Below the pieces are notes generated by a model that saw nothing but the letters and a program-made list of their open reading frames with translations, ran no database searches and was not told the DNA's origin. Shown piece after piece: positions 1 through 64,000 of a stretch of DNA of 64,000 bases. Origin of the DNA: Mycobacterium colombiense CECT 3035 (lineage in GTDB: Bacteria; Actinomycetota; Actinomycetes; Mycobacteriales; Mycobacteriaceae); contig NZ_CP020821.1 in the NCBI RefSeq assembly GCF_002105755.1, positions 372,001 through 436,000 of the forward strand, in the 5' to 3' direction. Every line of letters starts with the position of its first letter. Position 1 is the stretch's first letter. Position numbers and translations under genes: made by a program.

Positions 1-917
1 AGCTGCGCTGGGCCGGGCTGCGGGCGCACAATCGCTGGCTGTCCGACTTCTGCTCGTTGTCGCCCGAGCGGCGCGCGGGGGTGGGCCAGATCCTGCTCTC
101 AGACCTCGACGAAGCCGTCGCCGAGGTGGCGCAGATCGCCAAGCTGGGGCTGCGCGGCGGTGTGCTGCTGCCCGGAGTCGCACCCGGCACCGGGATTCCC
201 GCGCTCTACGCCGAGCACTGGGAGCCGCTCTGGGCGGCGTGCGACGAGGCCGGCCTGGTGGTCAACCACCACGGCGGCAACGCCGGACCGACCCCGACGG
301 ACGGGTGGGGCAGTTCGTTCGCGGTGTGGGTGTACGAGACACACTGGTGGGCGCATCGGGCGTTGTGGCACTTGATCTTCAGTGGTGTGCTGGATCGCCA
401 TCCGGAACTGACCGTGGTCTTCACCGAGCAGGGCGCCGGGTGGATACCGGCGACCTTGGACTCGCTCGACGTCGCGGCGGCCCGGTACGGCCGGGCGAAT
501 TCGGCGATCGCGCGCTTCGCCGGGCCCACCGCCGGCTCGCTGAGGCTCAAGCCCAGCGAGTACTGGTCGCGTCAGTGTTACGTCGGTGCCAGCTTCATGC
601 GACCGGTGGAATGCGCGGAGCGGTACGGAATCGGCGTCGACCGAATCATGTGGGGGAGTGACTACCCGCATTTCGAGGGGACCGCCCCCTACACCCGAGA
701 GGCGTTGCGCCACACCTTCTCCTGTGTCCCGGCGGAAGAGGTGGCGGCCATGGTGGGCGGGAATGCGGCGACGGTGTACGGCTTCGACCTCGACGCCCTC
801 GCGCCTCTGGTCGACCGAATCGGCCCGACCGTGGCCGAGGTCGCCGAGCCGCTGGCGGCGGTGCCCGCGGACGCGCGCAGCACCGTTTTCGAACCCGACC
901 CCATCCGTACCTGGTAG
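1..917 (+). CDS. Amidohydrolase-family (amidohydrolase_2) metal-dependent hydrolase, 5' end outside window
   Basis: The reading frame is open from base 3, so the start lies upstream of the window. The visible part matches the C-terminal three quarters of the next gene: both have a HNRWL...PERRAGV stretch, a W-x-x-RALW/RPLW helix, and a WGSDYPH or WGNDFPH motif carrying the late metal/catalytic Asp. This is the ACMSD/resorcylate-decarboxylase branch of amidohydrolases, TIM-barrel enzymes that hydrolyse or decarboxylate cyclic acids. It ends 13 bp before the next gene and is probably co-transcribed with it. The substrate is unknown. Family call is firm, exact reaction is not. Confidence 0.85.
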   Translation, partial: LRWAGLRAHNRWLSDFCSLSPERRAGVGQILLSDLDEAVAEVAQIAKLGLRGGVLLPGVAPGTGIPALYAEHWEPLWAACDEAGLVVNHHGGNAGPTPTDGWGSSFAVWVYETHWWAHRALWHLIFSGVLDRHPELTVVFTEQGAGWIPATLDSLDVAAARYGRANSAIARFAGPTAGSLRLKPSEYWSRQCYVGASFMRPVECAERYGIGVDRIMWGSDYPHFEGTAPYTREALRHTFSCVPAEEVAAMVGGNAATVYGFDLDALAPLVDRIGPTVAEVAEPLAAVPADARSTVFEPDPIRTW

Positions 918-930
918 CGAAAGGTCCACC

Positions 931-2199
931 GTGAACCCCTACATCATCATCTCCGCGGACACCCACGCCGAGCTCCCGACGGAGCGGTACCGCGAATACG
1001 TCGACCCCGAATACCGGGAGGACTTCGAGGCCTACCTGGCCGAGAAGACCGCCGCGGCCCAGGCGGGCGGATTCATCGACGAGGAATTTGCCGAGCAGTG
1101 GTTCTCCGAGCACGGTGACGGCATCGCCGGCGGATGGGATGTAGGCCTGCGGGACAAGGAATTAGACGGCGACGGGGTGGTGGGCGAGGTCATCTTTCCC
1201 GACGCCGACGCCGTCACCGGGGTAGCCGGGGCACCGTTCGGGGCAGGCCTGGGCCAGTCGGGTGACCTCGACCCCGGGCGCGCGATGGCCGGGGCGCGTG
1301 CCCACAACCGCTGGTTGGCTGAGTTGTGCAGCCACAATCCCGAGCGGCGGGCCGGCGTCGCGGTCGTGCCGATACTGGCGGACGTCGACGCGGCGGTCGC
1401 CGAGATCACCCGGGCGGCGGAGTCCGGACTGCGGGGCGGGATCCTGATTCCGGCGCGCTGGGTCGGCTACCCGCCCTACCACGACCGTCGCTACGACAAG
1501 GTCTGGGCCGCCTGCCAAGACCTGCAGATGCCGGTCCACACCCATTCGGGCCCCGCCCCGCAGGAGGAGTACGGAGGACACCTGGGCATCTATGTCACCG
1601 AGGTGCGCTGGTGGGGCGCCCGGCCCCTGTGGTTCGCGCTGTGGTCCGGCGTGTTCGAGCGCTTCCCCGGGCTGCGATGGGGGGTCACCGAGTGCGGTGC
1701 CTTTTGGGCCAATGATCTTCTCTGGCTGATGGATACGCGGTATCTGCGTGAGCACTCGGCGAAGAAGATGAGTCACATGATGGAGGGCGACCTGACGATG
1801 CCGCCCTCGGCCTACTTCGACCGGAATTGTTTCATCGGGGCGACCACCACCGAGCGCAGGGAGCTGGCGCGGCGCTACGAGATCGGTGTCGCAAACCTGC
1901 TGTGGGGCAATGATTTTCCCCATCCGGAGGGAACCTGGCCGCACACCCGTGACTGGCTGCGCCGGTCCTTCTGGGACATCCCCGTCGAGGAGACGCGACA
2001 GATGCTGGGCCTGGCGGCGGCCGACATCTACAACTTCGATCTTGATGCCCTCGCCGGGCTGGCCGACCGCATCGGCCCCACGCCGGAGGACCTGGGCCAG
2101 GACGACGCGGTGAGCATCCCCAAATGGGAGGCGGCCCGCCGGGCCGGTCGTCACTGGTTGACCGACGCGGAGCCCATCTCCGACCTGGTGGAGAACTGA
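931..2199 (+). CDS. Amidohydrolase-family metal-dependent hydrolase
   Basis: 422 aa from a GTG start at 931; the open frame runs further upstream but only through the preceding gene. The N-terminus IIISADTHAE gives the D-x-H metal motif of the first barrel strand. THSGPAP, VTECGAFW and LLWGNDFPHPEGTW follow at the positions expected for amidohydrolase_2 enzymes. It is a paralogue of the gene before it, so the two may form a hetero-oligomer or act on successive intermediates. No TetR-type palindrome lies directly in front, so it probably depends on the promoter of the upstream partner. Confidence 0.85.
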   Translation: MNPYIIISADTHAELPTERYREYVDPEYREDFEAYLAEKTAAAQAGGFIDEEFAEQWFSEHGDGIAGGWDVGLRDKELDGDGVVGEVIFPDADAVTGVAGAPFGAGLGQSGDLDPGRAMAGARAHNRWLAELCSHNPERRAGVAVVPILADVDAAVAEITRAAESGLRGGILIPARWVGYPPYHDRRYDKVWAACQDLQMPVHTHSGPAPQEEYGGHLGIYVTEVRWWGARPLWFALWSGVFERFPGLRWGVTECGAFWANDLLWLMDTRYLREHSAKKMSHMMEGDLTMPPSAYFDRNCFIGATTTERRELARRYEIGVANLLWGNDFPHPEGTWPHTRDWLRRSFWDIPVEETRQMLGLAAADIYNFDLDALAGLADRIGPTPEDLGQDDAVSIPKWEAARRAGRHWLTDAEPISDLVEN

Positions 2200-2273
2200 G
2201 CCGGGAGGACCAGAGCGCGGACGCCAGCGCTTTCGAAATTCACCGAGTGGGTGGGTCACCCGGGCATCCCGTG

Positions 2274-2289
2274 CTGTACAGGCGTACAG
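2274..2289. promoter_or_regulatory. TetR-type operator copy 1 (in front of acyl-CoA dehydrogenase)
   Basis: CTGTAC-AGGC-GTACAG: a perfect 6-bp inverted repeat with a 4-bp spacer, ending 36 bp before the GTG of the acyl-CoA dehydrogenase gene. Same architecture as six other sites in the first 16 kb. Confidence 0.75.
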
Positions 2290-2325
2290 TGTCTTGCGGC
2301 CAGTCGATGACCACGAGGAGGCGCT

Positions 2326-3504
2326 GTGCGGCTGCACTTCGATGCCGACGTCGAGGCATTTCGGGCCGAATTCGTCGACTTCCTGACCGAACACCTGCCC
2401 AGCGAGGCCGAAGCCGAAGCGCAGCGTTCCCGCTCCAGCGCCGACGTTCCGCCGTGGGCCCGTCGGTGGCAACGTCTCCTGTTCGACAACGGATGGCTGC
2501 AACCGGGCTATCCGCCGGCCTTCGGTGGTCGCAACGCGACGGTCATCGAGCAGTACGTGTACCTCCAGGAGCTTTCGCGCCGCCGCATCTACCAGACGTT
2601 CAACCCGCAGGGGGTCGGGATCATTGCCGCGTCCCTGATCCAGCACGGCACCCCCGAACAGCATCGACGGTGGGCGGTGCCGATTCTGCGGGCGGAGATC
2701 GTCGCCGCACTGGGGATGAGTGAGCCGGGGGCCGGTTCGGATCTTGCGTCGCTGCGTACGCGGGCGGTCCGCCAAGGGGACCACTTCGTGGTCAACGGGC
2801 AGAAGGTGTGGACCTCGGGAGCGCACGACGCGGACGTTCTGTTCACTTTGGTCCGCACCGATGCTTCTGCGCCCAAGCACAAGGGGATCAGCGTCCTGCT
2901 CATTCCGACCGATACCCCGGGGGTTACCCGCCGTCCCTTCGCCTCCGCTTGTGGGCTCGACGATGTCGACTTCAACGAGGTCTTCTTCTCCGATGCACGA
3001 GTGCCCGCTGAGAATCTGGTGGGCGCGATCAACGAGGGCTGGAAGGTCGCCAACTCCTCACTCGGCCATGAGCGGACCTTGTTGTGGCTCAGCTACGTCG
3101 ACCGGCTGGAGGAGTTTCTCGATGACTGGGCGCCAAGCAGCGCGCTCGCACGGGACGCCTACGCCACCCTCGCCATGGACACGTGGTCGCTACGCTTGCT
3201 CGGATCCGCGGAACTGGCCCGCGCGAATGGTGGAACCAGCGACCCGTCCTCGATGTCGGTTCTCAAATTGCTTGGCTCGGAGTCGATTCAAAGTGCAGCA
3301 GACGCGGCACTCACCACGGCCGGCGTTGACGGGCTGCGCCGCTCAGGCCAAACCAGTTCGTTTTCGCCCTACCACCTAGAGGCATACACCAGTACGTGGT
3401 TCGACCGGTATCTGCGTAGCTTCGGTGCCACCATCGCCGGCGGTACCTCTGAGATTCAGCGCAACATCATCGCCCAGCGCGTCCTCGGGTTGCCGCGCGG
3501 CTGA
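2326..3504 (+). CDS. Acyl-CoA dehydrogenase family protein (FadE-like)
   Basis: 392 aa, GTG start chosen because GAGGAGG lies just upstream (2315-2321). Flavin/substrate motifs are clear: GMSEPGAGSD in the middle domain, NGQKVWTSGAHDAD after it, and GGTSEIQRNIIAQRVLGLP at the C-terminus. FAD-dependent alpha,beta-dehydrogenation of an acyl-CoA is the family reaction; mycobacterial relatives often act on sterol or terpenoid side chains or ring fragments. The catalytic base was not assigned. It is a single-gene unit with its own palindromic operator 36 bp upstream, within the regulon of the TetR at 15153-15815. Confidence 0.9.
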   Translation: MRLHFDADVEAFRAEFVDFLTEHLPSEAEAEAQRSRSSADVPPWARRWQRLLFDNGWLQPGYPPAFGGRNATVIEQYVYLQELSRRRIYQTFNPQGVGIIAASLIQHGTPEQHRRWAVPILRAEIVAALGMSEPGAGSDLASLRTRAVRQGDHFVVNGQKVWTSGAHDADVLFTLVRTDASAPKHKGISVLLIPTDTPGVTRRPFASACGLDDVDFNEVFFSDARVPAENLVGAINEGWKVANSSLGHERTLLWLSYVDRLEEFLDDWAPSSALARDAYATLAMDTWSLRLLGSAELARANGGTSDPSSMSVLKLLGSESIQSAADAALTTAGVDGLRRSGQTSSFSPYHLEAYTSTWFDRYLRSFGATIAGGTSEIQRNIIAQRVLGLPRG

Positions 3505-3536
3505 AGCGCTTCGGATTCACCGAATGCTGCACTCGC

Positions 3537-4352
3537 TCAGCCGAACTGTGTGATCCCGCCGTCGACGACGAGCGACTGCGCGGTGATGTAGGCGGAGTCC
3601 GCGCCCAGCATGAAGACCGTCGCGTAAGCGATGTCCCACGCGCTGGCCTGGCGTCCGAGAGGCCAACGGATCTTCGTCCTGCCCGTCACGGTGCTGTCGC
3701 CGACGCGACCAAGCGGGGTGTCGACCGGCCCAGGAATGACGTAGTTCGCCCGGATGCGCCGGGGTGCTCCCTCGAGGGCCACGTGGCGAGTGAGCCCGAA
3801 CAGGGCCGCCTTCGTGGAGTCGTAGGCAGGAAATCGTGTTCCTGCCTTCAGTCCGGCTGCCGATCCGATGAACACGAATGCTGCGTCGTCGTCGAGCAAC
3901 GGCATCGCGGCTCGGGCTATCAAGAAGTGCGAGCGCACGTTTACCGCGAAGATGTCGTCCCACAATTCGGGTGTCGTGCCCTCTAGCCCCTTGCCTTCTC
4001 CGTATCCAACGTTGGCCACCACGCCGTCAATGCCGCCGAGCTTGTCGTTTGCTTCGTCGACGAGTCGCTGGCACGCGTTGGCATCGCGAACGTCGGCGAC
4101 CACGGTCACCGCCGGACCGTTGCCCTCCTGTTCGATGAGGCGCGCCGTGTGAGCCGCGGCGTCCGCGTCGACGTCCACGCACGCGACGCGCGCGCCCTCT
4201 CGCGCACAAAGCACGGCGATGGCCCGGCCGTTGCCGATGGTGACTTCCGGGTCCGGCGATGGCCGCGTTCCGGCGCCGACGACGATGATGCGCCGGCCCT
4301 GAAGTCGACCGCGCCCGGGCGCTATGCCGGCTGATTCGGGAGCAAGGGTCAT
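3537..4352 (-). CDS. SDR family oxidoreductase
   Basis: 271 aa. The open frame extends to 4592, but the start at 4352 (MTLAPES) is preferred because it lies just downstream of the palindrome at 4375-4390; longer versions would read through the operator. The Rossmann motif is unusual, IIVVGAGT followed by an insert and TIGNGRA, so the glycine motif is split. The catalytic YDSTK motif and PGPVDTPLG tail are normal. NAD(P)-dependent dehydrogenase or reductase. It is divergent from the CMD-like gene and shares one operator with it. Confidence 0.85.
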   Translation of the reverse strand: MTLAPESAGIAPGRGRLQGRRIIVVGAGTRPSPDPEVTIGNGRAIAVLCAREGARVACVDVDADAAAHTARLIEQEGNGPAVTVVADVRDANACQRLVDEANDKLGGIDGVVANVGYGEGKGLEGTTPELWDDIFAVNVRSHFLIARAAMPLLDDDAAFVFIGSAAGLKAGTRFPAYDSTKAALFGLTRHVALEGAPRRIRANYVIPGPVDTPLGRVGDSTVTGRTKIRWPLGRQASAWDIAYATVFMLGADSAYITAQSLVVDGGITQFG

Positions 4353-4374
4353 GAGGCCGAACGTAACACCGATG

Positions 4375-4390
4375 CTATACGTCTGTACAG
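4375..4390. promoter_or_regulatory. TetR-type operator copy 2 (divergent SDR / CMD-like genes)
   Basis: CTATAC-GTCT-GTACAG in the 46-bp gap between the minus-strand SDR (start 4352) and the plus-strand CMD-like gene (start 4399). One site can control both directions. Its right arm ends 8 bp before the ATG at 4399. Confidence 0.75.
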
Positions 4391-4398
4391 TCGCTCGT

Positions 4399-5028
4399 AT
4401 GACTGCGCACGATCGAACCGGCAGCGCGCCTCGCTTGGCGCCACTTCCGAACGACAAATGGGATGCCGAGCACGTGGAAGCTTTGCGTAATACCTTTCCG
4501 CACAAGGCTGTTACGAAATTCCAGCAGCCGGGCCAGGCACCCAACGTGCTCGCGACGATGCTGCACAATCCCGCACTGGCTGGTTCGTTCAACCGGTTCG
4601 GTAACGTGCTGCTTCAACAACCCGCGATCAGCCACCGGGCGCGCGAGTTGATGCTGCTGCGGGTCGCGTGGCGTACGCGCGCCCGGTACGAGTGGGTGCA
4701 CCACGTCCGGCTTGCAAAGCGTTACGGACTGACACCTCACGATGTCGCCGCGATTGCGGTGGGCTCCTCTGAATCGTGGACGCCCTTGGAACGCGACCTG
4801 GTTGCGGCCACCGACGAAATGTTGGATCACTACCGCATCGAGGCGGATACCTGGAATCGACTCGCCGGGGCGCTGGATGAGCGCCAGCTGGTCGAGGTGC
4901 CGCTCGTCGTCGGCACCTATGCGTGCCTGGCCATGGCGTTCAACAGTTGGGGTGTGCAAGTCGAGGACGGTGTCGATACGAGCGGCGTGCCGGAGTTGCC
5001 AACGTCGCGCTTCATGCCCTTAGCGTGA
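4399..5028 (+). CDS. Carboxymuconolactone decarboxylase (AhpD-like) family protein
   Basis: 209 aa. The start at 4399 (MTAHDRTG) is chosen over an in-frame ATG at 4324, which lies upstream of the palindrome. The core ARELMLLRVAWRTRARYEWVHH is the AhpD/CMD helical motif, with E-W-x-x-H in place of the CxxC of AhpD peroxidases, so peroxidase activity is unlikely. These proteins form helical oligomers and occur widely in actinobacterial aromatic, lactone and terpenoid degradation clusters. With the operator ending 8 bp upstream, there is no room for a normal leader, so a leaderless transcript is likely. Confidence 0.85.
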   Translation: MTAHDRTGSAPRLAPLPNDKWDAEHVEALRNTFPHKAVTKFQQPGQAPNVLATMLHNPALAGSFNRFGNVLLQQPAISHRARELMLLRVAWRTRARYEWVHHVRLAKRYGLTPHDVAAIAVGSSESWTPLERDLVAATDEMLDHYRIEADTWNRLAGALDERQLVEVPLVVGTYACLAMAFNSWGVQVEDGVDTSGVPELPTSRFMPLA

Positions 5029-5036
5029 CGCTCGCG

Positions 5037-6224
5037 TCAGGCGATGGTCGCGGGCATGCTGTCCCAACCGCGCACCGTCGACGTACGGGAGCGGCGAGCG
5101 GCTGCCAGGTCGATGTCCCATTCCGGCCACCGCTTGAGCACCTCTTCGAGTGCCACGCGACCCTCCAAGCGGGCCAGCGGAGATCCGACGCAGAAGTGGG
5201 CGCCGCGGCCGAAGGTGAGGTGACCGCCGGGCTTGCGGTGGATGTCGAACTTATCGGGATTGTCGAAATGCCGTTCGTCGCGGTTGGCCGACGCGAGCAT
5301 GAGTAACAGGGCGCTGCCGGCCGGAACCACTTGGTCGTGAAAGGTCACGTTGTCGGTGGCGACATAACGTGCCACATGCGGGCCCGGCGGTTCGTAGCGC
5401 AGCAGTTCCTCGATGGCGGTGGGAATCAGCCCGTGGTCCTGGGCCAATTCCTTGCGTTGATCGGGGTGTTCGGCCAAGACCTTGCCCATCCAGCCGAAGA
5501 GGCGGCCTGTCGTTTCGACGCCGGCGCCGGCTACCACGGCCAGAAACACGATGAGTTCCTGCTTCGTCAGTTTGCGCGTCGTACCGTTCTCGTCTTCGAA
5601 CTCGACGTTGAGCAATTCGGTGATCAGATCGTCGGACGGATTCTTCTCGCGCCACTCGACGTAGTCCCCGAACATCTCACCGGTGAAGTAGCGATCCTTC
5701 TTAATGTCCATGGGCTTGCCCGGTGTGTTGCGCAGCACCTGGTTGGCGTGCTCACGAACCGCGGGCTGTTCGGAGTCCGGGATCCCGGCCAGCATGCCGA
5801 TGGTGCGCATGGGAAGTTCGGCGCCGAGGTCTTGTACGAAGTCGAAGCGGTCCCCACCGACGAGCGGATCCAGGCAAGCGACACAGAAATTGCGGACTTT
5901 GTCCTCGATCGCGCGCATCTTCTTCGGCGTGAACGCGCGCGAGACGATGGCTCGATGGATGGTGTGTAGCGGCGGGTCTTCGTTGATGAAGATGCCTGGC
6001 GGCATCACCGGATCCGCCATGACCACTTCCAGGATGTCGCCCTTTGCCGAACTGAGTCGCGCCGTGTCTTTGAGCGCGGAATCGACATGGGCGTAACGGC
6101 TTACGCCCCAGAAATCATGCCGATCGTTGTAGTAGACCGGGCACTCATCGCGAAGGCGGCGGTAGGTGGGGTAGGGGTCGAGGTCGATGTCGAAGTCCCA
6201 TGGGTCGTAGTACAGATCGTTCAA
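5037..6224 (-). CDS. Cytochrome P450
   Basis: 395 aa from a TTG start preceded by AAGGAG; the longer frame to 6311 would run through the palindrome at 6275-6290. The I-helix AGAGVETT is at about residues 232-239, ExxR (EELLR) at 273-276, and the heme loop FGRGAHFCVG has its thiolate Cys at about 345. A soluble bacterial class I P450 needing ferredoxin and reductase; the ferredoxin at 8063 is the nearest candidate. The hydroxylated substrate is unknown. It faces the convergent CMD-like gene and is divergent from the frameshifted SDR. Confidence 0.93.
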   Translation of the reverse strand: MNDLYYDPWDFDIDLDPYPTYRRLRDECPVYYNDRHDFWGVSRYAHVDSALKDTARLSSAKGDILEVVMADPVMPPGIFINEDPPLHTIHRAIVSRAFTPKKMRAIEDKVRNFCVACLDPLVGGDRFDFVQDLGAELPMRTIGMLAGIPDSEQPAVREHANQVLRNTPGKPMDIKKDRYFTGEMFGDYVEWREKNPSDDLITELLNVEFEDENGTTRKLTKQELIVFLAVVAGAGVETTGRLFGWMGKVLAEHPDQRKELAQDHGLIPTAIEELLRYEPPGPHVARYVATDNVTFHDQVVPAGSALLLMLASANRDERHFDNPDKFDIHRKPGGHLTFGRGAHFCVGSPLARLEGRVALEEVLKRWPEWDIDLAAARRSRTSTVRGWDSMPATIA

Positions 6225-6274
6225 CTTCGGCTCCTTGGGGGTGATGATTCGAAAAAGCGCGCACCAGGCGTATG

Positions 6275-6290
6275 CTGTACGACCGTACAG
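6275..6290. promoter_or_regulatory. TetR-type operator copy 3 (P450 side)
   Basis: CTGTAC-GACC-GTACAG, perfect arms, 50 bp upstream of the TTG start of the minus-strand P450 gene. Confidence 0.75.
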
Positions 6291-6345
6291 TAGCTGGTGT
6301 TCGGCAGGCAACCATGCGAACCGGCCACGGCGTCATCGGCATCTG

Positions 6346-6361
6346 CTATACGATCGTACAA
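6346..6361. promoter_or_regulatory. TetR-type operator copy 4 (SDR side)
   Basis: CTATAC-GATC-GTACAA, one arm base off consensus, 49 bp upstream of the ATG at 6411. Together with copy 3 it gives each arm of this divergent promoter region its own site, at nearly the same distance from each start codon. Confidence 0.7.
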
Positions 6362-6410
6362 CCGGGCTGGTGACCGCTTGGGTCGGCCACACACGAACTC
6401 GAGGAGCGCT

Positions 6411-7180
6411 ATGGGCAGTCGATTCTCACTCGATGGACGCGTCGCCGTCATTACCGGCGGCGGTACGGGTATCGGCCGCGGCGCGGCCTTGGTGCTGGCC
6501 GAGCATGGGGCGGACGTCGTGCTGGCAGCCCGCCGTCCCGACCCGCTCGAGTCCACCGCGAAGGAGGTGATGGCGCTGGGGCGACGCGCCGTCGCTGTGT
6601 CAACGGATGTCACGACGGCCGAAGCCTGCCGCCGGCTGGTGGACACCACCATGGCCGAGTTCGGCCGACTTGATGTCCTGGTGAATTGCGCCGGCGGGGC
6701 CGAGACCAAATCGATCCTCAAATGGCCCGACGACGACTTCGAGAATGTGCTCGCCTTGAACTTCAAGGCCGTGTGGCATCTTTCGAAGGCGGCGGCGAAG
6801 CCGATGATGGATCAGGGCAAGGGGGCGATAGTCAACATCTCCTCCGGCGCAAGCCTTCTGGCGATGCCGCAAGCGGCACCATATGGCGCAGCCAAGGCCG
6901 CGGTGAACAACCTGACCGGGTCGATGGCGGCGGCGTGGGCGAAGAAGGGGATCCGCGTCAACGCCATCGCCGTCGGCGCTGTCCGGGCGGCCACCTTGAC
7001 CGACGATGCGGCGCGATACGGATTGGATCCGGAGGCCATCGCGTTGAGCAACGGGCTGGCCGACTGGGCGAACCGGACGAAATCGGTTACGGCGTCTTGT
7101 TCTTCGCATCCGATGCATCGAGCTTCTGTTCGGGCCAGACCCTGTACATGCATGGTGCCCCCGGCCCCGCCGGTGTCTGA
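6411..7180 (+). pseudogene. SDR family oxidoreductase, frameshifted near 7066-7068
   Basis: Start ATG 6411 follows GAGGAG. The N-terminal 220 or so residues are a normal SDR: TGGGTGIGRG cofactor motif, NCAGG, SSGAS, and catalytic Tyr158/Lys162 in YGAAK. After GLADW the frame drifts into nonsense to 7268, while the other frame continues with GEPDEIGYGVLFFASDASS and ends at TGA 7178-7180, exactly the SDR C-terminus. Restoring one G in the GGG at 7066-7068 gives a 256-aa protein. It is either a genuine lesion or a homopolymer sequencing error. The gene lies in the TetR regulon. Confidence 0.85.
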
Positions 7181-7206
7181 GTCTTGTGCGCAGCAGGCCA
7201 CGTACG

Positions 7207-7222
7207 CTATACACTCGTACAG
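7207..7222. promoter_or_regulatory. TetR-type operator copy 5 (in front of long operon)
   Basis: CTATAC-ACTC-GTACAG, 42 bp upstream of the TTG start at 7265. It precedes a run of seven plus-strand genes (7265-13595) with small gaps or overlaps, which therefore look like one operon. Confidence 0.75.
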
Positions 7223-7264
7223 CGCACGGCATGATAGTGACCACGGATCGAGGGACGGTGTGAT

Positions 7265-8008
7265 TTGAGCCGAGTAGCGGTGGTGACCGGTGGGGGGTCG
7301 GGCCTGGGACGGGCGATCAGCATCAAGCTCGCCGCCGATGGTCACCGGGTGGCCGTCATGGACGCCAACGTAGAAGCGGCGGAGAGCGTGGCCGCAGAGG
7401 TGCGGGCCGCCGGCGGCATTGCGTTAACGTCCGGCGTCGACGTCTCTGACGAAAATGCCGTTGACTCGGCCTTCGCGACAGTCCGAGACACCTTCGGTGC
7501 AGTGGGAATCCTCGTTACGAGTGCAGCGATTGCGGGCTTCACGCGCTTCGACAAGATCACTCTCAGCGAATGGAACCGGTACCTCGCCGTCAACCTCACC
7601 GGTACTTTCTTGTGCGTTAGGGCCGCGTTATCGGATATGGTCACGGCCGGATGGGGCCGCATCGTCACCATCTCATCGGCGGCCGGTCAGAGGGGCGCGC
7701 CTGCACAGGGCCACTACTCGGCCACCAAGGGCGGCGTCATCGCAATGACCAAGACACTTGCCCTGGACTATGCGGCCAAGGGCATCACGGCGAACACAGT
7801 CCCGCCGTTCGTGATCGATTCACCAATGCTGCGTGAACAACAGCGGGAGGGAAAGTTGCCGCCGACCGAGCATCTCGCCAAGGCGATTCCCGCCAACCGC
7901 GTGGGGTCTGGTGATGATGTTGCCGCCGTGTGCTCATTCTTGTGCTCCGAGGCCGCGGGTTACGTCAACGGACAAGTCATCGGCGTCAACGGCGGCGCCA
8001 TCATCTGA
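7265..8008 (+). CDS. SDR family oxidoreductase
   Basis: 247 aa, TTG start, with GAGGGACGG upstream. Cofactor motif TGGGSGLGRA at the N-terminus, SSAAGQRG catalytic Ser strand, Tyr151/Lys155 in YSATK, and a C-terminal GQVIGVNGG typical of 3-oxoacyl or cyclic alcohol dehydrogenases. First gene of the seven-gene operon under operator copy 5. It probably oxidises the hydroxyl introduced by one of the P450s (inference). Confidence 0.9.
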   Translation: MSRVAVVTGGGSGLGRAISIKLAADGHRVAVMDANVEAAESVAAEVRAAGGIALTSGVDVSDENAVDSAFATVRDTFGAVGILVTSAAIAGFTRFDKITLSEWNRYLAVNLTGTFLCVRAALSDMVTAGWGRIVTISSAAGQRGAPAQGHYSATKGGVIAMTKTLALDYAAKGITANTVPPFVIDSPMLREQQREGKLPPTEHLAKAIPANRVGSGDDVAAVCSFLCSEAAGYVNGQVIGVNGGAII

Positions 8009-8062
8009 GGGCCGCGATAACCGAACGGGCCCGCACGACAACGGAGTACGTGGAGGAACGAC

Positions 8063-8302
8063 GTGAGAGTACGAGTAGATGGATCGCGGTGCCAAGGCCA
8101 CACGCTGTGCGCCATGATCGCTCCGGATTCCTTTCAGCTCGATGACGTCGATGGTCACGCCCACGCCGCGACGGATATCGTCGCCGGCGAGTACCGCGAT
8201 GTGGTCCAAGAGGCGGCGAGGTCCTGCCCGGAACAGGCCATCGAGATCGTCGCGGAGGCGTCGGATCGCGCCCGCGCGGAGCGAAACGGCGCGGTGCTGT
8301 GA
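8063..8302 (+). CDS. Ferredoxin, 3Fe-4S type (P450 redox partner)
   Basis: 79 aa from GTG 8063. Three cluster cysteines are spaced as in mycobacterial P450 ferredoxins: CQGHTLC (C-x5-C) near the N-terminus and a distant CPEQAI. The acidic surface is typical of such partners. It delivers electrons from a reductase (none encoded here) to the P450 whose GTG start overlaps its TGA stop, so the two are translationally coupled. Confidence 0.92.
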   Translation: MRVRVDGSRCQGHTLCAMIAPDSFQLDDVDGHAHAATDIVAGEYRDVVQEAARSCPEQAIEIVAEASDRARAERNGAVL

Positions 8303-9666
8303 TCGCCGACAACGGCGATTCCGGCGCCGCGCCGTCGGCTGCGCGCTATCACTTCGACCGGCATGCCGCTGACTACCGGAGCAAGTTCCTAGATATCACT
8401 CACGAGATGCATCGCAGTTGCCCGGTCGCATGGACGGACACTTACGACGGGCACTGGGTGGCGGCGGGCAGCGACGAGGTCTTCGAGCTCGCTCGTTGCC
8501 CACACGTATCCAATGACCACGATGTCAACCACGAGCGGCGCGGGTACAAGGGCATCTCCATCCCGTTGATGCTGGAGGCCGAAAACTTTCGCGGCGGAAT
8601 GCTCGAAATGGACGATCCCGAACACCGCTACTACCGCACGGCGCTCAACCCCTATCTCTCACCGGCCGCGGTCAAGCGCTGGGAGCCGTTCGTTGACGAG
8701 ATCGTGCGCGCCTGCATCGACGATCACATCGAGTCGGGCAGCATCGATTTCGTCGACGACCTTGCCAATGTGGTGCCCGCGGTGCTGACGCTGGCCATGC
8801 TCGGGGTGCCGCTCGACAAGTGGGCCATGTACAACGAGCCGGCGCACGCATCGATCTATACGCCGCCGGATTCCCCCGATGCGGCACGCGTGCGCGAGCA
8901 ATACATGGCGATGGGCATGGACTTGTTCGCCAACCTGGTGGAGATCCGCGAACGGCCTCGTCCCGGGATCATTGACGCGTTGGCCAAGTTGCGCCTCGAC
9001 GGTCAGGCGCCGCCCGACATCGAGTTGATCGGGATGTTGAACCTGTTGATCGGTGGGGGATTCGACACCACCACCGCCCTGACCGCGCACGCGCTGGAGT
9101 GGCTTTCACAGCATCCCGAGGAACGTGCGCGGTTGAGCCGCGACCGTGAAACCCTGCTGAACCCTGCCACCGAGGAGTTCCTGCGGTATTTCACCCCCGC
9201 GCCGGGCGACGGTCGCACCGTCGCCCGGGACATGGAACTCGGCGGCATCACATTCAAGGAAGGCGACCGATTGTGGCTGTCGTGGGCGATGGCCAATCGC
9301 GATCCGGCCTTGTTCGAGCAACCCGATGCCGTCATGCTCGATCGGAAAGGTAACCGTCACTTCAGCTTTGGCCTCGGTGTGCACCGGTGCATAGGCTCAA
9401 ACGTCGCTCGGACGGTATTCAAGTCGATGCTGACCGCAGTGCTCGACAGGCTGCCGGACTATCAGTGCGCGGCGGAGGGGACCGTGCATTACGACAGCAT
9501 CGGCGTGATCCAAGGGCTGAAGCACCTTCCGGCTACGTTCACCCCCGGACGCCGCCGCGGTCCGGGAGTATCCGAGACCGTTCCGCGGCTGCAACGTGCC
9601 TGTGAAGAACACGGTTTGGCCCGTCCCATCACCGAACTCAAGGAGTCCGCGAAGATCGCGGACTGA
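8299..9666 (+). CDS. Cytochrome P450
   Basis: 455 aa, longer than usual because of a C-terminal extension of about 40 residues after the heme domain. I-helix GGGFDTTTAL, ExxR in EEFLRYFTP, heme loop FGLGVHRCIG with Cys at about 364. The GTG start overlaps the ferredoxin stop by 4 bp, fixing both the start and the pairing. It is the second P450 of the regulon and not closely similar to the one at 5037, so the two probably act at different steps. Confidence 0.93.
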   Translation: MIADNGDSGAAPSAARYHFDRHAADYRSKFLDITHEMHRSCPVAWTDTYDGHWVAAGSDEVFELARCPHVSNDHDVNHERRGYKGISIPLMLEAENFRGGMLEMDDPEHRYYRTALNPYLSPAAVKRWEPFVDEIVRACIDDHIESGSIDFVDDLANVVPAVLTLAMLGVPLDKWAMYNEPAHASIYTPPDSPDAARVREQYMAMGMDLFANLVEIRERPRPGIIDALAKLRLDGQAPPDIELIGMLNLLIGGGFDTTTALTAHALEWLSQHPEERARLSRDRETLLNPATEEFLRYFTPAPGDGRTVARDMELGGITFKEGDRLWLSWAMANRDPALFEQPDAVMLDRKGNRHFSFGLGVHRCIGSNVARTVFKSMLTAVLDRLPDYQCAAEGTVHYDSIGVIQGLKHLPATFTPGRRRGPGVSETVPRLQRACEEHGLARPITELKESAKIAD

Positions 9667-9707
9667 CTCCACGCGGAAACCGACCACACGCCCACAAGGA
9701 GACCTCA

Positions 9708-10571
9708 ATGACCGAACACAGCACCGTGGCCCTGGTGACGGGAGCCAGCCGCGGCGCGGGCGCAGGCATCGCCAAGGCGTTGGGGAGCCACGGCTGCACG
9801 GTCTATGTCACGGGCCGGACCCGCAGCGGCGACGGCTCGTCGCTCACGGGCACTATCGACGAGACCGCCGCGCAGGCGAGCGCTGCCGGTGGCCGAGGCA
9901 TCGCAGTACGGGTCGACCACGGCAACGACGACGAGGTCAAAGAACTCTTCGACCGGATCCGCGACGAGCAAGGCCGCCTGGACATTCTGGTGAATAACGC
10001 GGCCATCATCCGCGACGAGATGATGGGCCGAACGAAGTTCTGGGAGGAACCACTCAACGTCATCGATACCTTGGACGTCGGAGTGCGCAGCAGCTACGTG
10101 GCCACGGTTTACGCCGCGCCACTGATGATTCCGCAACGCAAGGGCCTCGTCGCCTTCTCCTCGTCGTCGGGTTCGGTCCACTACGCGTTCGGCCCCGCCT
10201 ACGGCGTGCCGAAGGCCGCCACGGACAAGATGGCCGCGGACATGGCTTTCGACTTGCGCGAGTTCGGCGTCGCCGCAGTATCGATATGGATGGGCTCGCT
10301 GCTGACCGATCGCGTCAGGAAAATCATCGCGAGCAAGCCCGAGAAGTTCGGACACATCCTCGACACCGCCGAAACACCCGAACTAACGGGCCATGTCATC
10401 TGGGAGCTCTACAAGGACCCGGAGTTGATGACGCTAAGCGGCCAGACCGTGATCGGCGCAGAGCTGGCGGCCAAGTACGGCATCGAAGACGAGGGTGGGC
10501 GTCGGCCACCGTCCTACCGCGACATGTTCGACGTCCACCCGTGTCAGCAATACCCGCACATAATGCGATGA
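9708..10571 (+). CDS. SDR family oxidoreductase, DHRS1-like
   Basis: 287 aa, with AAGGAG upstream of ATG. Starts VALVTGASRGAGAGIAKAL; NNAAI follows, and Tyr165/Lys169 sit in YGVPK. The longer middle loop, TVYVTGRTR, and the spacing resemble the DHRS1 subfamily of carbonyl reductases. Fourth gene-order position in the operon; its TGA overlaps the ATG of the sulfotransferase by 4 bp. Confidence 0.88.
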   Translation: MTEHSTVALVTGASRGAGAGIAKALGSHGCTVYVTGRTRSGDGSSLTGTIDETAAQASAAGGRGIAVRVDHGNDDEVKELFDRIRDEQGRLDILVNNAAIIRDEMMGRTKFWEEPLNVIDTLDVGVRSSYVATVYAAPLMIPQRKGLVAFSSSSGSVHYAFGPAYGVPKAATDKMAADMAFDLREFGVAAVSIWMGSLLTDRVRKIIASKPEKFGHILDTAETPELTGHVIWELYKDPELMTLSGQTVIGAELAAKYGIEDEGGRRPPSYRDMFDVHPCQQYPHIMR

Positions 10572-11782
10572 TCACGGGAAGGCCTGACGTGCAACGCCAT
10601 CGGAGCGAACCCGCACACACACTGAGTAGTGATCGCCTGATCGATGCGGCGACGGAAGCCACCGGCTTGGCCGATTTCGGGAAGGATGGCTGGCGCGAAG
10701 GGCTCGACCGGCTGGTAGATGCGCTCGTGACGGAGGCGGCGCTCAACGACCTCGGAGTGGCTGCGGCCTACAAAGAGCTGAAGTACCTGCTCATCGCCCG
10801 ACTAGGCGTAGTGGCGCACCGCAACGCTCATGCAAACATCACGGAGGCCGGCGTCGCCCCTCCGGTGGTGATCATCGGTCAGGCCCGCACGGGCACCACC
10901 ATCCTGCACGACCTGCTGGCCCAAGACCCGGCCGCGCGCGTACCGCGCACCTGGGAAGTGGAGCGTCCGTGCCCGGCGCCGGAGACGGCCAGTTACTCGA
11001 CTGATCCGCGCATCGAGGCCGTCGACGCACGGATCGCCGCGGTCGGTGCCGTGATGCCCGACCTCTTCGGGATGCATCCGATGGGTGCACAGTTGGGTCA
11101 GGAATGTGTGTGCATCACCGCATCCGACTTCCGCAGCATCCTGTTCGCCACCGAATACCGCATCCCCTCCTACGCGCGATGGCTCTTCGCCGAGGCCGAC
11201 CACGCTTCCGTCTACGGGTGGCATCGAATATTTCTGCAACACTTGCAATTCCGCCATCCCACTGACCGGTGGGTTCTCAAGTCACCCGGTCATATATGGA
11301 CACTGGCTGAACTGACCGAAGCCTACCCCGATGCGCTACTCGTTCAGACCCATCGTGACCCGCTGCGCATCATCGCTTCGGTGACGTCGATGTACACCAC
11401 CTTGCGCGGCCTCACCAGCGATGCAGCCAACCCCCACGAGATCGCCTCCGAATGGGCCGGGTACATCCTCGACGGACTCGATCGGTCGGTCACGGCGCGC
11501 ATGGACGGAACCGTGAACTCTGCCAAGGTGATCGACGTCAATTTCCGTGATTTCGTGGGCAATGAGGTCAGAACGGTCGACAAGATCTACCACCGATTCG
11601 GCATGCCGTTCAGCGACGTTGTCCGTGGGCGCGTGGCCGACTTCCTGGCCAATCATCCCCAGGACAAGCGCGGCGGCCACCGCTATACCTTCGCGTTTAC
11701 AGGTCTCGATGCGGGGACGTGGCGTGAGCGGGCCCGCCGATACCAGGAGTATTTCGACGTGCCGTCCGAGAGTCTGGACTGA
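10568..11782 (+). CDS. Sulfotransferase family protein
   Basis: 404 aa from ATG 10568, chosen because ATGA overlaps the previous stop; the frame is open upstream only as a shadow of the SDR. PPVVIIGQARTGTTILHDLL is the PAPS 5'-phosphosulfate loop and LLVQTHRDPLRIIAS the 3'-phosphate-binding strand. The Sulfotransfer_3-type family moves sulfate from PAPS to hydroxyls of lipids or sterols. Such genes are common in mycobacteria, but a conjugating enzyme inside an oxidative cluster is notable. It may instead be a sulfotransferase-fold protein with another role. Confidence 0.85.
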   Translation: MITGRPDVQRHRSEPAHTLSSDRLIDAATEATGLADFGKDGWREGLDRLVDALVTEAALNDLGVAAAYKELKYLLIARLGVVAHRNAHANITEAGVAPPVVIIGQARTGTTILHDLLAQDPAARVPRTWEVERPCPAPETASYSTDPRIEAVDARIAAVGAVMPDLFGMHPMGAQLGQECVCITASDFRSILFATEYRIPSYARWLFAEADHASVYGWHRIFLQHLQFRHPTDRWVLKSPGHIWTLAELTEAYPDALLVQTHRDPLRIIASVTSMYTTLRGLTSDAANPHEIASEWAGYILDGLDRSVTARMDGTVNSAKVIDVNFRDFVGNEVRTVDKIYHRFGMPFSDVVRGRVADFLANHPQDKRGGHRYTFAFTGLDAGTWRERARRYQEYFDVPSESLD

Positions 11783-11784
11783 TC

Positions 11785-12552
11785 GTGACCGGTGAGATGC
11801 ATGGCAACCGTGTACTTTTCATCGCCGGCGCCGGACCGCAGATTGGTGCCGCGACGGCTCACATTGCCGCGCGGGAGGGCGCGTGCGTCGCGTTGGCGGC
11901 GCGTCGCCTAGAGGTTGCCGAGGACATCGCAGATTCGGTAAGGATGGCCGGCGGCGAGGCCGTCGCAGTCAGGTGCGATGTCACCTCAGACGAGGACGTG
12001 CAGCGCGCCCTCGACGTCACCAGGTGCGAGTTCGGCGTCATCGACCGGGTGTTCTTCAACGCGGCGTATTACGACAACCGCCAAGCATCCGTCGACGTCG
12101 ACGATGACGCGTGGGACACCTCCATGGACGTCAACCTGAACGCGGCTGTTCGCATCGCGCGGCGCACGGTGCCCGCGATGATCGAACACGGCGGTGGATC
12201 GTTCGTCTTCACCTCGTCGGCGGCCTCCATCGTGGCCGGCGATACGCGTTTCGGTTACCAGGTGTCGAAGGCGGGTTTGAACGCCGTCACCCGATTCGTC
12301 GCCGCAAAATATGGAAGAAAAGGCATTCGGGCCAACGCCGTGCTGCCGTTCGTGCTCGAGGGCCCTGTGGGCGAGGCGGCCGCGTCGCTGAACTGCCTCG
12401 GCCGATCACCGACCGCCGAGGAAATCGGTGAGGCCGTGGCCTTCCTGCTGTCGGACCGCGCGGCCGCCATCACTGGCCAACTGATCCACCTCGACGGTGG
12501 TCTGTTCGTCCGCGCCCCGTGGCCGACGCCGGCATCCGCGCCACGCACATGA
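11785..12552 (+). CDS. SDR family oxidoreductase with atypical glycine motif
   Basis: 255 aa, GTG start 2 bp after the sulfotransferase stop. The nucleotide motif reads IAGAGPQIGAATA rather than TGxxxGIG, resembling the enoyl-reductase-like divergent SDRs. The catalytic residues are conventional (Tyr158/Lys162 in YQVSK). NAD(P)-dependent oxidoreductase of unknown substrate. Its stop TGA overlaps the ATG of the next gene. Confidence 0.87.
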   Translation: MTGEMHGNRVLFIAGAGPQIGAATAHIAAREGACVALAARRLEVAEDIADSVRMAGGEAVAVRCDVTSDEDVQRALDVTRCEFGVIDRVFFNAAYYDNRQASVDVDDDAWDTSMDVNLNAAVRIARRTVPAMIEHGGGSFVFTSSAASIVAGDTRFGYQVSKAGLNAVTRFVAAKYGRKGIRANAVLPFVLEGPVGEAAASLNCLGRSPTAEEIGEAVAFLLSDRAAAITGQLIHLDGGLFVRAPWPTPASAPRT

Positions 12553-13595
12553 CCGGCGACCTCAGCGGCGGTCTCGATGAAGCGCGGGAGTACTTCCTAG
12601 TCGATCCCCCGGATCCGGAGATGCGGGACTCGGCCAGCTTCTGGGCCTACGACGACGCGGGTTTCATCGGCTTTCCCCGCATCGGCGTTGAGGCGGTCGG
12701 TTCGAAATGGACCGAACATCAATACCAGGTGAACGTCGCCTTCGCCGACGGAAGGGTGTTGCGCGTTCGAGACACCGGTGCACGACACTCGCCGATCGGG
12801 CTCGACGGCAATCCATCGGTGCTCGGTGCCGGCCCGCTCGAATTCCGTTGTGTGCGACCGTTCGAGGTCTCGACGGCATCGTTCGACGGGGTCGCGCTGC
12901 AGACCACAACCGACGCGCTACTGCGCGGCGAACTCGAGGGCGATCCGATCAGGCTCGAGTTCCACATCGAGGCTACGATGGCAGCGCCGCCGTGGGCTAA
13001 TGGATCGCTGTCGCAGGAGGCGGCGCGCCACATGAACTCGTCCGTGGAAGGCGTGTTCATGGGAGGCGCGCGGTTCGAGCAGCTGTTTCGCGCCGTCGGC
13101 GCCCTGCGCGCCGGGCATGAGGAATATCGGTTCACCGGAAGTGGTACTCGTGTGCGCCGTCAAGGAGCGCGTGACATGGCGGGCTTCTGGGGACATTGTC
13201 AGCAATCGGCAACATTCCCGAGCGGCCGAGGGTTCGGTTACATCGCGTACCGTCCGCGCCCCGACGGCGCCGGTTCGTACAACGAGGGTTACCTCTTCAC
13301 CGGCGACGGAGAGCTGGTTCCGGCACAGGTGGTGCGTGCTCCATGGTTATCGACGCCACCCCGTATTGGGGACGACGTCTCGCTAGTCCTCGAATCCGCC
13401 TTGGGCACTGTGGAAATCGAGGGAACTACCACCGTGTCGGTGTTCAACCTCGGAGATCCGCGATCCGGCAATGCCCTGGCCGCGTTGCATCAAGCGGGCG
13501 TCCGCTATCGGTGGAACGGGGAAACCGCCTCCGGGGCTCTAGAACGGTCGACCCCGCCGCTCGAGATCTTCGGTCTCGCAGGTCTTGCTCGCTGA
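12549..13595 (+). CDS. DUF7064/DUF7065-like protein
   Basis: 348 aa from ATG 12549, preferred over GTG 12519 because it forms the ATGA overlap seen throughout the operon. Rich in aromatic residues and predicted beta strands, with a WTEHQYQVNVAFADGR segment and no membrane helix or signal peptide. I recognise it only as the type of two-domain beta protein found in actinobacterial lipid and terpenoid clusters, possibly lipocalin-like and ligand-binding. Enzymatic activity is not established. Last gene of the operon starting at 7265. Confidence 0.65.
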   Translation: MTGDLSGGLDEAREYFLVDPPDPEMRDSASFWAYDDAGFIGFPRIGVEAVGSKWTEHQYQVNVAFADGRVLRVRDTGARHSPIGLDGNPSVLGAGPLEFRCVRPFEVSTASFDGVALQTTTDALLRGELEGDPIRLEFHIEATMAAPPWANGSLSQEAARHMNSSVEGVFMGGARFEQLFRAVGALRAGHEEYRFTGSGTRVRRQGARDMAGFWGHCQQSATFPSGRGFGYIAYRPRPDGAGSYNEGYLFTGDGELVPAQVVRAPWLSTPPRIGDDVSLVLESALGTVEIEGTTTVSVFNLGDPRSGNALAALHQAGVRYRWNGETASGALERSTPPLEIFGLAGLAR

Positions 13596-13622
13596 CTCTC
13601 GCCTGGAGCGCCCGATAGTATG

Positions 13623-13638
13623 CTATACAGGCGTACAG
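13623..13638. promoter_or_regulatory. TetR-type operator copy 6 (in front of LLM monooxygenase)
   Basis: CTATAC-AGGC-GTACAG; with flanks 13621-13640 it reads TG...CA, the most complete copy (8-bp arms with one mismatch). It lies 32 bp before the ATG at 13671, so the monooxygenase has its own regulated promoter. Confidence 0.78.
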
Positions 13639-13670
13639 CATTTCTCAGGTAGTCGTCGATAAGGGGCGCC

Positions 13671-15047
13671 ATGTCCAAGCGGTTGATCTTCACCCTGCTC
13701 TTGATGGACTCGATCGGTCACAACTTCCACGGCATCTGGCGACATCCGCGCGCCCGCAACCGGGAATTCAAAGGATTCGACCTCTGGCTAGATCTCGCCA
13801 GGAAGGCAGAACAGGCCAAGGTCGACGCATTCTTCTTCACCGACTTAGTTGGTGTACAAGGTGAACACAACGGATCCCGCGACGTGATCTTCGAGATGGC
13901 GGTAAACGTACCCATCGGGGACTGCACCATGGTGATTCCCGCAATGGCGAACCACACAACCGATCTTGGCTTCCTCTACACCAGTTCGGTCATTCAACAC
14001 CATCCATTTGTCTTCGCGCGTGCCGTTTCGACGCTCGACAGTTTGAGCAACGGAAGGATCGGATGGAACATCGTCACATCGGCCAACGAGAAGGCCTTCC
14101 GTAACCTCGGATTGCCCACCAGCCCATCCCATGAGGATCGCTACGCCTGGGCCGAGGAGTACGTCGATGTCACCTACAAACTGTGGGAAGGATCTTGGGA
14201 CGTCGACGCCGTCGTCAACGATCCCTCCACTGGCGTGTACGCGGACCCGACAAAGGTGCACGACATCAACCACGAAGGCAAGCGTTACAGCGTCGAGGGA
14301 TTCAACCTCATGGAGCCCTCACCGCAACGCACCCCCGTGCTGGCGCAAGCGGGCGGATCACCCGCGGGACTGGATTTCGCCAGCGCGCACGCCGAACTTA
14401 TGTTCCTGTCGGCGATGACACTGGAAACCATTACCCAGCAAGTCAATACCGTCCGAAAACTCGCCCGTGAACGCGGTCGTCGCGACGGCGACATTCTCTT
14501 CCTTCAGGGCATGATGTTCATCGTCGGGTCGACCGACGAAGAGGCCTACCGCAAGTGGGGAGATCTCGAGGAATTCCGGAGTCAGGAAGCCCAGACGGCC
14601 TATTTCTCCAGCCTGAGCGGCATGGACCTAGGGCGCTACGCTCCGTCGACGCCGCTAGAGGACATCATCGACGACATACCCGGCATCCGCGGGGCATTCC
14701 TCGCCGTTATCAATGCCTGGCCGGAAGGCTCGAAGCCGACCGTTAAGGACTTCCTGTCCTCGCTATCGTTGCCGCAGATGGTCGTTGGGGCTCCAGAGAC
14801 CATCGCCAAGCGGCTCACCGAGTATCAGGGCGCTGGCGTCGATGGCGTGCAGGTAATGAACGCGTTGATGCCGGAGAGCTACGAGGATTTCTTCGAACAC
14901 CTCGTGCCGGTGCTCCAAGACAAGGGTCTGATGCAACGGGAGTACCAACCAGGCACCCTGCGCGAGAAGCTGTTTGGAACGACGGGCGCCGACATCAGCG
15001 AGCGTCATCCCGCCTACGGATACCGCGGCATGTTCTGCGGCCGATGA
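13671..15047 (+). CDS. LLM-class flavin-dependent monooxygenase (NtaA/SnaA/DszA type)
   Basis: 458 aa, full length for this family. An N-terminal GIWRHP, a KAEQAKVDAFFFTD strand, WNIVTSANEKAFRN (typical of NtaA/SnaA/DszA), and LAQAGGSPAGLDFA are all present. These enzymes use FMNH2 from a separate reductase to oxygenate sulfones, amines or polyketides, or to perform Baeyer-Villiger-like C-C cleavage. No flavin reductase gene is in the window, so it must be supplied from elsewhere. Under operator copy 6. Confidence 0.92.
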   Translation: MSKRLIFTLLLMDSIGHNFHGIWRHPRARNREFKGFDLWLDLARKAEQAKVDAFFFTDLVGVQGEHNGSRDVIFEMAVNVPIGDCTMVIPAMANHTTDLGFLYTSSVIQHHPFVFARAVSTLDSLSNGRIGWNIVTSANEKAFRNLGLPTSPSHEDRYAWAEEYVDVTYKLWEGSWDVDAVVNDPSTGVYADPTKVHDINHEGKRYSVEGFNLMEPSPQRTPVLAQAGGSPAGLDFASAHAELMFLSAMTLETITQQVNTVRKLARERGRRDGDILFLQGMMFIVGSTDEEAYRKWGDLEEFRSQEAQTAYFSSLSGMDLGRYAPSTPLEDIIDDIPGIRGAFLAVINAWPEGSKPTVKDFLSSLSLPQMVVGAPETIAKRLTEYQGAGVDGVQVMNALMPESYEDFFEHLVPVLQDKGLMQREYQPGTLREKLFGTTGADISERHPAYGYRGMFCGR

Positions 15048-15152
15048 CCGTGCCGTCCGAACCGCAAACCGTGGTGGTGCTGCTCGGGAAGCCTGCGACG
15101 GGCCTCGATCAATAGCCAGTTGGTGCGCGTGGCGGCCGGCCGCGCGCCGCAG

Positions 15153-15815
15153 TCAGCGCTTGCTCGGTGCGCGACGCCTGCTCGACGAGGGTTTGCGCTT
15201 CTTTGGTGCTGGAGCAGGCTCCAACGTGTCGAGGTAGCGCTCGAACGCCTCGGTCACCTCGGCGTGCGCGGACTTCACGCCGATGCCCTCCTCGAGGTTG
15301 AGGAACTTCGGCAGGCCCGACATCAACAACTGCAACGCCGGAAGGGACAGGTCGCCCAAGAACCGCGCATCCTTGCCGAATTTCGCGACGAGCGCGTCCA
15401 ACTGCATCTTGCGCACACTCTCGGTGACCGCGGCAATCTCCGTTCGAATCGACTTGCGGTGGTTGCCCAGCGCCATGAACTCGGTCATCAGCGCGCCGGT
15501 CGCCTCGTCCCAGCTGTACTCCCACACCGCCCGAAGCGGATCGCCGGCGCGCCGCTCCAAAGTCTCTGCGAGGAAGGCGAGGTTGCGCTCGGCATAGCGT
15601 CGGATCGCCGCTACGAAGATGTCGTCGAGACTGGGGAAGTAGTACTGCACGAGGCTGGGCGTGACTCCGGCCCTGGTGGCCAGAACGCGGTAGGTGACGC
15701 TCGCGTACCCCTCCTCAAGCATCAACGTCTCGACGCAGTCGAGAAGAACGTCCCGCGTCTTGGACGTTTCAGCGCCTATACGCCGAGACGATGCTGCCAT
15801 GGTCACCTCGCTCAT
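15153..15815 (-). CDS. TetR/AcrR family regulator, probable master regulator of the 1-16.5 kb cluster
   Basis: 220 aa; an alternative start 5 codons in (15800) has a better GAGG ribosome site. N-terminal HTH: ASVTYRVLATRAGVTPSLVQYYFPSLDDIF. The C-terminal ligand domain ends in a Lys/Arg-rich tail (KKRKPSSSRRRAPSKR) that could add nonspecific DNA contacts. It is the only TetR gene in the first 40 kb. It is divergent from the NTF2-like gene, and a copy of the repeated palindrome lies 32 bp upstream. Repressor of the regulon, released by a pathway intermediate (inference). Confidence 0.88.
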   Translation of the reverse strand: MSEVTMAASSRRIGAETSKTRDVLLDCVETLMLEEGYASVTYRVLATRAGVTPSLVQYYFPSLDDIFVAAIRRYAERNLAFLAETLERRAGDPLRAVWEYSWDEATGALMTEFMALGNHRKSIRTEIAAVTESVRKMQLDALVAKFGKDARFLGDLSLPALQLLMSGLPKFLNLEEGIGVKSAHAEVTEAFERYLDTLEPAPAPKKRKPSSSRRRAPSKR

Positions 15816-15847
15816 TCGGTTCTTTGTATTGTGACATCAACCGAGTG

Positions 15848-15863
15848 CTATACAGTCGTATGG
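15848..15863. promoter_or_regulatory. TetR-type operator copy 7 (tetR / NTF2-like divergent promoter)
   Basis: CTATAC-AGTC-GTATGG: left arm perfect, right arm degenerate (two mismatches). It sits between tetR and the NTF2-like gene, consistent with weaker autoregulation. Confidence 0.65.
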
Positions 15864-15938
15864 TGGTAACGATTTACGCTCGCGCAAATGGAGCCCGGTG
15901 CTGCAGAACTCGGTGCAGGGCACGAAAGGCAGGAAGCC

Positions 15939-16502
15939 ATGACCGTCGATACGAGCTTGGAAGCGCTGCACCGGGACGTGCGCTACCTCCTGGACCGCAC
16001 TGAGATTCTCGACTGTATCGCGCGGCATGCGCGTGGCTGCGACCGTCATGATGTCGACCTGATCGCCGCGGCGTATCACAGCGACGGGATCGACGAGCAC
16101 GGTTACGCCACCAATGCAGGACCCGCCTACGGTGCGTGGGCCAACGCCACGCACGCGCAGACTTCCCGCGTGCACACCCACAACATCACCACCCATACGT
16201 GCGAAATCGGCGGCGACACAGCACACGCCGAAAGCTATGTGATCGTGGTGCTCATCGGCCCCGATGCCAAGAGCGCCCAGTTCATCACCGGCCGCTACCT
16301 CGACCGGCTCGAGCGGCGGGATGGGCAGTGGCGCATCGCTGTTCGTCGGTCGACGGTGGAGGGCATGTTCATTGCCGATGCGAGAGTGTTGCAGTCTTCG
16401 TTCTTCACCGAGAAGGGATATCTCGTCGGCACCCGAGATCGGGCCGACCTGTCCTATCAACGCCCACTGACCATCGACACGCCCGCACCTGCTCGCTGGT
16501 AG
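15939..16502 (+). CDS. Nuclear transport factor 2 / SnoaL-like domain protein
   Basis: 187 aa from ATG 15939, with AAGGCAGGAAG before it; an in-frame ATG at 15888 lacks a ribosome site. The DRTEILDCIARHARGCDRHD opening, YHSDGIDEHG strand, and a late GQWRIAVRRSTVEGMF strand are those of SnoaL_4-type cone-shaped alpha+beta barrels. Relatives include ring hydroxylase beta-like proteins, dehydratases and cyclases. Probably a lyase or isomerase in the pathway controlled by the adjacent TetR. Confidence 0.85.
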   Translation: MTVDTSLEALHRDVRYLLDRTEILDCIARHARGCDRHDVDLIAAAYHSDGIDEHGYATNAGPAYGAWANATHAQTSRVHTHNITTHTCEIGGDTAHAESYVIVVLIGPDAKSAQFITGRYLDRLERRDGQWRIAVRRSTVEGMFIADARVLQSSFFTEKGYLVGTRDRADLSYQRPLTIDTPAPARW

Positions 16503-16838
16503 CCAGACGGACGGATCCTGTCGATTCAGTCCGAAGACAGGCATGTCGCTCGGCGAGGCCCAAGCGCAGTGACCGTCCTTTTCGGCACATTCGGACGAAC
16601 TCGGCCAAATCTCGATACCGACCAACGTGGAGGTGCTTGCGGACCGGGCGCCTAGCCTGTTGGCTGTAGCAGAGGCGTGGGCAGCCGGTTCCGAGTAGAA
16701 AAATCCTCATTCCGTGGGGCATAAATCAGCGGGGAGGCCGTATCTTATTGCGGCACATACTACTTAGCCACGCTGGAGCGCCTGGCGTCCGCACCGCTGT
16801 GTGCGCGACAGCGAATCACTGGTTCTGATGGGTCTTGC
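16503..16838. other. Intergenic, no gene seen
   Basis: 336 bp between the NTF2-like gene and the small ORF at 16839. No open frame here has convincing codon use or motifs, and no copy of the TetR palindrome was found. AT-richer patches around 16695-16770 could hold the promoter of the downstream gene. Confidence 0.5.
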
Positions 16839-17030
16839 GTGACCCTCAAACGCGTCGACGAATTGCAGCCCGGGGACCGGATCCGGATGAAGATCGGGCA
16901 CGCCACCGTCGTCGCCACTGAGCCCCTGGATGACGACCGCACGATGCTCACCTTCACCTACGGGACGAAGGGCCCCGCCGACAACGCGCTCACAGTGGAT
17001 GTCCTCGACGACGACGAGTGGGGCTGGTAA
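16839..17030 (+). CDS. Small hypothetical protein
   Basis: 63 aa from GTG. The sequence LQPGDRIRMKIGHATVVAT followed by an acidic tail ending DDDEWGW looks like a small beta-barrel (SH3/HINT-entry-like) fold, and codon use is typical of the genome. No ribosome site is obvious and I do not recognise a family. It stands alone between two intergenic gaps. Confidence 0.55.
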   Translation: MTLKRVDELQPGDRIRMKIGHATVVATEPLDDDRTMLTFTYGTKGPADNALTVDVLDDDEWGW

Positions 17031-17101
17031 GGCGCCAAGCACCTTGTCGGCGGCGGTTCGGCATATGACTATTGGAGGGGTATGGACCCGGAGGAGGAAC
17101 C

Positions 17102-17602
17102 ATGGCTCCAGACCGTCTGACCGGGTTGGCCGGTGCAGCCGCCTTGTCGCTCGCGATGGCCTTACCGCTTTCCCCGACGGCTCTTGCCGACAACCCGTCC
17201 TGGAACGGCCAGTACGCGATCACGTTCATGGTGGGTCCCAAGGCCGGGACCAGCATGGCGGTCGGCGACCCGGAGACGCAGCACACCGAGACCTACGGGC
17301 TCCGCTCGAGCTGCACCAACGGGAAGTGCGTCGCCACCATCGTCAGCGGCCCTCCGCCGACCAACCCGACGGTTCCGCAGCCGGTGCAGTTCACCTGGGA
17401 TGGCAAGTCCTGGTCGCAGACCAACGACTTCCAGTGGGACTGCATGATGCCCGACACCACGATCCAATGGAATCCGGCCAGGGCGCAGACGCGCTACACG
17501 CCCCAGCCCGACGGGTCGCTGGCCGGCGTTATGCACACCGACATTTTGAGCGGCGCGTGCCAGGGCACCATCGACATGGATATGACGGCCGTGCCCGTGT
17601 GA
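17102..17602 (+). CDS. Secreted mycobacterial protein of unknown function
   Basis: 166 aa, ATG 17102 preceded by GAGGAGGAA. A signal peptide with Arg at position 5, a hydrophobic core and a TALA|DN cleavage site leads a small beta-rich domain with two probable disulfides (SSCTNGKC and WDCMMPD / SGACQG). Motifs such as GPKAGTSMA and PVQFTWDGKSW recur in a mycobacteria-specific exported family. It converges on the marR gene. Confidence 0.85.
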   Translation: MAPDRLTGLAGAAALSLAMALPLSPTALADNPSWNGQYAITFMVGPKAGTSMAVGDPETQHTETYGLRSSCTNGKCVATIVSGPPPTNPTVPQPVQFTWDGKSWSQTNDFQWDCMMPDTTIQWNPARAQTRYTPQPDGSLAGVMHTDILSGACQGTIDMDMTAVPV

Positions 17603-17605
17603 GCG

Positions 17606-18058
17606 CTAGGCGCCGTCGCGGCGATCGCGCAGGCAGTCAATCATGCTCTGCAACAGCCGAAACGCCTCCGACTGCTCGGCCTCGGTCATACCTGAGAGCA
17701 TTCTGACTTCGACGGACCGGACCGCGGCGGTCGCCTTCTCCAGGCTCCGCCGGCCGCGGGGCGTGAGCCGCGTGGGCAGAGCCTTGCCGACGGGTGCCTG
17801 CGCGGGTCTGCTCACGTAGCCGTCTCGTTCCAGGGTCTGCAGCAGCACATTCATCGACTGCCGTGTCACGAACGCGCCCCGCGCGAGCTCGGAGTTCGAC
17901 AAGCCCGGGCGCTGGGCCAGCAGTTCGAGGCAGGAGTAGTGCGTCACGCTCATCCCGAGCGGCCGCAGCACCTCCTCCATGGCCGCGCGCAGGGCGCTCG
18001 ACGCCTCTTTCAGTAGGTAGCCCAGTGACGTATCCAGGTCGACGCCGTCTTGACTCAT
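17606..18058 (-). CDS. MarR family transcriptional regulator
   Basis: 150 aa. The start at 18058 (MSQDGVDLD) is chosen because longer versions would run through the palindromes at 18058-18101. Winged-helix region: LSNSELARGAFVTRQSMNVLLQTLERDGYVSR, then the wing and dimerisation helices. Divergent from the VOC gene with two perfect 16-bp palindromes between them; the first overlaps its own start codon, indicating autorepression. Confidence 0.9.
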   Translation of the reverse strand: MSQDGVDLDTSLGYLLKEASSALRAAMEEVLRPLGMSVTHYSCLELLAQRPGLSNSELARGAFVTRQSMNVLLQTLERDGYVSRPAQAPVGKALPTRLTPRGRRSLEKATAAVRSVEVRMLSGMTEAEQSEAFRLLQSMIDCLRDRRDGA

Positions 18059-18073
18059 GTCAGTATTCTGACA
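18058..18073. promoter_or_regulatory. MarR operator 1
   Basis: TGTCAG-TATT-CTGACA, a perfect inverted repeat that includes the first base of the marR start codon. Confidence 0.8.
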
Positions 18074-18085
18074 TAGGTTGATGTA

Positions 18086-18101
18086 TGTCAGAAAACTGAC
18101 A
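18086..18101. promoter_or_regulatory. MarR operator 2
   Basis: TGTCAG-AAAA-CTGACA, identical arms to operator 1 with centre-to-centre distance 28 bp. It lies 20 bp before the VOC gene start, so it should cover that promoter or ribosome site. Confidence 0.8.
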
Positions 18102-18121
18102 CGATCCGAAGGAGCACTGCC

Positions 18122-18490
18122 ATGCCCGCCACCGGCCCCGACTTCATCTCTTTGCAGGCGCGCGACCTCGATGCGTCGCAGGCGTTCTACGAGCGGTACC
18201 TCGGCCTCGTCCGCTCGCAGGCCGGACCGCCGCACGCCGTCGTCTTCGAGACGAAGCCGATCGCGTTCGCACTGCGCGACGTCATTCCCGGCACCGATCT
18301 CGCATCCGTTGCTCAGCCCGGCGTCGGTGCGGCGATCTGGCTCCACGCCACCGACGTCCAGGACATTCACGATGCTCTCGCCGCCGACGGTCACACCATC
18401 GTCTCCGCACCGATTGACGGCCCCTTCGGCCGGACGTTCACGTTCGCCGACCCCGACGGCTACCAGATCACTCTGCACGACCGCGCCTGA
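18122..18490 (+). CDS. VOC (glyoxalase/bleomycin-resistance) family protein
   Basis: 122 aa; AAGGAG precedes the ATG. Two beta-alpha-beta-beta-beta modules: FISLQARDLDASQAFYERYLGL at the start and FGRTFTFADPDGYQITLHD at the end, the classic VOC C-terminus. Members are metal-dependent dioxygenases, isomerases, glutathione-type transferases or drug-binding proteins. Control by an adjacent MarR suggests detoxification of a small electrophile or aromatic compound. Confidence 0.9.
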   Translation: MPATGPDFISLQARDLDASQAFYERYLGLVRSQAGPPHAVVFETKPIAFALRDVIPGTDLASVAQPGVGAAIWLHATDVQDIHDALAADGHTIVSAPIDGPFGRTFTFADPDGYQITLHDRA

Positions 18491-18537
18491 TGAGTCCGGT
18501 TGCCCCTTAAGGCAATTCGTTCACAACGTGATTACGC

Positions 18538-19095
18538 TCAGGTGTGGACTTTCCAGCCCGCCAGCGGGGTCGGCGCCGCGGGAGCATCGGGATCGTTGAA
18601 CTCGATGTACAGGTCGCCCTGCTTGATGTCGCTGTCGTAGGCGATGAATCCGTGGGCGGTCTGGCCGGTAGTGACGCTGCCCGAGCGCAGCGGCGGCGTC
18701 TTGTTGATCTTCTGGTAGTCGACCAAAGACGAGCCGACCTGGACGTCGCGGTTCGGGTCTTGCCGCCACGGGGAAGAGGCGGCGGTCAGGGACGCCTGAC
18801 TGTAGGTGAACGGCGCGCTGGACTTGCCCTCGATGGTAAGTTCGATGACGTTGCAGCCCCCGCCGCCGGAGCAGCCGGACGAGACCCAGGTCGCGTTGTT
18901 GAGCGTGACGTCGGCGGTCGCGGTGCTGTACTCCGTGACATGGATGCTGGTGCCGGATTTCCCCGTCGGGAAAGGCGACTGCTGGGACGTCGGGTCGGCG
19001 GTGCCGTGGGGCGCGGTCAACCCCGCCGTCAGCGCCAGGGTCGCTGCGAATGCGCTCATGTGAGCGGGTCTGGTCACTGCGCGAAGATAGCGCAT
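18538..19095 (-). CDS. Secreted protein, MPT63/DUF1942-like architecture
   Basis: 185 aa from ATG 19095 (MRYLRAVTRPAHMS), which supplies the basic n-region of a signal peptide; a later ATG at 19059 would lack it. Cleavage probably after HGTA. The mature part is beta-rich, with a Cys pair in SSGCSGGGGCNV and a KQGDLYIEFNDPDAP segment near the end, resembling immunoglobulin-like exported mycobacterial proteins. Family assignment is tentative. Confidence 0.75.
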   Translation of the reverse strand: MRYLRAVTRPAHMSAFAATLALTAGLTAPHGTADPTSQQSPFPTGKSGTSIHVTEYSTATADVTLNNATWVSSGCSGGGGCNVIELTIEGKSSAPFTYSQASLTAASSPWRQDPNRDVQVGSSLVDYQKINKTPPLRSGSVTTGQTAHGFIAYDSDIKQGDLYIEFNDPDAPAAPTPLAGWKVHT

Positions 19096-19169
19096 TCGGG
19101 GATTTGGGGGCGAGTTCGCGGCGTCACGGCTGCGGGGGTGGGGGCGGCGGTGCGGGCGGGTTGTCTGAG

Positions 19170-19469
19170 CTAGTGCGGCAGGTTGGCCAGATAACACCGC
19201 ACCCGGGTGGTGGCGTCCTCCGGCTTGACTCCCATAGTGATCAATCGCTGAACGACTTCGGACGAGGGGATGCCAGAAGCAATGTCGTTGTCGATCACAT
19301 GAACGCTGGGGAACCAATTCTCCGCGCTGACCCCCGGTGGCGGCGGCTTCGCATCGCCCCCGATGCACTGGACGTAACCGTTGACGCCGGTGTCAGCCTG
19401 GGCTGGCGGCGCCGCCAGGGGGGCGGCGACGGCCATGGCGACCGCCGCAGTGACGAAGACGAAACGCAT
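19170..19469 (-). CDS. DUF732-type small secreted protein
   Basis: 99 aa from ATG 19469. Signal peptide with AQA|DT cleavage, then a helical domain with one Cys near the start (VQCIGG) and one near the end (VRCYLA), and an I-x-x-G-x-x-x-E-V-x-x-x-L middle, the DUF732 pattern. A paralogue with the same layout lies at 20124. Function unknown; exported. Confidence 0.8.
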   Translation of the reverse strand: MRFVFVTAAVAMAVAAPLAAPPAQADTGVNGYVQCIGGDAKPPPPGVSAENWFPSVHVIDNDIASGIPSSEVVQRLITMGVKPEDATTRVRCYLANLPH

Positions 19470-19584
19470 GCGGGCATTATCCCGTGTTCGCACTGTTTAA
19501 CAACCACAAATTTGGATCGTCCGCGCGACGACGGTTCCGATTTTCCCTCTCCTGAGCCGCCGCTGGCCTTACACTGCATGAGAA

Positions 19585-20046
19585 ATGAGCGCCTATCAGA
19601 CGGTCGTGGTCGGCACCGATGGCTCGGACTCCTCGCTGCGCGCGGTCGAGCGCGCGGCCGCGATAGCCGCGGAGCACGGCGCGAAGTTGATCGTTGCGAC
19701 CGCCCATCTCCCCGTCCCCGAGGAACGCGGCCGGTACGCCATCCCGCCGGGGAGCGACCACGGTCAGGACTACCGGACGGTGGGCGAGGCCCCCTACTAC
19801 GCGATCCTGCGGGACGCCAGGGAGCGCGCGCACCAAGTCGGGGCCAAGAACGTCGAGGAGAAGTCGATCGTCGGCGCCCCGATCAACGTGCTGGTGCAGC
19901 TTGCCGAGGAGGCCCATGCCGACCTGCTGGTGGTCGGCAACGTCGGACTCAACAGCGTCGCCGGCCGGCTGCTCGGATCGGTTCCCGCCGCCGTCTCCCG
20001 TCGGTCCAAGACCGACGTGTTGATCGTCCACACGACCGACGTCTGA
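19585..20046 (+). CDS. Universal stress protein (UspA-like), single domain
   Basis: 153 aa. TVVVGTDGSDSS at the N-terminus and VVGNVGLNSVAGRLLGSVP near the C-terminus give the ATP-binding G-x2-G-x9-G-S motif. One USP domain, whereas many mycobacterial USPs have two. Cytosolic, probably an ATP-binding stress sensor. Flanked by two DUF732 genes. I looked for a DosR box upstream and saw none. Confidence 0.92.
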   Translation: MSAYQTVVVGTDGSDSSLRAVERAAAIAAEHGAKLIVATAHLPVPEERGRYAIPPGSDHGQDYRTVGEAPYYAILRDARERAHQVGAKNVEEKSIVGAPINVLVQLAEEAHADLLVVGNVGLNSVAGRLLGSVPAAVSRRSKTDVLIVHTTDV

Positions 20047-20123
20047 GCCTGGCTAGTAATCGGCCGGGTCGACCCGGCAATGTTTGCTGATTGTCGGGCG
20101 TCATCGTTGGGTAATCATGTGAC

Positions 20124-20423
20124 GTGCGTCTCACCTCCGCCGCCGCGATCGGTGCCGCGATCGCCGTATTGTTCAGCGCACCGGCGACGCTGACGGTCGC
20201 GGCCGCGCACGCCGACTTCAGTGGTTACCGGCGCTGCGTGGGAAAGATGACTGAACCGATGTCGGGACATGACCCGCAAAACTTGCAGCTTGTCGGAGTC
20301 ATCGAACAAGATCTCGACTCCGGAGTGTCACCCGCCGCCGAGGCCCAACGGGTGTCCCACATGGGATTCGACCCGTCCTTCGCCAGCGGCATCGTTCAGT
20401 GCGTGATTGAAGAGCGCCCGTAG
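20124..20423 (+). CDS. DUF732-type small secreted protein
   Basis: 99 aa from GTG. Signal peptide with AHA|DF cleavage; mature domain with Cys near the start (YRRCVG) and near the end (VQCVIE) and a GVIEQDLDSGVSPAAEAQRV helix. Same size and layout as the protein at 19170-19469 on the other side of the usp gene, so the two are probably diverged duplicates. Confidence 0.8.
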   Translation: MRLTSAAAIGAAIAVLFSAPATLTVAAAHADFSGYRRCVGKMTEPMSGHDPQNLQLVGVIEQDLDSGVSPAAEAQRVSHMGFDPSFASGIVQCVIEERP

Positions 20424-20481
20424 GCGCATCCAAGCGACCGGTCGAGCCCCTCGAGTGTCGGCCGGGCGTGGGCGCACCAAG

Positions 20482-20724
20482 TCATCCGTTTGCCGCGTCC
20501 GCCGCGGCGATCAACGCGTGGGCCAGCTTCCGGGCTTCGGCCGGCGCGATGATCGGGGTATCGGGACAGTCGATGACGACCTGGCACTCGGCGTGCCCGT
20601 CAACGTACTGCCGCCCGATGACGGAGACCACGATGCCGGTCTGTGGCCCCGGTCGGCCGGTGCAAGGTTGGATTTCATGACTAGATCGTTTCCGCGATCC
20701 CGGCCGCGGGCACGAGTAGTGCAC
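20482..20724 (-). CDS. Small hypothetical protein
   Basis: 80 aa at most; the first 20 or so residues (Arg/Pro-rich) may not be translated, and no internal Met is available. The C-terminal part, GHAECQVVIDCPDTPIIAPAEARKLAHALIAAADAA, reads as real protein and ends in a helix seen in small mycobacterial and phage proteins (APAEARxLAxALIAAA). Follows the CxxC protein at 20794-20982 on the same strand. Confidence 0.55.
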   Translation of the reverse strand: MHYSCPRPGSRKRSSHEIQPCTGRPGPQTGIVVSVIGRQYVDGHAECQVVIDCPDTPIIAPAEARKLAHALIAAADAANG

Positions 20725-20793
20725 TACTTCACTTGTTCGTCATCGCACAACAGGGGACCCGTTGGCTGCCGCACGTCTGAGCCAACCTCGTCG

Positions 20794-20982
20794 CTACGCG
20801 CCGAGATCCATCATGCGCTCGGGCGACAGCACCTGACCCACGCAGCCCTTGAGGCAGAGGGCCCGCTGCGCGATTACCGGCAGGGGAGCACCGCCATGCG
20901 CGTCGTCCTGCTTCATGTAGACCGCGACGGGGCCGCCGCACAGCTCGCAGTACTCCTCGTCTACCCAGTACTCCGATGGCAT
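20794..20982 (-). CDS. Small Cys-rich (zinc-ribbon-like) protein
   Basis: 62 aa from ATG 20982. CELCGG (C-x2-C) at residues 12-15 and CLKGC (C-x3-C) further on suggest one metal site. Sequence opens MPSEYWVDEEYCELCGG. No recognised family. It lies 69 bp upstream of the small gene at 20482-20724 and is probably transcribed with it. Confidence 0.55.
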   Translation of the reverse strand: MPSEYWVDEEYCELCGGPVAVYMKQDDAHGGAPLPVIAQRALCLKGCVGQVLSPERMMDLGA

Positions 20983-21286
20983 TCGCGTGCTCCTAGCTCA
21001 GAAGGCAAGTACACCTAGCAGGCTAGGACAGGTTGCCCACGCCGCCAGGTATTTCCTGGGCGGGTCACGTGCGCAATGGTCTGCGAGTATGCAGCCGGAA
21101 AGCCAGGGCCGTATGCGCATGGTGTTTGATGCCACTCGGCACTGCCTCACTCAATCGCGGTGCGTGGGCTGAGGCCCGGGGAAACCACCAGAGTGATTGC
21201 ACTGCAGAGGATTTGGCGGCAAGCGGGCGCCACCAATTAGATGGGTGCATCAGCATCCCTGGCCGCCATGACGCCGTTCTTGTTGA
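20983..21286. other. Intergenic, no gene seen
   Basis: 304 bp between the small Cys-rich gene (start 20982) and the end of the lipoprotein gene. Short open frames exist but lack credible starts and composition. No repeats or tRNA remnants noticed. Confidence 0.45.
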
Positions 21287-21940
21287 TCACCGCAACGGTT
21301 GTGTGGGGGGGCTTTGGCGAATCACCTTGGGAACCGGTAGGCCATCTTGGCGTAGGGCGCCGGGGAAGCATGGTGACGTGGCGACAATGGTCGGTGGATA
21401 TTCGGGGGGATATGCCGCTTTGATTTGTATCCGGTATCCGTCTGGGAAGTAACCGAATTGGTTGGGCTTTTCAAAGCCGTCGCGTTCCATCACCGTGATA
21501 CCCCAGCTTCGCCAGAGTTCTCCGGCGCGCGCGATGAGTTCTGCCGGCTTCACGCCTGCAGGCCCGATCACGTTGGCGAACAACGAAAATTCGGTGGGGC
21601 CAGGGCCGGGGCCGGTGTAGTTGTCGTCGCATCCGAGGTTGCTGCCACCGATGGTGTCGCTCAAGTCGAGGACCGTGCCCGGTGGCAACCCGTCGACTGT
21701 TTTCTGTAGGTAGCGAAGCGCTGAGTCCTGGGCCTCTTGTTGGCTTTTCGGGATCTTCGGTGACGGCGCGATGGGTGTGGGTTCCAGGGGCCCTCCTGGA
21801 ATGGTTGTTGCGCCGGACGGGGCTGATGGGCCCGCCCCAGTGTGGTTGGTTGGATTGGTCGACGAGCACGCGGCAAGTACAGCCGCTGCCAACAGAGCAG
21901 CGAACACGTCGAGCAATTCGCGAGCTTTTGTCTTCGTCAT
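21287..21940 (-). CDS. Lipoprotein, LppA/LppB-like
   Basis: 217 aa. Signal peptide ending in the lipobox LAAC (Cys about residue 25), a Pro/Thr/Ser-rich linker, then a domain with DLSDTIGGSNLGCDDN, LWRSWGITVMERDGF and GYRIQIKA. This layout, including the late Cys near SPCFPG, resembles LppA/LppB-type lipoproteins. In this window it sits in the same accessory block as a DUF1023 gene. Anchored on the outer face of the inner membrane. Confidence 0.75.
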   Translation of the reverse strand: MTKTKARELLDVFAALLAAAVLAACSSTNPTNHTGAGPSAPSGATTIPGGPLEPTPIAPSPKIPKSQQEAQDSALRYLQKTVDGLPPGTVLDLSDTIGGSNLGCDDNYTGPGPGPTEFSLFANVIGPAGVKPAELIARAGELWRSWGITVMERDGFEKPNQFGYFPDGYRIQIKAAYPPEYPPTIVATSPCFPGALRQDGLPVPKVIRQSPPTQPLR

Positions 21941-22225
21941 CCTGTTGCCGTCACTTGTGGCGTCACATCGGTGCGTCTGGTGATTAAGCGTCGCATGTCA
22001 TTGGGGCCGGGGTTCCATAGTCCCAGTAGCTGCTAATTCCTCTTCTCGACGGGCCAGCTGTCCGGCTGCTGCCTCGATGTGATGCGGCGCTGAGCGTCGC
22101 GGCTGCTCCGATGGCCGGGCGCCAGGCCGGGTGGCCAGCTTCGAGTCGCGGGTCGCGGCGTTGAAAGTCGGGTGGCCGCGGATCATGCAGTGGGCAGCTG
22201 GCTGCGAATCGCCGCTATTGCTGGT

Positions 22226-22459
22226 TTATGTTCGGCGCTTGCCGAACCAGGCCCGGTAGGCGTTATAGCCCATCAACACAGCGAGACCCCCAGTACTGAT
22301 CAAGCCCAGCCACGTGCCGTGGATGACGTTTACCACGAACAGCGCCAGCAATAGCGCAGCCATCACTGCGAAGAACACTGGGCTGTACAGAGGGTTCCTT
22401 CTCACGCGGGCATTCTCCCCTGTCGGTGGCGTGTCTGGATTGAGCATGCCAGTCGTCAT
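22226..22459 (-). CDS. Small two-helix membrane protein
   Basis: 77 aa (ATG 22459; alternative ATG 22447). Two hydrophobic segments, PVFFAVMAALLLALFVVNVI and LGLISTGGLAVLMGYNAYRA, with a basic C-terminus WFGKRRT. No family recognised. Same strand as the lipoprotein downstream and the ESX genes upstream. Confidence 0.65.
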   Translation of the reverse strand: MTTGMLNPDTPPTGENARVRRNPLYSPVFFAVMAALLLALFVVNVIHGTWLGLISTGGLAVLMGYNAYRAWFGKRRT

Positions 22460-22657
22460 TCAGTGTGTGCTGTTGGCGGCATCAAGGTAGGCATTTGTCC
22501 CGGGCGTTCAGGCCGTCGGCGACCGCCCAGGCCGTGGTTCGTGAAGTGCACGATGGTGCACCGGAGGCTGTCGACGAGTTGCTGCATTTGTGATGCCCCG
22601 CGCTGGTTGCGGCCGTTGGGTGATGGCCTGCGGCACCGGAAAGGGCCGGCGGTCTTT

Positions 22658-23098
22658 CTAGTGCGGGGAACTGCTGCGATCGTCGACGTCGGGGGTGCTG
22701 CGGTTGTCTAGCGCTCTCGCGGTGATCACGATCGTCCACAACAGAACGACGTAAGCAAGCGCGTAGCTGGGGGCCATGACCCACAGTGATTTTCCGCCCA
22801 TGAAAAGTCCAGCTACCGCGCTCACAATGTCGCCCACGAAGCTCGATACCACCACCCCCGCCATGATGGCAATGTAGGCGTGTTCGCGTTTCGGTGTGAT
22901 CTTCCCGGCGCTCCGCTGTGTGAAGTACCAGATGCCAACGGCGACAACGATAATCGCGCACGCGATGAAGCCGACCACTATCCAGACCGGCAGCGGTTTG
23001 GTGGGGCTGATGTGGGCTGATTTGAACACAATGTCCACGGTGATCATGGCCGCGACGTACAGCGGCAAAAAAAGAACCGCCCGCTTCAAGTTGATCAT
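22658..23098 (-). CDS. Four-helix membrane protein coupled to ESX substrate; candidate immunity or partner protein
   Basis: 146 aa from ATG 23098, whose ATGA overlaps the stop of the WXG-type gene upstream; that coupling fixes the start. Four hydrophobic helices: around AVLFLPLYVAAMITVDIVF, PVWIVVGFIACAIIVVAVG, AYIAIMAGVVVSSFVGDIV and SYALAYVVLLWTIVITA, then an acidic Ser-rich tail. No enzyme motif. Coupled translation with a glycine-zipper ESX substrate suggests a membrane-embedded immunity or assembly partner (inference). Confidence 0.75.
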   Translation of the reverse strand: MINLKRAVLFLPLYVAAMITVDIVFKSAHISPTKPLPVWIVVGFIACAIIVVAVGIWYFTQRSAGKITPKREHAYIAIMAGVVVSSFVGDIVSAVAGLFMGGKSLWVMAPSYALAYVVLLWTIVITARALDNRSTPDVDDRSSSPH

Positions 23099-24171
23099 GG
23101 CACCCCTGGGATCGGATCGACGCATTCCACCGCGCCCTCGACTGCGGCTTTAACCGGCGCTTCCAAAAGCCCTTTCGCGAAGCCGCCGACAAAGCCTAGG
23201 ACAGCCCCGGGTATCGCACCAGCGCCGCCGATTTCCGGGGTGATCACCCCGCCACCTATAGCACCGCCGATAGCGCCCTTGATCGCGGTCTCGTATCCGC
23301 TTTTGATCATGTCTTTGCCGACGTTGGCCTTCACCTGTCCTCCCACGCACTGACCGAAGCTGGGTGGAGGCGGGAAGGTGGGCGCTGGCCCCGGTACCGG
23401 CTGCGGTCCAGGGTCAGGGGGCTTACCGAATGCCGGCATCGGGACAGCGGGCGGCGGAGATTGCGGTCCAGTCGAAGTGAGTTGCTGCTCGTATTGGTCT
23501 AGGAACCCTGGCTGCTGTCCGGGCTTCGGAGGCCCGGGCTGCGGCTGAGGCTGCGGTCCGCCGTCTTGTTTGAAGTAGTCGACTAACTTCGCTCCGTTGT
23601 TGCGGTTCGACCCCGGAGTGGTGTGGTGGTCGGCCGGGCTGCCATGGCTGGAGCCCGATCCTGGCGCAAAGCCGCCGCCACTGAGGCCGGCAGTAGCGGC
23701 GGTGAGCTGACCGGAGACCTTGACGTCTGCCCCCTCGAGTTGCTCGGCGCGCAGCCGGAGGTCAGCGGCGAACGCTTCGGCCTGGGTTTGGCGCGCTGCC
23801 CGTTCTGCCGGGCTAGTACTGCGGGTGTCGGTGACCGATAAGTCTTCTCCCACAGCAAATCCCGCGTTCTGGGCATCTTCGACGCCGTAGAGGACGCGCC
23901 GCTGGGCCGCGCTGATGTCGCTGGCGCCGTTGCGGGCTATCCCGGCGGCCTGCCTTAGCAGGTCGGCTTTGTCGCTGACGACCGATACGTCGGCTCCGGT
24001 GCGTTGCCGTAGCGCCTCGCCGCCGGCGCCGTGCCACGTGATGGATTGCGCCTGGTTGCGCATCGTCAAAAAGGCGTCTTCCCAGCGGTCGGCGGTTTGC
24101 GTCCAGTAGGCGGCCGCGTCGACGAGGTGCTCGGTGCTCCACACCTCGATTTGCGAGAGGGTTGGTGGCAT
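23095..24171 (-). CDS. WXG100-type ESX substrate with Pro-rich linker and glycine-zipper C-terminus
   Basis: 358 aa. Residues 1-165 are helical, with W-H-G at 46-48 as the WXG turn. Residues about 205-272 are a Pro/Gln-rich linker. About 273-358 contain two Cys and a glycine-zipper stretch (KGAIGGAIGGG...GGAGAIPGAVLGFVGGFAKG) typical of membrane-inserting segments. It starts directly after the EspC-like gene stop (TAG immediately followed by ATG) and overlaps the four-helix protein. Probably exported by an ESX system and membrane-active; toxicity is inference. Confidence 0.8.
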   Translation of the reverse strand: MPPTLSQIEVWSTEHLVDAAAYWTQTADRWEDAFLTMRNQAQSITWHGAGGEALRQRTGADVSVVSDKADLLRQAAGIARNGASDISAAQRRVLYGVEDAQNAGFAVGEDLSVTDTRSTSPAERAARQTQAEAFAADLRLRAEQLEGADVKVSGQLTAATAGLSGGGFAPGSGSSHGSPADHHTTPGSNRNNGAKLVDYFKQDGGPQPQPQPGPPKPGQQPGFLDQYEQQLTSTGPQSPPPAVPMPAFGKPPDPGPQPVPGPAPTFPPPPSFGQCVGGQVKANVGKDMIKSGYETAIKGAIGGAIGGGVITPEIGGAGAIPGAVLGFVGGFAKGLLEAPVKAAVEGAVECVDPIPGVP

Positions 24172-24465
24172 CTAGACCACCGTCACTCCGGTGACGGCGG
24201 CTATGTCGGCGGCAGATGTGGCCTCTTGGGCGGTGTATCCGCCGGCGGCCTGGGTCACACCGCCGACCGTTTCCTGCGTCCGCGCTGCAAAGGATGCTGC
24301 GGTGACACCGATCGCCGCGTTGACCGCGTTCACCGCCGCAGTGGTGGCCTGGAACGGTTGCCCCGGCACCGGAGGCACCCCGGCCAGTTGGGAGGTCAGC
24401 GCTCCCCACTGGCCCGCTATGGCTGCTAGCTCGGCGGGGACGACCTGCAATGAATCTTGCCCCAT
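24172..24465 (-). CDS. EspC-like (DUF2580) type VII secretion target
   Basis: 97 aa. Helix-turn-helix hairpin of the WXG100/EspC type: LQVVPAELAAIAGQWGALTS with QWG at 19-21 as the turn, and a C-terminal YTAQE (Y77-x3-E81) matching the YxxxD/E export signal. It probably pairs with the adjacent WXG-type protein as a co-secreted heterodimer. Separated from it by zero bases. Confidence 0.85.
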   Translation of the reverse strand: MGQDSLQVVPAELAAIAGQWGALTSQLAGVPPVPGQPFQATTAAVNAVNAAIGVTAASFAARTQETVGGVTQAAGGYTAQEATSAADIAAVTGVTVV

Positions 24466-24662
24466 AAACGCCTGAGTTTATGCGGGTCAGTGGTGGATTG
24501 CTATTCACCGCATAGGAACCTTTTCGGCCCATAGTGCGGCCGTACGGTCGACCTCGTCGCAATTTGTGGCGACGAGCCTATCCCGGTGTTTGGATGGTGC
24601 CGCCCCACGCCTCCACGGTGGTCTCGGTCATCCCAATGAACGGTTGCTCTACGAAACGCGCA

Positions 24663-25418
24663 TCAAGGTGCAACCGCAATCGCCTGCTCGGTATAAACGT
24701 CCCCGCCCGGGGAAGAGATAACCAGGCCAGCACGGCTTACGTCATAGCGTGTGCCATCGATGTTACTCACGGTAAAACCGGTTGCTGTCGGAAAGGCGCT
24801 TGGCAGTTCAAGTTTCGCGTTGTCCTTGAGGCGTAGTCCCTTATAGCTATAGGTTCCCGAGCCATCGTCGCAGATCACCACCGCTGATTGAGCGGTGCGG
24901 AGCATGAAGGCAGCTCGGTAGGTGCAACGCGGACCATCGAGGAAGCCGGCGGCGTCTGTGCCGGGCATCGTGGTGGTCGTCCCGGGGTTCGCGGGTGGCT
25001 GGACGGCAGTAGTGTTGCTCGGCGCCGATGCGAGAGACCATGTTTGGCAGTCCTGTGTGAGAAACGCCCGATCGGTAGGGAGAATGTCGACGGCTTGCGG
25101 GCCGGTGCTGTTGTTGTTGTCAATGATGTCGCTGGTATCGAGGCTACGCAGACGCGCCCAATAGCAGCGAGTGCCGCCAGGCGACCGGTACATCCCCGGC
25201 AGGATGTCCACCCCGACTACATAGGTCCCGTCCCTATCGATCTCCGTTTTTGGGCCAGTCAGGGTTGGAGTGGATGGCTGCGCGTACGTCCTCGTAGACG
25301 ACGTGGCAGGGGGCGTCACTGTCACGGTTTTAGTCGATGGGCTTGTCCCATTAGGTACCGTGATGCTGCATGCGGCACAAGTGCATGCAGCAATAGCGAA
25401 GAGCGCCAAACGTTTCAT
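24663..25418 (-). CDS. Lipoprotein with duplicated Cys domain
   Basis: 251 aa from ATG 25418 (MKRLALFAIAACTCAACS), giving a compact signal peptide and lipobox; the frame to 25493 adds an implausible N-terminus. After a Thr/Pro-rich linker comes GTYVVGVDILPGMYRSPGGTRCYWARL, a motif common in mycobacterial lipoproteins, and later CTYRAAFMLR and a beta-rich tail. Surface-exposed; function unknown. Upstream of the ESX genes on the same strand, separated by about 200 bp. Confidence 0.8.
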   Translation of the reverse strand: MKRLALFAIAACTCAACSITVPNGTSPSTKTVTVTPPATSSTRTYAQPSTPTLTGPKTEIDRDGTYVVGVDILPGMYRSPGGTRCYWARLRSLDTSDIIDNNNSTGPQAVDILPTDRAFLTQDCQTWSLASAPSNTTAVQPPANPGTTTTMPGTDAAGFLDGPRCTYRAAFMLRTAQSAVVICDDGSGTYSYKGLRLKDNAKLELPSAFPTATGFTVSNIDGTRYDVSRAGLVISSPGGDVYTEQAIAVAP

Positions 25419-25558
25419 GCGATCGAATGGTAAGCGCGCCGCGCCGGTTGCACGGGCGTTTGCTGTGACCGAGACACGCTGCACCTGCAGCAAACTGCGT
25501 CGTGACCGGACTTAATCCATTTTGATCCGCACGTTTTAGCAAAATGCGGATCGCGTGG

Positions 25559-25879
25559 CTACGGCTGGGGTGGCGGGGCCCCTGGTACGGGCGGGTTTAT
25601 CGGAACGAGTCCTCCTGGTGCGGGCATGGGGGCCGCCGGGTAGTTGATGCATGTTCCCGGCCCGTTCCCCGCGGTCCCAAGAGACGTGCAAACCTGGTAA
25701 CTCCCATCCGGGTTAAAGCACGTGGTGCGCGAGCCGATAGTGATACCCATGTCCGTCACCCAAACGGGAGCAGTACAACTCTGACTGGGATCAGCATGGG
25801 CCACGCCCAATTCCAAGACCGATATCACTTGGGTTGCCGCAGGGATAATTGCGGCAATCAGAATTGCGCGAAGCGACAT
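25559..25879 (-). CDS. Small secreted Cys-rich protein (CDGP-like)
   Basis: 106 aa. Signal peptide with AHA|DP cleavage, then SCTAPVWVTDMG, TTCFNPDGSYQVC and GTCINYPAAP with four Cys likely in two disulfides, and a Pro-rich end PGAPPPQP. Resembles small exported mycobacterial proteins with a C-x-x-x-D-G pattern. A different open frame overlaps its 5' end (see 25880-26293). Confidence 0.75.
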   Translation of the reverse strand: MSLRAILIAAIIPAATQVISVLELGVAHADPSQSCTAPVWVTDMGITIGSRTTCFNPDGSYQVCTSLGTAGNGPGTCINYPAAPMPAPGGLVPINPPVPGAPPPQP

Positions 25880-26293
25880 ACTCCCAGCCCTTCCAATTGA
25901 TGGCGTACTGCCCGTCGATGGCAGCGTATGTCTTGGGCGGTTGATAACAACTCAGATTGTGGAAACCATCGTAATTCGGGCGAGTGATCATCAGACCAAA
26001 GAATCCAAACGTCTCATCGGTGAAGTGCGGCACGAGGCGGCGGAACTTATGCTGGCCAGTCACGCGAGACATCGCGACCATCGATGGCGAACTGGCCTAG
26101 TGACGCGAGCGCGGTGGCAGCTCGGCAACTCCGCGGCCGCAGGCCGAGTACCGCATTAATCGATCAGTTGCTGGACGAGCGCACGGCGGCAAATCGCACT
26201 CCAGCGTCGGTGGAACCGGCGTGGAGAGGTTATCAGCGAGGGTAGCGTCATAGCTGCTTTAGCAGAACAGGGTGCGGATTTGCAGGCGGTGGA
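25880..26293. other. Intergenic stretch with one doubtful overlapping frame
   Basis: 414 bp between the secreted protein gene and the DUF1023 gene. A minus-strand frame 25791-26081 (96 aa) reads unusually protein-like (HFTDETFGFFGLM, INWKGWEYVASRNSDC) but overlaps the start of the 25559-25879 gene by 89 bp. It could be a remnant of a longer gene or chance. The promoter of the DUF1023 gene must lie in 26160-26290. Confidence 0.4.
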
Positions 26294-28147
26294 ATGCAGC
26301 TGAGATGGCTTAGCGTTGCCGGTCTGATCGCTCAGGCCGGCGGCGATCCGTGGGCTATCAACCAGAGCCTGCAGGCTGGCAGCCCGTCACAGATTTCGAG
26401 CCTGGCCGAGGCCTTCAACGGCGCGGGCCGACACACCGCCGAGGCAGACCACGCGTTCGAGCAAGCTCGGCAACGATTCAACGCTGCCTGGAACCACCAG
26501 AATGGTGACCACCCGATCAACGATTCTGCTGAAGTGCAGCGACTCGTCAAATCTCTTGGCGCGCAATCCGAACAGTTACCCAAGATCGGGGCTGACTTGG
26601 AGAACATCGCCGCCGCACTGGCCGACGCGCAGAAAGCCGGAGCTCAACGGATCTCTACTTTAGAACATGCGTTGCAAGGGCTGGACAACATCATCGACGC
26701 AGCGGAAGACGATCTGAAGAATGGCCACCCCGACGCGAAGACCGAAGCCTTTCTAAAGAAATTGATCGACGACGCGAAAGCCGACGCTGCCGATGATGTC
26801 CGAGACGCTCTTCACGACATGCAGTCAATCCGCGGCGGCTACGCCACCACTCTGCAGAACTCACTGGGCAATTTGCGCACCGACGGCTACGACCCCGACA
26901 TCCTGCGCCAGGTGGACGCCGACACAAAACTCCCGCCAGCCGGGACCAGCACCGAAGATGTGCACAAATGGTGGACATCGCTGACGCCAGAAGAACGACA
27001 ACGCCTTATCGCCGAGCACCCCAAAGACCTCGGCAACCTCAGGGGCGTCCCGATCGATGTCCGTGGCCAGGTCAATGAGGCCGTAATGAACGATGACCTT
27101 CACCGTGTGGAAGACCTTGCTAAGAACGGGATCTCAGTCAATGACATCCTGGCTGACCCCAGCAAGTACGGTCTGTCACCCAATCAGGTCATGCGCTACA
27201 ACAACGCCGTGCAGGCAAGGAACGGGCTCGCCACTTCGTCGAAAGCCACCGACGCATTCGGCCGCCATCCGCCCGTCTATCTGATGAAGTATGAGCCGGA
27301 AGCTTTCAACGGTGAAGGTTCCGCTGCCATCGCGATGGGCAACCCGGACACCGCAGCCAACACAGCGGTTCTCGTCAAGGGGTTGCAGACCGGGGTACGC
27401 GAAGGCACCTTGTCCAACCCCGACGGCGTTCGCCTCTACGAGGAGACTGCCCGTGCCGATTGGAACAAGCAGACCGCCGTGGTGATGTGGGTCGGCTATG
27501 ACACCCCGCACAGTCCTGCGGACCCGGGTCTCTACGAACCATTTAAGGCCCAAGCGGGAGCGCAACTGCTGGCCGCGGACGTCAACGCGCTGCCGGTCAC
27601 CCACCTGGGCGCACCTTCGCACATGACGGTGGTCGGCCACTCATACGGCTCCACCGTGGTGTCCGACGCGGCAGCCGGGTTCGGTATGCACACCAACGAC
27701 GTGGTTCTGGTGGGCTCACCCGGCACGGACTTGGCGCATTCGGCAGCCGACTTCCATTTGGCGCCTGGCGGCCACGTTTACGTCGGCGCGGCCTCGGCAG
27801 ACCCGGTTACCTGGTCGCCCGGCGAGGTGCACGGCCCCGGCCTGGTCGGCCCCAAGCTTGGTGGGCTCGGAACCGACCCTGCTGTGGATGGCTTTGGGTC
27901 CGTCCGGTTCAAGGCCGAAAATCCTGGCTACGAACACAGCCCGATCTACGACCATTCCCACTATTTCGACGATGGGTCCGAATCGCTGTTCAGCATCGGC
28001 GATGTGGCCTCGGGCCATGGGGATGCCCTGGAGCACGATGGCATGACCGCCCACCACCGGGGCGAGTACGGGATGCCGGGATGGGTTGAGCCTGAAGCCT
28101 TCAGGGAAGGAAGCCTCGGCCACCGCCATAGCGGAGTTACCGGATGA
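26294..28147 (+). CDS. DUF1023 alpha/beta hydrolase with N-terminal helical (ESX-type) domain
   Basis: 617 aa. The first 220 residues or so are helical with heptad-like spacing. KWWTSLTPEERQRLIAEHP follows at about 225, then the hydrolase core with nucleophile Ser450 in VVGHSYGST, VLVGSPGTD and a late His region. DUF1023 proteins are serine hydrolases found near ESX substrates and lipoproteins in mycobacteria. Substrate unknown; cell-wall lipid or ester is a guess. Followed 40 bp later by a lipoprotein gene. Confidence 0.88.
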   Translation: MQLRWLSVAGLIAQAGGDPWAINQSLQAGSPSQISSLAEAFNGAGRHTAEADHAFEQARQRFNAAWNHQNGDHPINDSAEVQRLVKSLGAQSEQLPKIGADLENIAAALADAQKAGAQRISTLEHALQGLDNIIDAAEDDLKNGHPDAKTEAFLKKLIDDAKADAADDVRDALHDMQSIRGGYATTLQNSLGNLRTDGYDPDILRQVDADTKLPPAGTSTEDVHKWWTSLTPEERQRLIAEHPKDLGNLRGVPIDVRGQVNEAVMNDDLHRVEDLAKNGISVNDILADPSKYGLSPNQVMRYNNAVQARNGLATSSKATDAFGRHPPVYLMKYEPEAFNGEGSAAIAMGNPDTAANTAVLVKGLQTGVREGTLSNPDGVRLYEETARADWNKQTAVVMWVGYDTPHSPADPGLYEPFKAQAGAQLLAADVNALPVTHLGAPSHMTVVGHSYGSTVVSDAAAGFGMHTNDVVLVGSPGTDLAHSAADFHLAPGGHVYVGAASADPVTWSPGEVHGPGLVGPKLGGLGTDPAVDGFGSVRFKAENPGYEHSPIYDHSHYFDDGSESLFSIGDVASGHGDALEHDGMTAHHRGEYGMPGWVEPEAFREGSLGHRHSGVTG

Positions 28148-28187
28148 CGGAAATGCCCGAGCATTGACCAGTGGAAGGAAGTGACGA

Positions 28188-28706
28188 GTGTGGACTTTCG
28201 CAACCAGGATCGCCGTGGCGGCGTCAACTATCGCTTTGATGGCGAGCGGGTGTTCTGAAGTGGCCCATCCGATCCCGCCAACGCAGGCACGGGATCAAGT
28301 CATCGGCGCCGCGCGCGACATCGTCCACGCCCTGCACGCCGAAGTGACCGAAGCGAACTTCAGCTACGAATCGTGCAATGACCAGGGGGAGGCCCCTTTT
28401 CGGGGCGTCGTAAACCTAGCGTTTTGGATGCCCGCCGTCCCTCACAACCGACCCGCCGACCCCCAGGCGGTCATCAAAGGACTGGTCGCGCATGGGTGGA
28501 GCACCGATTCCGACTTTGTTTCCCATGGGCAGACGCTTAAGAAGAATGGTGTGAACATCATCCTGACCGTCGCACCCCAGCCGCCACCTACGGTCAGCCT
28601 CATCCAGCACGTGGGCGTCAAAGTCGACGGTGAATGCCGCGACACCACCGACCACCGCACCGACGGCTCCACAGCGCCAGTCGACGTTAGCAAAGAAGTC
28701 CAGTAA
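28188..28706 (+). CDS. Lipoprotein, partner of the DUF1023 hydrolase
   Basis: 172 aa, GTG start after GGAAGGAAG. Signal peptide with lipobox ALMASGC (Cys about 22). The mature domain has SYESCNDQGEAPFRGVV, GLVAHGWSTDSDF and a VKVDGECRDT end, giving two Cys for a disulfide. Layout resembles the lipoprotein at 21287-21940. Co-transcribed with the hydrolase gene, so probably its envelope-anchored partner or inhibitor (inference). Confidence 0.8.
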   Translation: MWTFATRIAVAASTIALMASGCSEVAHPIPPTQARDQVIGAARDIVHALHAEVTEANFSYESCNDQGEAPFRGVVNLAFWMPAVPHNRPADPQAVIKGLVAHGWSTDSDFVSHGQTLKKNGVNIILTVAPQPPPTVSLIQHVGVKVDGECRDTTDHRTDGSTAPVDVSKEVQ

Positions 28707-29050
28707 CGCGACCCGAACTCTTTGTAGGTCGCGCTTTAACAGTCGACTGCGCCCTGAAACAGCCTTCGCTGCTTAGGAATCGGATCGCCAAGCTAGCCGA
28801 CGGTTGGTGCGGACAACGCGCCGCAATCGCGGGAACGTTCGTCAGCGCATCCGCGCCGATAGTCCGCAACCTGGCACGCACGACGCGCAGTTAGGGCTTT
28901 TCGAGGTGTCCGTCATGGTGAGCCAGAATGTCCGCGGGCCCCCAGCGCATCGCTCAGGTCGAGGCGTACACGAGGACATTCACCTGAGCCGTCCTGCCTC
29001 TGAACCATTCCGCGCGATGTAAGCGCATCGCCTCGATAGGCGGTTCCCGT
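28707..29050. other. Intergenic, no gene seen
   Basis: 344 bp between two convergent genes. A 72-residue plus-strand frame (28804-29022) has an Arg/His-rich composition typical of a shadow frame. No hairpin or repeat was obvious. Confidence 0.45.
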
Positions 29051-29575
29051 CTAAGCCCAGTAGCTTAGTGTGAGGCCGATTACCGAGATGGCAACTCCTG
29101 CAGTGGCTAGACGGAGATCAACCAGCTGCCTCTCGGCAAGTTGAGTGCGGAAGGCCTCAAGCTCGCCTGATACACGGGAGAGGGTATCGGCCCCCTGCGA
29201 CGACGCGTCAGCGCTTGCCTTCTCAATCAACTTTTGGAGGCCGAAATCTTCGGACTTCAGTTGTCGGATCAAATCGCGGTGCCGTCTTAACTGTTCCGCT
29301 AGCTGCTCGAGCTGTCCATCAAGGGATAAGGACTTGTCGAGATTGAAGACTTGATAGGCGTCCAATGTTGAAAGCTGAACTCTTCCACCGAGACTCGCAT
29401 CGACACTACGCGCCGTTGTGCTGGGTGCTGCGCCACCCCGGAACAACATCTTGATGAGGGTAATTATCGAGCTGTGACCATACTTTTCGCGGAGGAACGC
29501 ATATTGCAACCCTAAAGCGGTCACGATGGCTCCGACAAGCTGGAACGTTTTGGAGAGCACGGCGATGATTGCCAT
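29051..29575 (-). CDS. Two-helix membrane protein with coiled coil, unknown
   Basis: 174 aa. An N-terminal helix (TFQLVGAIVTALGLQYAF) and a C-terminal helix (LATAGVAISVIGLTLSYW) flank a long charged helical region (LEQLAEQLRRHRDLIRQLKSEDFGLQKLIEK) likely to be a coiled coil. No family recognised. Base composition looks AT-richer than the flanks. Downstream of and co-oriented with the HEPN-like gene, 202 bp apart, beside the tRNA cluster. Hairpin topology would put both termini on one side of the membrane. Confidence 0.7.
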   Translation of the reverse strand: MAIIAVLSKTFQLVGAIVTALGLQYAFLREKYGHSSIITLIKMLFRGGAAPSTTARSVDASLGGRVQLSTLDAYQVFNLDKSLSLDGQLEQLAEQLRRHRDLIRQLKSEDFGLQKLIEKASADASSQGADTLSRVSGELEAFRTQLAERQLVDLRLATAGVAISVIGLTLSYWA

Positions 29576-29777
29576 GCATCAAATGATATGCGCCCGCGGC
29601 CCCGCTAAAGGCGGCGTGGCGCCGCGCCAAGAGGAGGACCGACAAGGGGCCCAACGAACTCACTCCATTCCGGCGGACCGCTTGAAAGATGAGACCTCAA
29701 GTTCTTTAGCGAAGGTTGCGTTGCCCGGATGAACGCGCCGGCGTAAGACCGCCTGCGCACCGGTGACCTTAGGCCCC

Positions 29778-30938
29778 TCATTGCATCTTGTTGATCCAGT
29801 CCTTCAGCGCGTCATCGAGGGCTTCTCCTTTGGAGCCTTTGAACTCGCTTGTGAGGCGTTCGAACTCGCGGAGCAGTTTTAGGTCCGCTTGGATTTTGAG
29901 CCGTTCTCGTCCCGTCTTGCGCTCGGCGGGCTTCTGCCTGAGTTCGTCGGCGGGGAAGGCTTTGAGGAGTTCGCAGTAGTTCTGCGGTGTGGGTGTCATC
30001 AGGTCACCGGTCTTGAACCACTTGAGCAGCTTGCAACCGTCCGATTGACCGGATATGCCGCCACGATGGACGTAGTCGTGGCGCATCCGGCCAAGGTCGC
30101 CGAAGTAGTCGATCTGAAAGTTGCGCTCATCGCAGCCATGAACGGCGGCCAAAGCGGTGCGGTAGTGCTCTTCCCAGTCAGTGTAGAAGTTCACAATTGC
30201 CTGTGCCGCAGACTGTTTGGCGACGGCGGGCGGAGATTTCGGTAGTGATTCAATGTTGGGGTTGCTATCGCCCAAGGAGATGTCTCGGTTGGCGAAGTAC
30301 TTGAACCCTGCCAGGCTGAGTGTGGTATGTGACGGTTGTTCGACGAACTGATTTGTTGCCAAGTCAAAGTATCCTCTGGGCTTTGCGGCGGGCGCGGGCG
30401 TGCCTCCTCGTCGCATGAGGCCGTTCAAACTATGCGCAAGTGCCTCGGCGGCGACGCCCTGGAAATAGCGGGCAAATTCTTCGGTGAAAAGCCGAATGAA
30501 CCCTTGCTGGCCTACAGCGGAGATGAGCAGTGTCGTCTTGAGCGCGAACAGGATGTCTGTGATGACTTCGTCCACTGTCGGCTCGCCCATAGGCTGTGTG
30601 TCCAGGGCTGCGAGAGCGGTCCGGGCCCCAACCGTGAGGCGGCCCCACTGCGGCGGGAGTTCCTTGTCGGGGGTGAAGGCGATCACGGCGTCGTGCACGG
30701 GCTGCAATACCGCCAGCAATGCCGAATCAGTTGGGTAGTCGGCCGCCCATAGGTCAGTAAATGGGGTTGACACGGCCCGCGAGATGATGCTGGCCAACCA
30801 TTGATAGAGCGGGCCATCGGGGCGTAGTTGCGGGATGTTGAATTGCTCGCGCATCCGTTGGCCGCTCGGCATTGCGCCGATTTGTTCGATGTCCAGCAGC
30901 GCGCCGCGCCATCTCTGCAACGACTCAGCTGTTGCCAC
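29778..30938 (-). CDS. HEPN-like (Rx4H motif) protein, candidate defence or toxin RNase
   Basis: 386 aa, mostly helical. R286-HDYV-H291 (in MRHDYVHRGG) fits the R-x4-6-H motif of HEPN ribonucleases, and the flanking NFQIDYFGDLGRMRHDYVH and LLKWFKTGDLM segments look like the helices around it. The C-terminus is Lys/Arg-rich (KPAERKTGRERLKIQADLK). No other domain recognised. Composition and location next to tRNA-Val suggest an acquired islet. If not a HEPN nuclease it could be a purely structural helical protein. Confidence 0.7.
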   Translation of the reverse strand: MATAESLQRWRGALLDIEQIGAMPSGQRMREQFNIPQLRPDGPLYQWLASIISRAVSTPFTDLWAADYPTDSALLAVLQPVHDAVIAFTPDKELPPQWGRLTVGARTALAALDTQPMGEPTVDEVITDILFALKTTLLISAVGQQGFIRLFTEEFARYFQGVAAEALAHSLNGLMRRGGTPAPAAKPRGYFDLATNQFVEQPSHTTLSLAGFKYFANRDISLGDSNPNIESLPKSPPAVAKQSAAQAIVNFYTDWEEHYRTALAAVHGCDERNFQIDYFGDLGRMRHDYVHRGGISGQSDGCKLLKWFKTGDLMTPTPQNYCELLKAFPADELRQKPAERKTGRERLKIQADLKLLREFERLTSEFKGSKGEALDDALKDWINKMQ

Positions 30939-31185
30939 GCAGTACAGAGTAGGTCTGCTGTGGCGTCGGCGTACTGAGGAATCGCCTGTGTATGGGATCC
31001 GGTAAACGCTCGCCGCGCTGTTCCGCTTGAATTACCTACCGGGCAAACACCCCAAATCCTCCCGACAGTCCAAAGTCGTGTTGACGCCTAGCGGCATGCG
31101 TGGCTGTACGTTAGAGGAAGTGGTGCATATGTGGTGCAGGCCTTGGTTAGGCGAGCCATATAGATACGCTGAGCTGCACAAACTC

Positions 31186-31260
31186 TGGTGCGCGATACTG
31201 GGATTGAACCAGTGACCTCTTCCGTGTCAGGGAAGCGCTCTCCCGCTGAGCTAATCGCGC
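31186..31260 (-). tRNA. tRNA-Val (anticodon GAC)
   Basis: Acceptor arms GCGCGAT / ATCGCGC pair fully, TTAGCTCAGC D-arm, anticodon loop CTGACAC, T-loop GGTTCAATCCC, encoded CCA at the 3' end (31188-31186). Third of three minus-strand tRNAs; its 3' end faces the accessory region. Confidence 0.95.
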
Positions 31261-31276
31261 CGGGAAACCAAAAAGC

Positions 31277-31350
31277 TGGAGGTGGAGACGGGAATCGAAC
31301 CCGTGTGCACGGCTTTGCAGGCCGTTGCCTCACCACTCGGCCACTCCACC
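31277..31350 (-). tRNA. tRNA-Cys (anticodon GCA)
   Basis: Acceptor GGTGGAG / CTCCACC, U73 discriminator as usual for tRNA-Cys, anticodon loop CTGCAAA, T-loop GGTTCGATTCC, encoded CCA. Lies 16 bp from the tRNA-Val gene. Confidence 0.95.
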
Positions 31351-31378
31351 GTTGGGGTCCACGCCACTTGCACCTTCG

Positions 31379-31451
31379 AGCGGATGACGGGATTCGAACC
31401 CGCGACCCTCACCTTGGCAAGGTGATGCGCTACCAACTGCGCTACATCCGC
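31379..31451 (-). tRNA. tRNA-Gly (anticodon GCC)
   Basis: Acceptor GCGGATG / CATCCGC, anticodon loop TTGCCAA, T-loop GGTTCGAATCC; no encoded CCA. First of the three-tRNA minus-strand cluster, so the promoter should lie near 31455-31550. Confidence 0.95.
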
Positions 31452-31632
31452 GCGCCTCGGACGAGATCGTCGCCCGGTGCGAAGCACGACGATAGTCCAC
31501 GTGAGCGGGCACATACAAATTTCTTGGTACGAGCCGTGTCCAGGCTAGCGCGACGACGTGCCCTACGACGCGGCCGGTATTGTCGGGGGCTGGCGCGTGC
31601 TAGTCTTCGACGTCGTTCGCCGTCTCGGCGCC

Positions 31633-31704
31633 GGTCCCGTGGCTCAGTGGGAGAGCGTCCGCTTCACACGCGGAAGGTCGCTGGTTCGATCCCAGCCGGG
31701 ACCA
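31633..31704 (+). tRNA. tRNA-Val (anticodon CAC)
   Basis: Acceptor GGTCCCG / CGGGACC, D-arm GGCTCAGTGGG, anticodon loop TTCACAC, T-loop GGTTCGATCCC; no encoded CCA. Divergent from the three-tRNA cluster; a second valine isoacceptor within 400 bp. Confidence 0.95.
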
Positions 31705-31827
31705 CAAGTCTCAATCCAGGTCAATGAATGGTTGACCGCATCATCTCGCGCCTGCGCCTCTCATGCCGCGCCCCATCGGCCCCGCCGGACCACGTCGCTA
31801 TTGCCGGATCGCGCCCGCTAAGCCACC

Positions 31828-32274
31828 ATGAACTGCATGAGTAAGGTCACCCTAACTACCGAGCTGCCGATCCCGGCGGAGACGGCCTCGGCCTTGGCGC
31901 GCAAGCCGGAGCTGATGAAGCACGTCCTCAGCCCGGTGCTGCGCGCCTACCGCGTCGAGATCCCCGAGCGCATCGAGGTCGGCACCCAGGGGTCGGCGCG
32001 GTTCTGGTGGTTCGGCGTGATCCCGGGCTGGACACATCACCTCACCATCAAGCGGCTCGACCCGACCGAGATCTACACCAACGAGCACGGCGGACCCGTC
32101 CGCACCTGGAACCACCGCCTGACGTTCGACCCCATCGGCGACCGCAGCTGCCGCTACACCGACGAGATCGAAACCGACGACGGCGTGCACGGGCTGCTGA
32201 CCCGTGCCTTCGTGCGCGTCATGTTCCGCCACCGGCACCGGCGGTGGCGCAAGCTCGCGCAGATCCTGCACTGA
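31828..32274 (+). CDS. SRPBCC/polyketide-cyclase-like hypothetical protein
   Basis: 148 aa (alternative ATG 31837). Alternating beta strands such as YRVEIPERIEVGTQGSARFWWFG, HHLTIKRLDPTEIYTNEHGG and CRYTDEIETDDG, ending in a basic helix FRHRHRRWRKLAQIL, fit a helix-grip (SRPBCC) fold. No catalytic residues assigned. Followed 26 bp later by the small CxxC protein. Confidence 0.75.
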   Translation: MNCMSKVTLTTELPIPAETASALARKPELMKHVLSPVLRAYRVEIPERIEVGTQGSARFWWFGVIPGWTHHLTIKRLDPTEIYTNEHGGPVRTWNHRLTFDPIGDRSCRYTDEIETDDGVHGLLTRAFVRVMFRHRHRRWRKLAQILH

Positions 32275-32300
32275 CCGCGAACCCGAGAGGACGGTGAACC

Positions 32301-32594
32301 ATGGTCGGCAACCAAGAGGGCGTCGGCATGCTGAAACTCGAATGCCCGCAAAACCATCCGGTCGGCCGCATCCTCAAGGACGCGCCGCATCAGGCCGTGC
32401 AGTTCGACCCCGGCGCCCAGGTCGGGCCGCGCCGGTTCTGGCCGGACGAGGACGAACAGCCGAACTTCACAACGCGCTGCAGGTTCTGCGATAAGCCGGT
32501 GGGGGACACCACGTCCACCCTGCAAACCAAACTCGCCTCGGTGCTCGCCGATTCGTCGGCGACCGCCGAGACGACCACGCTGCCTTACGTGTAG
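32301..32594 (+). CDS. Small conserved hypothetical with zinc-site cysteines
   Basis: 97 aa. An N-terminal CPQNHPVGRIL and a later CRFCDKPVG give Cys/His pairs that could bind one metal ion. Acidic middle (DEDEQ). ATG 32301 sits 13 bp after GAGAGGACGG. No family name recognised; an operon with the preceding gene is likely. Confidence 0.7.
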   Translation: MVGNQEGVGMLKLECPQNHPVGRILKDAPHQAVQFDPGAQVGPRRFWPDEDEQPNFTTRCRFCDKPVGDTTSTLQTKLASVLADSSATAETTTLPYV

Positions 32595-32655
32595 GCGCCC
32601 GGCCGCGCCGATACCGTAAGAGCTACAGTAGCCACGCCGACCCGAGAGGAGTCCC

Positions 32656-33486
32656 GTGGCGCAGACACCGCACAACAGTCCCCGCCCACCCGAAGGTGAT
32701 TGGTTGGGCACGCCCTACCTGCGCTTCGAGCGCCACGGCCCGATCGCCGTCTGCACCATCGATCGGCCGGAGGCGCGCAACGCCCTGAGCCCGGCGATGT
32801 ACTTCGGGATCCGTTATGCCGTAGGACGTCTCAACGAGGACAAGGACCTGGCCGGGCTGGTGCTGACCGGTACCGGCGACGTCTTCGCCCCCGGCGGCGA
32901 CATGGGCGGCGGGGGAGGCGAAGACAACTGGATCACCTTCGGTTCCGCGCTGGGCATGGACGTGACGCCGTTCGACGCGGTGCGCACCTCGGCCAAGCCG
33001 ATCGTGTCCGCGGTCAACGGGCTCTGCCAGGGCGGCGGTTTCCAGATCGCGCTGTGCAGCGACCTGTCGGTGGTGAGCGATCGGGCGACCTTCCGGGTGC
33101 CCGAACTGTTCCGCGGCTACGCCGACACCTACTACAGCCAGATGCTCACCCGCGTCATCGGGCCGGTGCGCACTCGCGACCTGATGTTCACCGGACGGGT
33201 GCTCACCGCGGTCGAAGCCCTCGACTGGGGCCTGGTCACCCGCGTGGTGCCGCACGAGGGTCTGCTGGACGCGGCGAAAGACCTTCTCGCGCAATGCTGT
33301 CGAACCGCGCCACGCGCCCGCGGCGTCATCAAGTCCAGCATCGACAGCTACCTGGGCCTCTATGACCGCATCGGCATGACCGCCAGCCTGTCCGACGCCG
33401 AGGCCATCGAAGGCTTCCGCTCGTTCAAGGAGCGCCGCTCACCCGACTGGGTGCACCCGGAGCTGCGCGTCGAAGGCCGGCTATAA
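32656..33486 (+). CDS. Enoyl-CoA hydratase/isomerase family protein
   Basis: 276 aa, GTG start with GAGAGGAG upstream. Crotonase motifs: DRPEARNALSPAM, oxyanion-hole strand GDVFAPGGDM followed by a Gly-rich GGGGGED loop, NGLCQGGGF, and GRVLTAVEALDWGLVTRVV. Cytosolic, acting on enoyl-CoA thioesters in beta-oxidation-like routes; the exact reaction depends on residues I cannot assign. Overlaps the end of the convergent MBL gene by 6 bp. Confidence 0.9.
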   Translation: MAQTPHNSPRPPEGDWLGTPYLRFERHGPIAVCTIDRPEARNALSPAMYFGIRYAVGRLNEDKDLAGLVLTGTGDVFAPGGDMGGGGGEDNWITFGSALGMDVTPFDAVRTSAKPIVSAVNGLCQGGGFQIALCSDLSVVSDRATFRVPELFRGYADTYYSQMLTRVIGPVRTRDLMFTGRVLTAVEALDWGLVTRVVPHEGLLDAAKDLLAQCCRTAPRARGVIKSSIDSYLGLYDRIGMTASLSDAEAIEGFRSFKERRSPDWVHPELRVEGRL

Positions 33487-34278
33487 GTCGATCCACTCGC
33501 CGTGGGGAGCGACCTTCAGCACGCTGCTGATGCCGGCCTGATCGAACGCCGTGACGAACTCGTCGACGCCCTCGCTGAAGTGCGCCCAGCCGTCTACGTG
33601 CGCCGGGATCACCGCCGCGGCGCCGAGCAGTTCGGCCGCGGCCGCCGCGCGCGCCGCGGTCAGCGTCAACGGCCGCCCGCGCTCCTTGGTCGGCACGCTC
33701 GCCGCACCGGCGAACAATACCGCGACGTCGACCCGGCCGACGCGATCGGCGACGTCCTTGACCGCGGCCATCGACGCGTTGTCGCCGCTGAGATAGACCG
33801 TCGGCAGCCCGGGCCCGGACAGCACGAAACCCGTCACCTCGCAGTTGACGTAACCGCCGGCGTCGCGCTGCCCGTCGGCCGGGCCGTGAACGGCCGGAAC
33901 CGCTTGCACGGTAAGCGATCCGGATCCGCCGCCGAGTTCGTGGGACTGCCAGGGCGCCAGCCCGATCGCGGGCGGGCCCAACCGGCCGGCGGCGCCGGGG
34001 TGGGTGAGCAGCAGCGGCGCGGCCAGCGCCATGCGGCGGCCGTCGTCGTCGAAGTTGTCGGGGTGCTGGTCGTGGCTGACCAACACCGCATCCACCGGCC
34101 CCAGGGCCTCGGCGCTCACCGCGGGCCCGGTCAGCTTGGTCAGATAGTCGTGCACGCCCGGCGAATCGAACGTCGGGTCCATGACGATCCGGCGGCCCGC
34201 GATGTCGACCACCGTCGTCGGCCCGCCCAGCACGCTGATCGCGCGGTCGCGCCGCGCCGCGCCCACCCGAGCGCTCAT
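33481..34278 (-). CDS. MBL-fold metallo-hydrolase (UlaG/RomA-like)
   Basis: 265 aa from ATG 34278, which overlaps the stop of the acyl-CoA ligase by 4 bp. VLVSHDQHPDNFDDDGR is the metal-binding region in the UlaG/N-acyl-PE hydrolase manner (H-x-x-H-x-D-N-F/D), and VYLSGDNASM and VIPAHVDGWAHF supply the later ligands. Metal-dependent hydrolase of a small ester or lactone. Coupled to the ligase gene in a two-gene operon. Confidence 0.85.
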   Translation of the reverse strand: MSARVGAARRDRAISVLGGPTTVVDIAGRRIVMDPTFDSPGVHDYLTKLTGPAVSAEALGPVDAVLVSHDQHPDNFDDDGRRMALAAPLLLTHPGAAGRLGPPAIGLAPWQSHELGGGSGSLTVQAVPAVHGPADGQRDAGGYVNCEVTGFVLSGPGLPTVYLSGDNASMAAVKDVADRVGRVDVAVLFAGAASVPTKERGRPLTLTAARAAAAAELLGAAAVIPAHVDGWAHFSEGVDEFVTAFDQAGISSVLKVAPHGEWIDL

Positions 34279-35834
34279 ATGCCGCGCGTCCGGTCTCGCC
34301 AAAATGGTTCCCGCAGCTGAGTTTTCAGGATCTTTCCGCTGGCGTTGCGGGGGAGTTCGGTCACGAAGTCGACGGTTCGCGGGCATTTGAAGCCGGCCAG
34401 GTGCTGTCGGCAGAACTCGATGACGTCGGCCGCGTCGACCCCGCCGTCGGCCACCACGATCGCCTTGACGGATTCGCCCCAGAAGTCGTCGGGGACCCCG
34501 ATCACCGCCGCGTCCTGCACGGCGGGATGCTCGATGAGCACACTCTCCACCTCGGGGCCGTACACGTTCTCACCGCCGGTGATGATCATGTCCTTGATGC
34601 GATCTTCGATGTAGACGTAGCCGTCGGCGTCCAGCCGTCCGATGTCACCGGTGCGCACCCAGTCGTCGGCGGTGATCGTCTCGGCCGTCGCGTCCGGACG
34701 GTTGAGGTAGCCGGTCATGTTCTGGTTGCTGCGCACCCACACCTCGCCGGATTGCCCGGCCGGCAGGGAATTTCCCGTCTCCGGGTCGACGACGCGAATC
34801 TCGCAGCCCAGCACCGCCTTTCCGGCCGCCAGCTGCAGCTCGGGCCGCGCCGCATCGCGGTGATCGTCGTCGGACAGCGCGGTCACCGCGCCGCACAATT
34901 CCGTCTGCCCGTACACCTGGACGAATTTCGTGTCGGGCCACGTGGACAGCGCCCGGTGCAGCAGCGGCAGCGGCATCGGGGCGGCGCCGTAGACGATGTA
35001 GCGCAGGCCGGCGATCGCGGCGGTCGCCGGCTCACCCGCCTCGAGGAACCGGGCGATCACCGGCGGGACGAAGAACGCGTGTGTGGCGCCCGCGCGCACC
35101 GCGCCGATCAGCGCCGCGGCGTCGGGCTCGCGGGTCATGAATGTCGGTGCCCCGGAACGGATTCCGAACAAGGCATAGCCAATCCCACCGACATGAAACA
35201 AGGGCATCGCCACCAGATTCGCGTCGCCGTTGGCGAAGGGGAAGGCGGGAGCCAGGTTCGACGCGTGATTGACCAGGGCGCGCTGGCTGAGCAGCACGCC
35301 CTTGGGCCGGCCGGTGGTGCCGGAGCTGTAGATCACCAGCGCCGTCTCGTTCTCCTCGACGCTCGGGTCCGGCGGCGTCGGCGCCGCCGCGGCGAGCAGC
35401 GATTCGTACTCGTCGCCGATCTCGATGATGCGTTCGACGCCCGGTGCCCGCTCGGCGGCCGCCGCGGCCGCGGCGCGCAGCTCGGCGCCCACCAGCAGCA
35501 CGCGGGCGCCGCTGTCGGCCAGGACGTGCACGAGCTCGTCGCCGATCACCCGCCAGTTGACCACGGTGGTGACCACGCCGATGGAGGCGCCGGCGATGAG
35601 CACTTCCAGGCAGGCGGGGTGATTCTTGTCCAGGACGGCCACACACTGGCCCCGCTTCAGGCCGGCATCGCGCAGCGCCCCGGCCGTGCGACGAATCCGC
35701 GAGCTCCACTGGCCCCACGACCACTGGCGTTCGCCGAACCGGATGGCGATCGCGTCGGGGCGCTGCCGCGCGTGTCGTTCCACGATGCCGGCGAGCGTCT
35801 CCGCCGTGCTGGTCGTCGTGTCGGCTGGTGGCAT
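34275..35834 (-). CDS. AMP-binding acyl-CoA synthetase (FadD-like)
   Basis: 519 aa, full length. P-loop-like YSSGTTGRPKG, GAAPMP, YGQTELCG (A5), TGDIGRLDADGY (A7), IKDMIITGGENVYGPEVE (A8) and C-terminal NASGKILK with the catalytic Lys (A10). Activates a carboxylic acid to acyl-AMP and then acyl-CoA. Chain-length preference cannot be judged. First gene of the pair with the MBL hydrolase. Confidence 0.93.
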   Translation of the reverse strand: MPPADTTTSTAETLAGIVERHARQRPDAIAIRFGERQWSWGQWSSRIRRTAGALRDAGLKRGQCVAVLDKNHPACLEVLIAGASIGVVTTVVNWRVIGDELVHVLADSGARVLLVGAELRAAAAAAAERAPGVERIIEIGDEYESLLAAAAPTPPDPSVEENETALVIYSSGTTGRPKGVLLSQRALVNHASNLAPAFPFANGDANLVAMPLFHVGGIGYALFGIRSGAPTFMTREPDAAALIGAVRAGATHAFFVPPVIARFLEAGEPATAAIAGLRYIVYGAAPMPLPLLHRALSTWPDTKFVQVYGQTELCGAVTALSDDDHRDAARPELQLAAGKAVLGCEIRVVDPETGNSLPAGQSGEVWVRSNQNMTGYLNRPDATAETITADDWVRTGDIGRLDADGYVYIEDRIKDMIITGGENVYGPEVESVLIEHPAVQDAAVIGVPDDFWGESVKAIVVADGGVDAADVIEFCRQHLAGFKCPRTVDFVTELPRNASGKILKTQLREPFWRDRTRGI

Positions 35835-35924
35835 GGACCCCTCCGCGTTCGATGTGTTCCCGTTGTTAATACGCGGTCGGTCCCGCGCCCGCGACGCCGA
35901 CCCTCGCCCGCGCGGGCCGGCGGC

Positions 35925-36515
35925 TCACTCCATGGAGCCGATCATCATTCCGCCGTCGCCGGCGGCCTGGGTGGTCGCGCTGCTGTCCTGCCGGAAGTCG
36001 ATGAACGCCGATCGGCCGGTCGAGGTGTTCAGCAGCTCGGTGAACGTGCCGATGACCGGGATCGGGCCCTGCGGGTTCACCACGGTCGCGGTGTAGTTGA
36101 CCGAGGCTTCCTGCTGGAAGTTCGCGCCGGGCAGCGGCTTGGTGTCGGGCGGGTTCAGCCGGTTCACATCCGTCAAGATGGCCGCGGCGCCGCCGGTGAA
36201 CTGGTCGATGTCGGCCTGCAGCAGGGCGGCGGCGTCCGCGCCGCCCGCGGGCTTGACCGTGATCCGCAGCTGCGCGGTGGTGTCGGCGTTGTTCAGCGCC
36301 ACCCAGTTCGGGCCGCGATTTCCCACCGTCCAGCCGGGGGCGAGGGTGACCGAGACGCCCTGCGCGATGGCGATCGCGTCGTCGGACGCCAGCGCCACCG
36401 CGGCGCCGCGTTCGCCCCGGTGGGCGGTGGTGGCCACGATGGCGAGCGCGGTCAGGGCGGCCGCGCCCACCGCTGCGACGCGCCGTCCCGTCCGACGGGA
36501 TTGAGTTGTTGACAT
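35925..36515 (-). CDS. Exported or membrane-anchored hypothetical protein
   Basis: 196 aa from ATG 36515, which has AGGAG 5 bp upstream; a GTG two codons earlier overlaps that site. An Arg-rich start (SRRTGRRV) precedes one hydrophobic helix (AAVGAAALTALAIVATTA). The exposed domain is beta-rich (VSVTLAPGWTVGNRGPNWVALNN, FTELLNTSTGRSAFIDF). It resembles small mycobacterial proteins of unknown function with a similar layout. Confidence 0.75.
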   Translation of the reverse strand: MSTTQSRRTGRRVAAVGAAALTALAIVATTAHRGERGAAVALASDDAIAIAQGVSVTLAPGWTVGNRGPNWVALNNADTTAQLRITVKPAGGADAAALLQADIDQFTGGAAAILTDVNRLNPPDTKPLPGANFQQEASVNYTATVVNPQGPIPVIGTFTELLNTSTGRSAFIDFRQDSSATTQAAGDGGMMIGSME

Positions 36516-36755
36516 CGTCACTCCTAACGCCGTCGGGCCCAGCGAAATTCACCCGTGGGCCTATCGTCCTCCAGCGGCGGCGGCACTGTCCAAGACGGCT
36601 TTGCTATAGCCTGATACAGCCCCGCTATCAAACCGCCGGGCTGGTGTGGAAAGCACACGGCGCGAACCGGTTTGGCGCCAACTCCGATGTTCGCCGGGGC
36701 GGTGTGTCACCATGACTGGGCCGACCGGCCGCACCGACCCAGACAAGGATCCGAC

Positions 36756-37547
36756 ATGGTGAACCCCGAGCGCGCCCGTTCCCGCACCTTCGTCGTGACC
36801 GGTGCCGCGTCGGGCATCGGGCTGGCCACCGCGCGTCGCCTGTTGGCCGAGGGCGGCACCGTGATCGGCGCCGACCTGGCCGCACCGCCCGACGACCTGG
36901 GTCCGGGGTTCACCTTCGTGCCCGCCGACGTGACCGACGAAGCCGCGATCGCCGCGGTGCTGGCCGCGGTGCCGGGCCGCCTCGACGGCCTCTTCCACGC
37001 CGCGGGTGTGGCCGGGGGCGGCCCGGTACACCTGCTCGACCGCGCCGAATGGGACCGGGTGATCGGGATCAACCTCACCGGCACCTTCCTGGTCGCCAAG
37101 GCGGCCCTGGCCACAATGATCGAACAACCCCGGGCCGACGGCGAACGGGGCTCGATCGTGACGGTCGCCAGCGTCGAGGGCCTGGAGGGCACCGCGGGCG
37201 GCAGCTCGTACAACGCGGCCAAGGGCGGCGTCGTGCTGCTCACCAAGAACATCGCGCTCGACTACGGGCCCAGCGGCATCCGGGCCAACGTCATCTGCCC
37301 CGGCTTCATCGATACGCCGATGGCGCACAGCGTCTTCAGCATTCCCGGGATGGAGGCCCCGCTGGCCTCCATCACCAAGGAACACGCCCTGCAGCGGCTG
37401 GGGCAGCCCGACGAGATCGCCGCCATGGCCGCCTTCCTGCTGTCTCCCGACGCCTCGTTCGTCAGCGGCCAGGCCCTCGCCGTCGACGGCGGCTACACCG
37501 CCGGTCGCGATCACGGTGTCGTCGAACTCTTCGGCTTTCCTAGGTGA
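36756..37547 (+). CDS. SDR family oxidoreductase
   Basis: 263 aa from ATG 36756. [19 protein letters not shown], Tyr152/Lys156 in [13 protein letters not shown] and [16 protein letters not shown] are canonical for 3-oxoacyl-type or cyclic alcohol dehydrogenases. In-frame ATG at 36672 gives an implausible Arg/His-rich leader. Stands alone; followed 18 bp later by the catalase-like gene, so the two may share a transcript. Confidence 0.9.
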
Positions 37548-37565
37548 GCCGACTAAGATTCGTCC

Positions 37566-38558
37566 ATGAGCGGTGGACTTACTCCTGACCAGGCGATCGA
37601 GGCGATTCGGGGCGCCGGGGGAGCACGGCCCGGTTGCCGCGCACTGCACGCCAAAGGCACCCTGTATCGGGGCACGTTCACCGCGACCCCCGACGCGCTC
37701 ATGCTCTCGCGCGCACGGCATCTCGACGGCTCGACCGTTCCGGCGCTGATCCGCTTCTCCAACGGATCGGGCAACCCCGAACAACGCGACGGCGCCTCCG
37801 GCGTGCGCGGAATGGCGGTCAAGTTCACCCTGCCCGACGGCTCCACCACCGACGTCTCGACGCAGACCGCCCGCCTGTTCGTCTCCAGCACGCCGGACGG
37901 CTTCATCGACCTGCTCAAGGCGATGCGGCCCGGCCTCACCACACCGCTGCGCCTGGCCAAGCACCTGCTCTTCCATCCGGGGCTGCTCGGCGCGCTGCCC
38001 ATCCTGCGTGAGGCCGGCCGCGTCCCGGCCAGCTACGCCACCATCGAATACCACGGCCTGCACGCCTTCCGCTGGACGGCCTCCGACGGCAGCGCGAGAT
38101 TCGTTCGCTACCACCTGGTTCCGACCGCGCCCGAGGAGTACCTGTCGGGGTCGGACGCCGGGCACAAGGATGCGGACTTCCTCACCGACGAGCTGAAGGC
38201 GCGGCTGGACGACGGGCCGGTGCGGTTCGACTTCCGGGTGCAGATCGCCGGGCCCACCGACTCGACGGTGGACCCGTCGGCGGCCTGGCAGAGCACGCAG
38301 ATCGTCACCGTCGGCACGCTGTCGATCACCGGCCTGGACACCGAACGCGAGCACGGCGACGACATCGTGGTGTTCGACCCGATGCGCGTCACCGACGGGA
38401 TCGAGCCCTCCGACGATCCGGTCCTGCACTTCCGGACACTGGCGTATTCGGCCTCGGTCAAGCTGCGGACCGGCGTGGACCGCGGCGCCGAGGCCCGCCC
38501 GCCTGATCGGGGGAGTCGGGGCGATCCTCGCCTCGCGCCGAAATCGGCGGCAGGCTAA
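37566..38558 (+). CDS. Catalase-family (SrpA/minicatalase-like) heme protein
   Basis: 330 aa, shorter than clade catalases (about 500), as in SrpA-type proteins. Distal His in RALHAKGTLYRG, RFSNGSGNP with the distal Asn, GMAVKF, and the proximal heme Tyr in FRTLAYSASVKLR (R-x3-Y). Organic hydroperoxide or peroxide handling is the family role; true catalase activity is uncertain. Cytosolic. Confidence 0.87.
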   Translation: MSGGLTPDQAIEAIRGAGGARPGCRALHAKGTLYRGTFTATPDALMLSRARHLDGSTVPALIRFSNGSGNPEQRDGASGVRGMAVKFTLPDGSTTDVSTQTARLFVSSTPDGFIDLLKAMRPGLTTPLRLAKHLLFHPGLLGALPILREAGRVPASYATIEYHGLHAFRWTASDGSARFVRYHLVPTAPEEYLSGSDAGHKDADFLTDELKARLDDGPVRFDFRVQIAGPTDSTVDPSAAWQSTQIVTVGTLSITGLDTEREHGDDIVVFDPMRVTDGIEPSDDPVLHFRTLAYSASVKLRTGVDRGAEARPPDRGSRGDPRLAPKSAAG

Positions 38559-38570
38559 GGTTTTTCTTCG

Positions 38571-39356
38571 GTGTCGCCATCTCAGATGTTCCTCATATGC
38601 CTGGCCGGGCTGGGCGCTGGTGCGATCAACGCGCTGGTCGGGTCCGGCACCCTGATCACCTTCCCGACCCTGGTCGCACTCGGGTATCCGCCGGTGACAG
38701 CCACCATGTCGAACGCGACGGGTCTGGTCGCCGGCAGCGTCTCGGGCACCTGGGGCTATCGCGCCGAACTGCGCGGTCAGTGGGATCGGCTGCGGTGGCA
38801 GATCCCGGCATCGCTGGCGGGCGCGGTGCTGGGCGCCTACCTGCTGTTGCATCTGCCGGAGAAAGTCTTCGCCGAGATCGTGCCGGTGCTGCTGGTGCTG
38901 GCGCTGGTGCTGGTGGTGATCGGCCCGCGAATCCAGGCGTGGACGGCCCGGCGCGCGCAGGAGGCGGGACGCTCGGCCGAGCACGTCAGCCCGCGCCGGA
39001 TGGCCGCGCTGGTGTTCGGCACCTTCGCCGTGGGCGTCTACGGCGGCTATTTCACCGCCGCGCAAGGCATCCTGCTGGTCGGCCTGATGGGTGCCCTGCT
39101 GCCGGAGTCGGTGCAGCGGATGAACGCCGCCAAGAACCTGCTGGCCCTGGTGGTGAATGTTGTTGCCGCCGTTGCGTATACGTCGGTGGCATTCGACCGG
39201 ATCAGCTGGCCGGCGGCCGGCCTGATCGCGGCGGGCTCACTGGTCGGCGGGCTGCTCGGGGCGCGTTACGGGCGCCGGCTGTCGGGCAACGCGCTGCGCG
39301 GCGTCATCGTGGTCGTCGGCCTGATCGGCCTGTATCGCCTGCTCGCCGTGGCCTGA
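38571..39356 (+). CDS. TauE/SafE family sulfite/organosulfonate exporter
   Basis: 261 aa from GTG, with eight or so hydrophobic helices. Signature repeats GLGAGAINALVGSGTLITFPTL and, in the second half, VGVYGGYFTAAQGILLVGLMG mark the two-fold TSUP repeat. Inner-membrane anion exporter; the substrate is often sulfite, sulfoacetate or another small organic anion. Starts 12 bp after the catalase-like gene. Confidence 0.9.
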   Translation: MSPSQMFLICLAGLGAGAINALVGSGTLITFPTLVALGYPPVTATMSNATGLVAGSVSGTWGYRAELRGQWDRLRWQIPASLAGAVLGAYLLLHLPEKVFAEIVPVLLVLALVLVVIGPRIQAWTARRAQEAGRSAEHVSPRRMAALVFGTFAVGVYGGYFTAAQGILLVGLMGALLPESVQRMNAAKNLLALVVNVVAAVAYTSVAFDRISWPAAGLIAAGSLVGGLLGARYGRRLSGNALRGVIVVVGLIGLYRLLAVA

Positions 39357-39395
39357 CGAGGGACCGGGCCCGGCGACGGCGTTGGCCGCGTTGCC

Positions 39396-40481
39396 TCAAC
39401 TCAACGTGGCCGCGGCGGCTTCGGCGATGACATCCATCACCTCGCCGCGTCGGCGCCACGCCCGCAGCTGGCGCATCGCCCCGTTGCCGGTGGCGATGAC
39501 ACGGTCGAGTTCGCTGCGAACGCGGTCGTATTCGCCCAGCGACTCCAGTGCGGGACGCACCCGCCGCACCAGCGCGCCCAGTTGCTCACCCGCCGGCACC
39601 GCACCGCGGCCGTGGATCAAATCCAGTGTGCGGCCTGATAATCCGTCGTGCGCGGCCTTCCAGTACGCCGCGCGCAGCGCACCGGGCGGTAGCCGCCGCG
39701 CCTCATCGGGCGAGTCGAGGGCGGTCATCACCGCCGCCCGGATCAGGGTGGCGAGCAGCACGGTCTCGGCGACGGTGGCCGGCACGTCGGCCACCCGGAC
39801 CTCGACCGTCGGGAAGTCCGCGGAAGGGCGCACGTCCCAATAGATCATGTCCTTGTCCAGGATCACTCCGGTATCGACCAACCGGCGCACCGCGTCGTCG
39901 TACTCGTCGGGTGAGGCGAAAAACGGCGGCGCCCCGGCGGCCGGCCAGCGCCGCCACAGCACGCTGCGCCAGCTCGCGTAGCCGCTGTCCGCGTTGCGGT
40001 AGATCTGCGAATTCGCCGACAGCGCAAGCAAAGACGGTAGCCACGGCCGCAGCCAATTGCTGACGTGGATGGCCGCGGCGCGATCGGGCACCTGCACATG
40101 CACGTGGCATCCGCAGATGCCCTGTTCGTGGGCGATCATCCCGAACTCCTCGCCGATCCTGCGGTAGCGCGGGGTGTCGGTGACGGGAAACTCGTGCGGT
40201 GTGGTCGGCGGAAGCCCGCAGGCCAGCAGCTGGACGCCGGCGTCCTCGGCGGCCCGCGCGGCGGTGCGCCGCAGCCGGCTGAGTTCCTCGCCGAGCTCGG
40301 CGCTGGTCGAAGCAACCTGCGAGGTGGTTTCCACCTGACAGCTGCTCAATTCGAGCTGTAACTCGACGCCGCGCTGCTCGGCTTCCTCGGCCACCGCCGC
40401 GTTGCGCGGGGCGGGCGCGCCGGTCTGCGGGTCGACGAGGAGGAATTCTTCCTCGGCACCGACGGTGGGATGGTCGCCCAT
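39396..40481 (-). CDS. YbdK-type carboxylate-amine / glutamate-cysteine ligase
   Basis: 361 aa from ATG 40481 (MGDHPTVGAEEEF); the frame continues upstream through the STAS gene, but only as a shadow. Motifs TVGAEEEFLLVDPQTG, ICGCHVHVQVPD and YWDVRPSADFPTVEVRVAD are the GCS2 (YbdK) signatures. ATP-dependent weak gamma-glutamylcysteine ligase activity has been reported for E. coli YbdK; the actinobacterial substrate is uncertain. Follows the STAS gene closely on the same strand. Confidence 0.9.
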   Translation of the reverse strand: MGDHPTVGAEEEFLLVDPQTGAPAPRNAAVAEEAEQRGVELQLELSSCQVETTSQVASTSAELGEELSRLRRTAARAAEDAGVQLLACGLPPTTPHEFPVTDTPRYRRIGEEFGMIAHEQGICGCHVHVQVPDRAAAIHVSNWLRPWLPSLLALSANSQIYRNADSGYASWRSVLWRRWPAAGAPPFFASPDEYDDAVRRLVDTGVILDKDMIYWDVRPSADFPTVEVRVADVPATVAETVLLATLIRAAVMTALDSPDEARRLPPGALRAAYWKAAHDGLSGRTLDLIHGRGAVPAGEQLGALVRRVRPALESLGEYDRVRSELDRVIATGNGAMRQLRAWRRRGEVMDVIAEAAAATLS

Positions 40482-40503
40482 GAGCCGATGACGGCCCGGC
40501 GAT

Positions 40504-40941
40504 CTACCAGCGAGCGGCCGCGGACAGCGCCGAGTCGACGGTCGGGTAGATCGGCAGCAGGCGGCCGAGCCCGCAGGCGTCGACGATGCGCTCGACGATC
40601 GGGTCGCGGCTGACCAGGCGCAAATCGATGTCGCGCTCGCGGCAGCCCTTGGCCTCCTCGGCCAGCACCGCGAAGGCGCAGCAGCCCATGAAGTCGAGCC
40701 CGGTGACGTCGACGACGAAGAAGCCGGGCGCGGTGACACCGCTGGCCGCCTCGCGCACCAGGTGCCCCCAGGTGTCCTCGTTGTAGGCGTCGACCTCGCC
40801 GCCGGCGTAAATCACCACCGACGCACCGCTGCGATCCGCGGTCGCGCGCAGCGTGGAGTTGGGGTCGCCGAGCTCGTAGACGAGTTTGGTGCTCAGCGTC
40901 AGGTGACTGGTGGGCATCGCTTCAACAATGGCGAAATTCAT
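40504..40941 (-). CDS. STAS-domain anti-sigma factor antagonist, RsfA-like
   Basis: 145 aa (alternative ATG 40917). The switch loop reads VDVTGLDFMGCCAFAVL: the usual phosphorylated Ser is replaced by a Cys pair, and another Cys lies at KGCRE and DACGLG. This matches the mycobacterial RsfA type, where binding to the SigF anti-sigma factor depends on cysteine redox state rather than phosphorylation (known for M. tuberculosis RsfA). Upstream region holds AGACAG-type palindromes also serving the divergent TetR. Confidence 0.85.
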   Translation of the reverse strand: MNFAIVEAMPTSHLTLSTKLVYELGDPNSTLRATADRSGASVVIYAGGEVDAYNEDTWGHLVREAASGVTAPGFFVVDVTGLDFMGCCAFAVLAEEAKGCRERDIDLRLVSRDPIVERIVDACGLGRLLPIYPTVDSALSAAARW

Positions 40942-40997
40942 GGTGGACCCCCTGATCGATAAGCGCCTGAGGCGCTCCGATGGATGCCCGTCCTAAT

Positions 40998-41008
40998 GTC
41001 TGAAGACA
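40998..41008. promoter_or_regulatory. Candidate TetR half-palindrome in rsfA-like / tetR gap
   Basis: TGTCT-GA-AGACA with 5-bp arms (the right arm ends at 41009), followed by GACTGT. The arms share the AGACA/TGTCT sequence of the stronger site at 41044-41061. Confidence 0.4.
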
Positions 41009-41043
41009 GACTGTTCGCGGATGCGAATCTCTTTTCTATAACG

Positions 41044-41061
41044 AGACAGGGCGGTCTGTCT
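41044..41061. promoter_or_regulatory. Candidate operator of the TetR at 41096
   Basis: AGACAG-GGCGGT-CTGTCT, perfect 6-bp arms, ending 34 bp before the tetR ATG and lying in the divergent promoter region with the STAS gene. TetR proteins commonly bind operators with ACAG/CTGT arms. Confidence 0.6.
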
Positions 41062-41095
41062 ACCGGCGGGGGCCTAAGAGTACGTTAAGTCCTAT

Positions 41096-41713
41096 ATGAC
41101 TTCTCCGGAGGTCGGAGCACCCACCGCGTCGCCTCGCGAACGCGTATTGATCGCCGCCTATGACCTGTTCAGTCGGCGTGGCATCCGCGCGGTGGGCACC
41201 GACGAGGTGATCGCACGGGCCGGTGTCGCCAGGGCGACGCTGTACCGCCATTTCGCGACCAAGAATGACCTGGTGCTGGCCGTGCTGGTGCGCCGCGAGG
41301 AGATCTGGACCCGCGGGCTGATCGAGGAGCAGTCGCGTCAGCGCGGCAACACCCCCGAGGAGCAGTTGCTGGCGATCTTCGACGTCATGCACGACTGGTT
41401 CCAGCTGAGCGACCGGTACGAGGGTTGCTCGTTCATCAACGTGCTGCTCGAGGTGGGGTCCGATCACCCGGTCGGTCAGGCCTGCATCACCCACATCGAC
41501 CACGTCCGCGACATCGTGCGGCGCCGCGCCGTTGCGGCCGGCCTGACCGACGTCGAGGAATTCGCCTCGTCCTGGCACATCCTGATGAAAGGCGCGATCG
41601 TGCTGGCCGCCGTCGGCGACATGGACGCCGCGCTGCGCGCCCGCAAGATGGCCCGCGCCTTGATCGACGAACACCGGCCGCCGCTGGTGGCGGACACCGG
41701 CGAGGCCGTCTAG
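41096..41713 (+). CDS. TetR/AcrR family transcriptional regulator
   Basis: 205 aa. HTH region GIRAVGTDEVIARAGVARATLYRHFATKNDLV, then a C-terminal domain with a YEGCSFINVLLEVGSDHPV motif typical of a subfamily of actinobacterial regulators. Divergent from the STAS gene with a perfect palindrome in between; ends directly against the convergent DedA gene (0 bp gap). Likely autorepressor; targets unknown. Confidence 0.9.
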   Translation: MTSPEVGAPTASPRERVLIAAYDLFSRRGIRAVGTDEVIARAGVARATLYRHFATKNDLVLAVLVRREEIWTRGLIEEQSRQRGNTPEEQLLAIFDVMHDWFQLSDRYEGCSFINVLLEVGSDHPVGQACITHIDHVRDIVRRRAVAAGLTDVEEFASSWHILMKGAIVLAAVGDMDAALRARKMARALIDEHRPPLVADTGEAV

Positions 41714-42379
41714 TCAGACGGTGTCGGACGCGGCGGTGCCGGTCTTGCGATAATGCTCGGCCTCCAATTCCGCGATCATCCGGGATGTGCGTTCCCGCAA
41801 CAGGATTGCGGCGGTGAGCCCGGCCACCACGGCGATCACCAGACCGATCCAGGAGAACCGTTCCAGCCAGCGCTCGGCGGCGATTCCGGCGAAGTACACC
41901 AGCGCGGTCGTGCCGCCGGCCCAGCAGATCGCGCCCGAGACGTTGGCCGCCAGGAACCGCGGGTAGTGCATCTTCAGCGCCCCCGCCAGCGGGCCGGCCA
42001 AGATCCGCAGCAACGCGATAAAGCGGCCCAGGAACACGGCGCGAACGCCCCAGCGGTTGAACAACTTTTCGGCGAGCGCGATGTGGCCGGGCCCGAAATG
42101 TTTCGGGAACCGCCGGCCCAGCCGGTCGAAGAGCGGCATGCCGAACCGGCGCCCGATCGCGTAGCCGATCGAATCGCCGATCACCGCGCCGATCACCGCG
42201 GCGACACCGACGCCGACCGGGTTGACGGCCAGGTCGTGGTGCGACGACATCAGCGCGGCGGTGACCAGCACGATCTCACCCGGCAGGGGGATGCCCAGGC
42301 TCTCGATCCCGACCACACCGCCGACCACCAGGTAGACCGCGAGCGGGGGAATCGAGTGCAGCAAGGGCTCCAGATTCAT
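41714..42379 (-). CDS. DedA family membrane protein
   Basis: 221 aa. ESLGIPLPGEIVLVTAALM carries the G/P-x-P-x-P-G-E motif, FLGRFIALLRILAGPLAG the F-x-R-x3-R-x3-x-x-G motif, and four to five hydrophobic helices follow. DedA/VTT proteins act as lipid scramblases or transporters in the inner membrane (undecaprenyl-phosphate or phospholipid recycling). The C-terminal cytoplasmic tail is charged (RERTSRMIAELEAEHYRK). Confidence 0.92.
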   Translation of the reverse strand: MNLEPLLHSIPPLAVYLVVGGVVGIESLGIPLPGEIVLVTAALMSSHHDLAVNPVGVGVAAVIGAVIGDSIGYAIGRRFGMPLFDRLGRRFPKHFGPGHIALAEKLFNRWGVRAVFLGRFIALLRILAGPLAGALKMHYPRFLAANVSGAICWAGGTTALVYFAGIAAERWLERFSWIGLVIAVVAGLTAAILLRERTSRMIAELEAEHYRKTGTAASDTV

Positions 42380-42415
42380 GCGTCAAGGATGCCTGACCGG
42401 TCGCGAATCCGTGTC

Positions 42416-43225
42416 CTAAGGTGTGCGCTTGAATTCGCTCGGGGTGTCCAGGCCCTCCAGCCGCGGGCGTTTGGGTTCGCGCCCGTCGTACGACGACAGG
42501 CCGCGCAGCCGCCGCCAGATCCACGGGAAGAAGCTCTCCTGCGTCCAGCGCAACTGCTCGAAGGTGCCCGCCGCGAGGGAACGCTGCGTGGGGTTGAGGC
42601 CGCCGCGCGCCCAATCATGGTTGCTGTCAGGCAAATTGAGCGCCTCTGCGGCCGCGGCGGCGAACAGCATGTGACCCTTGCTGGACGCGTGCACCCGGTC
42701 GATGGCCCAGGTGTCCAACTCGCGCATCGACGGCGCGTTGTACAGGTCGACCAGCCGGAAGCCGTAGCGATGGGCCGCCGCGCTGATGGCCCCGTTGATC
42801 CGGGCGAGCCGCCCGGCCACCAGCCGTCCCAGCGGCAGGAACTGGGCGACGTTCGGGAAGGTCGTCGTCACCACCGTCGCGCCCGAATCGGCCAGCGCGG
42901 CGTAGATGTGCTCGAGGTCGGCAAGGGCGGGCGCGAAGGATCGCCCGGGCTGGATGACGTCGTTCATGCCCGCGCAGACGGTGATCAGGTCGGGCCGCAT
43001 CGCCAGCGCCTGCGGGAGCTGCTCGGTGAGCACGTGGCCGATCCGTTTTCCGCGGATCGCGAGGTTGGCGTATTGCAGGCCGGGATAGAGCGAATCGACC
43101 ATCACCGCGAGCCGGTCGGCGAATCCGAGCAGGCCGATGGTGTCGTCGCCGTCCCACAGGCCCTCGGTCTGGCTGTCACCGATGGCGACGTAACGGCGGT
43201 ATCCAGCGTGAATAGCCCCGCTCAC
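42416..43225 (-). CDS. SGNH/GDSL-family hydrolase
   Basis: 269 aa from GTG 43225 (alternative ATG 43264, adding MIRNRRTAIILGI). Catalytic blocks: GDSQTEGLWDGD (Ser), AIRGKRIGHV (Gly), AGMNDVI (Asn), and DRVHASSKGH with the D-x-x-H dyad. Cytosolic esterase/lipase/acyl hydrolase; no signal peptide with the chosen start. Relatives occur in all mycobacteria. Confidence 0.88.
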   Translation of the reverse strand: MSGAIHAGYRRYVAIGDSQTEGLWDGDDTIGLLGFADRLAVMVDSLYPGLQYANLAIRGKRIGHVLTEQLPQALAMRPDLITVCAGMNDVIQPGRSFAPALADLEHIYAALADSGATVVTTTFPNVAQFLPLGRLVAGRLARINGAISAAAHRYGFRLVDLYNAPSMRELDTWAIDRVHASSKGHMLFAAAAAEALNLPDSNHDWARGGLNPTQRSLAAGTFEQLRWTQESFFPWIWRRLRGLSSYDGREPKRPRLEGLDTPSEFKRTP

Positions 43226-43344
43226 GATGCCGAGAATAATAGCTGTCCTCCGATTCCGGATCATGTGAAACGCGGCATCGTCCCGCCGTGGCCGCGGCCA
43301 CCCGGGGCGCGCCGCGGGCCGGCTTTGGTCTAGCGTCATGGACC

Positions 43345-44436
43345 ATGGCGAAGCCATTGCCGGTCAAGGCAATTGGGGCGTTGCAACGCGCGGACGTCGC
43401 ATGGGGTGTGTTGGCCGCATCGGCGGTGTTCGTGATCGGACTGCTCTGGGCCAAGTGGACGCCGTATGTGACCAAGGCCATGAGCGCCGGGCGCACCCAT
43501 CATTGGTCCGCCCGCAACATCTTGTCCGTGGGTTCGGTGCACGCCGGCGACAGCCCTTCGTGGCATGCCGCCGCGACGTTCTTCCACGCGTACTGGTCAT
43601 CGATCTGGCCGGCCCTCGTGGTGGCGTTGCTGATCAGCGCGTCGGTGCAGGCGCTGTTGCCGAGCTCATGGCTGCCGCGGGCCCTGAACCGTCGCCATCC
43701 GATCGCGAGCGCGCTGGCCGGCGGGGTCGCCGGCATGCCGTCGATGATGTGCACGTGCTGCGCCGCGCCGGTCGCCGTGACGTTGCGCCGCAACGGCGTC
43801 GCTTCCCCCGCGGCCGTCGCGTACTGGCTGGGCAATCCGTTGCTGAATCCGGCGGTGATCGTCTTCCTGTCCTTCGTCGCCCCCTGGCAGTGGACGCTGA
43901 CCAGAGTGGTCGTCGGTCTGGCCACGGTGCTTGCGGTCGCGGGGGCGGTGGCGCTGGTGACTCCCGCGGACGGCGGCCCGGCCCCGGCGGCCGCGGCGAT
44001 CGATGCGCCCGGTGCGGGCGAGCCGGTGGGGAGACGGTGCCGGTTCGGGCGAGCGCTGCTGGGCCTGTGCGTGTTCTTGTTGCCCGAGTACGCGATCCTG
44101 GTGCTGCTGGTGGGCGCGTGTCGCGGCTGGCTGCTCACCCTCGTTCAGCCGGTGCACCACGGCCTGCTGCAGGGCCTCGTCATGGTGGTGCTCGCCGCGA
44201 TCGTCGGCACTCTGCTCGTCATTCCCACGGCCGGCGAAATCCCCGTCCTACAGGGCCTGGCCGTGCTCGGGGCCTCGTCGGGGATGCTCGGCGCGCTGTT
44301 GATTACCCTTCCCGCCGTCAGCATCCCGGGCGCGGCGATGGTCGCCCGCAGCTTCGGCGGGAAGGCCGTCGCGGCCAGCACCGGCGTCGTGATGGCCGCG
44401 GGATTGCTGGGCGCGATCATGCTGAGCCTGCTCTAA
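43345..44436 (+). CDS. ArsP/YraQ-type permease
   Basis: 363 aa from ATG 43345; about ten hydrophobic helices in two halves with a charged loop in the middle. GGVAGMPSMMCTCCAAPVAV has a C-T-C-C cluster as in permeases of the DUF318/ArsP family, which export trivalent organoarsenicals in some species. Repeat half: LLVIPTAGEIPVLQGLAVLG. The Cys cluster is compatible with metal(loid) handling, but substrate is unproven. Convergent neighbour absent; the IclR gene follows 40 bp downstream. Confidence 0.8.
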   Translation: MAKPLPVKAIGALQRADVAWGVLAASAVFVIGLLWAKWTPYVTKAMSAGRTHHWSARNILSVGSVHAGDSPSWHAAATFFHAYWSSIWPALVVALLISASVQALLPSSWLPRALNRRHPIASALAGGVAGMPSMMCTCCAAPVAVTLRRNGVASPAAVAYWLGNPLLNPAVIVFLSFVAPWQWTLTRVVVGLATVLAVAGAVALVTPADGGPAPAAAAIDAPGAGEPVGRRCRFGRALLGLCVFLLPEYAILVLLVGACRGWLLTLVQPVHHGLLQGLVMVVLAAIVGTLLVIPTAGEIPVLQGLAVLGASSGMLGALLITLPAVSIPGAAMVARSFGGKAVAASTGVVMAAGLLGAIMLSLL

Positions 44437-44476
44437 CCGGGGCAATTTTTCACGGAGCCGCGAGTACCGTCATGTC

Positions 44477-45265
44477 ATGCAGAAAAAGCGCGAGCCCGTC
44501 GCCGATTCGCTTGCGCCGCAGTATCCGATCGAGTCGGTCGACAACGCGCTCAAGCTGTTGCTGCTGTTGGGTGAACAACCCCAGATCCGGTTGAGCGAGG
44601 CGACGCGCTACCTGGGCGTCGCGTCGTCGACCGCGCATCGCTTGCTGGCGATGCTGGCCTACCGCGGGTTCGTCCGCCAGGACCCGGTGTCCAAGGCCTA
44701 TCTGCCCGGTCCCTCGTTGACCGGGGTGGCGTTCGCCATCTTCGGCCGCATCGACATCGCGCGATCCGCCGCGCCCGTCATGCGCAGCCTCAGCGAACAG
44801 CTGCGCGAAACGGTGCACGTCGGCATGCTCGACGGCGCCACGGTCCGATTCGTCGCCGCCGTGGAGGGGCCCGCGGCCGTGCGGGTGGCCTCGCGGCTGG
44901 GCCGCGCGATGCCGGCCCACTGCACCTCGACGGGCAAGGTCATGCTGGCCCAGTTGCCGGAACCGGAACTGCACGCGCTGCTGCCGCGCGAGCAACTGGA
45001 GCGCATCACCTCGCATTCGATCGGCAGCCGCACCGAGTTGGAAGCCGAGCTCGCCGGCATCCGCGAACGCGGCTACGCCACCAACTCCGAGGAGAGCGAG
45101 GAAGGCGTCGCGTCGGTCGCCGTGCCGATCCCGACCCGCGCGCCCGGGCTGCGGCTCGCGCTCAACGCCGCCGCGCCGCTGAACCGGCTGGCGGCCTCGC
45201 GGTATCCGGTGGTGGCCGCCGCACTTGTGGCCGCCGCCAAGGAGATTGGCGATCAGCTCTCGTAG
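44477..45265 (+). CDS. IclR family transcriptional regulator
   Basis: 262 aa. Winged HTH in LSEATRYLGVASSTAHRLLAMLAYRGFVRQ, then the IclR effector domain (RETVHVGMLDGATVRFVAAVEGP, HCTSTGKVMLAQLP, RGYATNSEESEEGVASVAVP). Probable regulator of the dioxygenase operon, whose last gene converges on it and overlaps by 13 bp. IclR proteins in this setting are often activators responding to the aromatic substrate (inference). Confidence 0.92.
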   Translation: MQKKREPVADSLAPQYPIESVDNALKLLLLLGEQPQIRLSEATRYLGVASSTAHRLLAMLAYRGFVRQDPVSKAYLPGPSLTGVAFAIFGRIDIARSAAPVMRSLSEQLRETVHVGMLDGATVRFVAAVEGPAAVRVASRLGRAMPAHCTSTGKVMLAQLPEPELHALLPREQLERITSHSIGSRTELEAELAGIRERGYATNSEESEEGVASVAVPIPTRAPGLRLALNAAAPLNRLAASRYPVVAAALVAAAKEIGDQLS

Positions 45266-45984
45266 CGTTCGGTGAGCCGTGCCACCTCGTGCCGCCAGGC
45301 CGCCTCGGCGGTGAAGGAAAACCCCAGGTCCGGCAGGTCATCCCAGTCCGCGTCGTCGATGGCGCGCAGCGTGCCACCGGCCGCGCGCACCCGCAACGAC
45401 ATCCGGGCCAGGGCGTCGAGGCTGATCGCCTGCAGCACCGCCTGCTGCACGGTGGCGGCGGCGCTGGTGATCCCGTGTCCGCGGCAGATCACCACCGGCC
45501 GGCCGCGCATCGCGGCCACCATTTCCCTGCCCAGCCGCGAATTCCGGATCAGCACCGCGCGTTCGTAGACGGGCACCCCACCGCGTGCCAGCCAGGCGCC
45601 GGGAATGTCGTAGGCGCCGTAGATCGGCCGGATCGTGATGCCCGCCAGATCGGCGGCGACCACGTCCGGCGGATGCAGGTGCGCGACGGCGACGTGTCCC
45701 GGGTCGGCCTGCATGGTCTCGACGTGGATCGGCAGTTCGTTGGGAACGCGGTACCCGTCGAGTTCGCCTGGGGCACCGGCGGTCCCGTCGAATCTGATCA
45801 GCCGGATGTCGCCGGGCCGGGTGAATGCCACCCCGGTGTCGGCCTCGCCTCGGCAGCGCACCAGCAGGCGCTCGTCATCGACCCGCAGGCTCAGGTGGCC
45901 GAGGATGCCGTCGACCAGCCCGCGGGCCGCCGCGACGCGGCAGCCCTGCGCCACCAGCGCGCGCCGCTGATCCAGGCCGGTCAT
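45253..45984 (-). CDS. Class II aldolase/adducin family protein
   Basis: 243 aa from ATG 45984, overlapping the SDR stop by 4 bp. Zn motifs: GHLSLRVDDERLL, EMHTH-equivalent HVAVAHLHPPDVVAADL (H-L-H), and VVICRGHGITSAAATVQQAV with the third His. Members are retro-aldolases, decarboxylases or hydro-lyases on aromatic ring fragments. Last gene of the dioxygenase operon; would act downstream of the dihydrodiol dehydrogenase. Confidence 0.88.
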   Translation of the reverse strand: MTGLDQRRALVAQGCRVAAARGLVDGILGHLSLRVDDERLLVRCRGEADTGVAFTRPGDIRLIRFDGTAGAPGELDGYRVPNELPIHVETMQADPGHVAVAHLHPPDVVAADLAGITIRPIYGAYDIPGAWLARGGVPVYERAVLIRNSRLGREMVAAMRGRPVVICRGHGITSAAATVQQAVLQAISLDALARMSLRVRAAGGTLRAIDDADWDDLPDLGFSFTAEAAWRHEVARLTERYES

Positions 45985-46772
45985 CGCGGGGCCAGCCCGA
46001 ATCCGCCGTCGGGCCGGACGGTTTCGCCGGTGATCCCGCGGCTGCGCTCGGACGCCAGGAACACGTAACTCCACGCGTGGTCCTCGCCGGTGAGCGCGAC
46101 GCGCAGGGGAGTGCGTGCCGCTATCTCGCTCGCCCGGTCGGGGCTGTCGTCCAGCCGGGTCGCGTCCAGCCCCAGGCTGGACAGGCCGCGCAGGTCGGTG
46201 TTCAGCGTGCCGCCGGGCGCCACCCCATTGACCCGGATGTCGGGCGCCAGTTCGTGCGCCAAGGCCGAAACAAGGCCGCGCACCGCGAATTTCGATGACA
46301 CGTAGAGCACGCCGCCGCGCCCGGGATAGAACGACGACGCGGACTCGGTCAGCACGATCGAGGAACCGCTCCCGCGTCGCAGCGCCGCCATCGCGGCCTT
46401 GACCGACTGCAGATGGCTCAGCACGTTGGTGCGAAACATCTCGTCGAACGCATCGGGGAGAGCGTCGGCCTCGATGTCGCCCAGCCCCCGGTAGAAGTCG
46501 AAGACCCCGACACAGTTGACCAGCGTGTCCAGCCCGCCGAAGGCGTCGGCCGCCGCGGCGACGGCGCGGTCGTTGGCCTCGCGGGTGGTGGCGTCACCCT
46601 CGACCACCGGCACCTGCGGCAACTGCTGGCGCAACGCGTCGCACTTCTGCGGATCACGTTCCAGCACAGCGACATTCGCTCCCTCTGCGGCGAACGCCGC
46701 CAGCACGGCGCGGCCGATCCCCGAACCGGCGCCCACGACCAGGGCGCGTTTGCCCTCCAGCCAGCCGGTCAC
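45981..46772 (-). CDS. SDR, putative cis-dihydrodiol dehydrogenase (HcaB/BphB-like)
   Basis: 263 aa, GTG start that overlaps the previous stop (GTGA). ALVVGAGSGIGRAVLAAF, NCVGVFDFYRGLGDI and SSFYPGRGGVLYVSSK with the catalytic Tyr/Lys resemble 2,3-dihydroxy-2,3-dihydro-arene dehydrogenases. Oxidises the dioxygenase product to a catechol using NAD+ (inference from family and operon). Product then could enter the class II aldolase step or ring cleavage elsewhere. Confidence 0.87.
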   Translation of the reverse strand: MTGWLEGKRALVVGAGSGIGRAVLAAFAAEGANVAVLERDPQKCDALRQQLPQVPVVEGDATTREANDRAVAAAADAFGGLDTLVNCVGVFDFYRGLGDIEADALPDAFDEMFRTNVLSHLQSVKAAMAALRRGSGSSIVLTESASSFYPGRGGVLYVSSKFAVRGLVSALAHELAPDIRVNGVAPGGTLNTDLRGLSSLGLDATRLDDSPDRASEIAARTPLRVALTGEDHAWSYVFLASERSRGITGETVRPDGGFGLAPR

Positions 46773-47035
46773 GGCTGGGCTTCGCTCTCGTCGGGCAGCA
46801 GCGGCGCATGCGAATTGCCGACCATGGCGGCCAGCGTACGGGGGTTCTGCCAGGTCAATGCCTCGACCTCCAGCGCGTCGAGGGTGATCCACTGCCCGGA
46901 TCTGGGCGCGCTGATCAACAGCCGCGATCCGTTGCGGGTGTCCACCCGGCGCACCACGACCTCGGTGAATTCGTTTGCGACGCTGAGCGCTTCACCGACC
47001 GCGCCGTCGAGCAGCCGCTGCAGTTCATCGTTCAC
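46769..47035 (-). CDS. Conserved small protein of dioxygenase operon, function unknown
   Basis: 88 aa from GTG 47035, overlapping the beta subunit stop by 4 bp and the SDR start by 4 bp. A compact alpha/beta sequence (LQRLLDGAVGEALSVANEFT, VVVRRVDTRNGSRLLISAP, LDALEVEALTW). No Cys, so not a ferredoxin. Its tight coupling implies a role tied to the dioxygenase, perhaps assembly or stabilisation. Confidence 0.75.
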   Translation of the reverse strand: MNDELQRLLDGAVGEALSVANEFTEVVVRRVDTRNGSRLLISAPRSGQWITLDALEVEALTWQNPRTLAAMVGNSHAPLLPDESEAQP

Positions 47036-47571
47036 AGGAACACCGCCAGGTTCTGCATCCGCAGCACCGACTCGTCGGGGATGATCGTGCGGCGGGCCAG
47101 CTTCCAGCGGCCATCGCAGCGGCGCAGCACGTCGCGGCGCCCGCACGACATCAGGGCGCTGTCGTTGACGTCACCCCTGCTGCGGAACAGCAGCTCGGCG
47201 GATTCGACCGCCAGGTGGGCCTCGTCGTCGCCGGGAAAGGTGCGCACGTTGGTGATGAAATGCCGCAGCCGCGACGGGGGGTCCTCGGCCCACACGTGCT
47301 CGGTGCCCATCCGCGCGACCCGCTGGGACAGCGAGTATTTGTCCTCGTCGAAATGGTCCATGCCGGGCCCCCTTTCCGGTGACGCGTCGAAGCCCGCACC
47401 GCGCGCGGTCGTGACGCGCACCGGCATGGTGTAACGCACGTCGTCGGTCAGCGTGTCCAGCCACGCCTCATACTCCTGGGCGTCGAGCAGGTACGCCTCG
47501 TCCACCAGGAACTGATGCGCTTCCAGGTGACGAGTGTCGCTGAAAGGCAGGCACGGCAACGGCTTTCTCAT
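47032..47571 (-). CDS. Aromatic ring-hydroxylating dioxygenase beta subunit
   Basis: 179 aa from ATG 47571, overlapping the alpha stop by 4 bp. NTF2-like beta subunit fold: QFLVDEAYLLDAQEYEAWLDTLTDDVRYTMP at the start, VRTFPGDDEAHLAVESAELLFRSRG in the middle, RWKLARRTIIPDESVL at the end, all typical of BphA2/HcaF-like structural subunits. Forms alpha3beta3 with the alpha subunit. Confidence 0.93.
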   Translation of the reverse strand: MRKPLPCLPFSDTRHLEAHQFLVDEAYLLDAQEYEAWLDTLTDDVRYTMPVRVTTARGAGFDASPERGPGMDHFDEDKYSLSQRVARMGTEHVWAEDPPSRLRHFITNVRTFPGDDEAHLAVESAELLFRSRGDVNDSALMSCGRRDVLRRCDGRWKLARRTIIPDESVLRMQNLAVFL

Positions 47572-48917
47572 GCGGGCGCCCCTTGCAGGTAGTCGGCCCA
47601 CATGTTCAGCAGCGTGCGCTGGTTGTGCTCGTTGTAGCCGACCTGCGCGCGCCCGGGGCCGTGGAAAGCGTTGGGGGACAACGCCTCGATGACGGGACGG
47701 TCGTCGGCGAGCAGGCCCATCCTGCTGTTCAGCAGCAGCCGTCGCGCCATGGAACCGCCCGCGGTGGTGGTCAGCGACACCCAGTTCTCCACGTCGTCCT
47801 GCTCGAACATGCCGGTGGAACCGAAGCACATCAAATAGGCCTTGTACGAGTCTTGTTTGTACTGTTCGGGAGCCGCGGAGTCCACCGCGAACCACGAACA
47901 CACCTCGGTCTCGTTCTCGCTGATCGGCTGCCACAACCGGATGGAGATGAACGGCAGCACCTCGTCGTCGTGACCGTCGCGCACCTTGGGCCAGTTGTGC
48001 ACGAAGCTCAGGTTCGGAAAGCACGTCGCGGCCGAGATCATGAATCCGTCCTCGCCGACCACCCGTTGCTGTTGCGGTGTCCAGGAGTCTTTGATCCGGC
48101 CGATCATGTCGTCGGGGTAGCCGACGTAGCGCATCCTCTCCTCGAAGCCGCCCGGCGGGAGCTTGTAGGTGGTTCCACCGCCGCGGTGTGCCCAATAGGT
48201 GGCACCGTCCTTGCGCTTCTGGGCCTTCGGCTCGCGGAACAGCCCGATGTCGACGATCGACGCGTGGGTGTGCGGGGTGTGGTACATGTCGCCGGCGAAG
48301 TTCTCCGCGCCGATCTTCCAGTTCGCCCTGATCCGCCAGCGCTGCGGCCCGCGCACCTGGATACCGCCGGCGCTTTGCTTCGTGTAGTAGTCCAGATAGA
48401 ACCTGAAGTCGCCCAGGAACTCTTCCAGCGGTTCGGCTTTCGGATCCAGGCTGATGAACATCAGGCCGTTGTAGCTTGCGAAATTCGGTGCGGGCAGCAG
48501 GGTTTGGTCCTTGGCGAACCCCTCGTCGCCGCCGTAGGCCTCCCGGTGGAACGGCAATCCGGTGAGCCGGCCGTCGTTGCGGTAGGTCCAGCCGTGATAC
48601 GGGCAGCGGAAGTTGGAGGCGTTTCCCATCTCGGCGCGACAGACCTGCATTCCGCGATGCAGACACATATTGAACAGAGCCCGCACGGTGCCCCGCGAAT
48701 CGCGGGTGATGATGAACGAGTCGTCGAGCACGCGGCGCACCACGTAGTCGCCGTCCTGGCCGATCTCGGACTCGTGTCCCACGAACGTCCACGCGCGGCT
48801 GAACAGCCGCTGCTTCTCCAGCGCGAACAGTTCGGCGTCGTTGTAGATGTGTGCGGGGATCAGTCCCCGGCGCACGTTCGCGAAGACCTCGGCGAATTCG
48901 CCGCGCTGGTCTGCCAT
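47568..48917 (-). CDS. Aromatic ring-hydroxylating dioxygenase alpha subunit (Rieske oxygenase)
   Basis: 449 aa. Rieske cluster: CLHRG (C-x-H) and CPYHGWTYRNDG (C-x2-H) with usual spacing, the catalytic mononuclear iron site in GDMYHTPHTHAS, and an NWKIGAENFAGD helix. Inserts both O atoms into an arene, giving a cis-dihydrodiol. No ferredoxin or reductase is encoded in the operon, so electrons must come from elsewhere. First gene of the five-gene operon; IclR-type palindromes lie just upstream. Confidence 0.94.
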   Translation of the reverse strand: MADQRGEFAEVFANVRRGLIPAHIYNDAELFALEKQRLFSRAWTFVGHESEIGQDGDYVVRRVLDDSFIITRDSRGTVRALFNMCLHRGMQVCRAEMGNASNFRCPYHGWTYRNDGRLTGLPFHREAYGGDEGFAKDQTLLPAPNFASYNGLMFISLDPKAEPLEEFLGDFRFYLDYYTKQSAGGIQVRGPQRWRIRANWKIGAENFAGDMYHTPHTHASIVDIGLFREPKAQKRKDGATYWAHRGGGTTYKLPPGGFEERMRYVGYPDDMIGRIKDSWTPQQQRVVGEDGFMISAATCFPNLSFVHNWPKVRDGHDDEVLPFISIRLWQPISENETEVCSWFAVDSAAPEQYKQDSYKAYLMCFGSTGMFEQDDVENWVSLTTTAGGSMARRLLLNSRMGLLADDRPVIEALSPNAFHGPGRAQVGYNEHNQRTLLNMWADYLQGAPA

Positions 48918-48934
48918 GGCCCCTCTGTGATTTC

Positions 48935-48955
48935 TCTGTCTAACAGAATAATTCT
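48935..48955. promoter_or_regulatory. Overlapping palindromes in dioxygenase promoter (IclR operator candidates)
   Basis: TCTGT-CTA-ACAGA (48935-48947) and AGAAT-A-ATTCT (48945-48955) overlap by 3 bases, 18 bp upstream of the alpha subunit ATG on the minus strand. Either could be the binding site of the IclR protein at 44477. The 9-mer TCTAACAGA is shared with the promoter at 59568-59576. Confidence 0.5.
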
Positions 48956-49201
48956 CCGCTCAGTAGAATCTCGCAGTCTCGGGCGCCGGTCAATCACCGT
49001 ATGGCGCCCACCGCCAGGTTTCTACAAGAATGCTTGGCGCTAATTCACAGGTTGCACGCAATTAAATGGCGGAAGCCCGCGGCTACGGTGGGTCACGACA
49101 GCCGTTCCATGCATGTGTGCGCGGCGTAAACAAGGGGTAAACGTTCGGTTCTGCGGTCGTAGCCGTGGATTTTCCACTGATCTGAGGAAGGAACTGGTGC
49201 C

Positions 49202-50173
49202 ATGGTGGGTCGGCCACGAGCGGGTCGATTGCAGCAGGTCGGATCGAAGGTTCTGGCCGCTATCGGGCGCCAGGAGTGGATAGATCGGCCGAGTTATCGG
49301 TTCGAACACCTGCTCAGCTTCGCCTACAACGGGCTCGGCGGCGCCCGCAACACCGTCGCCAACGCGCTCAACGGCGTCTGGCTCGGTCACCCGGTCCACC
49401 CGCCGCTGGCGTCGCTGACGAGTGGTGCGCTCGGGACGACGGTGGCGCTCGACGCGCTGAGCATCCTGCCCGGACAGCCGGCCTCCGAGGTCGTCGATGC
49501 GTCGCGATTCGCGTCGCGCGCGCTGGGGGTGGGCATCTTGGCGAGCCTCGGCTCGGCCGTCACCGGCGTCACCGACTGGCAGCACACCCACGAGGAGGAC
49601 CGCCGGATCGGCGCGGTGCACGGCCTGGTGAACGTCGCCGCCACCGCGCTGTACATGCAGTCGTGGTGGGACCGGCGCAAGGGGCGCCACGGTCGCGGCA
49701 TCCTGCTCACCGCCCTCGGTTACGGCATCACGGTGGCCGGCAGCTACCTCGGTGGCGCGCTGGTCTTCGAGTCCGGGATCGGTATCGACCAGTCCGGTCC
49801 GCGGCTGCGCACCTCCACCTGGACTCCGGTGCTGCCCGCAAGTTCGTTGAACGGCAAGCCGGTACGGGTCGAGGTCGACGGCGTGGGCCTGGTCGTCTGC
49901 CAGACCAAGCCCGGCGAGGTCGCGGCGTACGGGGAATTCTGCCCCCATCTGGCCGCGCCGATGGCCGACGGCTGGATGGACCGGGGCCGGCTGGTGTGCC
50001 CCTGGCACGGTTCATGGTTCGCCGCCGAGTCCGGCGAAGTTGTGCGCGGTCCGGCAGCAGCGCCGCTGCCGTGCTACGAGGCCCGATTGGTCGACGGAGT
50101 GGTCGAAGTCCGCGGCGAGCAGCAGCCCGCTCCCGGCGGCGCGGTAGGAATCGCAAAAGGAGGAGCCAATTGA
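49202..50173 (+). CDS. DUF2231 membrane domain fused to Rieske 2Fe-2S domain
   Basis: 323 aa, AGGAAGG before ATG. Residues about 60-190 are a four-helix DUF2231 membrane unit (HPVHPPLASLTSG, GVTDWQHTHEEDRRIGAVHGL). Residues about 210-310 are a Rieske domain with CPHLAAPM (C-x-H) and CPWHGSWF (C-x2-H). Probably a membrane-tethered electron carrier; the partner is unknown. TTG start of the hemerythrin gene overlaps its stop by 4 bp. Confidence 0.9.
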   Translation: MVGRPRAGRLQQVGSKVLAAIGRQEWIDRPSYRFEHLLSFAYNGLGGARNTVANALNGVWLGHPVHPPLASLTSGALGTTVALDALSILPGQPASEVVDASRFASRALGVGILASLGSAVTGVTDWQHTHEEDRRIGAVHGLVNVAATALYMQSWWDRRKGRHGRGILLTALGYGITVAGSYLGGALVFESGIGIDQSGPRLRTSTWTPVLPASSLNGKPVRVEVDGVGLVVCQTKPGEVAAYGEFCPHLAAPMADGWMDRGRLVCPWHGSWFAAESGEVVRGPAAAPLPCYEARLVDGVVEVRGEQQPAPGGAVGIAKGGAN

Positions 50174-50655
50174 ACGCCTATGACGTGCTCAAGGATCACC
50201 ACGTCGTGATCAAGGGCCTGGGTCGCAAGATCAGTGAGGCGCCGGTGAATTCCGAAGAGCGCCATGCCCTTTTCGACGAAATGCTGATCGAGCTCGACAT
50301 CCACTTCCGCATCGAGGACGACCTGTACTACCCGGCGCTCAAGGCTGCTAGCAAGCTGATCGCGGTCGCCCACGCCGAGCACCGCCAGGTGGTCGACCAG
50401 CTCTCCGTGCTGCTGAGGACGCCGCAGAGCGCGCCCGGCTACGAGGACGAGTGGAACTCGTTCAAGACCGTGCTGGAGGCGCACGCCGACGAAGAGGAGC
50501 GCGACATGATTCCCGCTCCGCCGGAGGTGAAGATCACCGACGCCGAGCTCGAGGAGCTGGGCAACAAGATGGCCGCCAGGATGGAGCAATACCGCGGCTC
50601 GGCCACCTACAAGATGCGCACCAAGGGGCGAGCGGCGCTGGTGCGCTCTCTCTGA
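50170..50655 (+). CDS. Hemerythrin-like (HHE domain) protein
   Basis: 161 aa from TTG 50170, with AAAGGAGG upstream and a TTGA overlap with the Rieske gene. HHE iron residues: DVLKDHHVVIKG at the start, LDIHFRIEDDLYYPAL, AHAEHRQVVDQL, and LEAHADEEERDMIP. A four-helix di-iron protein binding O2 or NO, or sensing oxidants. Co-transcribed with the Rieske protein, suggesting a redox or oxygen-handling unit. Confidence 0.9.
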   Translation: MNAYDVLKDHHVVIKGLGRKISEAPVNSEERHALFDEMLIELDIHFRIEDDLYYPALKAASKLIAVAHAEHRQVVDQLSVLLRTPQSAPGYEDEWNSFKTVLEAHADEEERDMIPAPPEVKITDAELEELGNKMAARMEQYRGSATYKMRTKGRAALVRSL

Positions 50656-50715
50656 CCCCGACGACACCGCCGGCTTGCGGGATTCGGTGGGCCACCGAGA
50701 GTAGCCTCACGGCAC

Positions 50716-51483
50716 ATGAACGCCGAGCGTGTCGCTTCTCAGGGTGACATCACGGCGGAGATCGCCCGCATCGCAGCGCAATACCAGGGCGGGGGAGCCG
50801 CGCACGTCGGGCAGCCGCGGCTCGACTATCCCCCGTACCGCAGCACGATCCTGCGCCACCCGAAGCAACCGCTCGTCGTCGTCGACCCCGAGGGCGTCGA
50901 ACGCTGGGCGCCGTGCTTCGGCCACCAGGACGTCGACCCGCTCGACGCCGACCTGACGTCCGGACATCCGGGCGAGCCGATCGGGGAACGCGTCGTGGTG
51001 AGCGGGCGCGTCCTCGACGAGGCCGGCCGGCCGGTGGCGGGCCAGCTGGTGGAGATCTGGCAAGCCAACGCCGGCGGGCGCTACCGCCACCAGCGCGACC
51101 AGCACCCCGCGCCGCTCGACCCGAACTTCACCGGCGCGGGCCGCTGCCTGACCGGGCCGGACGGCACCTACCGCTTCCTGACCATCAAGCCCGGCCCCTA
51201 CCCGTGGCGCAATCACCACAATGCGTGGCGCCCGGCGCACATCCATTTCTCGGTGTTCGGAACGGCTTTCACCCAGCGCCTGGTCACCCAGATGTACTTC
51301 CCGGGCGACCCGATGTTCGAGTTGGACCCGATCTTTCAGGCCATCCTCGATCCCGCCGCGCGCCGACGGCTGATCGCCCGCTACGACCACGACCTCACCG
51401 AGCCGGAGTACGCGACCGGGTACCGGTGGGACATCGTGCTGGCCGGCGGCGCGGCAACCCCGACCGAGGCCGAACGTGACTGA
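50716..51483 (+). CDS. pcaH: Protocatechuate 3,4-dioxygenase beta subunit
   Basis: 255 aa. Intradiol dioxygenase fold with the iron ligands Tyr in GPYPWRNHHNAW and two His in RPAHIHFSVFG (H-x-H); WQANAGGRYRHQRDQH and DPNFTGAGRCLTGPDGTYRFLTIKPG are diagnostic of PcaH. Cleaves protocatechuate to 3-carboxy-cis,cis-muconate with PcaG. Overlaps pcaG by 8 bp. Confidence 0.95.
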   Translation: MNAERVASQGDITAEIARIAAQYQGGGAAHVGQPRLDYPPYRSTILRHPKQPLVVVDPEGVERWAPCFGHQDVDPLDADLTSGHPGEPIGERVVVSGRVLDEAGRPVAGQLVEIWQANAGGRYRHQRDQHPAPLDPNFTGAGRCLTGPDGTYRFLTIKPGPYPWRNHHNAWRPAHIHFSVFGTAFTQRLVTQMYFPGDPMFELDPIFQAILDPAARRRLIARYDHDLTEPEYATGYRWDIVLAGGAATPTEAERD

Positions 51484-52033
51484 ATCGGCCTGCACGCCAG
51501 GGCAAACCGTCGGCCCCTTCCTCGACCTGGGACTGCCGTATCCTGGTGACAACCTGCTGGTGGACGACGGCCATCCGCGGGCCATCCGGCTACACGGCAC
51601 CGTGTACGACGGCGCCGGCGACGCCGTCCCGGACGCCCTGGTGGAACTGTGGCAGCCCGACGGCGCGGGAAACGTTCCGCGGCAAGCCGGTTCGCTGCGC
51701 CGTGGATCCCACTTCACCGGCTGGGGGCGCTGCGCGACCGACGCCGCCGGCCGCTACTCCTTCACCACCCTGGCACCCGGATCGGCGACCGGCGGGCGCC
51801 CGCCGTTCTTCGCGCTCACCGTGTTCGCCCGCGGGCTGCTGAACCGGCTGTTCACCCGCGCCTATCTGCCCGGCGCCGGGGCGCACGCCGACCCGCTGCT
51901 GGCGGCGTCCGGCGAGCGCCGGTCCACATTGTTCTGCGTCGACGAAAACGACGGCGCCGCTTACCGTTTCGACATTCACCTGCAGGGGCCGACCGAGACC
52001 GTGTTCCTGGCCTACTCCGAAGGCGCGCGATGA
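51476..52033 (+). CDS. pcaG: Protocatechuate 3,4-dioxygenase alpha subunit
   Basis: 185 aa from GTG, 8-bp overlap with pcaH, ATGA overlap with pcaB. TPGQTVGPFLDLGLPY opening, ALVELWQPDGAGN, FTGWGRCATDAAGRYSF and FFALTVFARGLLNRLFTRAYLP are the PcaG counterparts that shape the active site without binding iron. Confidence 0.95.
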   Translation: MTESACTPGQTVGPFLDLGLPYPGDNLLVDDGHPRAIRLHGTVYDGAGDAVPDALVELWQPDGAGNVPRQAGSLRRGSHFTGWGRCATDAAGRYSFTTLAPGSATGGRPPFFALTVFARGLLNRLFTRAYLPGAGAHADPLLAASGERRSTLFCVDENDGAAYRFDIHLQGPTETVFLAYSEGAR

Positions 52034-53259
52034 GCAACCTGTTGTGGCCCGGAGACCATCGTGCCGGCGAGCACATGACCGATGAGGCGATGCTGGAATC
52101 GATGGTCGCGACGGAATGCTCGTGGCTGGACGCGCTGGTGGCCGGCGGACTCGCGCCCGCCGAGTGCGCCCAAGCGGACCTGTGGAATCTGCTGACGCAC
52201 ACCGACCGCGAGTCGCTGGCGGTGAGCGCCGAAGACGGTGGCAACCCGGTCATCCCCCTGGTCAGGCTGCTGCGACAGCGCGCCGAGCCGGCCATCGCGC
52301 CCTGGATCCACCGCGGGCTCACCAGCCAGGACGTCCTGGACACCAGCCTGATGCTGGCCGTGCGCGGGATCGCCGACGAAGTGACATTCCAGCTGAGACG
52401 CCAGATTTCCACACTGAGTGAACTCGCCACCCGGCACCGGGGCACACCGATGCCGGCCCGCACCCTGACCCAGCACGCCGCACCCACCACCTTCGGGCTC
52501 AAGGCCGCGGGATGGCTGAACGGGATCGTCGACGCGTTCGAGCGTATGACCGCGCTGACCACGCCGATCCAAATCGGCGGCGCCGCAGGCACGTTGGCCG
52601 CAACGACGGAGTTGGCCGTATTGCTCACCGGGGCGGACGACCCGGCCGGCGTCTCGTTACAGCTGATGCGAAGTGCCGCAACAACATTAGGCCTGCACGA
52701 AAGGCTCCCGTGGCACACCGCCCGCGCGCCCGTCACGGCGGTCGCCGACGCCTTCGTCGGCTGCACCGACGCCTGGGGGCGCGTCGCCTCCGACATCGTC
52801 ACCCTGGCCCGCCCGGAGATCGCCGAGCTCGGCGAGCCGGCGGCCGCCCACCGGGGCGGCTCGTCGTCGATACCGCACAAGCGAAACCCGGTGCTGTCCA
52901 TCCTGATCCGCCGCGCGGCCATCGCCGCGCCGCCGCTGGCCGCGACGCTGCACACGGCGGCGGCGCTGGCCGACGACGAGCGCCCCGACGGGGCGTGGCA
53001 CGCCGAATGGGACACGCTGCGGCAGCTGGCCCGTCGCACCCTGGTCGCGGGATCCCAAAGCGGCGAGCTGCTCGCCGGGTTGAGCGTGCACACCCAGCGG
53101 ATGGCCGAAAACCTGAATGCCGCAGACCTGTCGGGGGAGCAGCGCGCGATCGCCGAGCTGGTGGGCAAGGAGCCGTCGCCGAGCTACTTCGGCGCCGCCG
53201 AGCGGTTGATCGACGAGAGCCTGGGCCGCGCGGGGCGGGCGCTCGGTCAGCGCTGGTAG
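52030..53259 (+). CDS. pcaB: 3-carboxy-cis,cis-muconate cycloisomerase
   Basis: 409 aa from ATG 52030. Fumarase/aspartase-superfamily signature GGSSSIPHKRNPVLS (S-S-x-x-P-x-K-x-N), MPARTLTQHAAPTTFG, and HRGLTSQDVLDTSLML. Somewhat shorter than the usual 440-450 aa. Next step after PcaHG: cyclises carboxymuconate to 4-carboxymuconolactone. No pcaC, pcaD, pcaI/J or pcaF in the window. Confidence 0.93.
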   Translation: MSNLLWPGDHRAGEHMTDEAMLESMVATECSWLDALVAGGLAPAECAQADLWNLLTHTDRESLAVSAEDGGNPVIPLVRLLRQRAEPAIAPWIHRGLTSQDVLDTSLMLAVRGIADEVTFQLRRQISTLSELATRHRGTPMPARTLTQHAAPTTFGLKAAGWLNGIVDAFERMTALTTPIQIGGAAGTLAATTELAVLLTGADDPAGVSLQLMRSAATTLGLHERLPWHTARAPVTAVADAFVGCTDAWGRVASDIVTLARPEIAELGEPAAAHRGGSSSIPHKRNPVLSILIRRAAIAAPPLAATLHTAAALADDERPDGAWHAEWDTLRQLARRTLVAGSQSGELLAGLSVHTQRMAENLNAADLSGEQRAIAELVGKEPSPSYFGAAERLIDESLGRAGRALGQRW

Positions 53260-53892
53260 ATGCTGGCCAGCCAGATGTGCAGCAGCGTGTCGATCACCCG
53301 GTCTTCGGGTATCGCCTGGTCCTCGGCGGTGAACGTCGCGGCCATCATCCGCTCGCTGAGCATGTTGAGCGCCACGGACAGCTCGGCGGCCGGGATGGTG
53401 TCGGGGGCAGCGCCGCGACCGCGTTCGGCCTTGATCGCGATGGTGGTGTAGGAGATCCACTTGCCCATGAGCGCGGACCAGAGCTGGCGCACCTCGGGGT
53501 TGGTCGCTTTGGCCGCGGCCCCGCGACGGCGACCGCCCGGTGCGATCCGGACACCTCGAAGAACGATTCGATGCGGGCCCGCCAAATCGCCTCAGGATCA
53601 CCGGAAGACACGACGTCGAGCGCCCGAGCGCGGCCTGCGCCTTGCTGTTCATCTGGTCCAGCAGCGACAGCAGCACCGCGTTCTTCGACCGGAAATAGAA
53701 GTAGAAGGTGGGCCGCGATATCCCGGCGCCTTTTGCTAGGTCGTCGACGGAAAAGTCGGCCAGCGGCCTTTCCTGCAGCAGTCGCTCGGCGGTGGCGAGT
53801 ATCGCCTGCTCGCGGTCGTCGCCGGGGTAGTGCGACGCCCGCCGGCCCCTCGAGGCCTGCGGATACTTTGTTTGTGTCGGGAGGTCGGACAC
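53247..53892 (-). pseudogene. EthR-like TetR regulator, two apparent frameshifts
   Basis: GTG start at 53892. Frame 1 gives DDREQAILATAERLLQERPLADFSVDDLAKGAG..., very close to the EthR N-terminus. It breaks near 53619-53626, continues in a second frame with DPEAIWRARIESFFEVSGSHRAVAVAG, breaks again at the CCCC of 53519-53522, and resumes with ATNPEVRQLWSALMGKWISY to the end. Adding one base at each break restores a 215-aa protein, nearly the 216 aa of EthR. Decayed gene or two consensus deletions in G/C-rich sequence. Confidence 0.85.
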
Positions 53893-53910
53893 GCCCGTTA
53901 CTGTTGGGCA

Positions 53911-53962
53911 CGTCGATATACGTCAACAAAACTGTCGATGAAAACCAGCAATAATGTCGATT
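53911..53962. promoter_or_regulatory. EthR-like operator region with repeated GTCGAT/GTCAAC boxes
   Basis: Four related boxes, CGTCGATA, CGTCAACA, TGTCGATG and TGTCGATT, start at 53911, 53921, 53933 and 53955. The M. tuberculosis ethA-ethR operator is also a long array of TGTCGAC/GTTGAC-type boxes bound by several EthR dimers. It lies 18 bp upstream of the regulator start, consistent with autorepression. Confidence 0.6.
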
Positions 53963-53993
53963 AAGAACCGCGCTTTGCTGGACGACAAGTTGA

Positions 53994-54257
53994 CTAGTCG
54001 GCCACCGCGATCTCGATGGACAGGCACTCGCTCAGCGCGTGTGCGGCCGCCCAGTCGCCGCCGCAGACGGCGCGCTCGAGTTCGTCGACCAACGGGCTGT
54101 CGGCACCGAGGTCGGCCAGCCACGCCGCAACCGTCGCCGTGATCTGGTGTGCGGGGACACGAGCGATCTGTCCTTTGTGGAGGCGGTCGGTCAGCTGGTA
54201 GATCGTGGCCGTCGGCCTGCGCTGCGGCCAATGAACCGTCCATTTCGGTGAATTCAT
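53994..54257 (-). CDS. Conserved small hypothetical protein
   Basis: 87 aa from ATG 54257, with GGGAGGGG upstream. Opens MNSPKWTVHWPQRRPTATIYQL and is mainly helical afterwards (AWLADLGADSPLVDELERAV). No motifs recognised. Upstream region contains a TAGTAC-N4-GTACCA palindrome at 54327-54342. Confidence 0.65.
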   Translation of the reverse strand: MNSPKWTVHWPQRRPTATIYQLTDRLHKGQIARVPAHQITATVAAWLADLGADSPLVDELERAVCGGDWAAAHALSECLSIEIAVAD

Positions 54258-54436
54258 CGTCCCCTCCCCGCTAGCTTCGACGACTCAGCCGACCCCGGCC
54301 GTGCGCTCAGCTCTAGGGCACAATAGTACGTCTGTACCAATGCGCCGGTCGGTATTTTCGCCGTGCGAAATCCGGATTTTTTGAGGTTTTCGGTCATCGG
54401 ATCGCCTACCTGGTCCTACGGAAGAAATCGGGCCCG

Positions 54437-54667
54437 TCATTGCCGCGCCAGCGTGGCGCGGCCGCGGGCCATGATGCGTTCCAAGACGGTGTGGGACAGG
54501 TCGCCGTCGTTGGCCACCCTGGCGAGTCCGCGCCGCCGCAGAAACATGTCGAGCCGTCGATCCGGTGACCAATCGGCGTAGATGGACCCGAGGTAGTGCG
54601 ACTGCAGAAAGTCCGACGCCAACGCGTCGAGGTCGGACTCCGTCAACAACGGTGGGGTAGCACCCAT
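54437..54667 (-). CDS. Conserved small hypothetical protein
   Basis: 76 aa from ATG 54667, chosen because AGGAG lies upstream; the frame extends to 54733. Helical, with LLTESDLDALASDFLQSHYLGSIYADWSPDRRLDMFLRRRGL. Resembles a small mycobacterial family of unknown function. Same strand as the methyltransferase upstream, 144 bp away. Confidence 0.65.
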   Translation of the reverse strand: MGATPPLLTESDLDALASDFLQSHYLGSIYADWSPDRRLDMFLRRRGLARVANDGDLSHTVLERIMARGRATLARQ

Positions 54668-54811
54668 AACCGGCAAGCTCCTTTGTTCTCCCCGCAACTG
54701 CCGCAGCCAAGTTTTGTCAGGGGGCGTAACCAAACCGTCACGCAGAGATTGCGGAACGGCCCCAAACTCGGCCGGGGTGCAAACGCGAAGGTCGAAGCGT
54801 TGCAGCGGTTG

Positions 54812-55651
54812 TCAGGCGGTCTGCGCTGCCGCCGGTTTGTGGGCGACGATGGCGACGGCGGCCAACCGCTTGCGATGTTTGTGGAACGTGCGGCGCATGG
54901 TCAGGACCCGCTTGCGGGCGTCGCGGTGCACGAGCACGTTCCTGGCGAATCGCAGCGCGCCGAGTAGCCCCTCGTCGGATACCAGCCGGCGCGGCTGCAG
55001 TAGCGCCATGGGGGCGGTCGCGACCCGGTCGACCACCAATCCGTGCTCGGCGAGCAGGTTCGACCACTCCGCGACCGTCAACGGGCGCGCGTTCACCTTG
55101 ATCGCCCGGGCGAGCGCCTGCCGGATGTCGGTGCTGATGTCCTCCGGCACGTCGTCCGGGGTAAGGGCGAGCTCGTGGATGGCGTAGCGGCCGCCCGGCC
55201 GCAACACCCGCGCCGCCTCGGCGACGATGGCCGCCTTGGCCGCCTCGCCCTGCATGCTCAGCATCGCCTCTCCGATGACGACATCGCTGCTGGCGTCCGG
55301 CAATCCGGTCGCCGCGGCGTCCGCGACCCGGACGGCCGCGTTCTGCGCACCCAGGTCGCTCAGCACCCCCCGCACCACGTTTGCCGCGTCCGGGTCGCCC
55401 TCGGCGCCGACGTACGACCGCGGGCCTTGGGCCACGATCTCGGTGGCGGTACGGCCCAGGCCGGGTGCCAGCTCGACGACGTCGGCCCCGCTCAGCTTGG
55501 CGTGCGCCAGCAGGGTGCGGGTCAGCTCGACACCGCCGGGGCGTAGCACGCGCTTGCCGAGCCGCGCCAGCAGCCAATGGCCGGCGACCGCGTCGTCGGC
55601 GCGGCTCGAGGACGGTAGCGGAAGTTCGGCACCTGCTCGTTGTCCTGGCAT
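54812..55651 (-). CDS. Class I SAM-dependent methyltransferase
   Basis: 279 aa. Motif I VVELAPGLGRTATEIV, motif II/III GAEGDPDA and VIGEAMLSM, motif post-I VLRPGGRYAIHELAL. Start ATG touches the stop of the DUF2249 gene (TGATG). Methylates an unidentified small molecule or lipid. The C-terminal extension is basic (RKRVLTMRRTFHKHRKRL). Confidence 0.87.
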   Translation of the reverse strand: MPGQRAGAELPLPSSSRADDAVAGHWLLARLGKRVLRPGGVELTRTLLAHAKLSGADVVELAPGLGRTATEIVAQGPRSYVGAEGDPDAANVVRGVLSDLGAQNAAVRVADAAATGLPDASSDVVIGEAMLSMQGEAAKAAIVAEAARVLRPGGRYAIHELALTPDDVPEDISTDIRQALARAIKVNARPLTVAEWSNLLAEHGLVVDRVATAPMALLQPRRLVSDEGLLGALRFARNVLVHRDARKRVLTMRRTFHKHRKRLAAVAIVAHKPAAAQTA

Positions 55652-55962
55652 CAGATCTCCTGCCGCGCAGAGCTTTCCAGTGGTTCCAGGGCCAGCTCGA
55701 GGTGTCCGGTGTGGCGCACCGGGGGCGGGGTGTCGACGAGTTTACCGATCCGGATCCGCCAGACCGTCGGGCCTTTGTCGAGGTACTCCCACTCGTAGCC
55801 GCCCGGGTAGTCGGATTCGAATTCGTCGTGCAGGTGCTTGGGGTCGTGGTTGTTGACCAGAACGAACGATTCGCCGACCTGCAGCGCGGCGTAGGTCGCG
55901 AAGATCGTCGGGTGCTTGTCCGGCTTGCGCAGCTGGCGTACGTCAAGTTCGTTGGCGGCCAT
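55651..55962 (-). CDS. DUF2249 domain protein
   Basis: 103 aa from ATG 55962, 20 bp from the palindrome shared with fdxA. LDVRQLRKPDKHPTIFATYAALQVGESFVLVNNHDPKHLHDEF is the classic DUF2249 opening (LDVR..., H-D-P-x-x-L). These small cytosolic proteins occur with hemerythrins, nitrite/NO-related and iron-sulfur genes. Divergent from fdxA, so the pair is probably co-controlled. Confidence 0.87.
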   Translation of the reverse strand: MAANELDVRQLRKPDKHPTIFATYAALQVGESFVLVNNHDPKHLHDEFESDYPGGYEWEYLDKGPTVWRIRIGKLVDTPPPVRHTGHLELALEPLESSARQEI

Positions 55963-55981
55963 GGGTTCTCCGACCTTTGCT

Positions 55982-56015
55982 CTAGTTTTTACAAGTAACG
56001 TTGTGTAAACTCTAG
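55982..56015. promoter_or_regulatory. Large imperfect palindrome between DUF2249 gene and fdxA
   Basis: CTAG-N2-TTTACA-N10-TGTAAA-N2-CTAG, reaching to within 3 bp of the fdxA ATG and 19 bp of the DUF2249 start. It fits a single dimer or double-dimer site covering both promoters. The COG2345-type regulator just downstream of fdxA is the obvious candidate binder. Confidence 0.6.
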
Positions 56016-56018
56016 CGC

Positions 56019-56375
56019 ATGACCTACGTGATCGGGAAGCCATGCATCGATGTGATGGACCGCGCTTGCGTCGACGAGTGCCCGGTGGATTGCATTTACG
56101 AAGGCGGCCGGGCGCTCTACATTCATCCCGACGAATGCGTCGATTGCGGCGCGTGCGAACCGGTATGTCCGGTGGAGGCGATTTACTACGAAGATGACCT
56201 GCCTGAGGATCTCAAACCCTACCTGGCCGACAATGAGGCGTTCTTCACTGAAACGCTGCCGGGTCGCGACGCGCCCCTGGGGTCCCCGGGTGGGGCCGGA
56301 AAGCTCGGGCCGCTCGGTGTCGACACACCGCTGGTGGCGGGCCAGCCCAGTGCCACCCACTCGGACGGGGCGTGA
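56019..56375 (+). CDS. fdxA: Seven-iron ferredoxin FdxA
   Basis: 118 aa. Cluster ligands CVDECPVDC and CVDCGACEPVCPVEAIYYE give one 3Fe-4S and one 4Fe-4S cluster. Tail sequence LGSPGGAGKLGPLGVDTPLVAG matches mycobacterial FdxA, a DosR-regulon member in M. tuberculosis; I saw no DosR box here. Low-potential electron carrier. The ATG lies 3 bp after the palindrome, so the mRNA is likely leaderless. Followed 24 bp later by a regulator gene. Confidence 0.93.
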   Translation: MTYVIGKPCIDVMDRACVDECPVDCIYEGGRALYIHPDECVDCGACEPVCPVEAIYYEDDLPEDLKPYLADNEAFFTETLPGRDAPLGSPGGAGKLGPLGVDTPLVAGQPSATHSDGA

Positions 56376-56399
56376 CGGACTAGAAACGGGAGGGGCCCT

Positions 56400-57097
56400 G
56401 TGAAATCCGACAATTCCCAGAAGTCGCAGGACTCGTCAATCGGGGAATCGGCCGGCCGGCGGCGCGCCGTGATGCGGCTGTTGCGGGCCTCGCCGGATCC
56501 GATGAGCATCGCCGGAATCGCCGACGTGCTGGGCGTGCACCCCAACACCGTCCGCTTCCACCTCGACAGCCTGGTCGCCGACGGGCAGGTGGAGAATGTC
56601 GAACTCGATCGGAAGGGCCCGGGGCGTCCACCGTTGATGTTCCGCGCGGTCCGGCAGATGGATCGCGGCGGGCCGCGGCACTACCGGCTGCTGGCCGAGA
56701 TTTTGGCGACGGCCCTCGCCACCGAGCGCGATCCCGGCCCCAAGGCCCTGGCCGCCGGCCGCGCCTGGGGGCAGAAGATGGATGCCGAACTGCACCCGCT
56801 GCCCAAGGACGCCGACGGCGCCGAAGAGGCCATCGCCCGATTGATCGACGTGCTCGATGAACTCGGCTTCGCGCCGGAGCGCCGGGTGAGCGACGGCGAG
56901 CAGCAGGTCGGCCTGCGGCACTGCCCGTTTCTGGAATTGGCCGAGAACTCCTCGAGCGTCGTCTGCCCGGTGCACCTGGGCCTCATGCAAGGGGCCATGG
57001 AAACCTGGGGCGCGCCGGTGTCGGTGGACCGGCTCGACCCGTTCGTCGAGCCGGACATGTGTCTGGCTCACCTGACACTGCAGGGGCCGCCAAATGA
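56400..57097 (+). CDS. ArsR/SufR-like (COG2345) regulator, C-terminal frame disturbed near 57083
   Basis: GTG start with GGGAGGGG before it. N-terminal HTH (MSIAGIADVLGVHPNTVRFHLDSLVADGQV), then a GRPPLMF wing and a C-terminal domain with HCPFLELAENSSSVVCPVHLGLMQGA and MCLAHL: four Cys/His like the Fe-S or metal site of SufR relatives. The frame as given has no stop until 57914, running through two other genes. One extra G in GGGG at 57083-57086 would end it at TGA 57095-57097, overlapping the next ATG by 4 bp. Confidence 0.8.
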
Positions 57098-57519
57098 GCA
57101 CCGGCACAGCGATTGCCGTCGCGCTGACCTTCATCTGGCTCGGCATGGTGCTGGCGATCTCGTTCCTGGAAGCCCCGCTGAAATTCCGGGCACCCAACGT
57201 GACGTTGCAGGTCGGGCTCGGCATCGGGCGGCTGGTCTTTCGCGCGCTCAACACCGTCGAGGTGGTTTTCGCCCTCGTCATCGGGGCCATTGTGGTGGCC
57301 GGCCCGACCCCGGCGGGCGTCGTGGTGGCGATCGCCGTCGCCGTGGCCGCACTGGCCGTCCAGCTGGTCGCGGTGCGTCCCGCACTGACCCGTCGCGCCG
57401 ACAAGGTGCTCGCGGGATCGGACGGGCCGCGCTCGCGCGCCCACTACGCCTACGTCGCCCTCGAGACGGTCAAAGTCATCGGCCTCGTCGTGGCGGGGAT
57501 ACTCCTATTGAGCGGTTAA
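57094..57519 (+). CDS. Four-helix membrane protein
   Basis: 141 aa. Four hydrophobic helices: ALTFIWLGMVLAISFLEAP, a central FALVIGAIVVAG and VVAIAVAVAALAVQLVAV pair, and VKVIGLVVAGILLLSG. The loop RPALTRRADKVL is basic. Relatives near Fe-S regulators are of unknown function. ATG overlaps the corrected stop of the regulator gene. Confidence 0.8.
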   Translation: MSTGTAIAVALTFIWLGMVLAISFLEAPLKFRAPNVTLQVGLGIGRLVFRALNTVEVVFALVIGAIVVAGPTPAGVVVAIAVAVAALAVQLVAVRPALTRRADKVLAGSDGPRSRAHYAYVALETVKVIGLVVAGILLLSG

Positions 57520-57569
57520 GTCCCAACCTCGAGGCCCGTGCAGGCCTTGCAACCCCGAAGGACTCACTT

Positions 57570-57914
57570 ATGGAATCCATCTCGCTGACCGACCTCTCGT
57601 CCGAGAAGATCGCCGAAGCCAAGCAATCGCACAGCGGACGGGCCGCCCACACCATTCACGGGGGTCACACGCACGAGCTTCGCCAGACGGTGCTTGCGCT
57701 GCTGGCCGGTCACGACCTGTCCGAACACGACAGCCCGGGTGAGGCGACGCTGCAGGTGCTGCAGGGCCACGTGCGCCTGACGACCGGCGGCGACGCCTGG
57801 GACGGCAAGGCCGGTGAATACGTCGCGATTCCGCCCGAACGTCACGCCCTGCACGCGGTCGAGGACTCGGTGGTCCTGCTCACCGTGCTGAAGAGCCAGC
57901 CCGGGGCTCACTAG
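57570..57914 (+). CDS. Cupin domain protein
   Basis: 114 aa from ATG 57570 with GAAGGA upstream. HTIHGGHTHELRQTVLALLAGHDLSEHD and GEYVAIPPERHALHAVEDS are the two cupin motifs; His residues could bind a metal. The frame is open far upstream (to 56400), which is an artefact of the regulator lesion. Ends 5 bp before the nitronate monooxygenase gene. Confidence 0.87.
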   Translation: MESISLTDLSSEKIAEAKQSHSGRAAHTIHGGHTHELRQTVLALLAGHDLSEHDSPGEATLQVLQGHVRLTTGGDAWDGKAGEYVAIPPERHALHAVEDSVVLLTVLKSQPGAH

Positions 57915-57919
57915 CGGAA

Positions 57920-58876
57920 ATGCTGTCCACGCCCTGGTCAACGAATTTCGGTCTGCGGGTCCCCATCGTCAACGCCCCGATGGGCGGGGTCGCCGGCGGC
58001 CGCCTGGCCGCGGCGGTCACCGCGGCCGGTGGCCTCGGCATGGTCGGCATGGGCAGCGTCGCGACCAGGGAGTTGCTCGCCGAGCAGCTACGCCACGTCG
58101 ACGGGCGGTTCGGCATCGGCATGGTCGACTGGGTGATGCGCAATGAGGCCGGACTGCTCGAGGACGCGCTGGCCGCACGGCCCGCCCTGTTGTCGGTGAG
58201 CTTCGGCACCGAATGGTCGTGGGTCGCCAAGGCTCACGACGCCGGAATCCCTACCGTCACACAGGTTTACGACAGCGACGGGGCCCGCCGGGCCGTCGAC
58301 GCCGGCGTCGACATCCTGGTCGCGCGCGGGTCCGAGGGCGGCGGCCACGGCGAGGACAAGCTCGGGCTGCTGCCGCTGCTGGACGCCGTGCTGGACGCCG
58401 TCTCCGTCCCGGTGCTGGCCGGCGGCGGTGTCGCCTCGGCGCGCAGCCTGGCCGCCGTGCTGGCCGCCGGTGCCGGCGGCGCGTGGGTGGGCACCCGGCT
58501 GTCGGCATGTCCGGAGGCGCTGACCGGTGACGCCGGCCGCCGGGCCCTGGTCACGGCGACCGAAACCGACACGGCGGTCACCCGGGTGTTCGACGTCGCC
58601 AAGGGGCTGCCCTGGCCGGCGCGGTTCCCGTCGCGGGTGTTGGCCAACGATTTCGTCGAGCACTGGACCGGCCACGAGGAGGCGCTGGACGCGAGGGCCT
58701 GCGACGAGTTGGCCGCGGCCGTCGCCGCCGGGGACTGCCGGATCGCGCCGGTGGACGCCGGGCAGGGCGTCGGGATGATCCGCACTGAAGCGTCGGTGGC
58801 CGAGGTGATCGGCGAGATGTGCACGGGCGCCGACGAATTGCTGTCCCGCTGGGGGTCTACCGGCGACCGGGCGTGA
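57920..58876 (+). CDS. Nitronate monooxygenase / NPD-family FMN enzyme
   Basis: 318 aa. FMN-binding TIM barrel: VPIVNAPMGGVAGGRLAAAVTAAGGLGMVG at the start, ARGSEGGGHGE and VPVLAGGGVASARSLAAVLAAGAGGAWVGTR phosphate-binding loop. Oxidises alkyl nitronates or acts as an enoyl reductase-like flavoenzyme. Overlaps the end of the convergent regulator gene by 20 bp. Confidence 0.92.
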   Translation: MLSTPWSTNFGLRVPIVNAPMGGVAGGRLAAAVTAAGGLGMVGMGSVATRELLAEQLRHVDGRFGIGMVDWVMRNEAGLLEDALAARPALLSVSFGTEWSWVAKAHDAGIPTVTQVYDSDGARRAVDAGVDILVARGSEGGGHGEDKLGLLPLLDAVLDAVSVPVLAGGGVASARSLAAVLAAGAGGAWVGTRLSACPEALTGDAGRRALVTATETDTAVTRVFDVAKGLPWPARFPSRVLANDFVEHWTGHEEALDARACDELAAAVAAGDCRIAPVDAGQGVGMIRTEASVAEVIGEMCTGADELLSRWGSTGDRA

Positions 58877-59555
58877 GCACGACGCAACACCGCTCCGGGC
58901 CGGGGCAGAGTCGGACGTCGGGCCCGTGCGGTGCGAGCGCGTCGGCCACACCGGTGATCAGCGCGTGGTTCATGGTGCAGGCCAGCTCGGTCTGCTCCTG
59001 CGCCAGCGCGTGGAACGGGCAGTTGGCGAGCTCGACCTCGCTCTCGGAGAAGCGCGGCTCGTAGCCGTACCGGCGTAGCAGGCGGATCGCGCGCTGCATC
59101 GCCGCCCCGGCATCCGTCGGGGGCGCCGACCCCGCGGCCATGGCGCGGCCGTACTCGCGGGCCACGCGGTTCAGCACCTCGGCAACCGGCTCGCCGGTAC
59201 CGGCCGAGCGTGCGATGGCGGTCGCCATCAAGCGTCCGGCCAATTCGTACTCGCGCTGGGGGAGGCTGACCGCGATGTCGCGGCCCGCCCGGCGATACAG
59301 CTTGGAGGTGCGCCCGGCGCCGGGGCCGGACCGGCCGGTCAGGCGCGCGTACTCGGATTCCAGCAGCCCCTCGGCCGTGAGCCGGTCCAGGTGGAACTTG
59401 GCCTGGTGGTGGGGGATGCCGACGGCGTCGGCCGCCTGGTCACGGCTCACCAGTCCCGGCTGGGAGCAGACGAACCGATAGAGCTGTCGGCGCACCGGAT
59501 CGGCGAGCGCGCCAATGCCTGCGGCGTCGCGCTCCAAGGCGTCCGCGTCGTCCAT
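58857..59555 (-). CDS. ArsR/SufR-like (COG2345) regulator with Cys cluster
   Basis: 232 aa from ATG 59555 (the frame goes to 59579). HTH: LVSRDQAADAVGIPHHQAKFHLDRLTAEGLL. The C-terminal domain has NCPFHALAQEQTELACTMNHALITG and RLCPGPERCC, a Cys-rich site that could hold an Fe-S cluster, as in SufR. Paralogue of the 56400 regulator. Divergent from the DoxX-like gene, with an 11-bp inverted repeat flanking the promoters. Confidence 0.87.
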   Translation of the reverse strand: MDDADALERDAAGIGALADPVRRQLYRFVCSQPGLVSRDQAADAVGIPHHQAKFHLDRLTAEGLLESEYARLTGRSGPGAGRTSKLYRRAGRDIAVSLPQREYELAGRLMATAIARSAGTGEPVAEVLNRVAREYGRAMAAGSAPPTDAGAAMQRAIRLLRRYGYEPRFSESEVELANCPFHALAQEQTELACTMNHALITGVADALAPHGPDVRLCPGPERCCVVLTPGRR

Positions 59556-59565
59556 CCGACCACCG

Positions 59566-59635
59566 TTTCTAACAGACAAAATGCTTGACGCTACAGTCTA
59601 CCCAATCTAACGTTCAAACTATTATCTGTTAGAAA
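59566..59635. promoter_or_regulatory. Inverted repeat bracketing the regulator/DoxX promoter region
   Basis: TTTCTAACAGA at 59566-59576 and its exact complement TCTGTTAGAAA at 59625-59635, 48 bp apart. Each arm lies just outside a start codon (59555 minus, 59647 plus), as expected for two half-operators or a DNA-loop pair bound by the adjacent Fe-S-type regulator. Confidence 0.6.
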
Positions 59636-59646
59636 TGGAGGCTCCC

Positions 59647-60102
59647 ATGAGCACCAAGCAAGTCACCGCGGCCCCCGCCCTGGCCGACCAGCTGAGGGAC
59701 CCGGGCTACTCGGCATACGTCGCGCTGCGCACCGTGTTCACCATCGCGCCCATCGTTTTCGGGCTGGACAAGTTCTTCAATCTGCTCACCCACCCGCACC
59801 ACTGGAGCATGTATCTGGCGGGATGGATCAACGATCTGGTGCCCGGGACGGCCGACCAGTGCATGTACCTGGTCGGCATCATCGAGATCGTGGCCGGCGT
59901 GCTGGTCGCGGTGGCCCCGCGCTGGGGCGCCTGGGTGGTCGCGGCGTGGCTGGCCGGCATCATCATCGATCTGGTCACCGGGCCGGGCTTCTACGATGTC
60001 GCGCTGCGCGACTTCGGTTTGCTCGTCGGCGCCGTCGCGCTGGCCCGGCTGGCGCAGGGCGTGCACAACGGCACCGTCGGGGGCGGCCTCGCGGCGCGTT
60101 AG
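59647..60102 (+). CDS. DoxX-like membrane protein
   Basis: 151 aa from ATG 59647 with GGAGG upstream (an ATG at 59635 overlaps the inverted repeat). Four helices: LRTVFTIAPIVFGLDKFFNL, CMYLVGIIEIVAGVLVAVAP, WVVAAWLAGIIIDLVTG, FGLLVGAVALARLA. Resembles DoxX/MauE-type proteins that partner oxidoreductases in redox stress. Regulated by the divergent Cys-cluster regulator (inference). Confidence 0.85.
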   Translation: MSTKQVTAAPALADQLRDPGYSAYVALRTVFTIAPIVFGLDKFFNLLTHPHHWSMYLAGWINDLVPGTADQCMYLVGIIEIVAGVLVAVAPRWGAWVVAAWLAGIIIDLVTGPGFYDVALRDFGLLVGAVALARLAQGVHNGTVGGGLAAR

Positions 60103-60105
60103 CGG

Positions 60106-60606
60106 TCAGACCGCGCGCAGGTAGCGCTTGGCGATCAGGCGCTGACCCACCTTCACCACCGGCCCGCCGGCCTTGCTCCACCAGGTCGCGGGCCGGGAGA
60201 AGGCGGACACCTCCGCGTACACCGCGTCGGACACCGGGTCGCGACGAACCACGAACCGTTCCTCGCCTGATTCCGGATGGCCCGGCAGAGTCCCGTAGCC
60301 GAAGCCGCGGATGTCGGGTTCGTCGACGACGTAGACGACGCGACACGGCGCAGGCAGAAAGCCCATCTTCACCACCACCACCGCGTCGACGACGGCGATC
60401 TCGGAACTGGCCTGCACCCGCAGCCCGGACCCGCGCTGCATGCCCCAGCGCATGACAGCGGCCGCCGCCTGCTCGAAACGCCGCTCGCCCGTGCCGATTT
60501 GGCGCTCGGCGTGTTGATGGTCGTAGCCGGCGGGCAGTTCGCCGGAAGCCGTCGCCCCCACTTCGGCGTAGGTCAGGGGGAGTTCCTCGAGCGCTCGTAG
60601 GTCCAC
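60106..60606 (-). CDS. DUF1990 domain protein
   Basis: 166 aa from GTG 60606. LTYAEVGATASGELPAGYDH at the start, GERRFEQAAAAVMRWGMQRGSGL, YGTLPGHPESGEERFVVR and FSRPATWWSKAGGPVVKVGQRLIAKRYL are DUF1990 signatures. Function unknown; a soluble beta-rich protein of helix-grip type. Convergent with the DoxX-like gene, 3 bp apart. Confidence 0.85.
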   Translation of the reverse strand: MDLRALEELPLTYAEVGATASGELPAGYDHQHAERQIGTGERRFEQAAAAVMRWGMQRGSGLRVQASSEIAVVDAVVVVKMGFLPAPCRVVYVVDEPDIRGFGYGTLPGHPESGEERFVVRRDPVSDAVYAEVSAFSRPATWWSKAGGPVVKVGQRLIAKRYLRAV

Positions 60607-60663
60607 GTGCCCAGCTTGCCACGCCGGGATGCGCGGCCGCAGGTGGCGCGTACGGTCGTAGAA

Positions 60664-61548
60664 GTGACCGCAGAAAACTCGAAAACCGTTGCAGGGGCCG
60701 CCGGAACCTTCACCTTCGGCGGCGACCTGACCGTCAACCGACTCGGCTTCGGCGCCATGCGCCTCACGGCGAAAGGCGTGTGGGGCCCGCCCGACGACCG
60801 CGCCGAATGCGTCCGGGTGCTGCGCCGGGCCGTCGAACTCGGCGTGAACTTCATCGACACCGCCGACTCCTATGGCCCGTACGTGTCCGAGGACATCATC
60901 CGCGAGGCGCTGCATCCCTATGACGGCCTGGTGATCGCGACCAAGGCGGGGCTGCTGCGCACCGGCCCGGACGTCTGGATTCCGTTGGGCAATCCGAACT
61001 ACCTGCGCCAGGAATGCGAGATGAGCCTGCGCCGGCTGGGCGTGGACACCATCGACCTCTTCCAGCTGCACCGCATCGACTCGAACTTCCCGTTGGAAGA
61101 TCAGGTGGGCGAGCTGCTCACCCTCAAGAACGAGGGCAAGATCCGCCACATCGGCCTGTCCGAGATCGACGTCGACCAGCTGAACGCCGCGCTGCGCATC
61201 ACCGAGATCGTGTCGGTGCAGAACATGTACAACCTGACGTCCCGCGGCGCCGAGCCGCTGCTGGACGCCGCGACCCGACAGGGCATCGGGTTCATCCCGT
61301 GGTTCCCGCTGGCCGCCGGGCCGCTGGCCGCACCCGACGGCCCGCTGCAGCGCATCGCCGCCGAGCACGACGCGTCGCCGTCGCAGTTGGCGCTGGCGTG
61401 GTTGCTGAAGCGCTCGCCGGCGATGGTGCCGATCCCGGGCACGTCCAAGGTCGCGCACCTGGAGGAAAACGTCGCCGCCGCCCAGATCGAACTGTCCGAC
61501 GACGAATTCGACACGTTGGCGGCCGCCGGCGCGCAGCAGCCCGTCTAA
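60664..61548 (+). CDS. Aldo/keto reductase
   Basis: 294 aa from GTG 60664 (start uncertain; the frame opens at 60607). Catalytic tetrad Asp/Tyr in FIDTADSYGPY, Lys in IATKAG and His in LFQLHRID; nucleotide site IPGTSKVAHLEENVAA. NADPH-dependent reduction of aldehydes or ketones. Stand-alone gene between the DUF1990 and thioesterase genes. Confidence 0.9.
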   Translation: MTAENSKTVAGAAGTFTFGGDLTVNRLGFGAMRLTAKGVWGPPDDRAECVRVLRRAVELGVNFIDTADSYGPYVSEDIIREALHPYDGLVIATKAGLLRTGPDVWIPLGNPNYLRQECEMSLRRLGVDTIDLFQLHRIDSNFPLEDQVGELLTLKNEGKIRHIGLSEIDVDQLNAALRITEIVSVQNMYNLTSRGAEPLLDAATRQGIGFIPWFPLAAGPLAAPDGPLQRIAAEHDASPSQLALAWLLKRSPAMVPIPGTSKVAHLEENVAAAQIELSDDEFDTLAAAGAQQPV

Positions 61549-61587
61549 CCACCACGCGAAACCCCGTCCGCCGGGCAATACGGTGTT

Positions 61588-62211
61588 GTGGTGGCCGAAC
61601 ATCAGCGACACCCCGGCGGCGGGTTCAACCCACCGGACCCGACGACCAAGGGCGGGCCCGACTACGGCCGGTTCATCGACGCCGTGCGCGCGTTGCAGGA
61701 CCACGCCCGGGCCGCCGACGCGCCCGACGAGGTGATCACCGAGGCGGCTGACCTGCTGGAGAAGGTGTCGGCGCTGCTGGCGCCGTTCGACGCCGACGAG
61801 TGGGCGTCTCCGTCGGGCCGGCGGATGGACCTGCCGATGCGCGGCAACATCCTGACCATCCCGATGTCGGCCCACAAGGGTGAGGACGGCCGGGTCCACG
61901 GCCAGGCCCGCTTCGCCCGGTTCCACCTGGGCCGCAACGGCGCCGTGCACGGCGGCGCGCTGGGGATGCTGTTCGACTCCATCCTCGGGCTGTCGGCGTC
62001 GGTGCTCACCGGCAACCCGCGCCAGCGCACCGCGTACCTCAAGATCGACTACCGGCACATCGTCCCGGTGGAGAAGGAACTGCAGTTCGACGCGGGCGTC
62101 GACCGGGTGGACGGGCGCAAGATCTTCGTATCGGGCCGGCTGACCGACGGCGATCAGTTGCTGACCGAAGCCGACGCACTGTTCGTACGGCTCAAACCTG
62201 GTCAGCCCTGA
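61588..62211 (+). CDS. PaaI-family thioesterase
   Basis: 207 aa, GTG start. Hotdog fold: FARFHLGRNGAVHGGALGMLFDSILG (H-G-G with the catalytic acid), RTAYLKIDYRHIVPVEKELQFDAGVDR and GRKIFVSGRLTDGDQLLTEADALFVRL. An N-terminal extension of about 90 residues precedes the domain, longer than PaaI itself. Hydrolyses acyl-CoA thioesters. Confidence 0.87.
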   Translation: MVAEHQRHPGGGFNPPDPTTKGGPDYGRFIDAVRALQDHARAADAPDEVITEAADLLEKVSALLAPFDADEWASPSGRRMDLPMRGNILTIPMSAHKGEDGRVHGQARFARFHLGRNGAVHGGALGMLFDSILGLSASVLTGNPRQRTAYLKIDYRHIVPVEKELQFDAGVDRVDGRKIFVSGRLTDGDQLLTEADALFVRLKPGQP

Positions 62212-62282
62212 GCGCGGTCGGCACGTCTGGGTACCCGTAGACGACACAACTGCGGGACCACGCGGTAGAGGGGGATGGCGGT

Positions 62283-62999
62283 GTGGCGATCGCCGAACTG
62301 ACAGTGACGGACTTGTTCCGCGCGGTGGACCTGACCGGCGTGTTCGGCAACGCGCTGTTGGGTGGTGTGGTCGCCCGCAGGGAAGAATTGGATGCCGTCG
62401 GTTTCGCCGCGCTCGCGGTGTTGTCGGGCCTGGGCGGCGGCATCATCCGCGACACCTTGCTCCAGCGCGGGACCCCTGTCGCTCTTACCGACTTCGCCTA
62501 CTTGCTGACGGCGCTGGCGGGAGCGGCGATAGCGTTCGTGTTCCGAGTCGATGGCCGAGTGTGGAATTGGGTATGGCCGATCGTGGACGCGCTGGCGCTG
62601 GGATGCTGGGCCGCGACAGGTGCCCACAAGACGCTCGCCTTAGGACTCGGCTGGTTGGCCGCGCTGCTGTTGGGCACGATCTCGGCAGTGGGCGGTGGCG
62701 CGACGCGCGACATCGTGATGCGGCGGGTGCCCGGAATCTTCGGCGGCAACACCCTTTACGCCACTTGCGCGCTGGCTGCGAGTGGTGTGCTGGTGCTCTT
62801 TCACTATCAAAACCACCCAACGCCAGGGTTATTGGTGGCAGCACTGACCGGAGCGGCATTGTGCTGGCTGGCCCAGCGGCGCGGTTGGATGTTGCCCGCC
62901 GCCGACGCATGGTCGCCCGCAAGGTTTTTCTCCGGGCGTCGGTCGCGGCGGCGGATACGCAAGACCCACAACCCGAAGGACGTGAACGATGACCTCTGA
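62283..62999 (+). CDS. Trimeric intracellular cation channel (TRIC/UPF0126) family protein
   Basis: 238 aa from GTG. Two repeats with the diagnostic G-G-G-x-x-R-D: SGLGGGIIRDTLL and SAVGGGATRDIVMRRVPGIF. Seven predicted helices and a basic C-terminal tail (GRRSRRRIRKTH). TRIC proteins form K+ channels in bacteria. Its end overlaps the M20 gene start by 11 bp. Confidence 0.88.
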   Translation: MAIAELTVTDLFRAVDLTGVFGNALLGGVVARREELDAVGFAALAVLSGLGGGIIRDTLLQRGTPVALTDFAYLLTALAGAAIAFVFRVDGRVWNWVWPIVDALALGCWAATGAHKTLALGLGWLAALLLGTISAVGGGATRDIVMRRVPGIFGGNTLYATCALAASGVLVLFHYQNHPTPGLLVAALTGAALCWLAQRRGWMLPAADAWSPARFFSGRRSRRRIRKTHNPKDVNDDL

Positions 63000-64000
63000 G
63001 ATGCCTTCTGCACTGGTGCTCGAGAACCTGGCCGATGTCCGAGGCTGGCAGGAGACCTTGTACCGCGACCTGCATCAGCATCCGGAACTGTCGCACCAAG
63101 AACACAGGACTGCGGCAGCGGTGGCTTATCGGTTACGGGGCTTCGATTACGACGTACACGAGGGCATCGGAGGCACCGGAGTCGTCGGGATCTTGCGCAA
63201 CGGCGACGGTCCGACCGTGCTGCTTCGCGCCGATATGGACGCGCTGCCTGTGCGGGAAGGCACCGGCCTCCCGTACGCCAGCCGCGTCACCACCACCGAT
63301 ACGTCCGGCAACCAAGTCCCGGTGATGCACGCCTGCGGACACGACGTCCATGTGACCTGTCTGCTGGGCGCCGCTGCACTGCTCGCTGACGCGCGGGCGC
63401 ACTGGCAAGGCACCATGGTCGCGTTGTTTCAGCCCGCCGAGGAACTCGGCGATGGCGCACGACGCATGGTGGCCGACGGACTCGCGAAGCTCGTCGGCCA
63501 CGTCGACGCCGCCCTGGCGCAGCATGTCCTTCCATTTCCTGCCGGCCAGGTCTGCACGCGATCGGGTCCCGTCCTTGCGAGTGCCGACAGCATGCGGATC
63601 ACCGTGTACGGCCGTGGTGGACACGGATCGATGCCGCAAGCGACCGTCGATCCCGTGGTGCTTGCCGCCATGATCGTGATCCGACTGCAGACCGTGGTCT
63701 CCCGCGAGGTCGCACCCACTGAACCCGTGGTGTTGACGATCGGCAGGATCGAGTCGGGAGCCAAGAGCAACATCATCGGCGACCGTGCGGTCTTGGAACT
63801 GAATCTGCGGACCTACAGTGAGCAGAGCAGGGACAGGGTCCTCGATGCGATCCGCCGTATCGTCACCGCCGAATGCGAGGCTTCTGGGTCCCCTGCGCAG
63901 CCCGACTTCGAGCTCTTCGAGCATTTCCCGGCGACCGAGAACGATCCAACGGTCACCGAGCGTGTGCGCGCGGCGTTCGACAACTTCTTCGGTGATCGGG
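62989..64000 (+). CDS. M20-family amidohydrolase (hippurate/IAA-amino acid hydrolase-like), 3' end outside window
   Basis: ATG 62989 (alternative ATG 63001); open to the last base, so truncated. Metal motifs: RADMDALPV, HACGHDVHVT, FQPAEELGDG; GRGGHGSMPQATVDPV marks the dimerisation-domain entry. Hydrolyses N-acyl amino acids or similar amides with two metal ions. Coupled to the TRIC gene by an 11-bp overlap. Confidence 0.92.
   Translation, partial: MTSEMPSALVLENLADVRGWQETLYRDLHQHPELSHQEHRTAAAVAYRLRGFDYDVHEGIGGTGVVGILRNGDGPTVLLRADMDALPVREGTGLPYASRVTTTDTSGNQVPVMHACGHDVHVTCLLGAAALLADARAHWQGTMVALFQPAEELGDGARRMVADGLAKLVGHVDAALAQHVLPFPAGQVCTRSGPVLASADSMRITVYGRGGHGSMPQATVDPVVLAAMIVIRLQTVVSREVAPTEPVVLTIGRIESGAKSNIIGDRAVLELNLRTYSEQSRDRVLDAIRRIVTAECEASGSPAQPDFELFEHFPATENDPTVTERVRAAFDNFFGDR

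Follow-up and report, generated by a model that had tools for sequence, protein, structure and literature searches.

Gene content of the cluster

The stretch of 64 kb that was analysed, here called the window, carries genes for a putative oxidative pathway that would comprise two cytochromes P450 with a ferredoxin, several SDR oxidoreductases, a flavin monooxygenase, an acyl-CoA dehydrogenase and a SnoaL-like protein, together with a TetR-family regulator gene and seven palindromic sites (Table 1). The SDRa reading frame is broken near its 3' end, where comparison with a relative gave two blocks in different frames. The genes from 7265 to 13595 share one orientation, are separated by small gaps and have the site at 7205 alone before them, and they are therefore read as one probable operon. 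The nearest solved chains to P450b are CYP125MRCA and P450cin, and the NtaA/DmoA-family monooxygenase is nearest to hexachlorobenzene oxidative dehalogenase. Naming of the substrate from these enzyme families was attempted and abandoned, as the relatives of P450b and of the monooxygenase are too distant.

Table 1 Predicted genes and candidate operators of the cluster, in coordinates of the window.
Feature	Coordinates	Strand	Basis or context
Operator 1	2272..2291	.	Before acyl-CoA dehydrogenase gene; exact motif; matrix 24.9
Acyl-CoA dehydrogenase	2326..3504	+	PF02770, PF00441, PF02771
SDR oxidoreductase	3537..4352	-	PF13561 on longer frame; NCBIfam SDR matches
Operator 2	4373..4392	.	Divergent gap SDR(-)/CMD(+); exact motif; matrix 25.6
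Carboxymuconolactone decarboxylase-family protein (CMD)	4399..5028	+	PF02627 on frame 4324-5028; start by eye
Cytochrome P450 (P450a)	5037..6224	-	PF00067 on frame 5037-6311; start by eye
Operator 3	6273..6292	.	Divergent gap P450a(-)/SDRa(+), P450a side; exact motif; matrix 29.8
Operator 4	6344..6363	.	Divergent gap P450a(-)/SDRa(+), SDRa side; one mismatch; matrix 28.4
SDR oxidoreductase (SDRa)	6411..7180	+	PF00106
Operator 5	7205..7224	.	Before SDRb and likely operon 7265-13595; exact motif; matrix 26.6
SDR oxidoreductase (SDRb)	7265..8008	+	PF13561
Ferredoxin	8063..8302	+	PF13459
Cytochrome P450 (P450b)	8299..9666	+	PF00067
SDR oxidoreductase (SDRd)	9708..10571	+	PF00106
Sulfotransferase-family protein	10286..11782	+	PF13469; true start probably after 10571
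SDR oxidoreductase (SDRc)	11785..12552	+	PF13561
Protein of no assigned family	12519..13595	+	No Pfam or NCBIfam match
Operator 6	13621..13640	.	Before NtaA/DmoA-type monooxygenase gene; exact motif; matrix 28.7
NtaA/DmoA-family FMN-dependent monooxygenase	13671..15047	+	TIGR03860, 462 bits (cut-off 280)
TetR-family regulator, 220 aa, proposed binder	15153..15815	-	PF00440; TetR fold of model; motif co-occurrence
Operator 7	15846..15865	.	Divergent gap tetR(-)/SnoaL(+); one mismatch; matrix 23.5
SnoaL/NTF2-like protein	15888..16502	+	PF13577

The TetR-family regulator

The protein encoded at 15153-15815 has a TetR_N helix-turn-helix domain at its N-terminus (PF00440, 29.0 bits against a cut-off of 24), and its structural model (mean pLDDT 85.1, fair to good) displays the plain all-helical two-domain fold of the TetR family. 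A putative palindromic operator near the regulator's own gene, a further mark of this family, lies at 15846-15865. No close solved TetR relative was found, the best match reaching 35 bits. An effector could not be chosen from the fold, because the matches listed include many different TetR proteins and favour no class of ligand. The closely similar regulator of Mycobacterium colombiense NS-7390 is 95% identical.

Helix 3 of the model corresponds to residues 53-59, and the segment TPSLVQYYFP is kept among the aligned orthologues, with P53 replaced by A or S in five. Q57 is replaced by H in the paralogue (44-46% identity) encoded in the same genome and in two sphingomonad proteins (39-42% identity). 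No site was found by the matrix described below at the paralogue locus, and none scoring 12 or more at the sphingomonad loci L097 and L098. Q57 thus appears to track the presence of sites, a correlation from few independent cases to which L057, a locus that keeps Q57 and has hardly any site, does not conform.

Palindromic sites in the window and the genome

A pattern scan of the window confirmed all seven positions at which the earlier note had reported one palindrome. The form ending in GTACAG given there is literal at five of them (2274, 4375, 6275, 7207 and 13623), which match CTRTACNNNNGTAYAG exactly; the sites at 6346 and 15848 each differ from CTRTACNNNNGTAYAG by one mismatch, their right halves being GTACAA and GTATGG. 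With up to two mismatches allowed, eight matches were found against a mean of 1.52 in shuffled sequence, and none of 100 shuffles reached eight. The eighth, at 36604, has two mismatches and a matrix score of merely 3.2.

Across the genome (5,581,643 bases in one contig, on which the window occupies positions 372001-436000), five of the six exact matches to CTRTACNNNNGTAYAG and seven of the 16 with at most one mismatch fall within the window. The binomial chance of finding seven of 16 within 13.6 kb is about 6e-15. The nine remaining matches compare with seven for the reversed control pattern in the whole genome. Occurrence at random frequency had been named beforehand as the outcome that would speak against a regulon, and the motif was found at background outside the cluster and far above background inside it.

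Distances from site to gene, counted by eye to inferred start codons, are 36 bp for the acyl-CoA dehydrogenase, 8 bp for CMD, 22 bp for the SDR divergent to CMD, about 50 bp for P450a (TTG at 6224 behind AAGGAG), 49 bp for SDRa, 42 bp for SDRb, 32 bp for the NtaA/DmoA-type monooxygenase, 32 bp for tetR and 24 bp for SnoaL. With the starts so chosen, the range of 8-50 bp proposed earlier is borne out, as is the location of the last copy between tetR and the NTF2-like gene.

A site matrix from related loci

Related loci were collected by a scan of genome contigs with the TetR protein alone, which gave 47 loci. These contain 97 exact sites and 190 sites with no more than one mismatch, compared with 0 and 2, respectively, for the reversed pattern. 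A 20-bp matrix was trained on 190 sites from 46 loci, L062 being dropped and the window excluded from training. Its consensus is about TGCTRTACRN-NYGTAYAGCA, a half-site and its mirror image; the fourth-from-last place, written R, is A or G in 377 of 380 half-sites. Applied to the window, the matrix recovered exactly the seven sites with scores of 23.5-29.8 and nothing else at or above 7.5, the next-best scores being 7.3 and 4.2. Both scans thus agree with the former statement that the 64 kb holds no further full copy. With a score cut-off of 18, 211 sites were obtained from the 46 loci and one plasmid locus (902,501 bases), against 0 for the reversed matrix, a count that is partly circular because the 46 loci also trained the matrix.

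The lone exact match outside the window, at 4411877, was taken as a chance occurrence. Its score of 14.2 is close to the first percentile of the training sites (14.1), it falls within long open frames of both strands, and it has T in a spacer place where none of the 190 training sites has T. This T is not in itself enough to dismiss a site, since a site in genome G085 with T in the same place lies 20 bp from the tetR of that genome. The 16-mer at 4411877 also occurs in G264, with the TetR, and in G233, without it.

The 14 kb upstream of the cluster (L094), which encode two amidohydrolases, an acetoacetate decarboxylase-family protein and an SDR, contain no site by the matrix scan; the regulon therefore appears to start at 2272.

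Co-occurrence of regulator and motif across genomes

In a first survey of 297 genomes of the same genus, an orthologue of the regulator (at least 62% identity) was present in 60. The exact motif occurred in 59 of these 60 genomes (193 sites, against 9 for the reversed control) and in 30 of the 237 genomes without the orthologue (31 sites, control 31; Fisher p about 2e-38). Because the species share ancestry, this p value and that of the second survey are only guides. At least two sites were found in 55 of the 60 carriers versus one of the 237 others. Genomes whose only TetR matches had about 50% identity or less showed the motif at background. G113 has an orthologue (62%) yet no exact motif.

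A second survey drew 201 genomes from across the family (31 genera) and used the stricter pattern CTRTACRNNYGTAYAG, with TetR matches at E 1e-45 or better. The pattern was present in seven of seven carriers (19 sites), two of which belong to the genus of the window and had already been counted in the first survey, versus 13 of the 194 others (16 sites; p 3e-8). The control gave 10 sites in the 201 genomes, so that the 16 in genomes without the TetR represent a slight excess. For four of the five carriers outside the genus, a site lies 45-48 bp before the matched tetR start; in the fifth, G469, the sole site is on a contig other than that of tetR.

At least one site was present in 45 of the 46 TetR loci, and within 200 bp of tetR in 41, no site being so near in L033, L034, L057, L059 and L061. 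L057, from Rhodococcus globerulus (69% identity), is the only locus devoid of a site with at most one mismatch; it has one weak matrix match (14.6), and the recognition helix of its TetR resembles that of the window TetR in type. The earlier proposal of a single local regulator behind the copies is supported by this pattern, in which the motif tracks the orthologue of the 15153-15815 protein, and at the level of sequence the assignment of the putative operators to this TetR is strongly supported.

Organization in related species

Of the 190 sites in relatives, 154 fall in the interval between 250 bp ahead of and 200 bp beyond the 5' end of a predicted gene, compared with 38% of randomly chosen positions; the gene predictions used for this count are crude. 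The commonest neighbours are P450a (40), SnoaL (39), TetR (30), SDRb (29), SDRa (26) and the flavin monooxygenase (19). In the loci inspected, P450 and SDR genes usually surrounded the TetR orthologue. In 16 related loci gene order varies among species while the sites stay with their units. Relatives contain 65 neighbouring pairs of sites at most 120 bp apart, 47 of them at 15-26 bp, with 14 at 17-18 bp and 29 at 20-24 bp, which suggests cooperative binding there. The sole close pair in the window, at 6275 and 6346, is 71 bp apart.

Most of the cluster is also carried by the Mycobacterium madagascariense plasmid pJCM13574, typed as mobilizable, in company with genes for a GMC oxidoreductase, a mycofactocin-coupled SDR, two nitroreductase-family proteins and a wax ester synthase-type enzyme. 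Eleven sites on this plasmid score at least 21. None of the 11 falls within a listed gene, and listed genes leave 13% of the stretch uncovered; the gene table is incomplete, and some gaps may hold unlisted genes. The mce-type transport genes near the plasmid cluster (L099) have no site scoring 10 or more.

Discussion

The seven palindromes are very probably operators of the 15153-15815 TetR, which would act as a local, autoregulated repressor until a compound of the pathway releases it. The sites are limited to the cluster, stand before genes and co-occur with the TetR across genera. As proposed, the protein would bind as a dimer to the 20-bp palindrome immediately ahead of nine inferred transcription units, including the one that contains tetR, and hold them off in the absence of inducer; binding of a substrate or product of the oxidative pathway to the C-terminal domain would then free the DNA.

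It is improbable that the same protein and sites serve in activation, or in activation of some units and repression of others. The sites lie 8-50 bp before start codons, one of them also before tetR itself, and such a location is usual for blocking rather than recruiting RNA polymerase. An activator would be consistent with a sigma-70 scan of 2001-16500, which gave 0 promoters against a shuffle mean of 2.8, and with the failure of the idea that the operator generally overlaps a -10 box; TetR-family activators are also on record (PMC4482099). The -10 overlap was rejected as a general rule since the TATAC half is unoriented to the gene in relatives, 22 sites having the A-bearing half in the same and 21 in the opposite direction. 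The same count tells against the elements being promoters of an alternative sigma factor, which is very improbable. TATAC is contained in the elements, and in the four window sites with A in one half only that half points along the + strand gene, as a promoter might; the elements are nevertheless palindromic and their copies track tetR.

It is considered quite unlikely that the sites are bound by another regulator, such as the MarR-type protein of 17606-18478 or a TetR paralogue. The genus has many TetR paralogues, extra TetR genes (34-48% identity) lie near the first in L035, L039 and L043, and two aligned extra TetRs share the VQYYF helix. Against this, the motif follows the 15153-15815 orthologue and falls to background where matches of about 50% identity or less stand alone, the paralogue locus of the same genome has no site, and a counterpart of the MarR-type gene was found in just one of 16 related loci (L016).

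A local repressor of this type has known counterparts. Mycobacterial TetR regulators divergent to a target gene have been surveyed (PMC4482099), the 30 regulators in Table 2 of that work being from M. tuberculosis only and their motifs printed as logos. EthR2 (Rv0078, with Rv0077c), which is among the fold matches of the model, is alike in its TetR fold, in a tetR divergent to a gene for a small enzyme and in a palindrome in the gap between them; unlike such divergent pairs, the present system has seven operators for nine inferred units. KstR, the repressor of a lipid and sterol catabolism regulon, shares the arrangement of a TetR-type repressor with one palindrome common to many oxidative catabolic units (PMC1995591). 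Unlike those of KstR, the sites here are restricted to a single cluster spanning about 14 kb, and no KstR model is among the eight NCBIfam matches listed for the 15153-15815 protein. The KstR site sequence also differs from the present operator. FasR of M. tuberculosis is alike in its TetR-type DNA-binding domain and is a fold match, but the FasR model NF053731 scored 20.0 bits against a cut-off of 330, and FasR is an activator according to NCBIfam while the protein studied here is proposed to be a repressor.

For M. colombiense CECT 3035, 22 TetR genes and a 29-bp motif common to all 22 have been described (PMC8971250); the main text of that paper has no word beginning GTAC and does not seem to spell out the operator. 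No description of the operator or regulator was found by text searching of an open-access library, to which motif logos are invisible. The system is regarded as a new regulon of a well-known kind.

A further reading, for which we judge the odds to be even, is that the cluster is a mobile, operator-addressed catabolic module whose genes have been rearranged, acquired and lost from species to species and have also moved to a plasmid. A single TetR would read the same operator in front of every transcription unit, each unit retaining a copy. Members of a mycobacterial pathway for a hydrophobic compound, itself undescribed, could in that case be recognized in genome sequences by their operator, and the labelled members on the plasmid would include the GMC oxidoreductase, a nitroreductase-family protein and the wax ester synthase-type enzyme.

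The analysis provides a testable regulator-operator pair with a site matrix, and identification of the inducer could make the pair usable for switching gene expression. As the matrix marks the pathway genes in each species, it offers a short way to the substrate. The value of the finding lies in a tight, portable operator and in the pathway that it labels.

Operator arrangement and additional regulators

Tandem pairs of the operator, the palindrome predicted to be bound by TetR, at a spacing of 17-18 or 20-24 bp were common among the TetR-bearing loci of other genomes (L024, L029, L036, L040, L043-L049, L051-L053, L056 and L060, among others), and no pair at these spacings was found in the window. 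The operator was absent, by matrix scan, from the segment upstream of the window (L094, genome 360000-374000), where additional genes encode amidohydrolases, a member of the acetoacetate decarboxylase family and an SDR. Two genomes without a close TetR, G422 and G359, have an identical motif copy in common, as do G474 and G465, also without a close TetR, the copy differing from that of the first pair; such copies may be bound by a more distantly related regulator. Further TetR genes (34-48% identity) were located near the first one at three related loci, possibly as its partners or duplicates.

At its C-terminal end the TetR of the window has some 15 residues rich in lysine and arginine, a tail that alignment disclosed in several orthologues as well and that had low confidence in the structure model.

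Coordinates of the genes discussed
Gene	Locus	Position	Remark
TetR	window	15153-15815	
SDRa	window	6411-7180 (+)	
Further TetR	L035	2060-2617	
Further TetR	L039	3066-3635	
Further TetR	L039	6212-6796	
Further TetR	L043	10639-11220	directly behind first TetR

SDRa and the plasmid-borne cluster

The frame of the oxidoreductase gene SDRa is broken close to its 3' end, the two parts aligning to a relative's protein in different frames, and may denote a pseudogene or a sequence error; intact copies occur in L016, L018, L022 and L096. The last belongs, with L099, to pJCM13574 of M. madagascariense, a mobilizable plasmid that carries the cluster. On this plasmid the cluster has genes for aldehyde dehydrogenases close by, as well as a transport operon of the mce type, a hint that the substrate of the pathway is hydrophobic.
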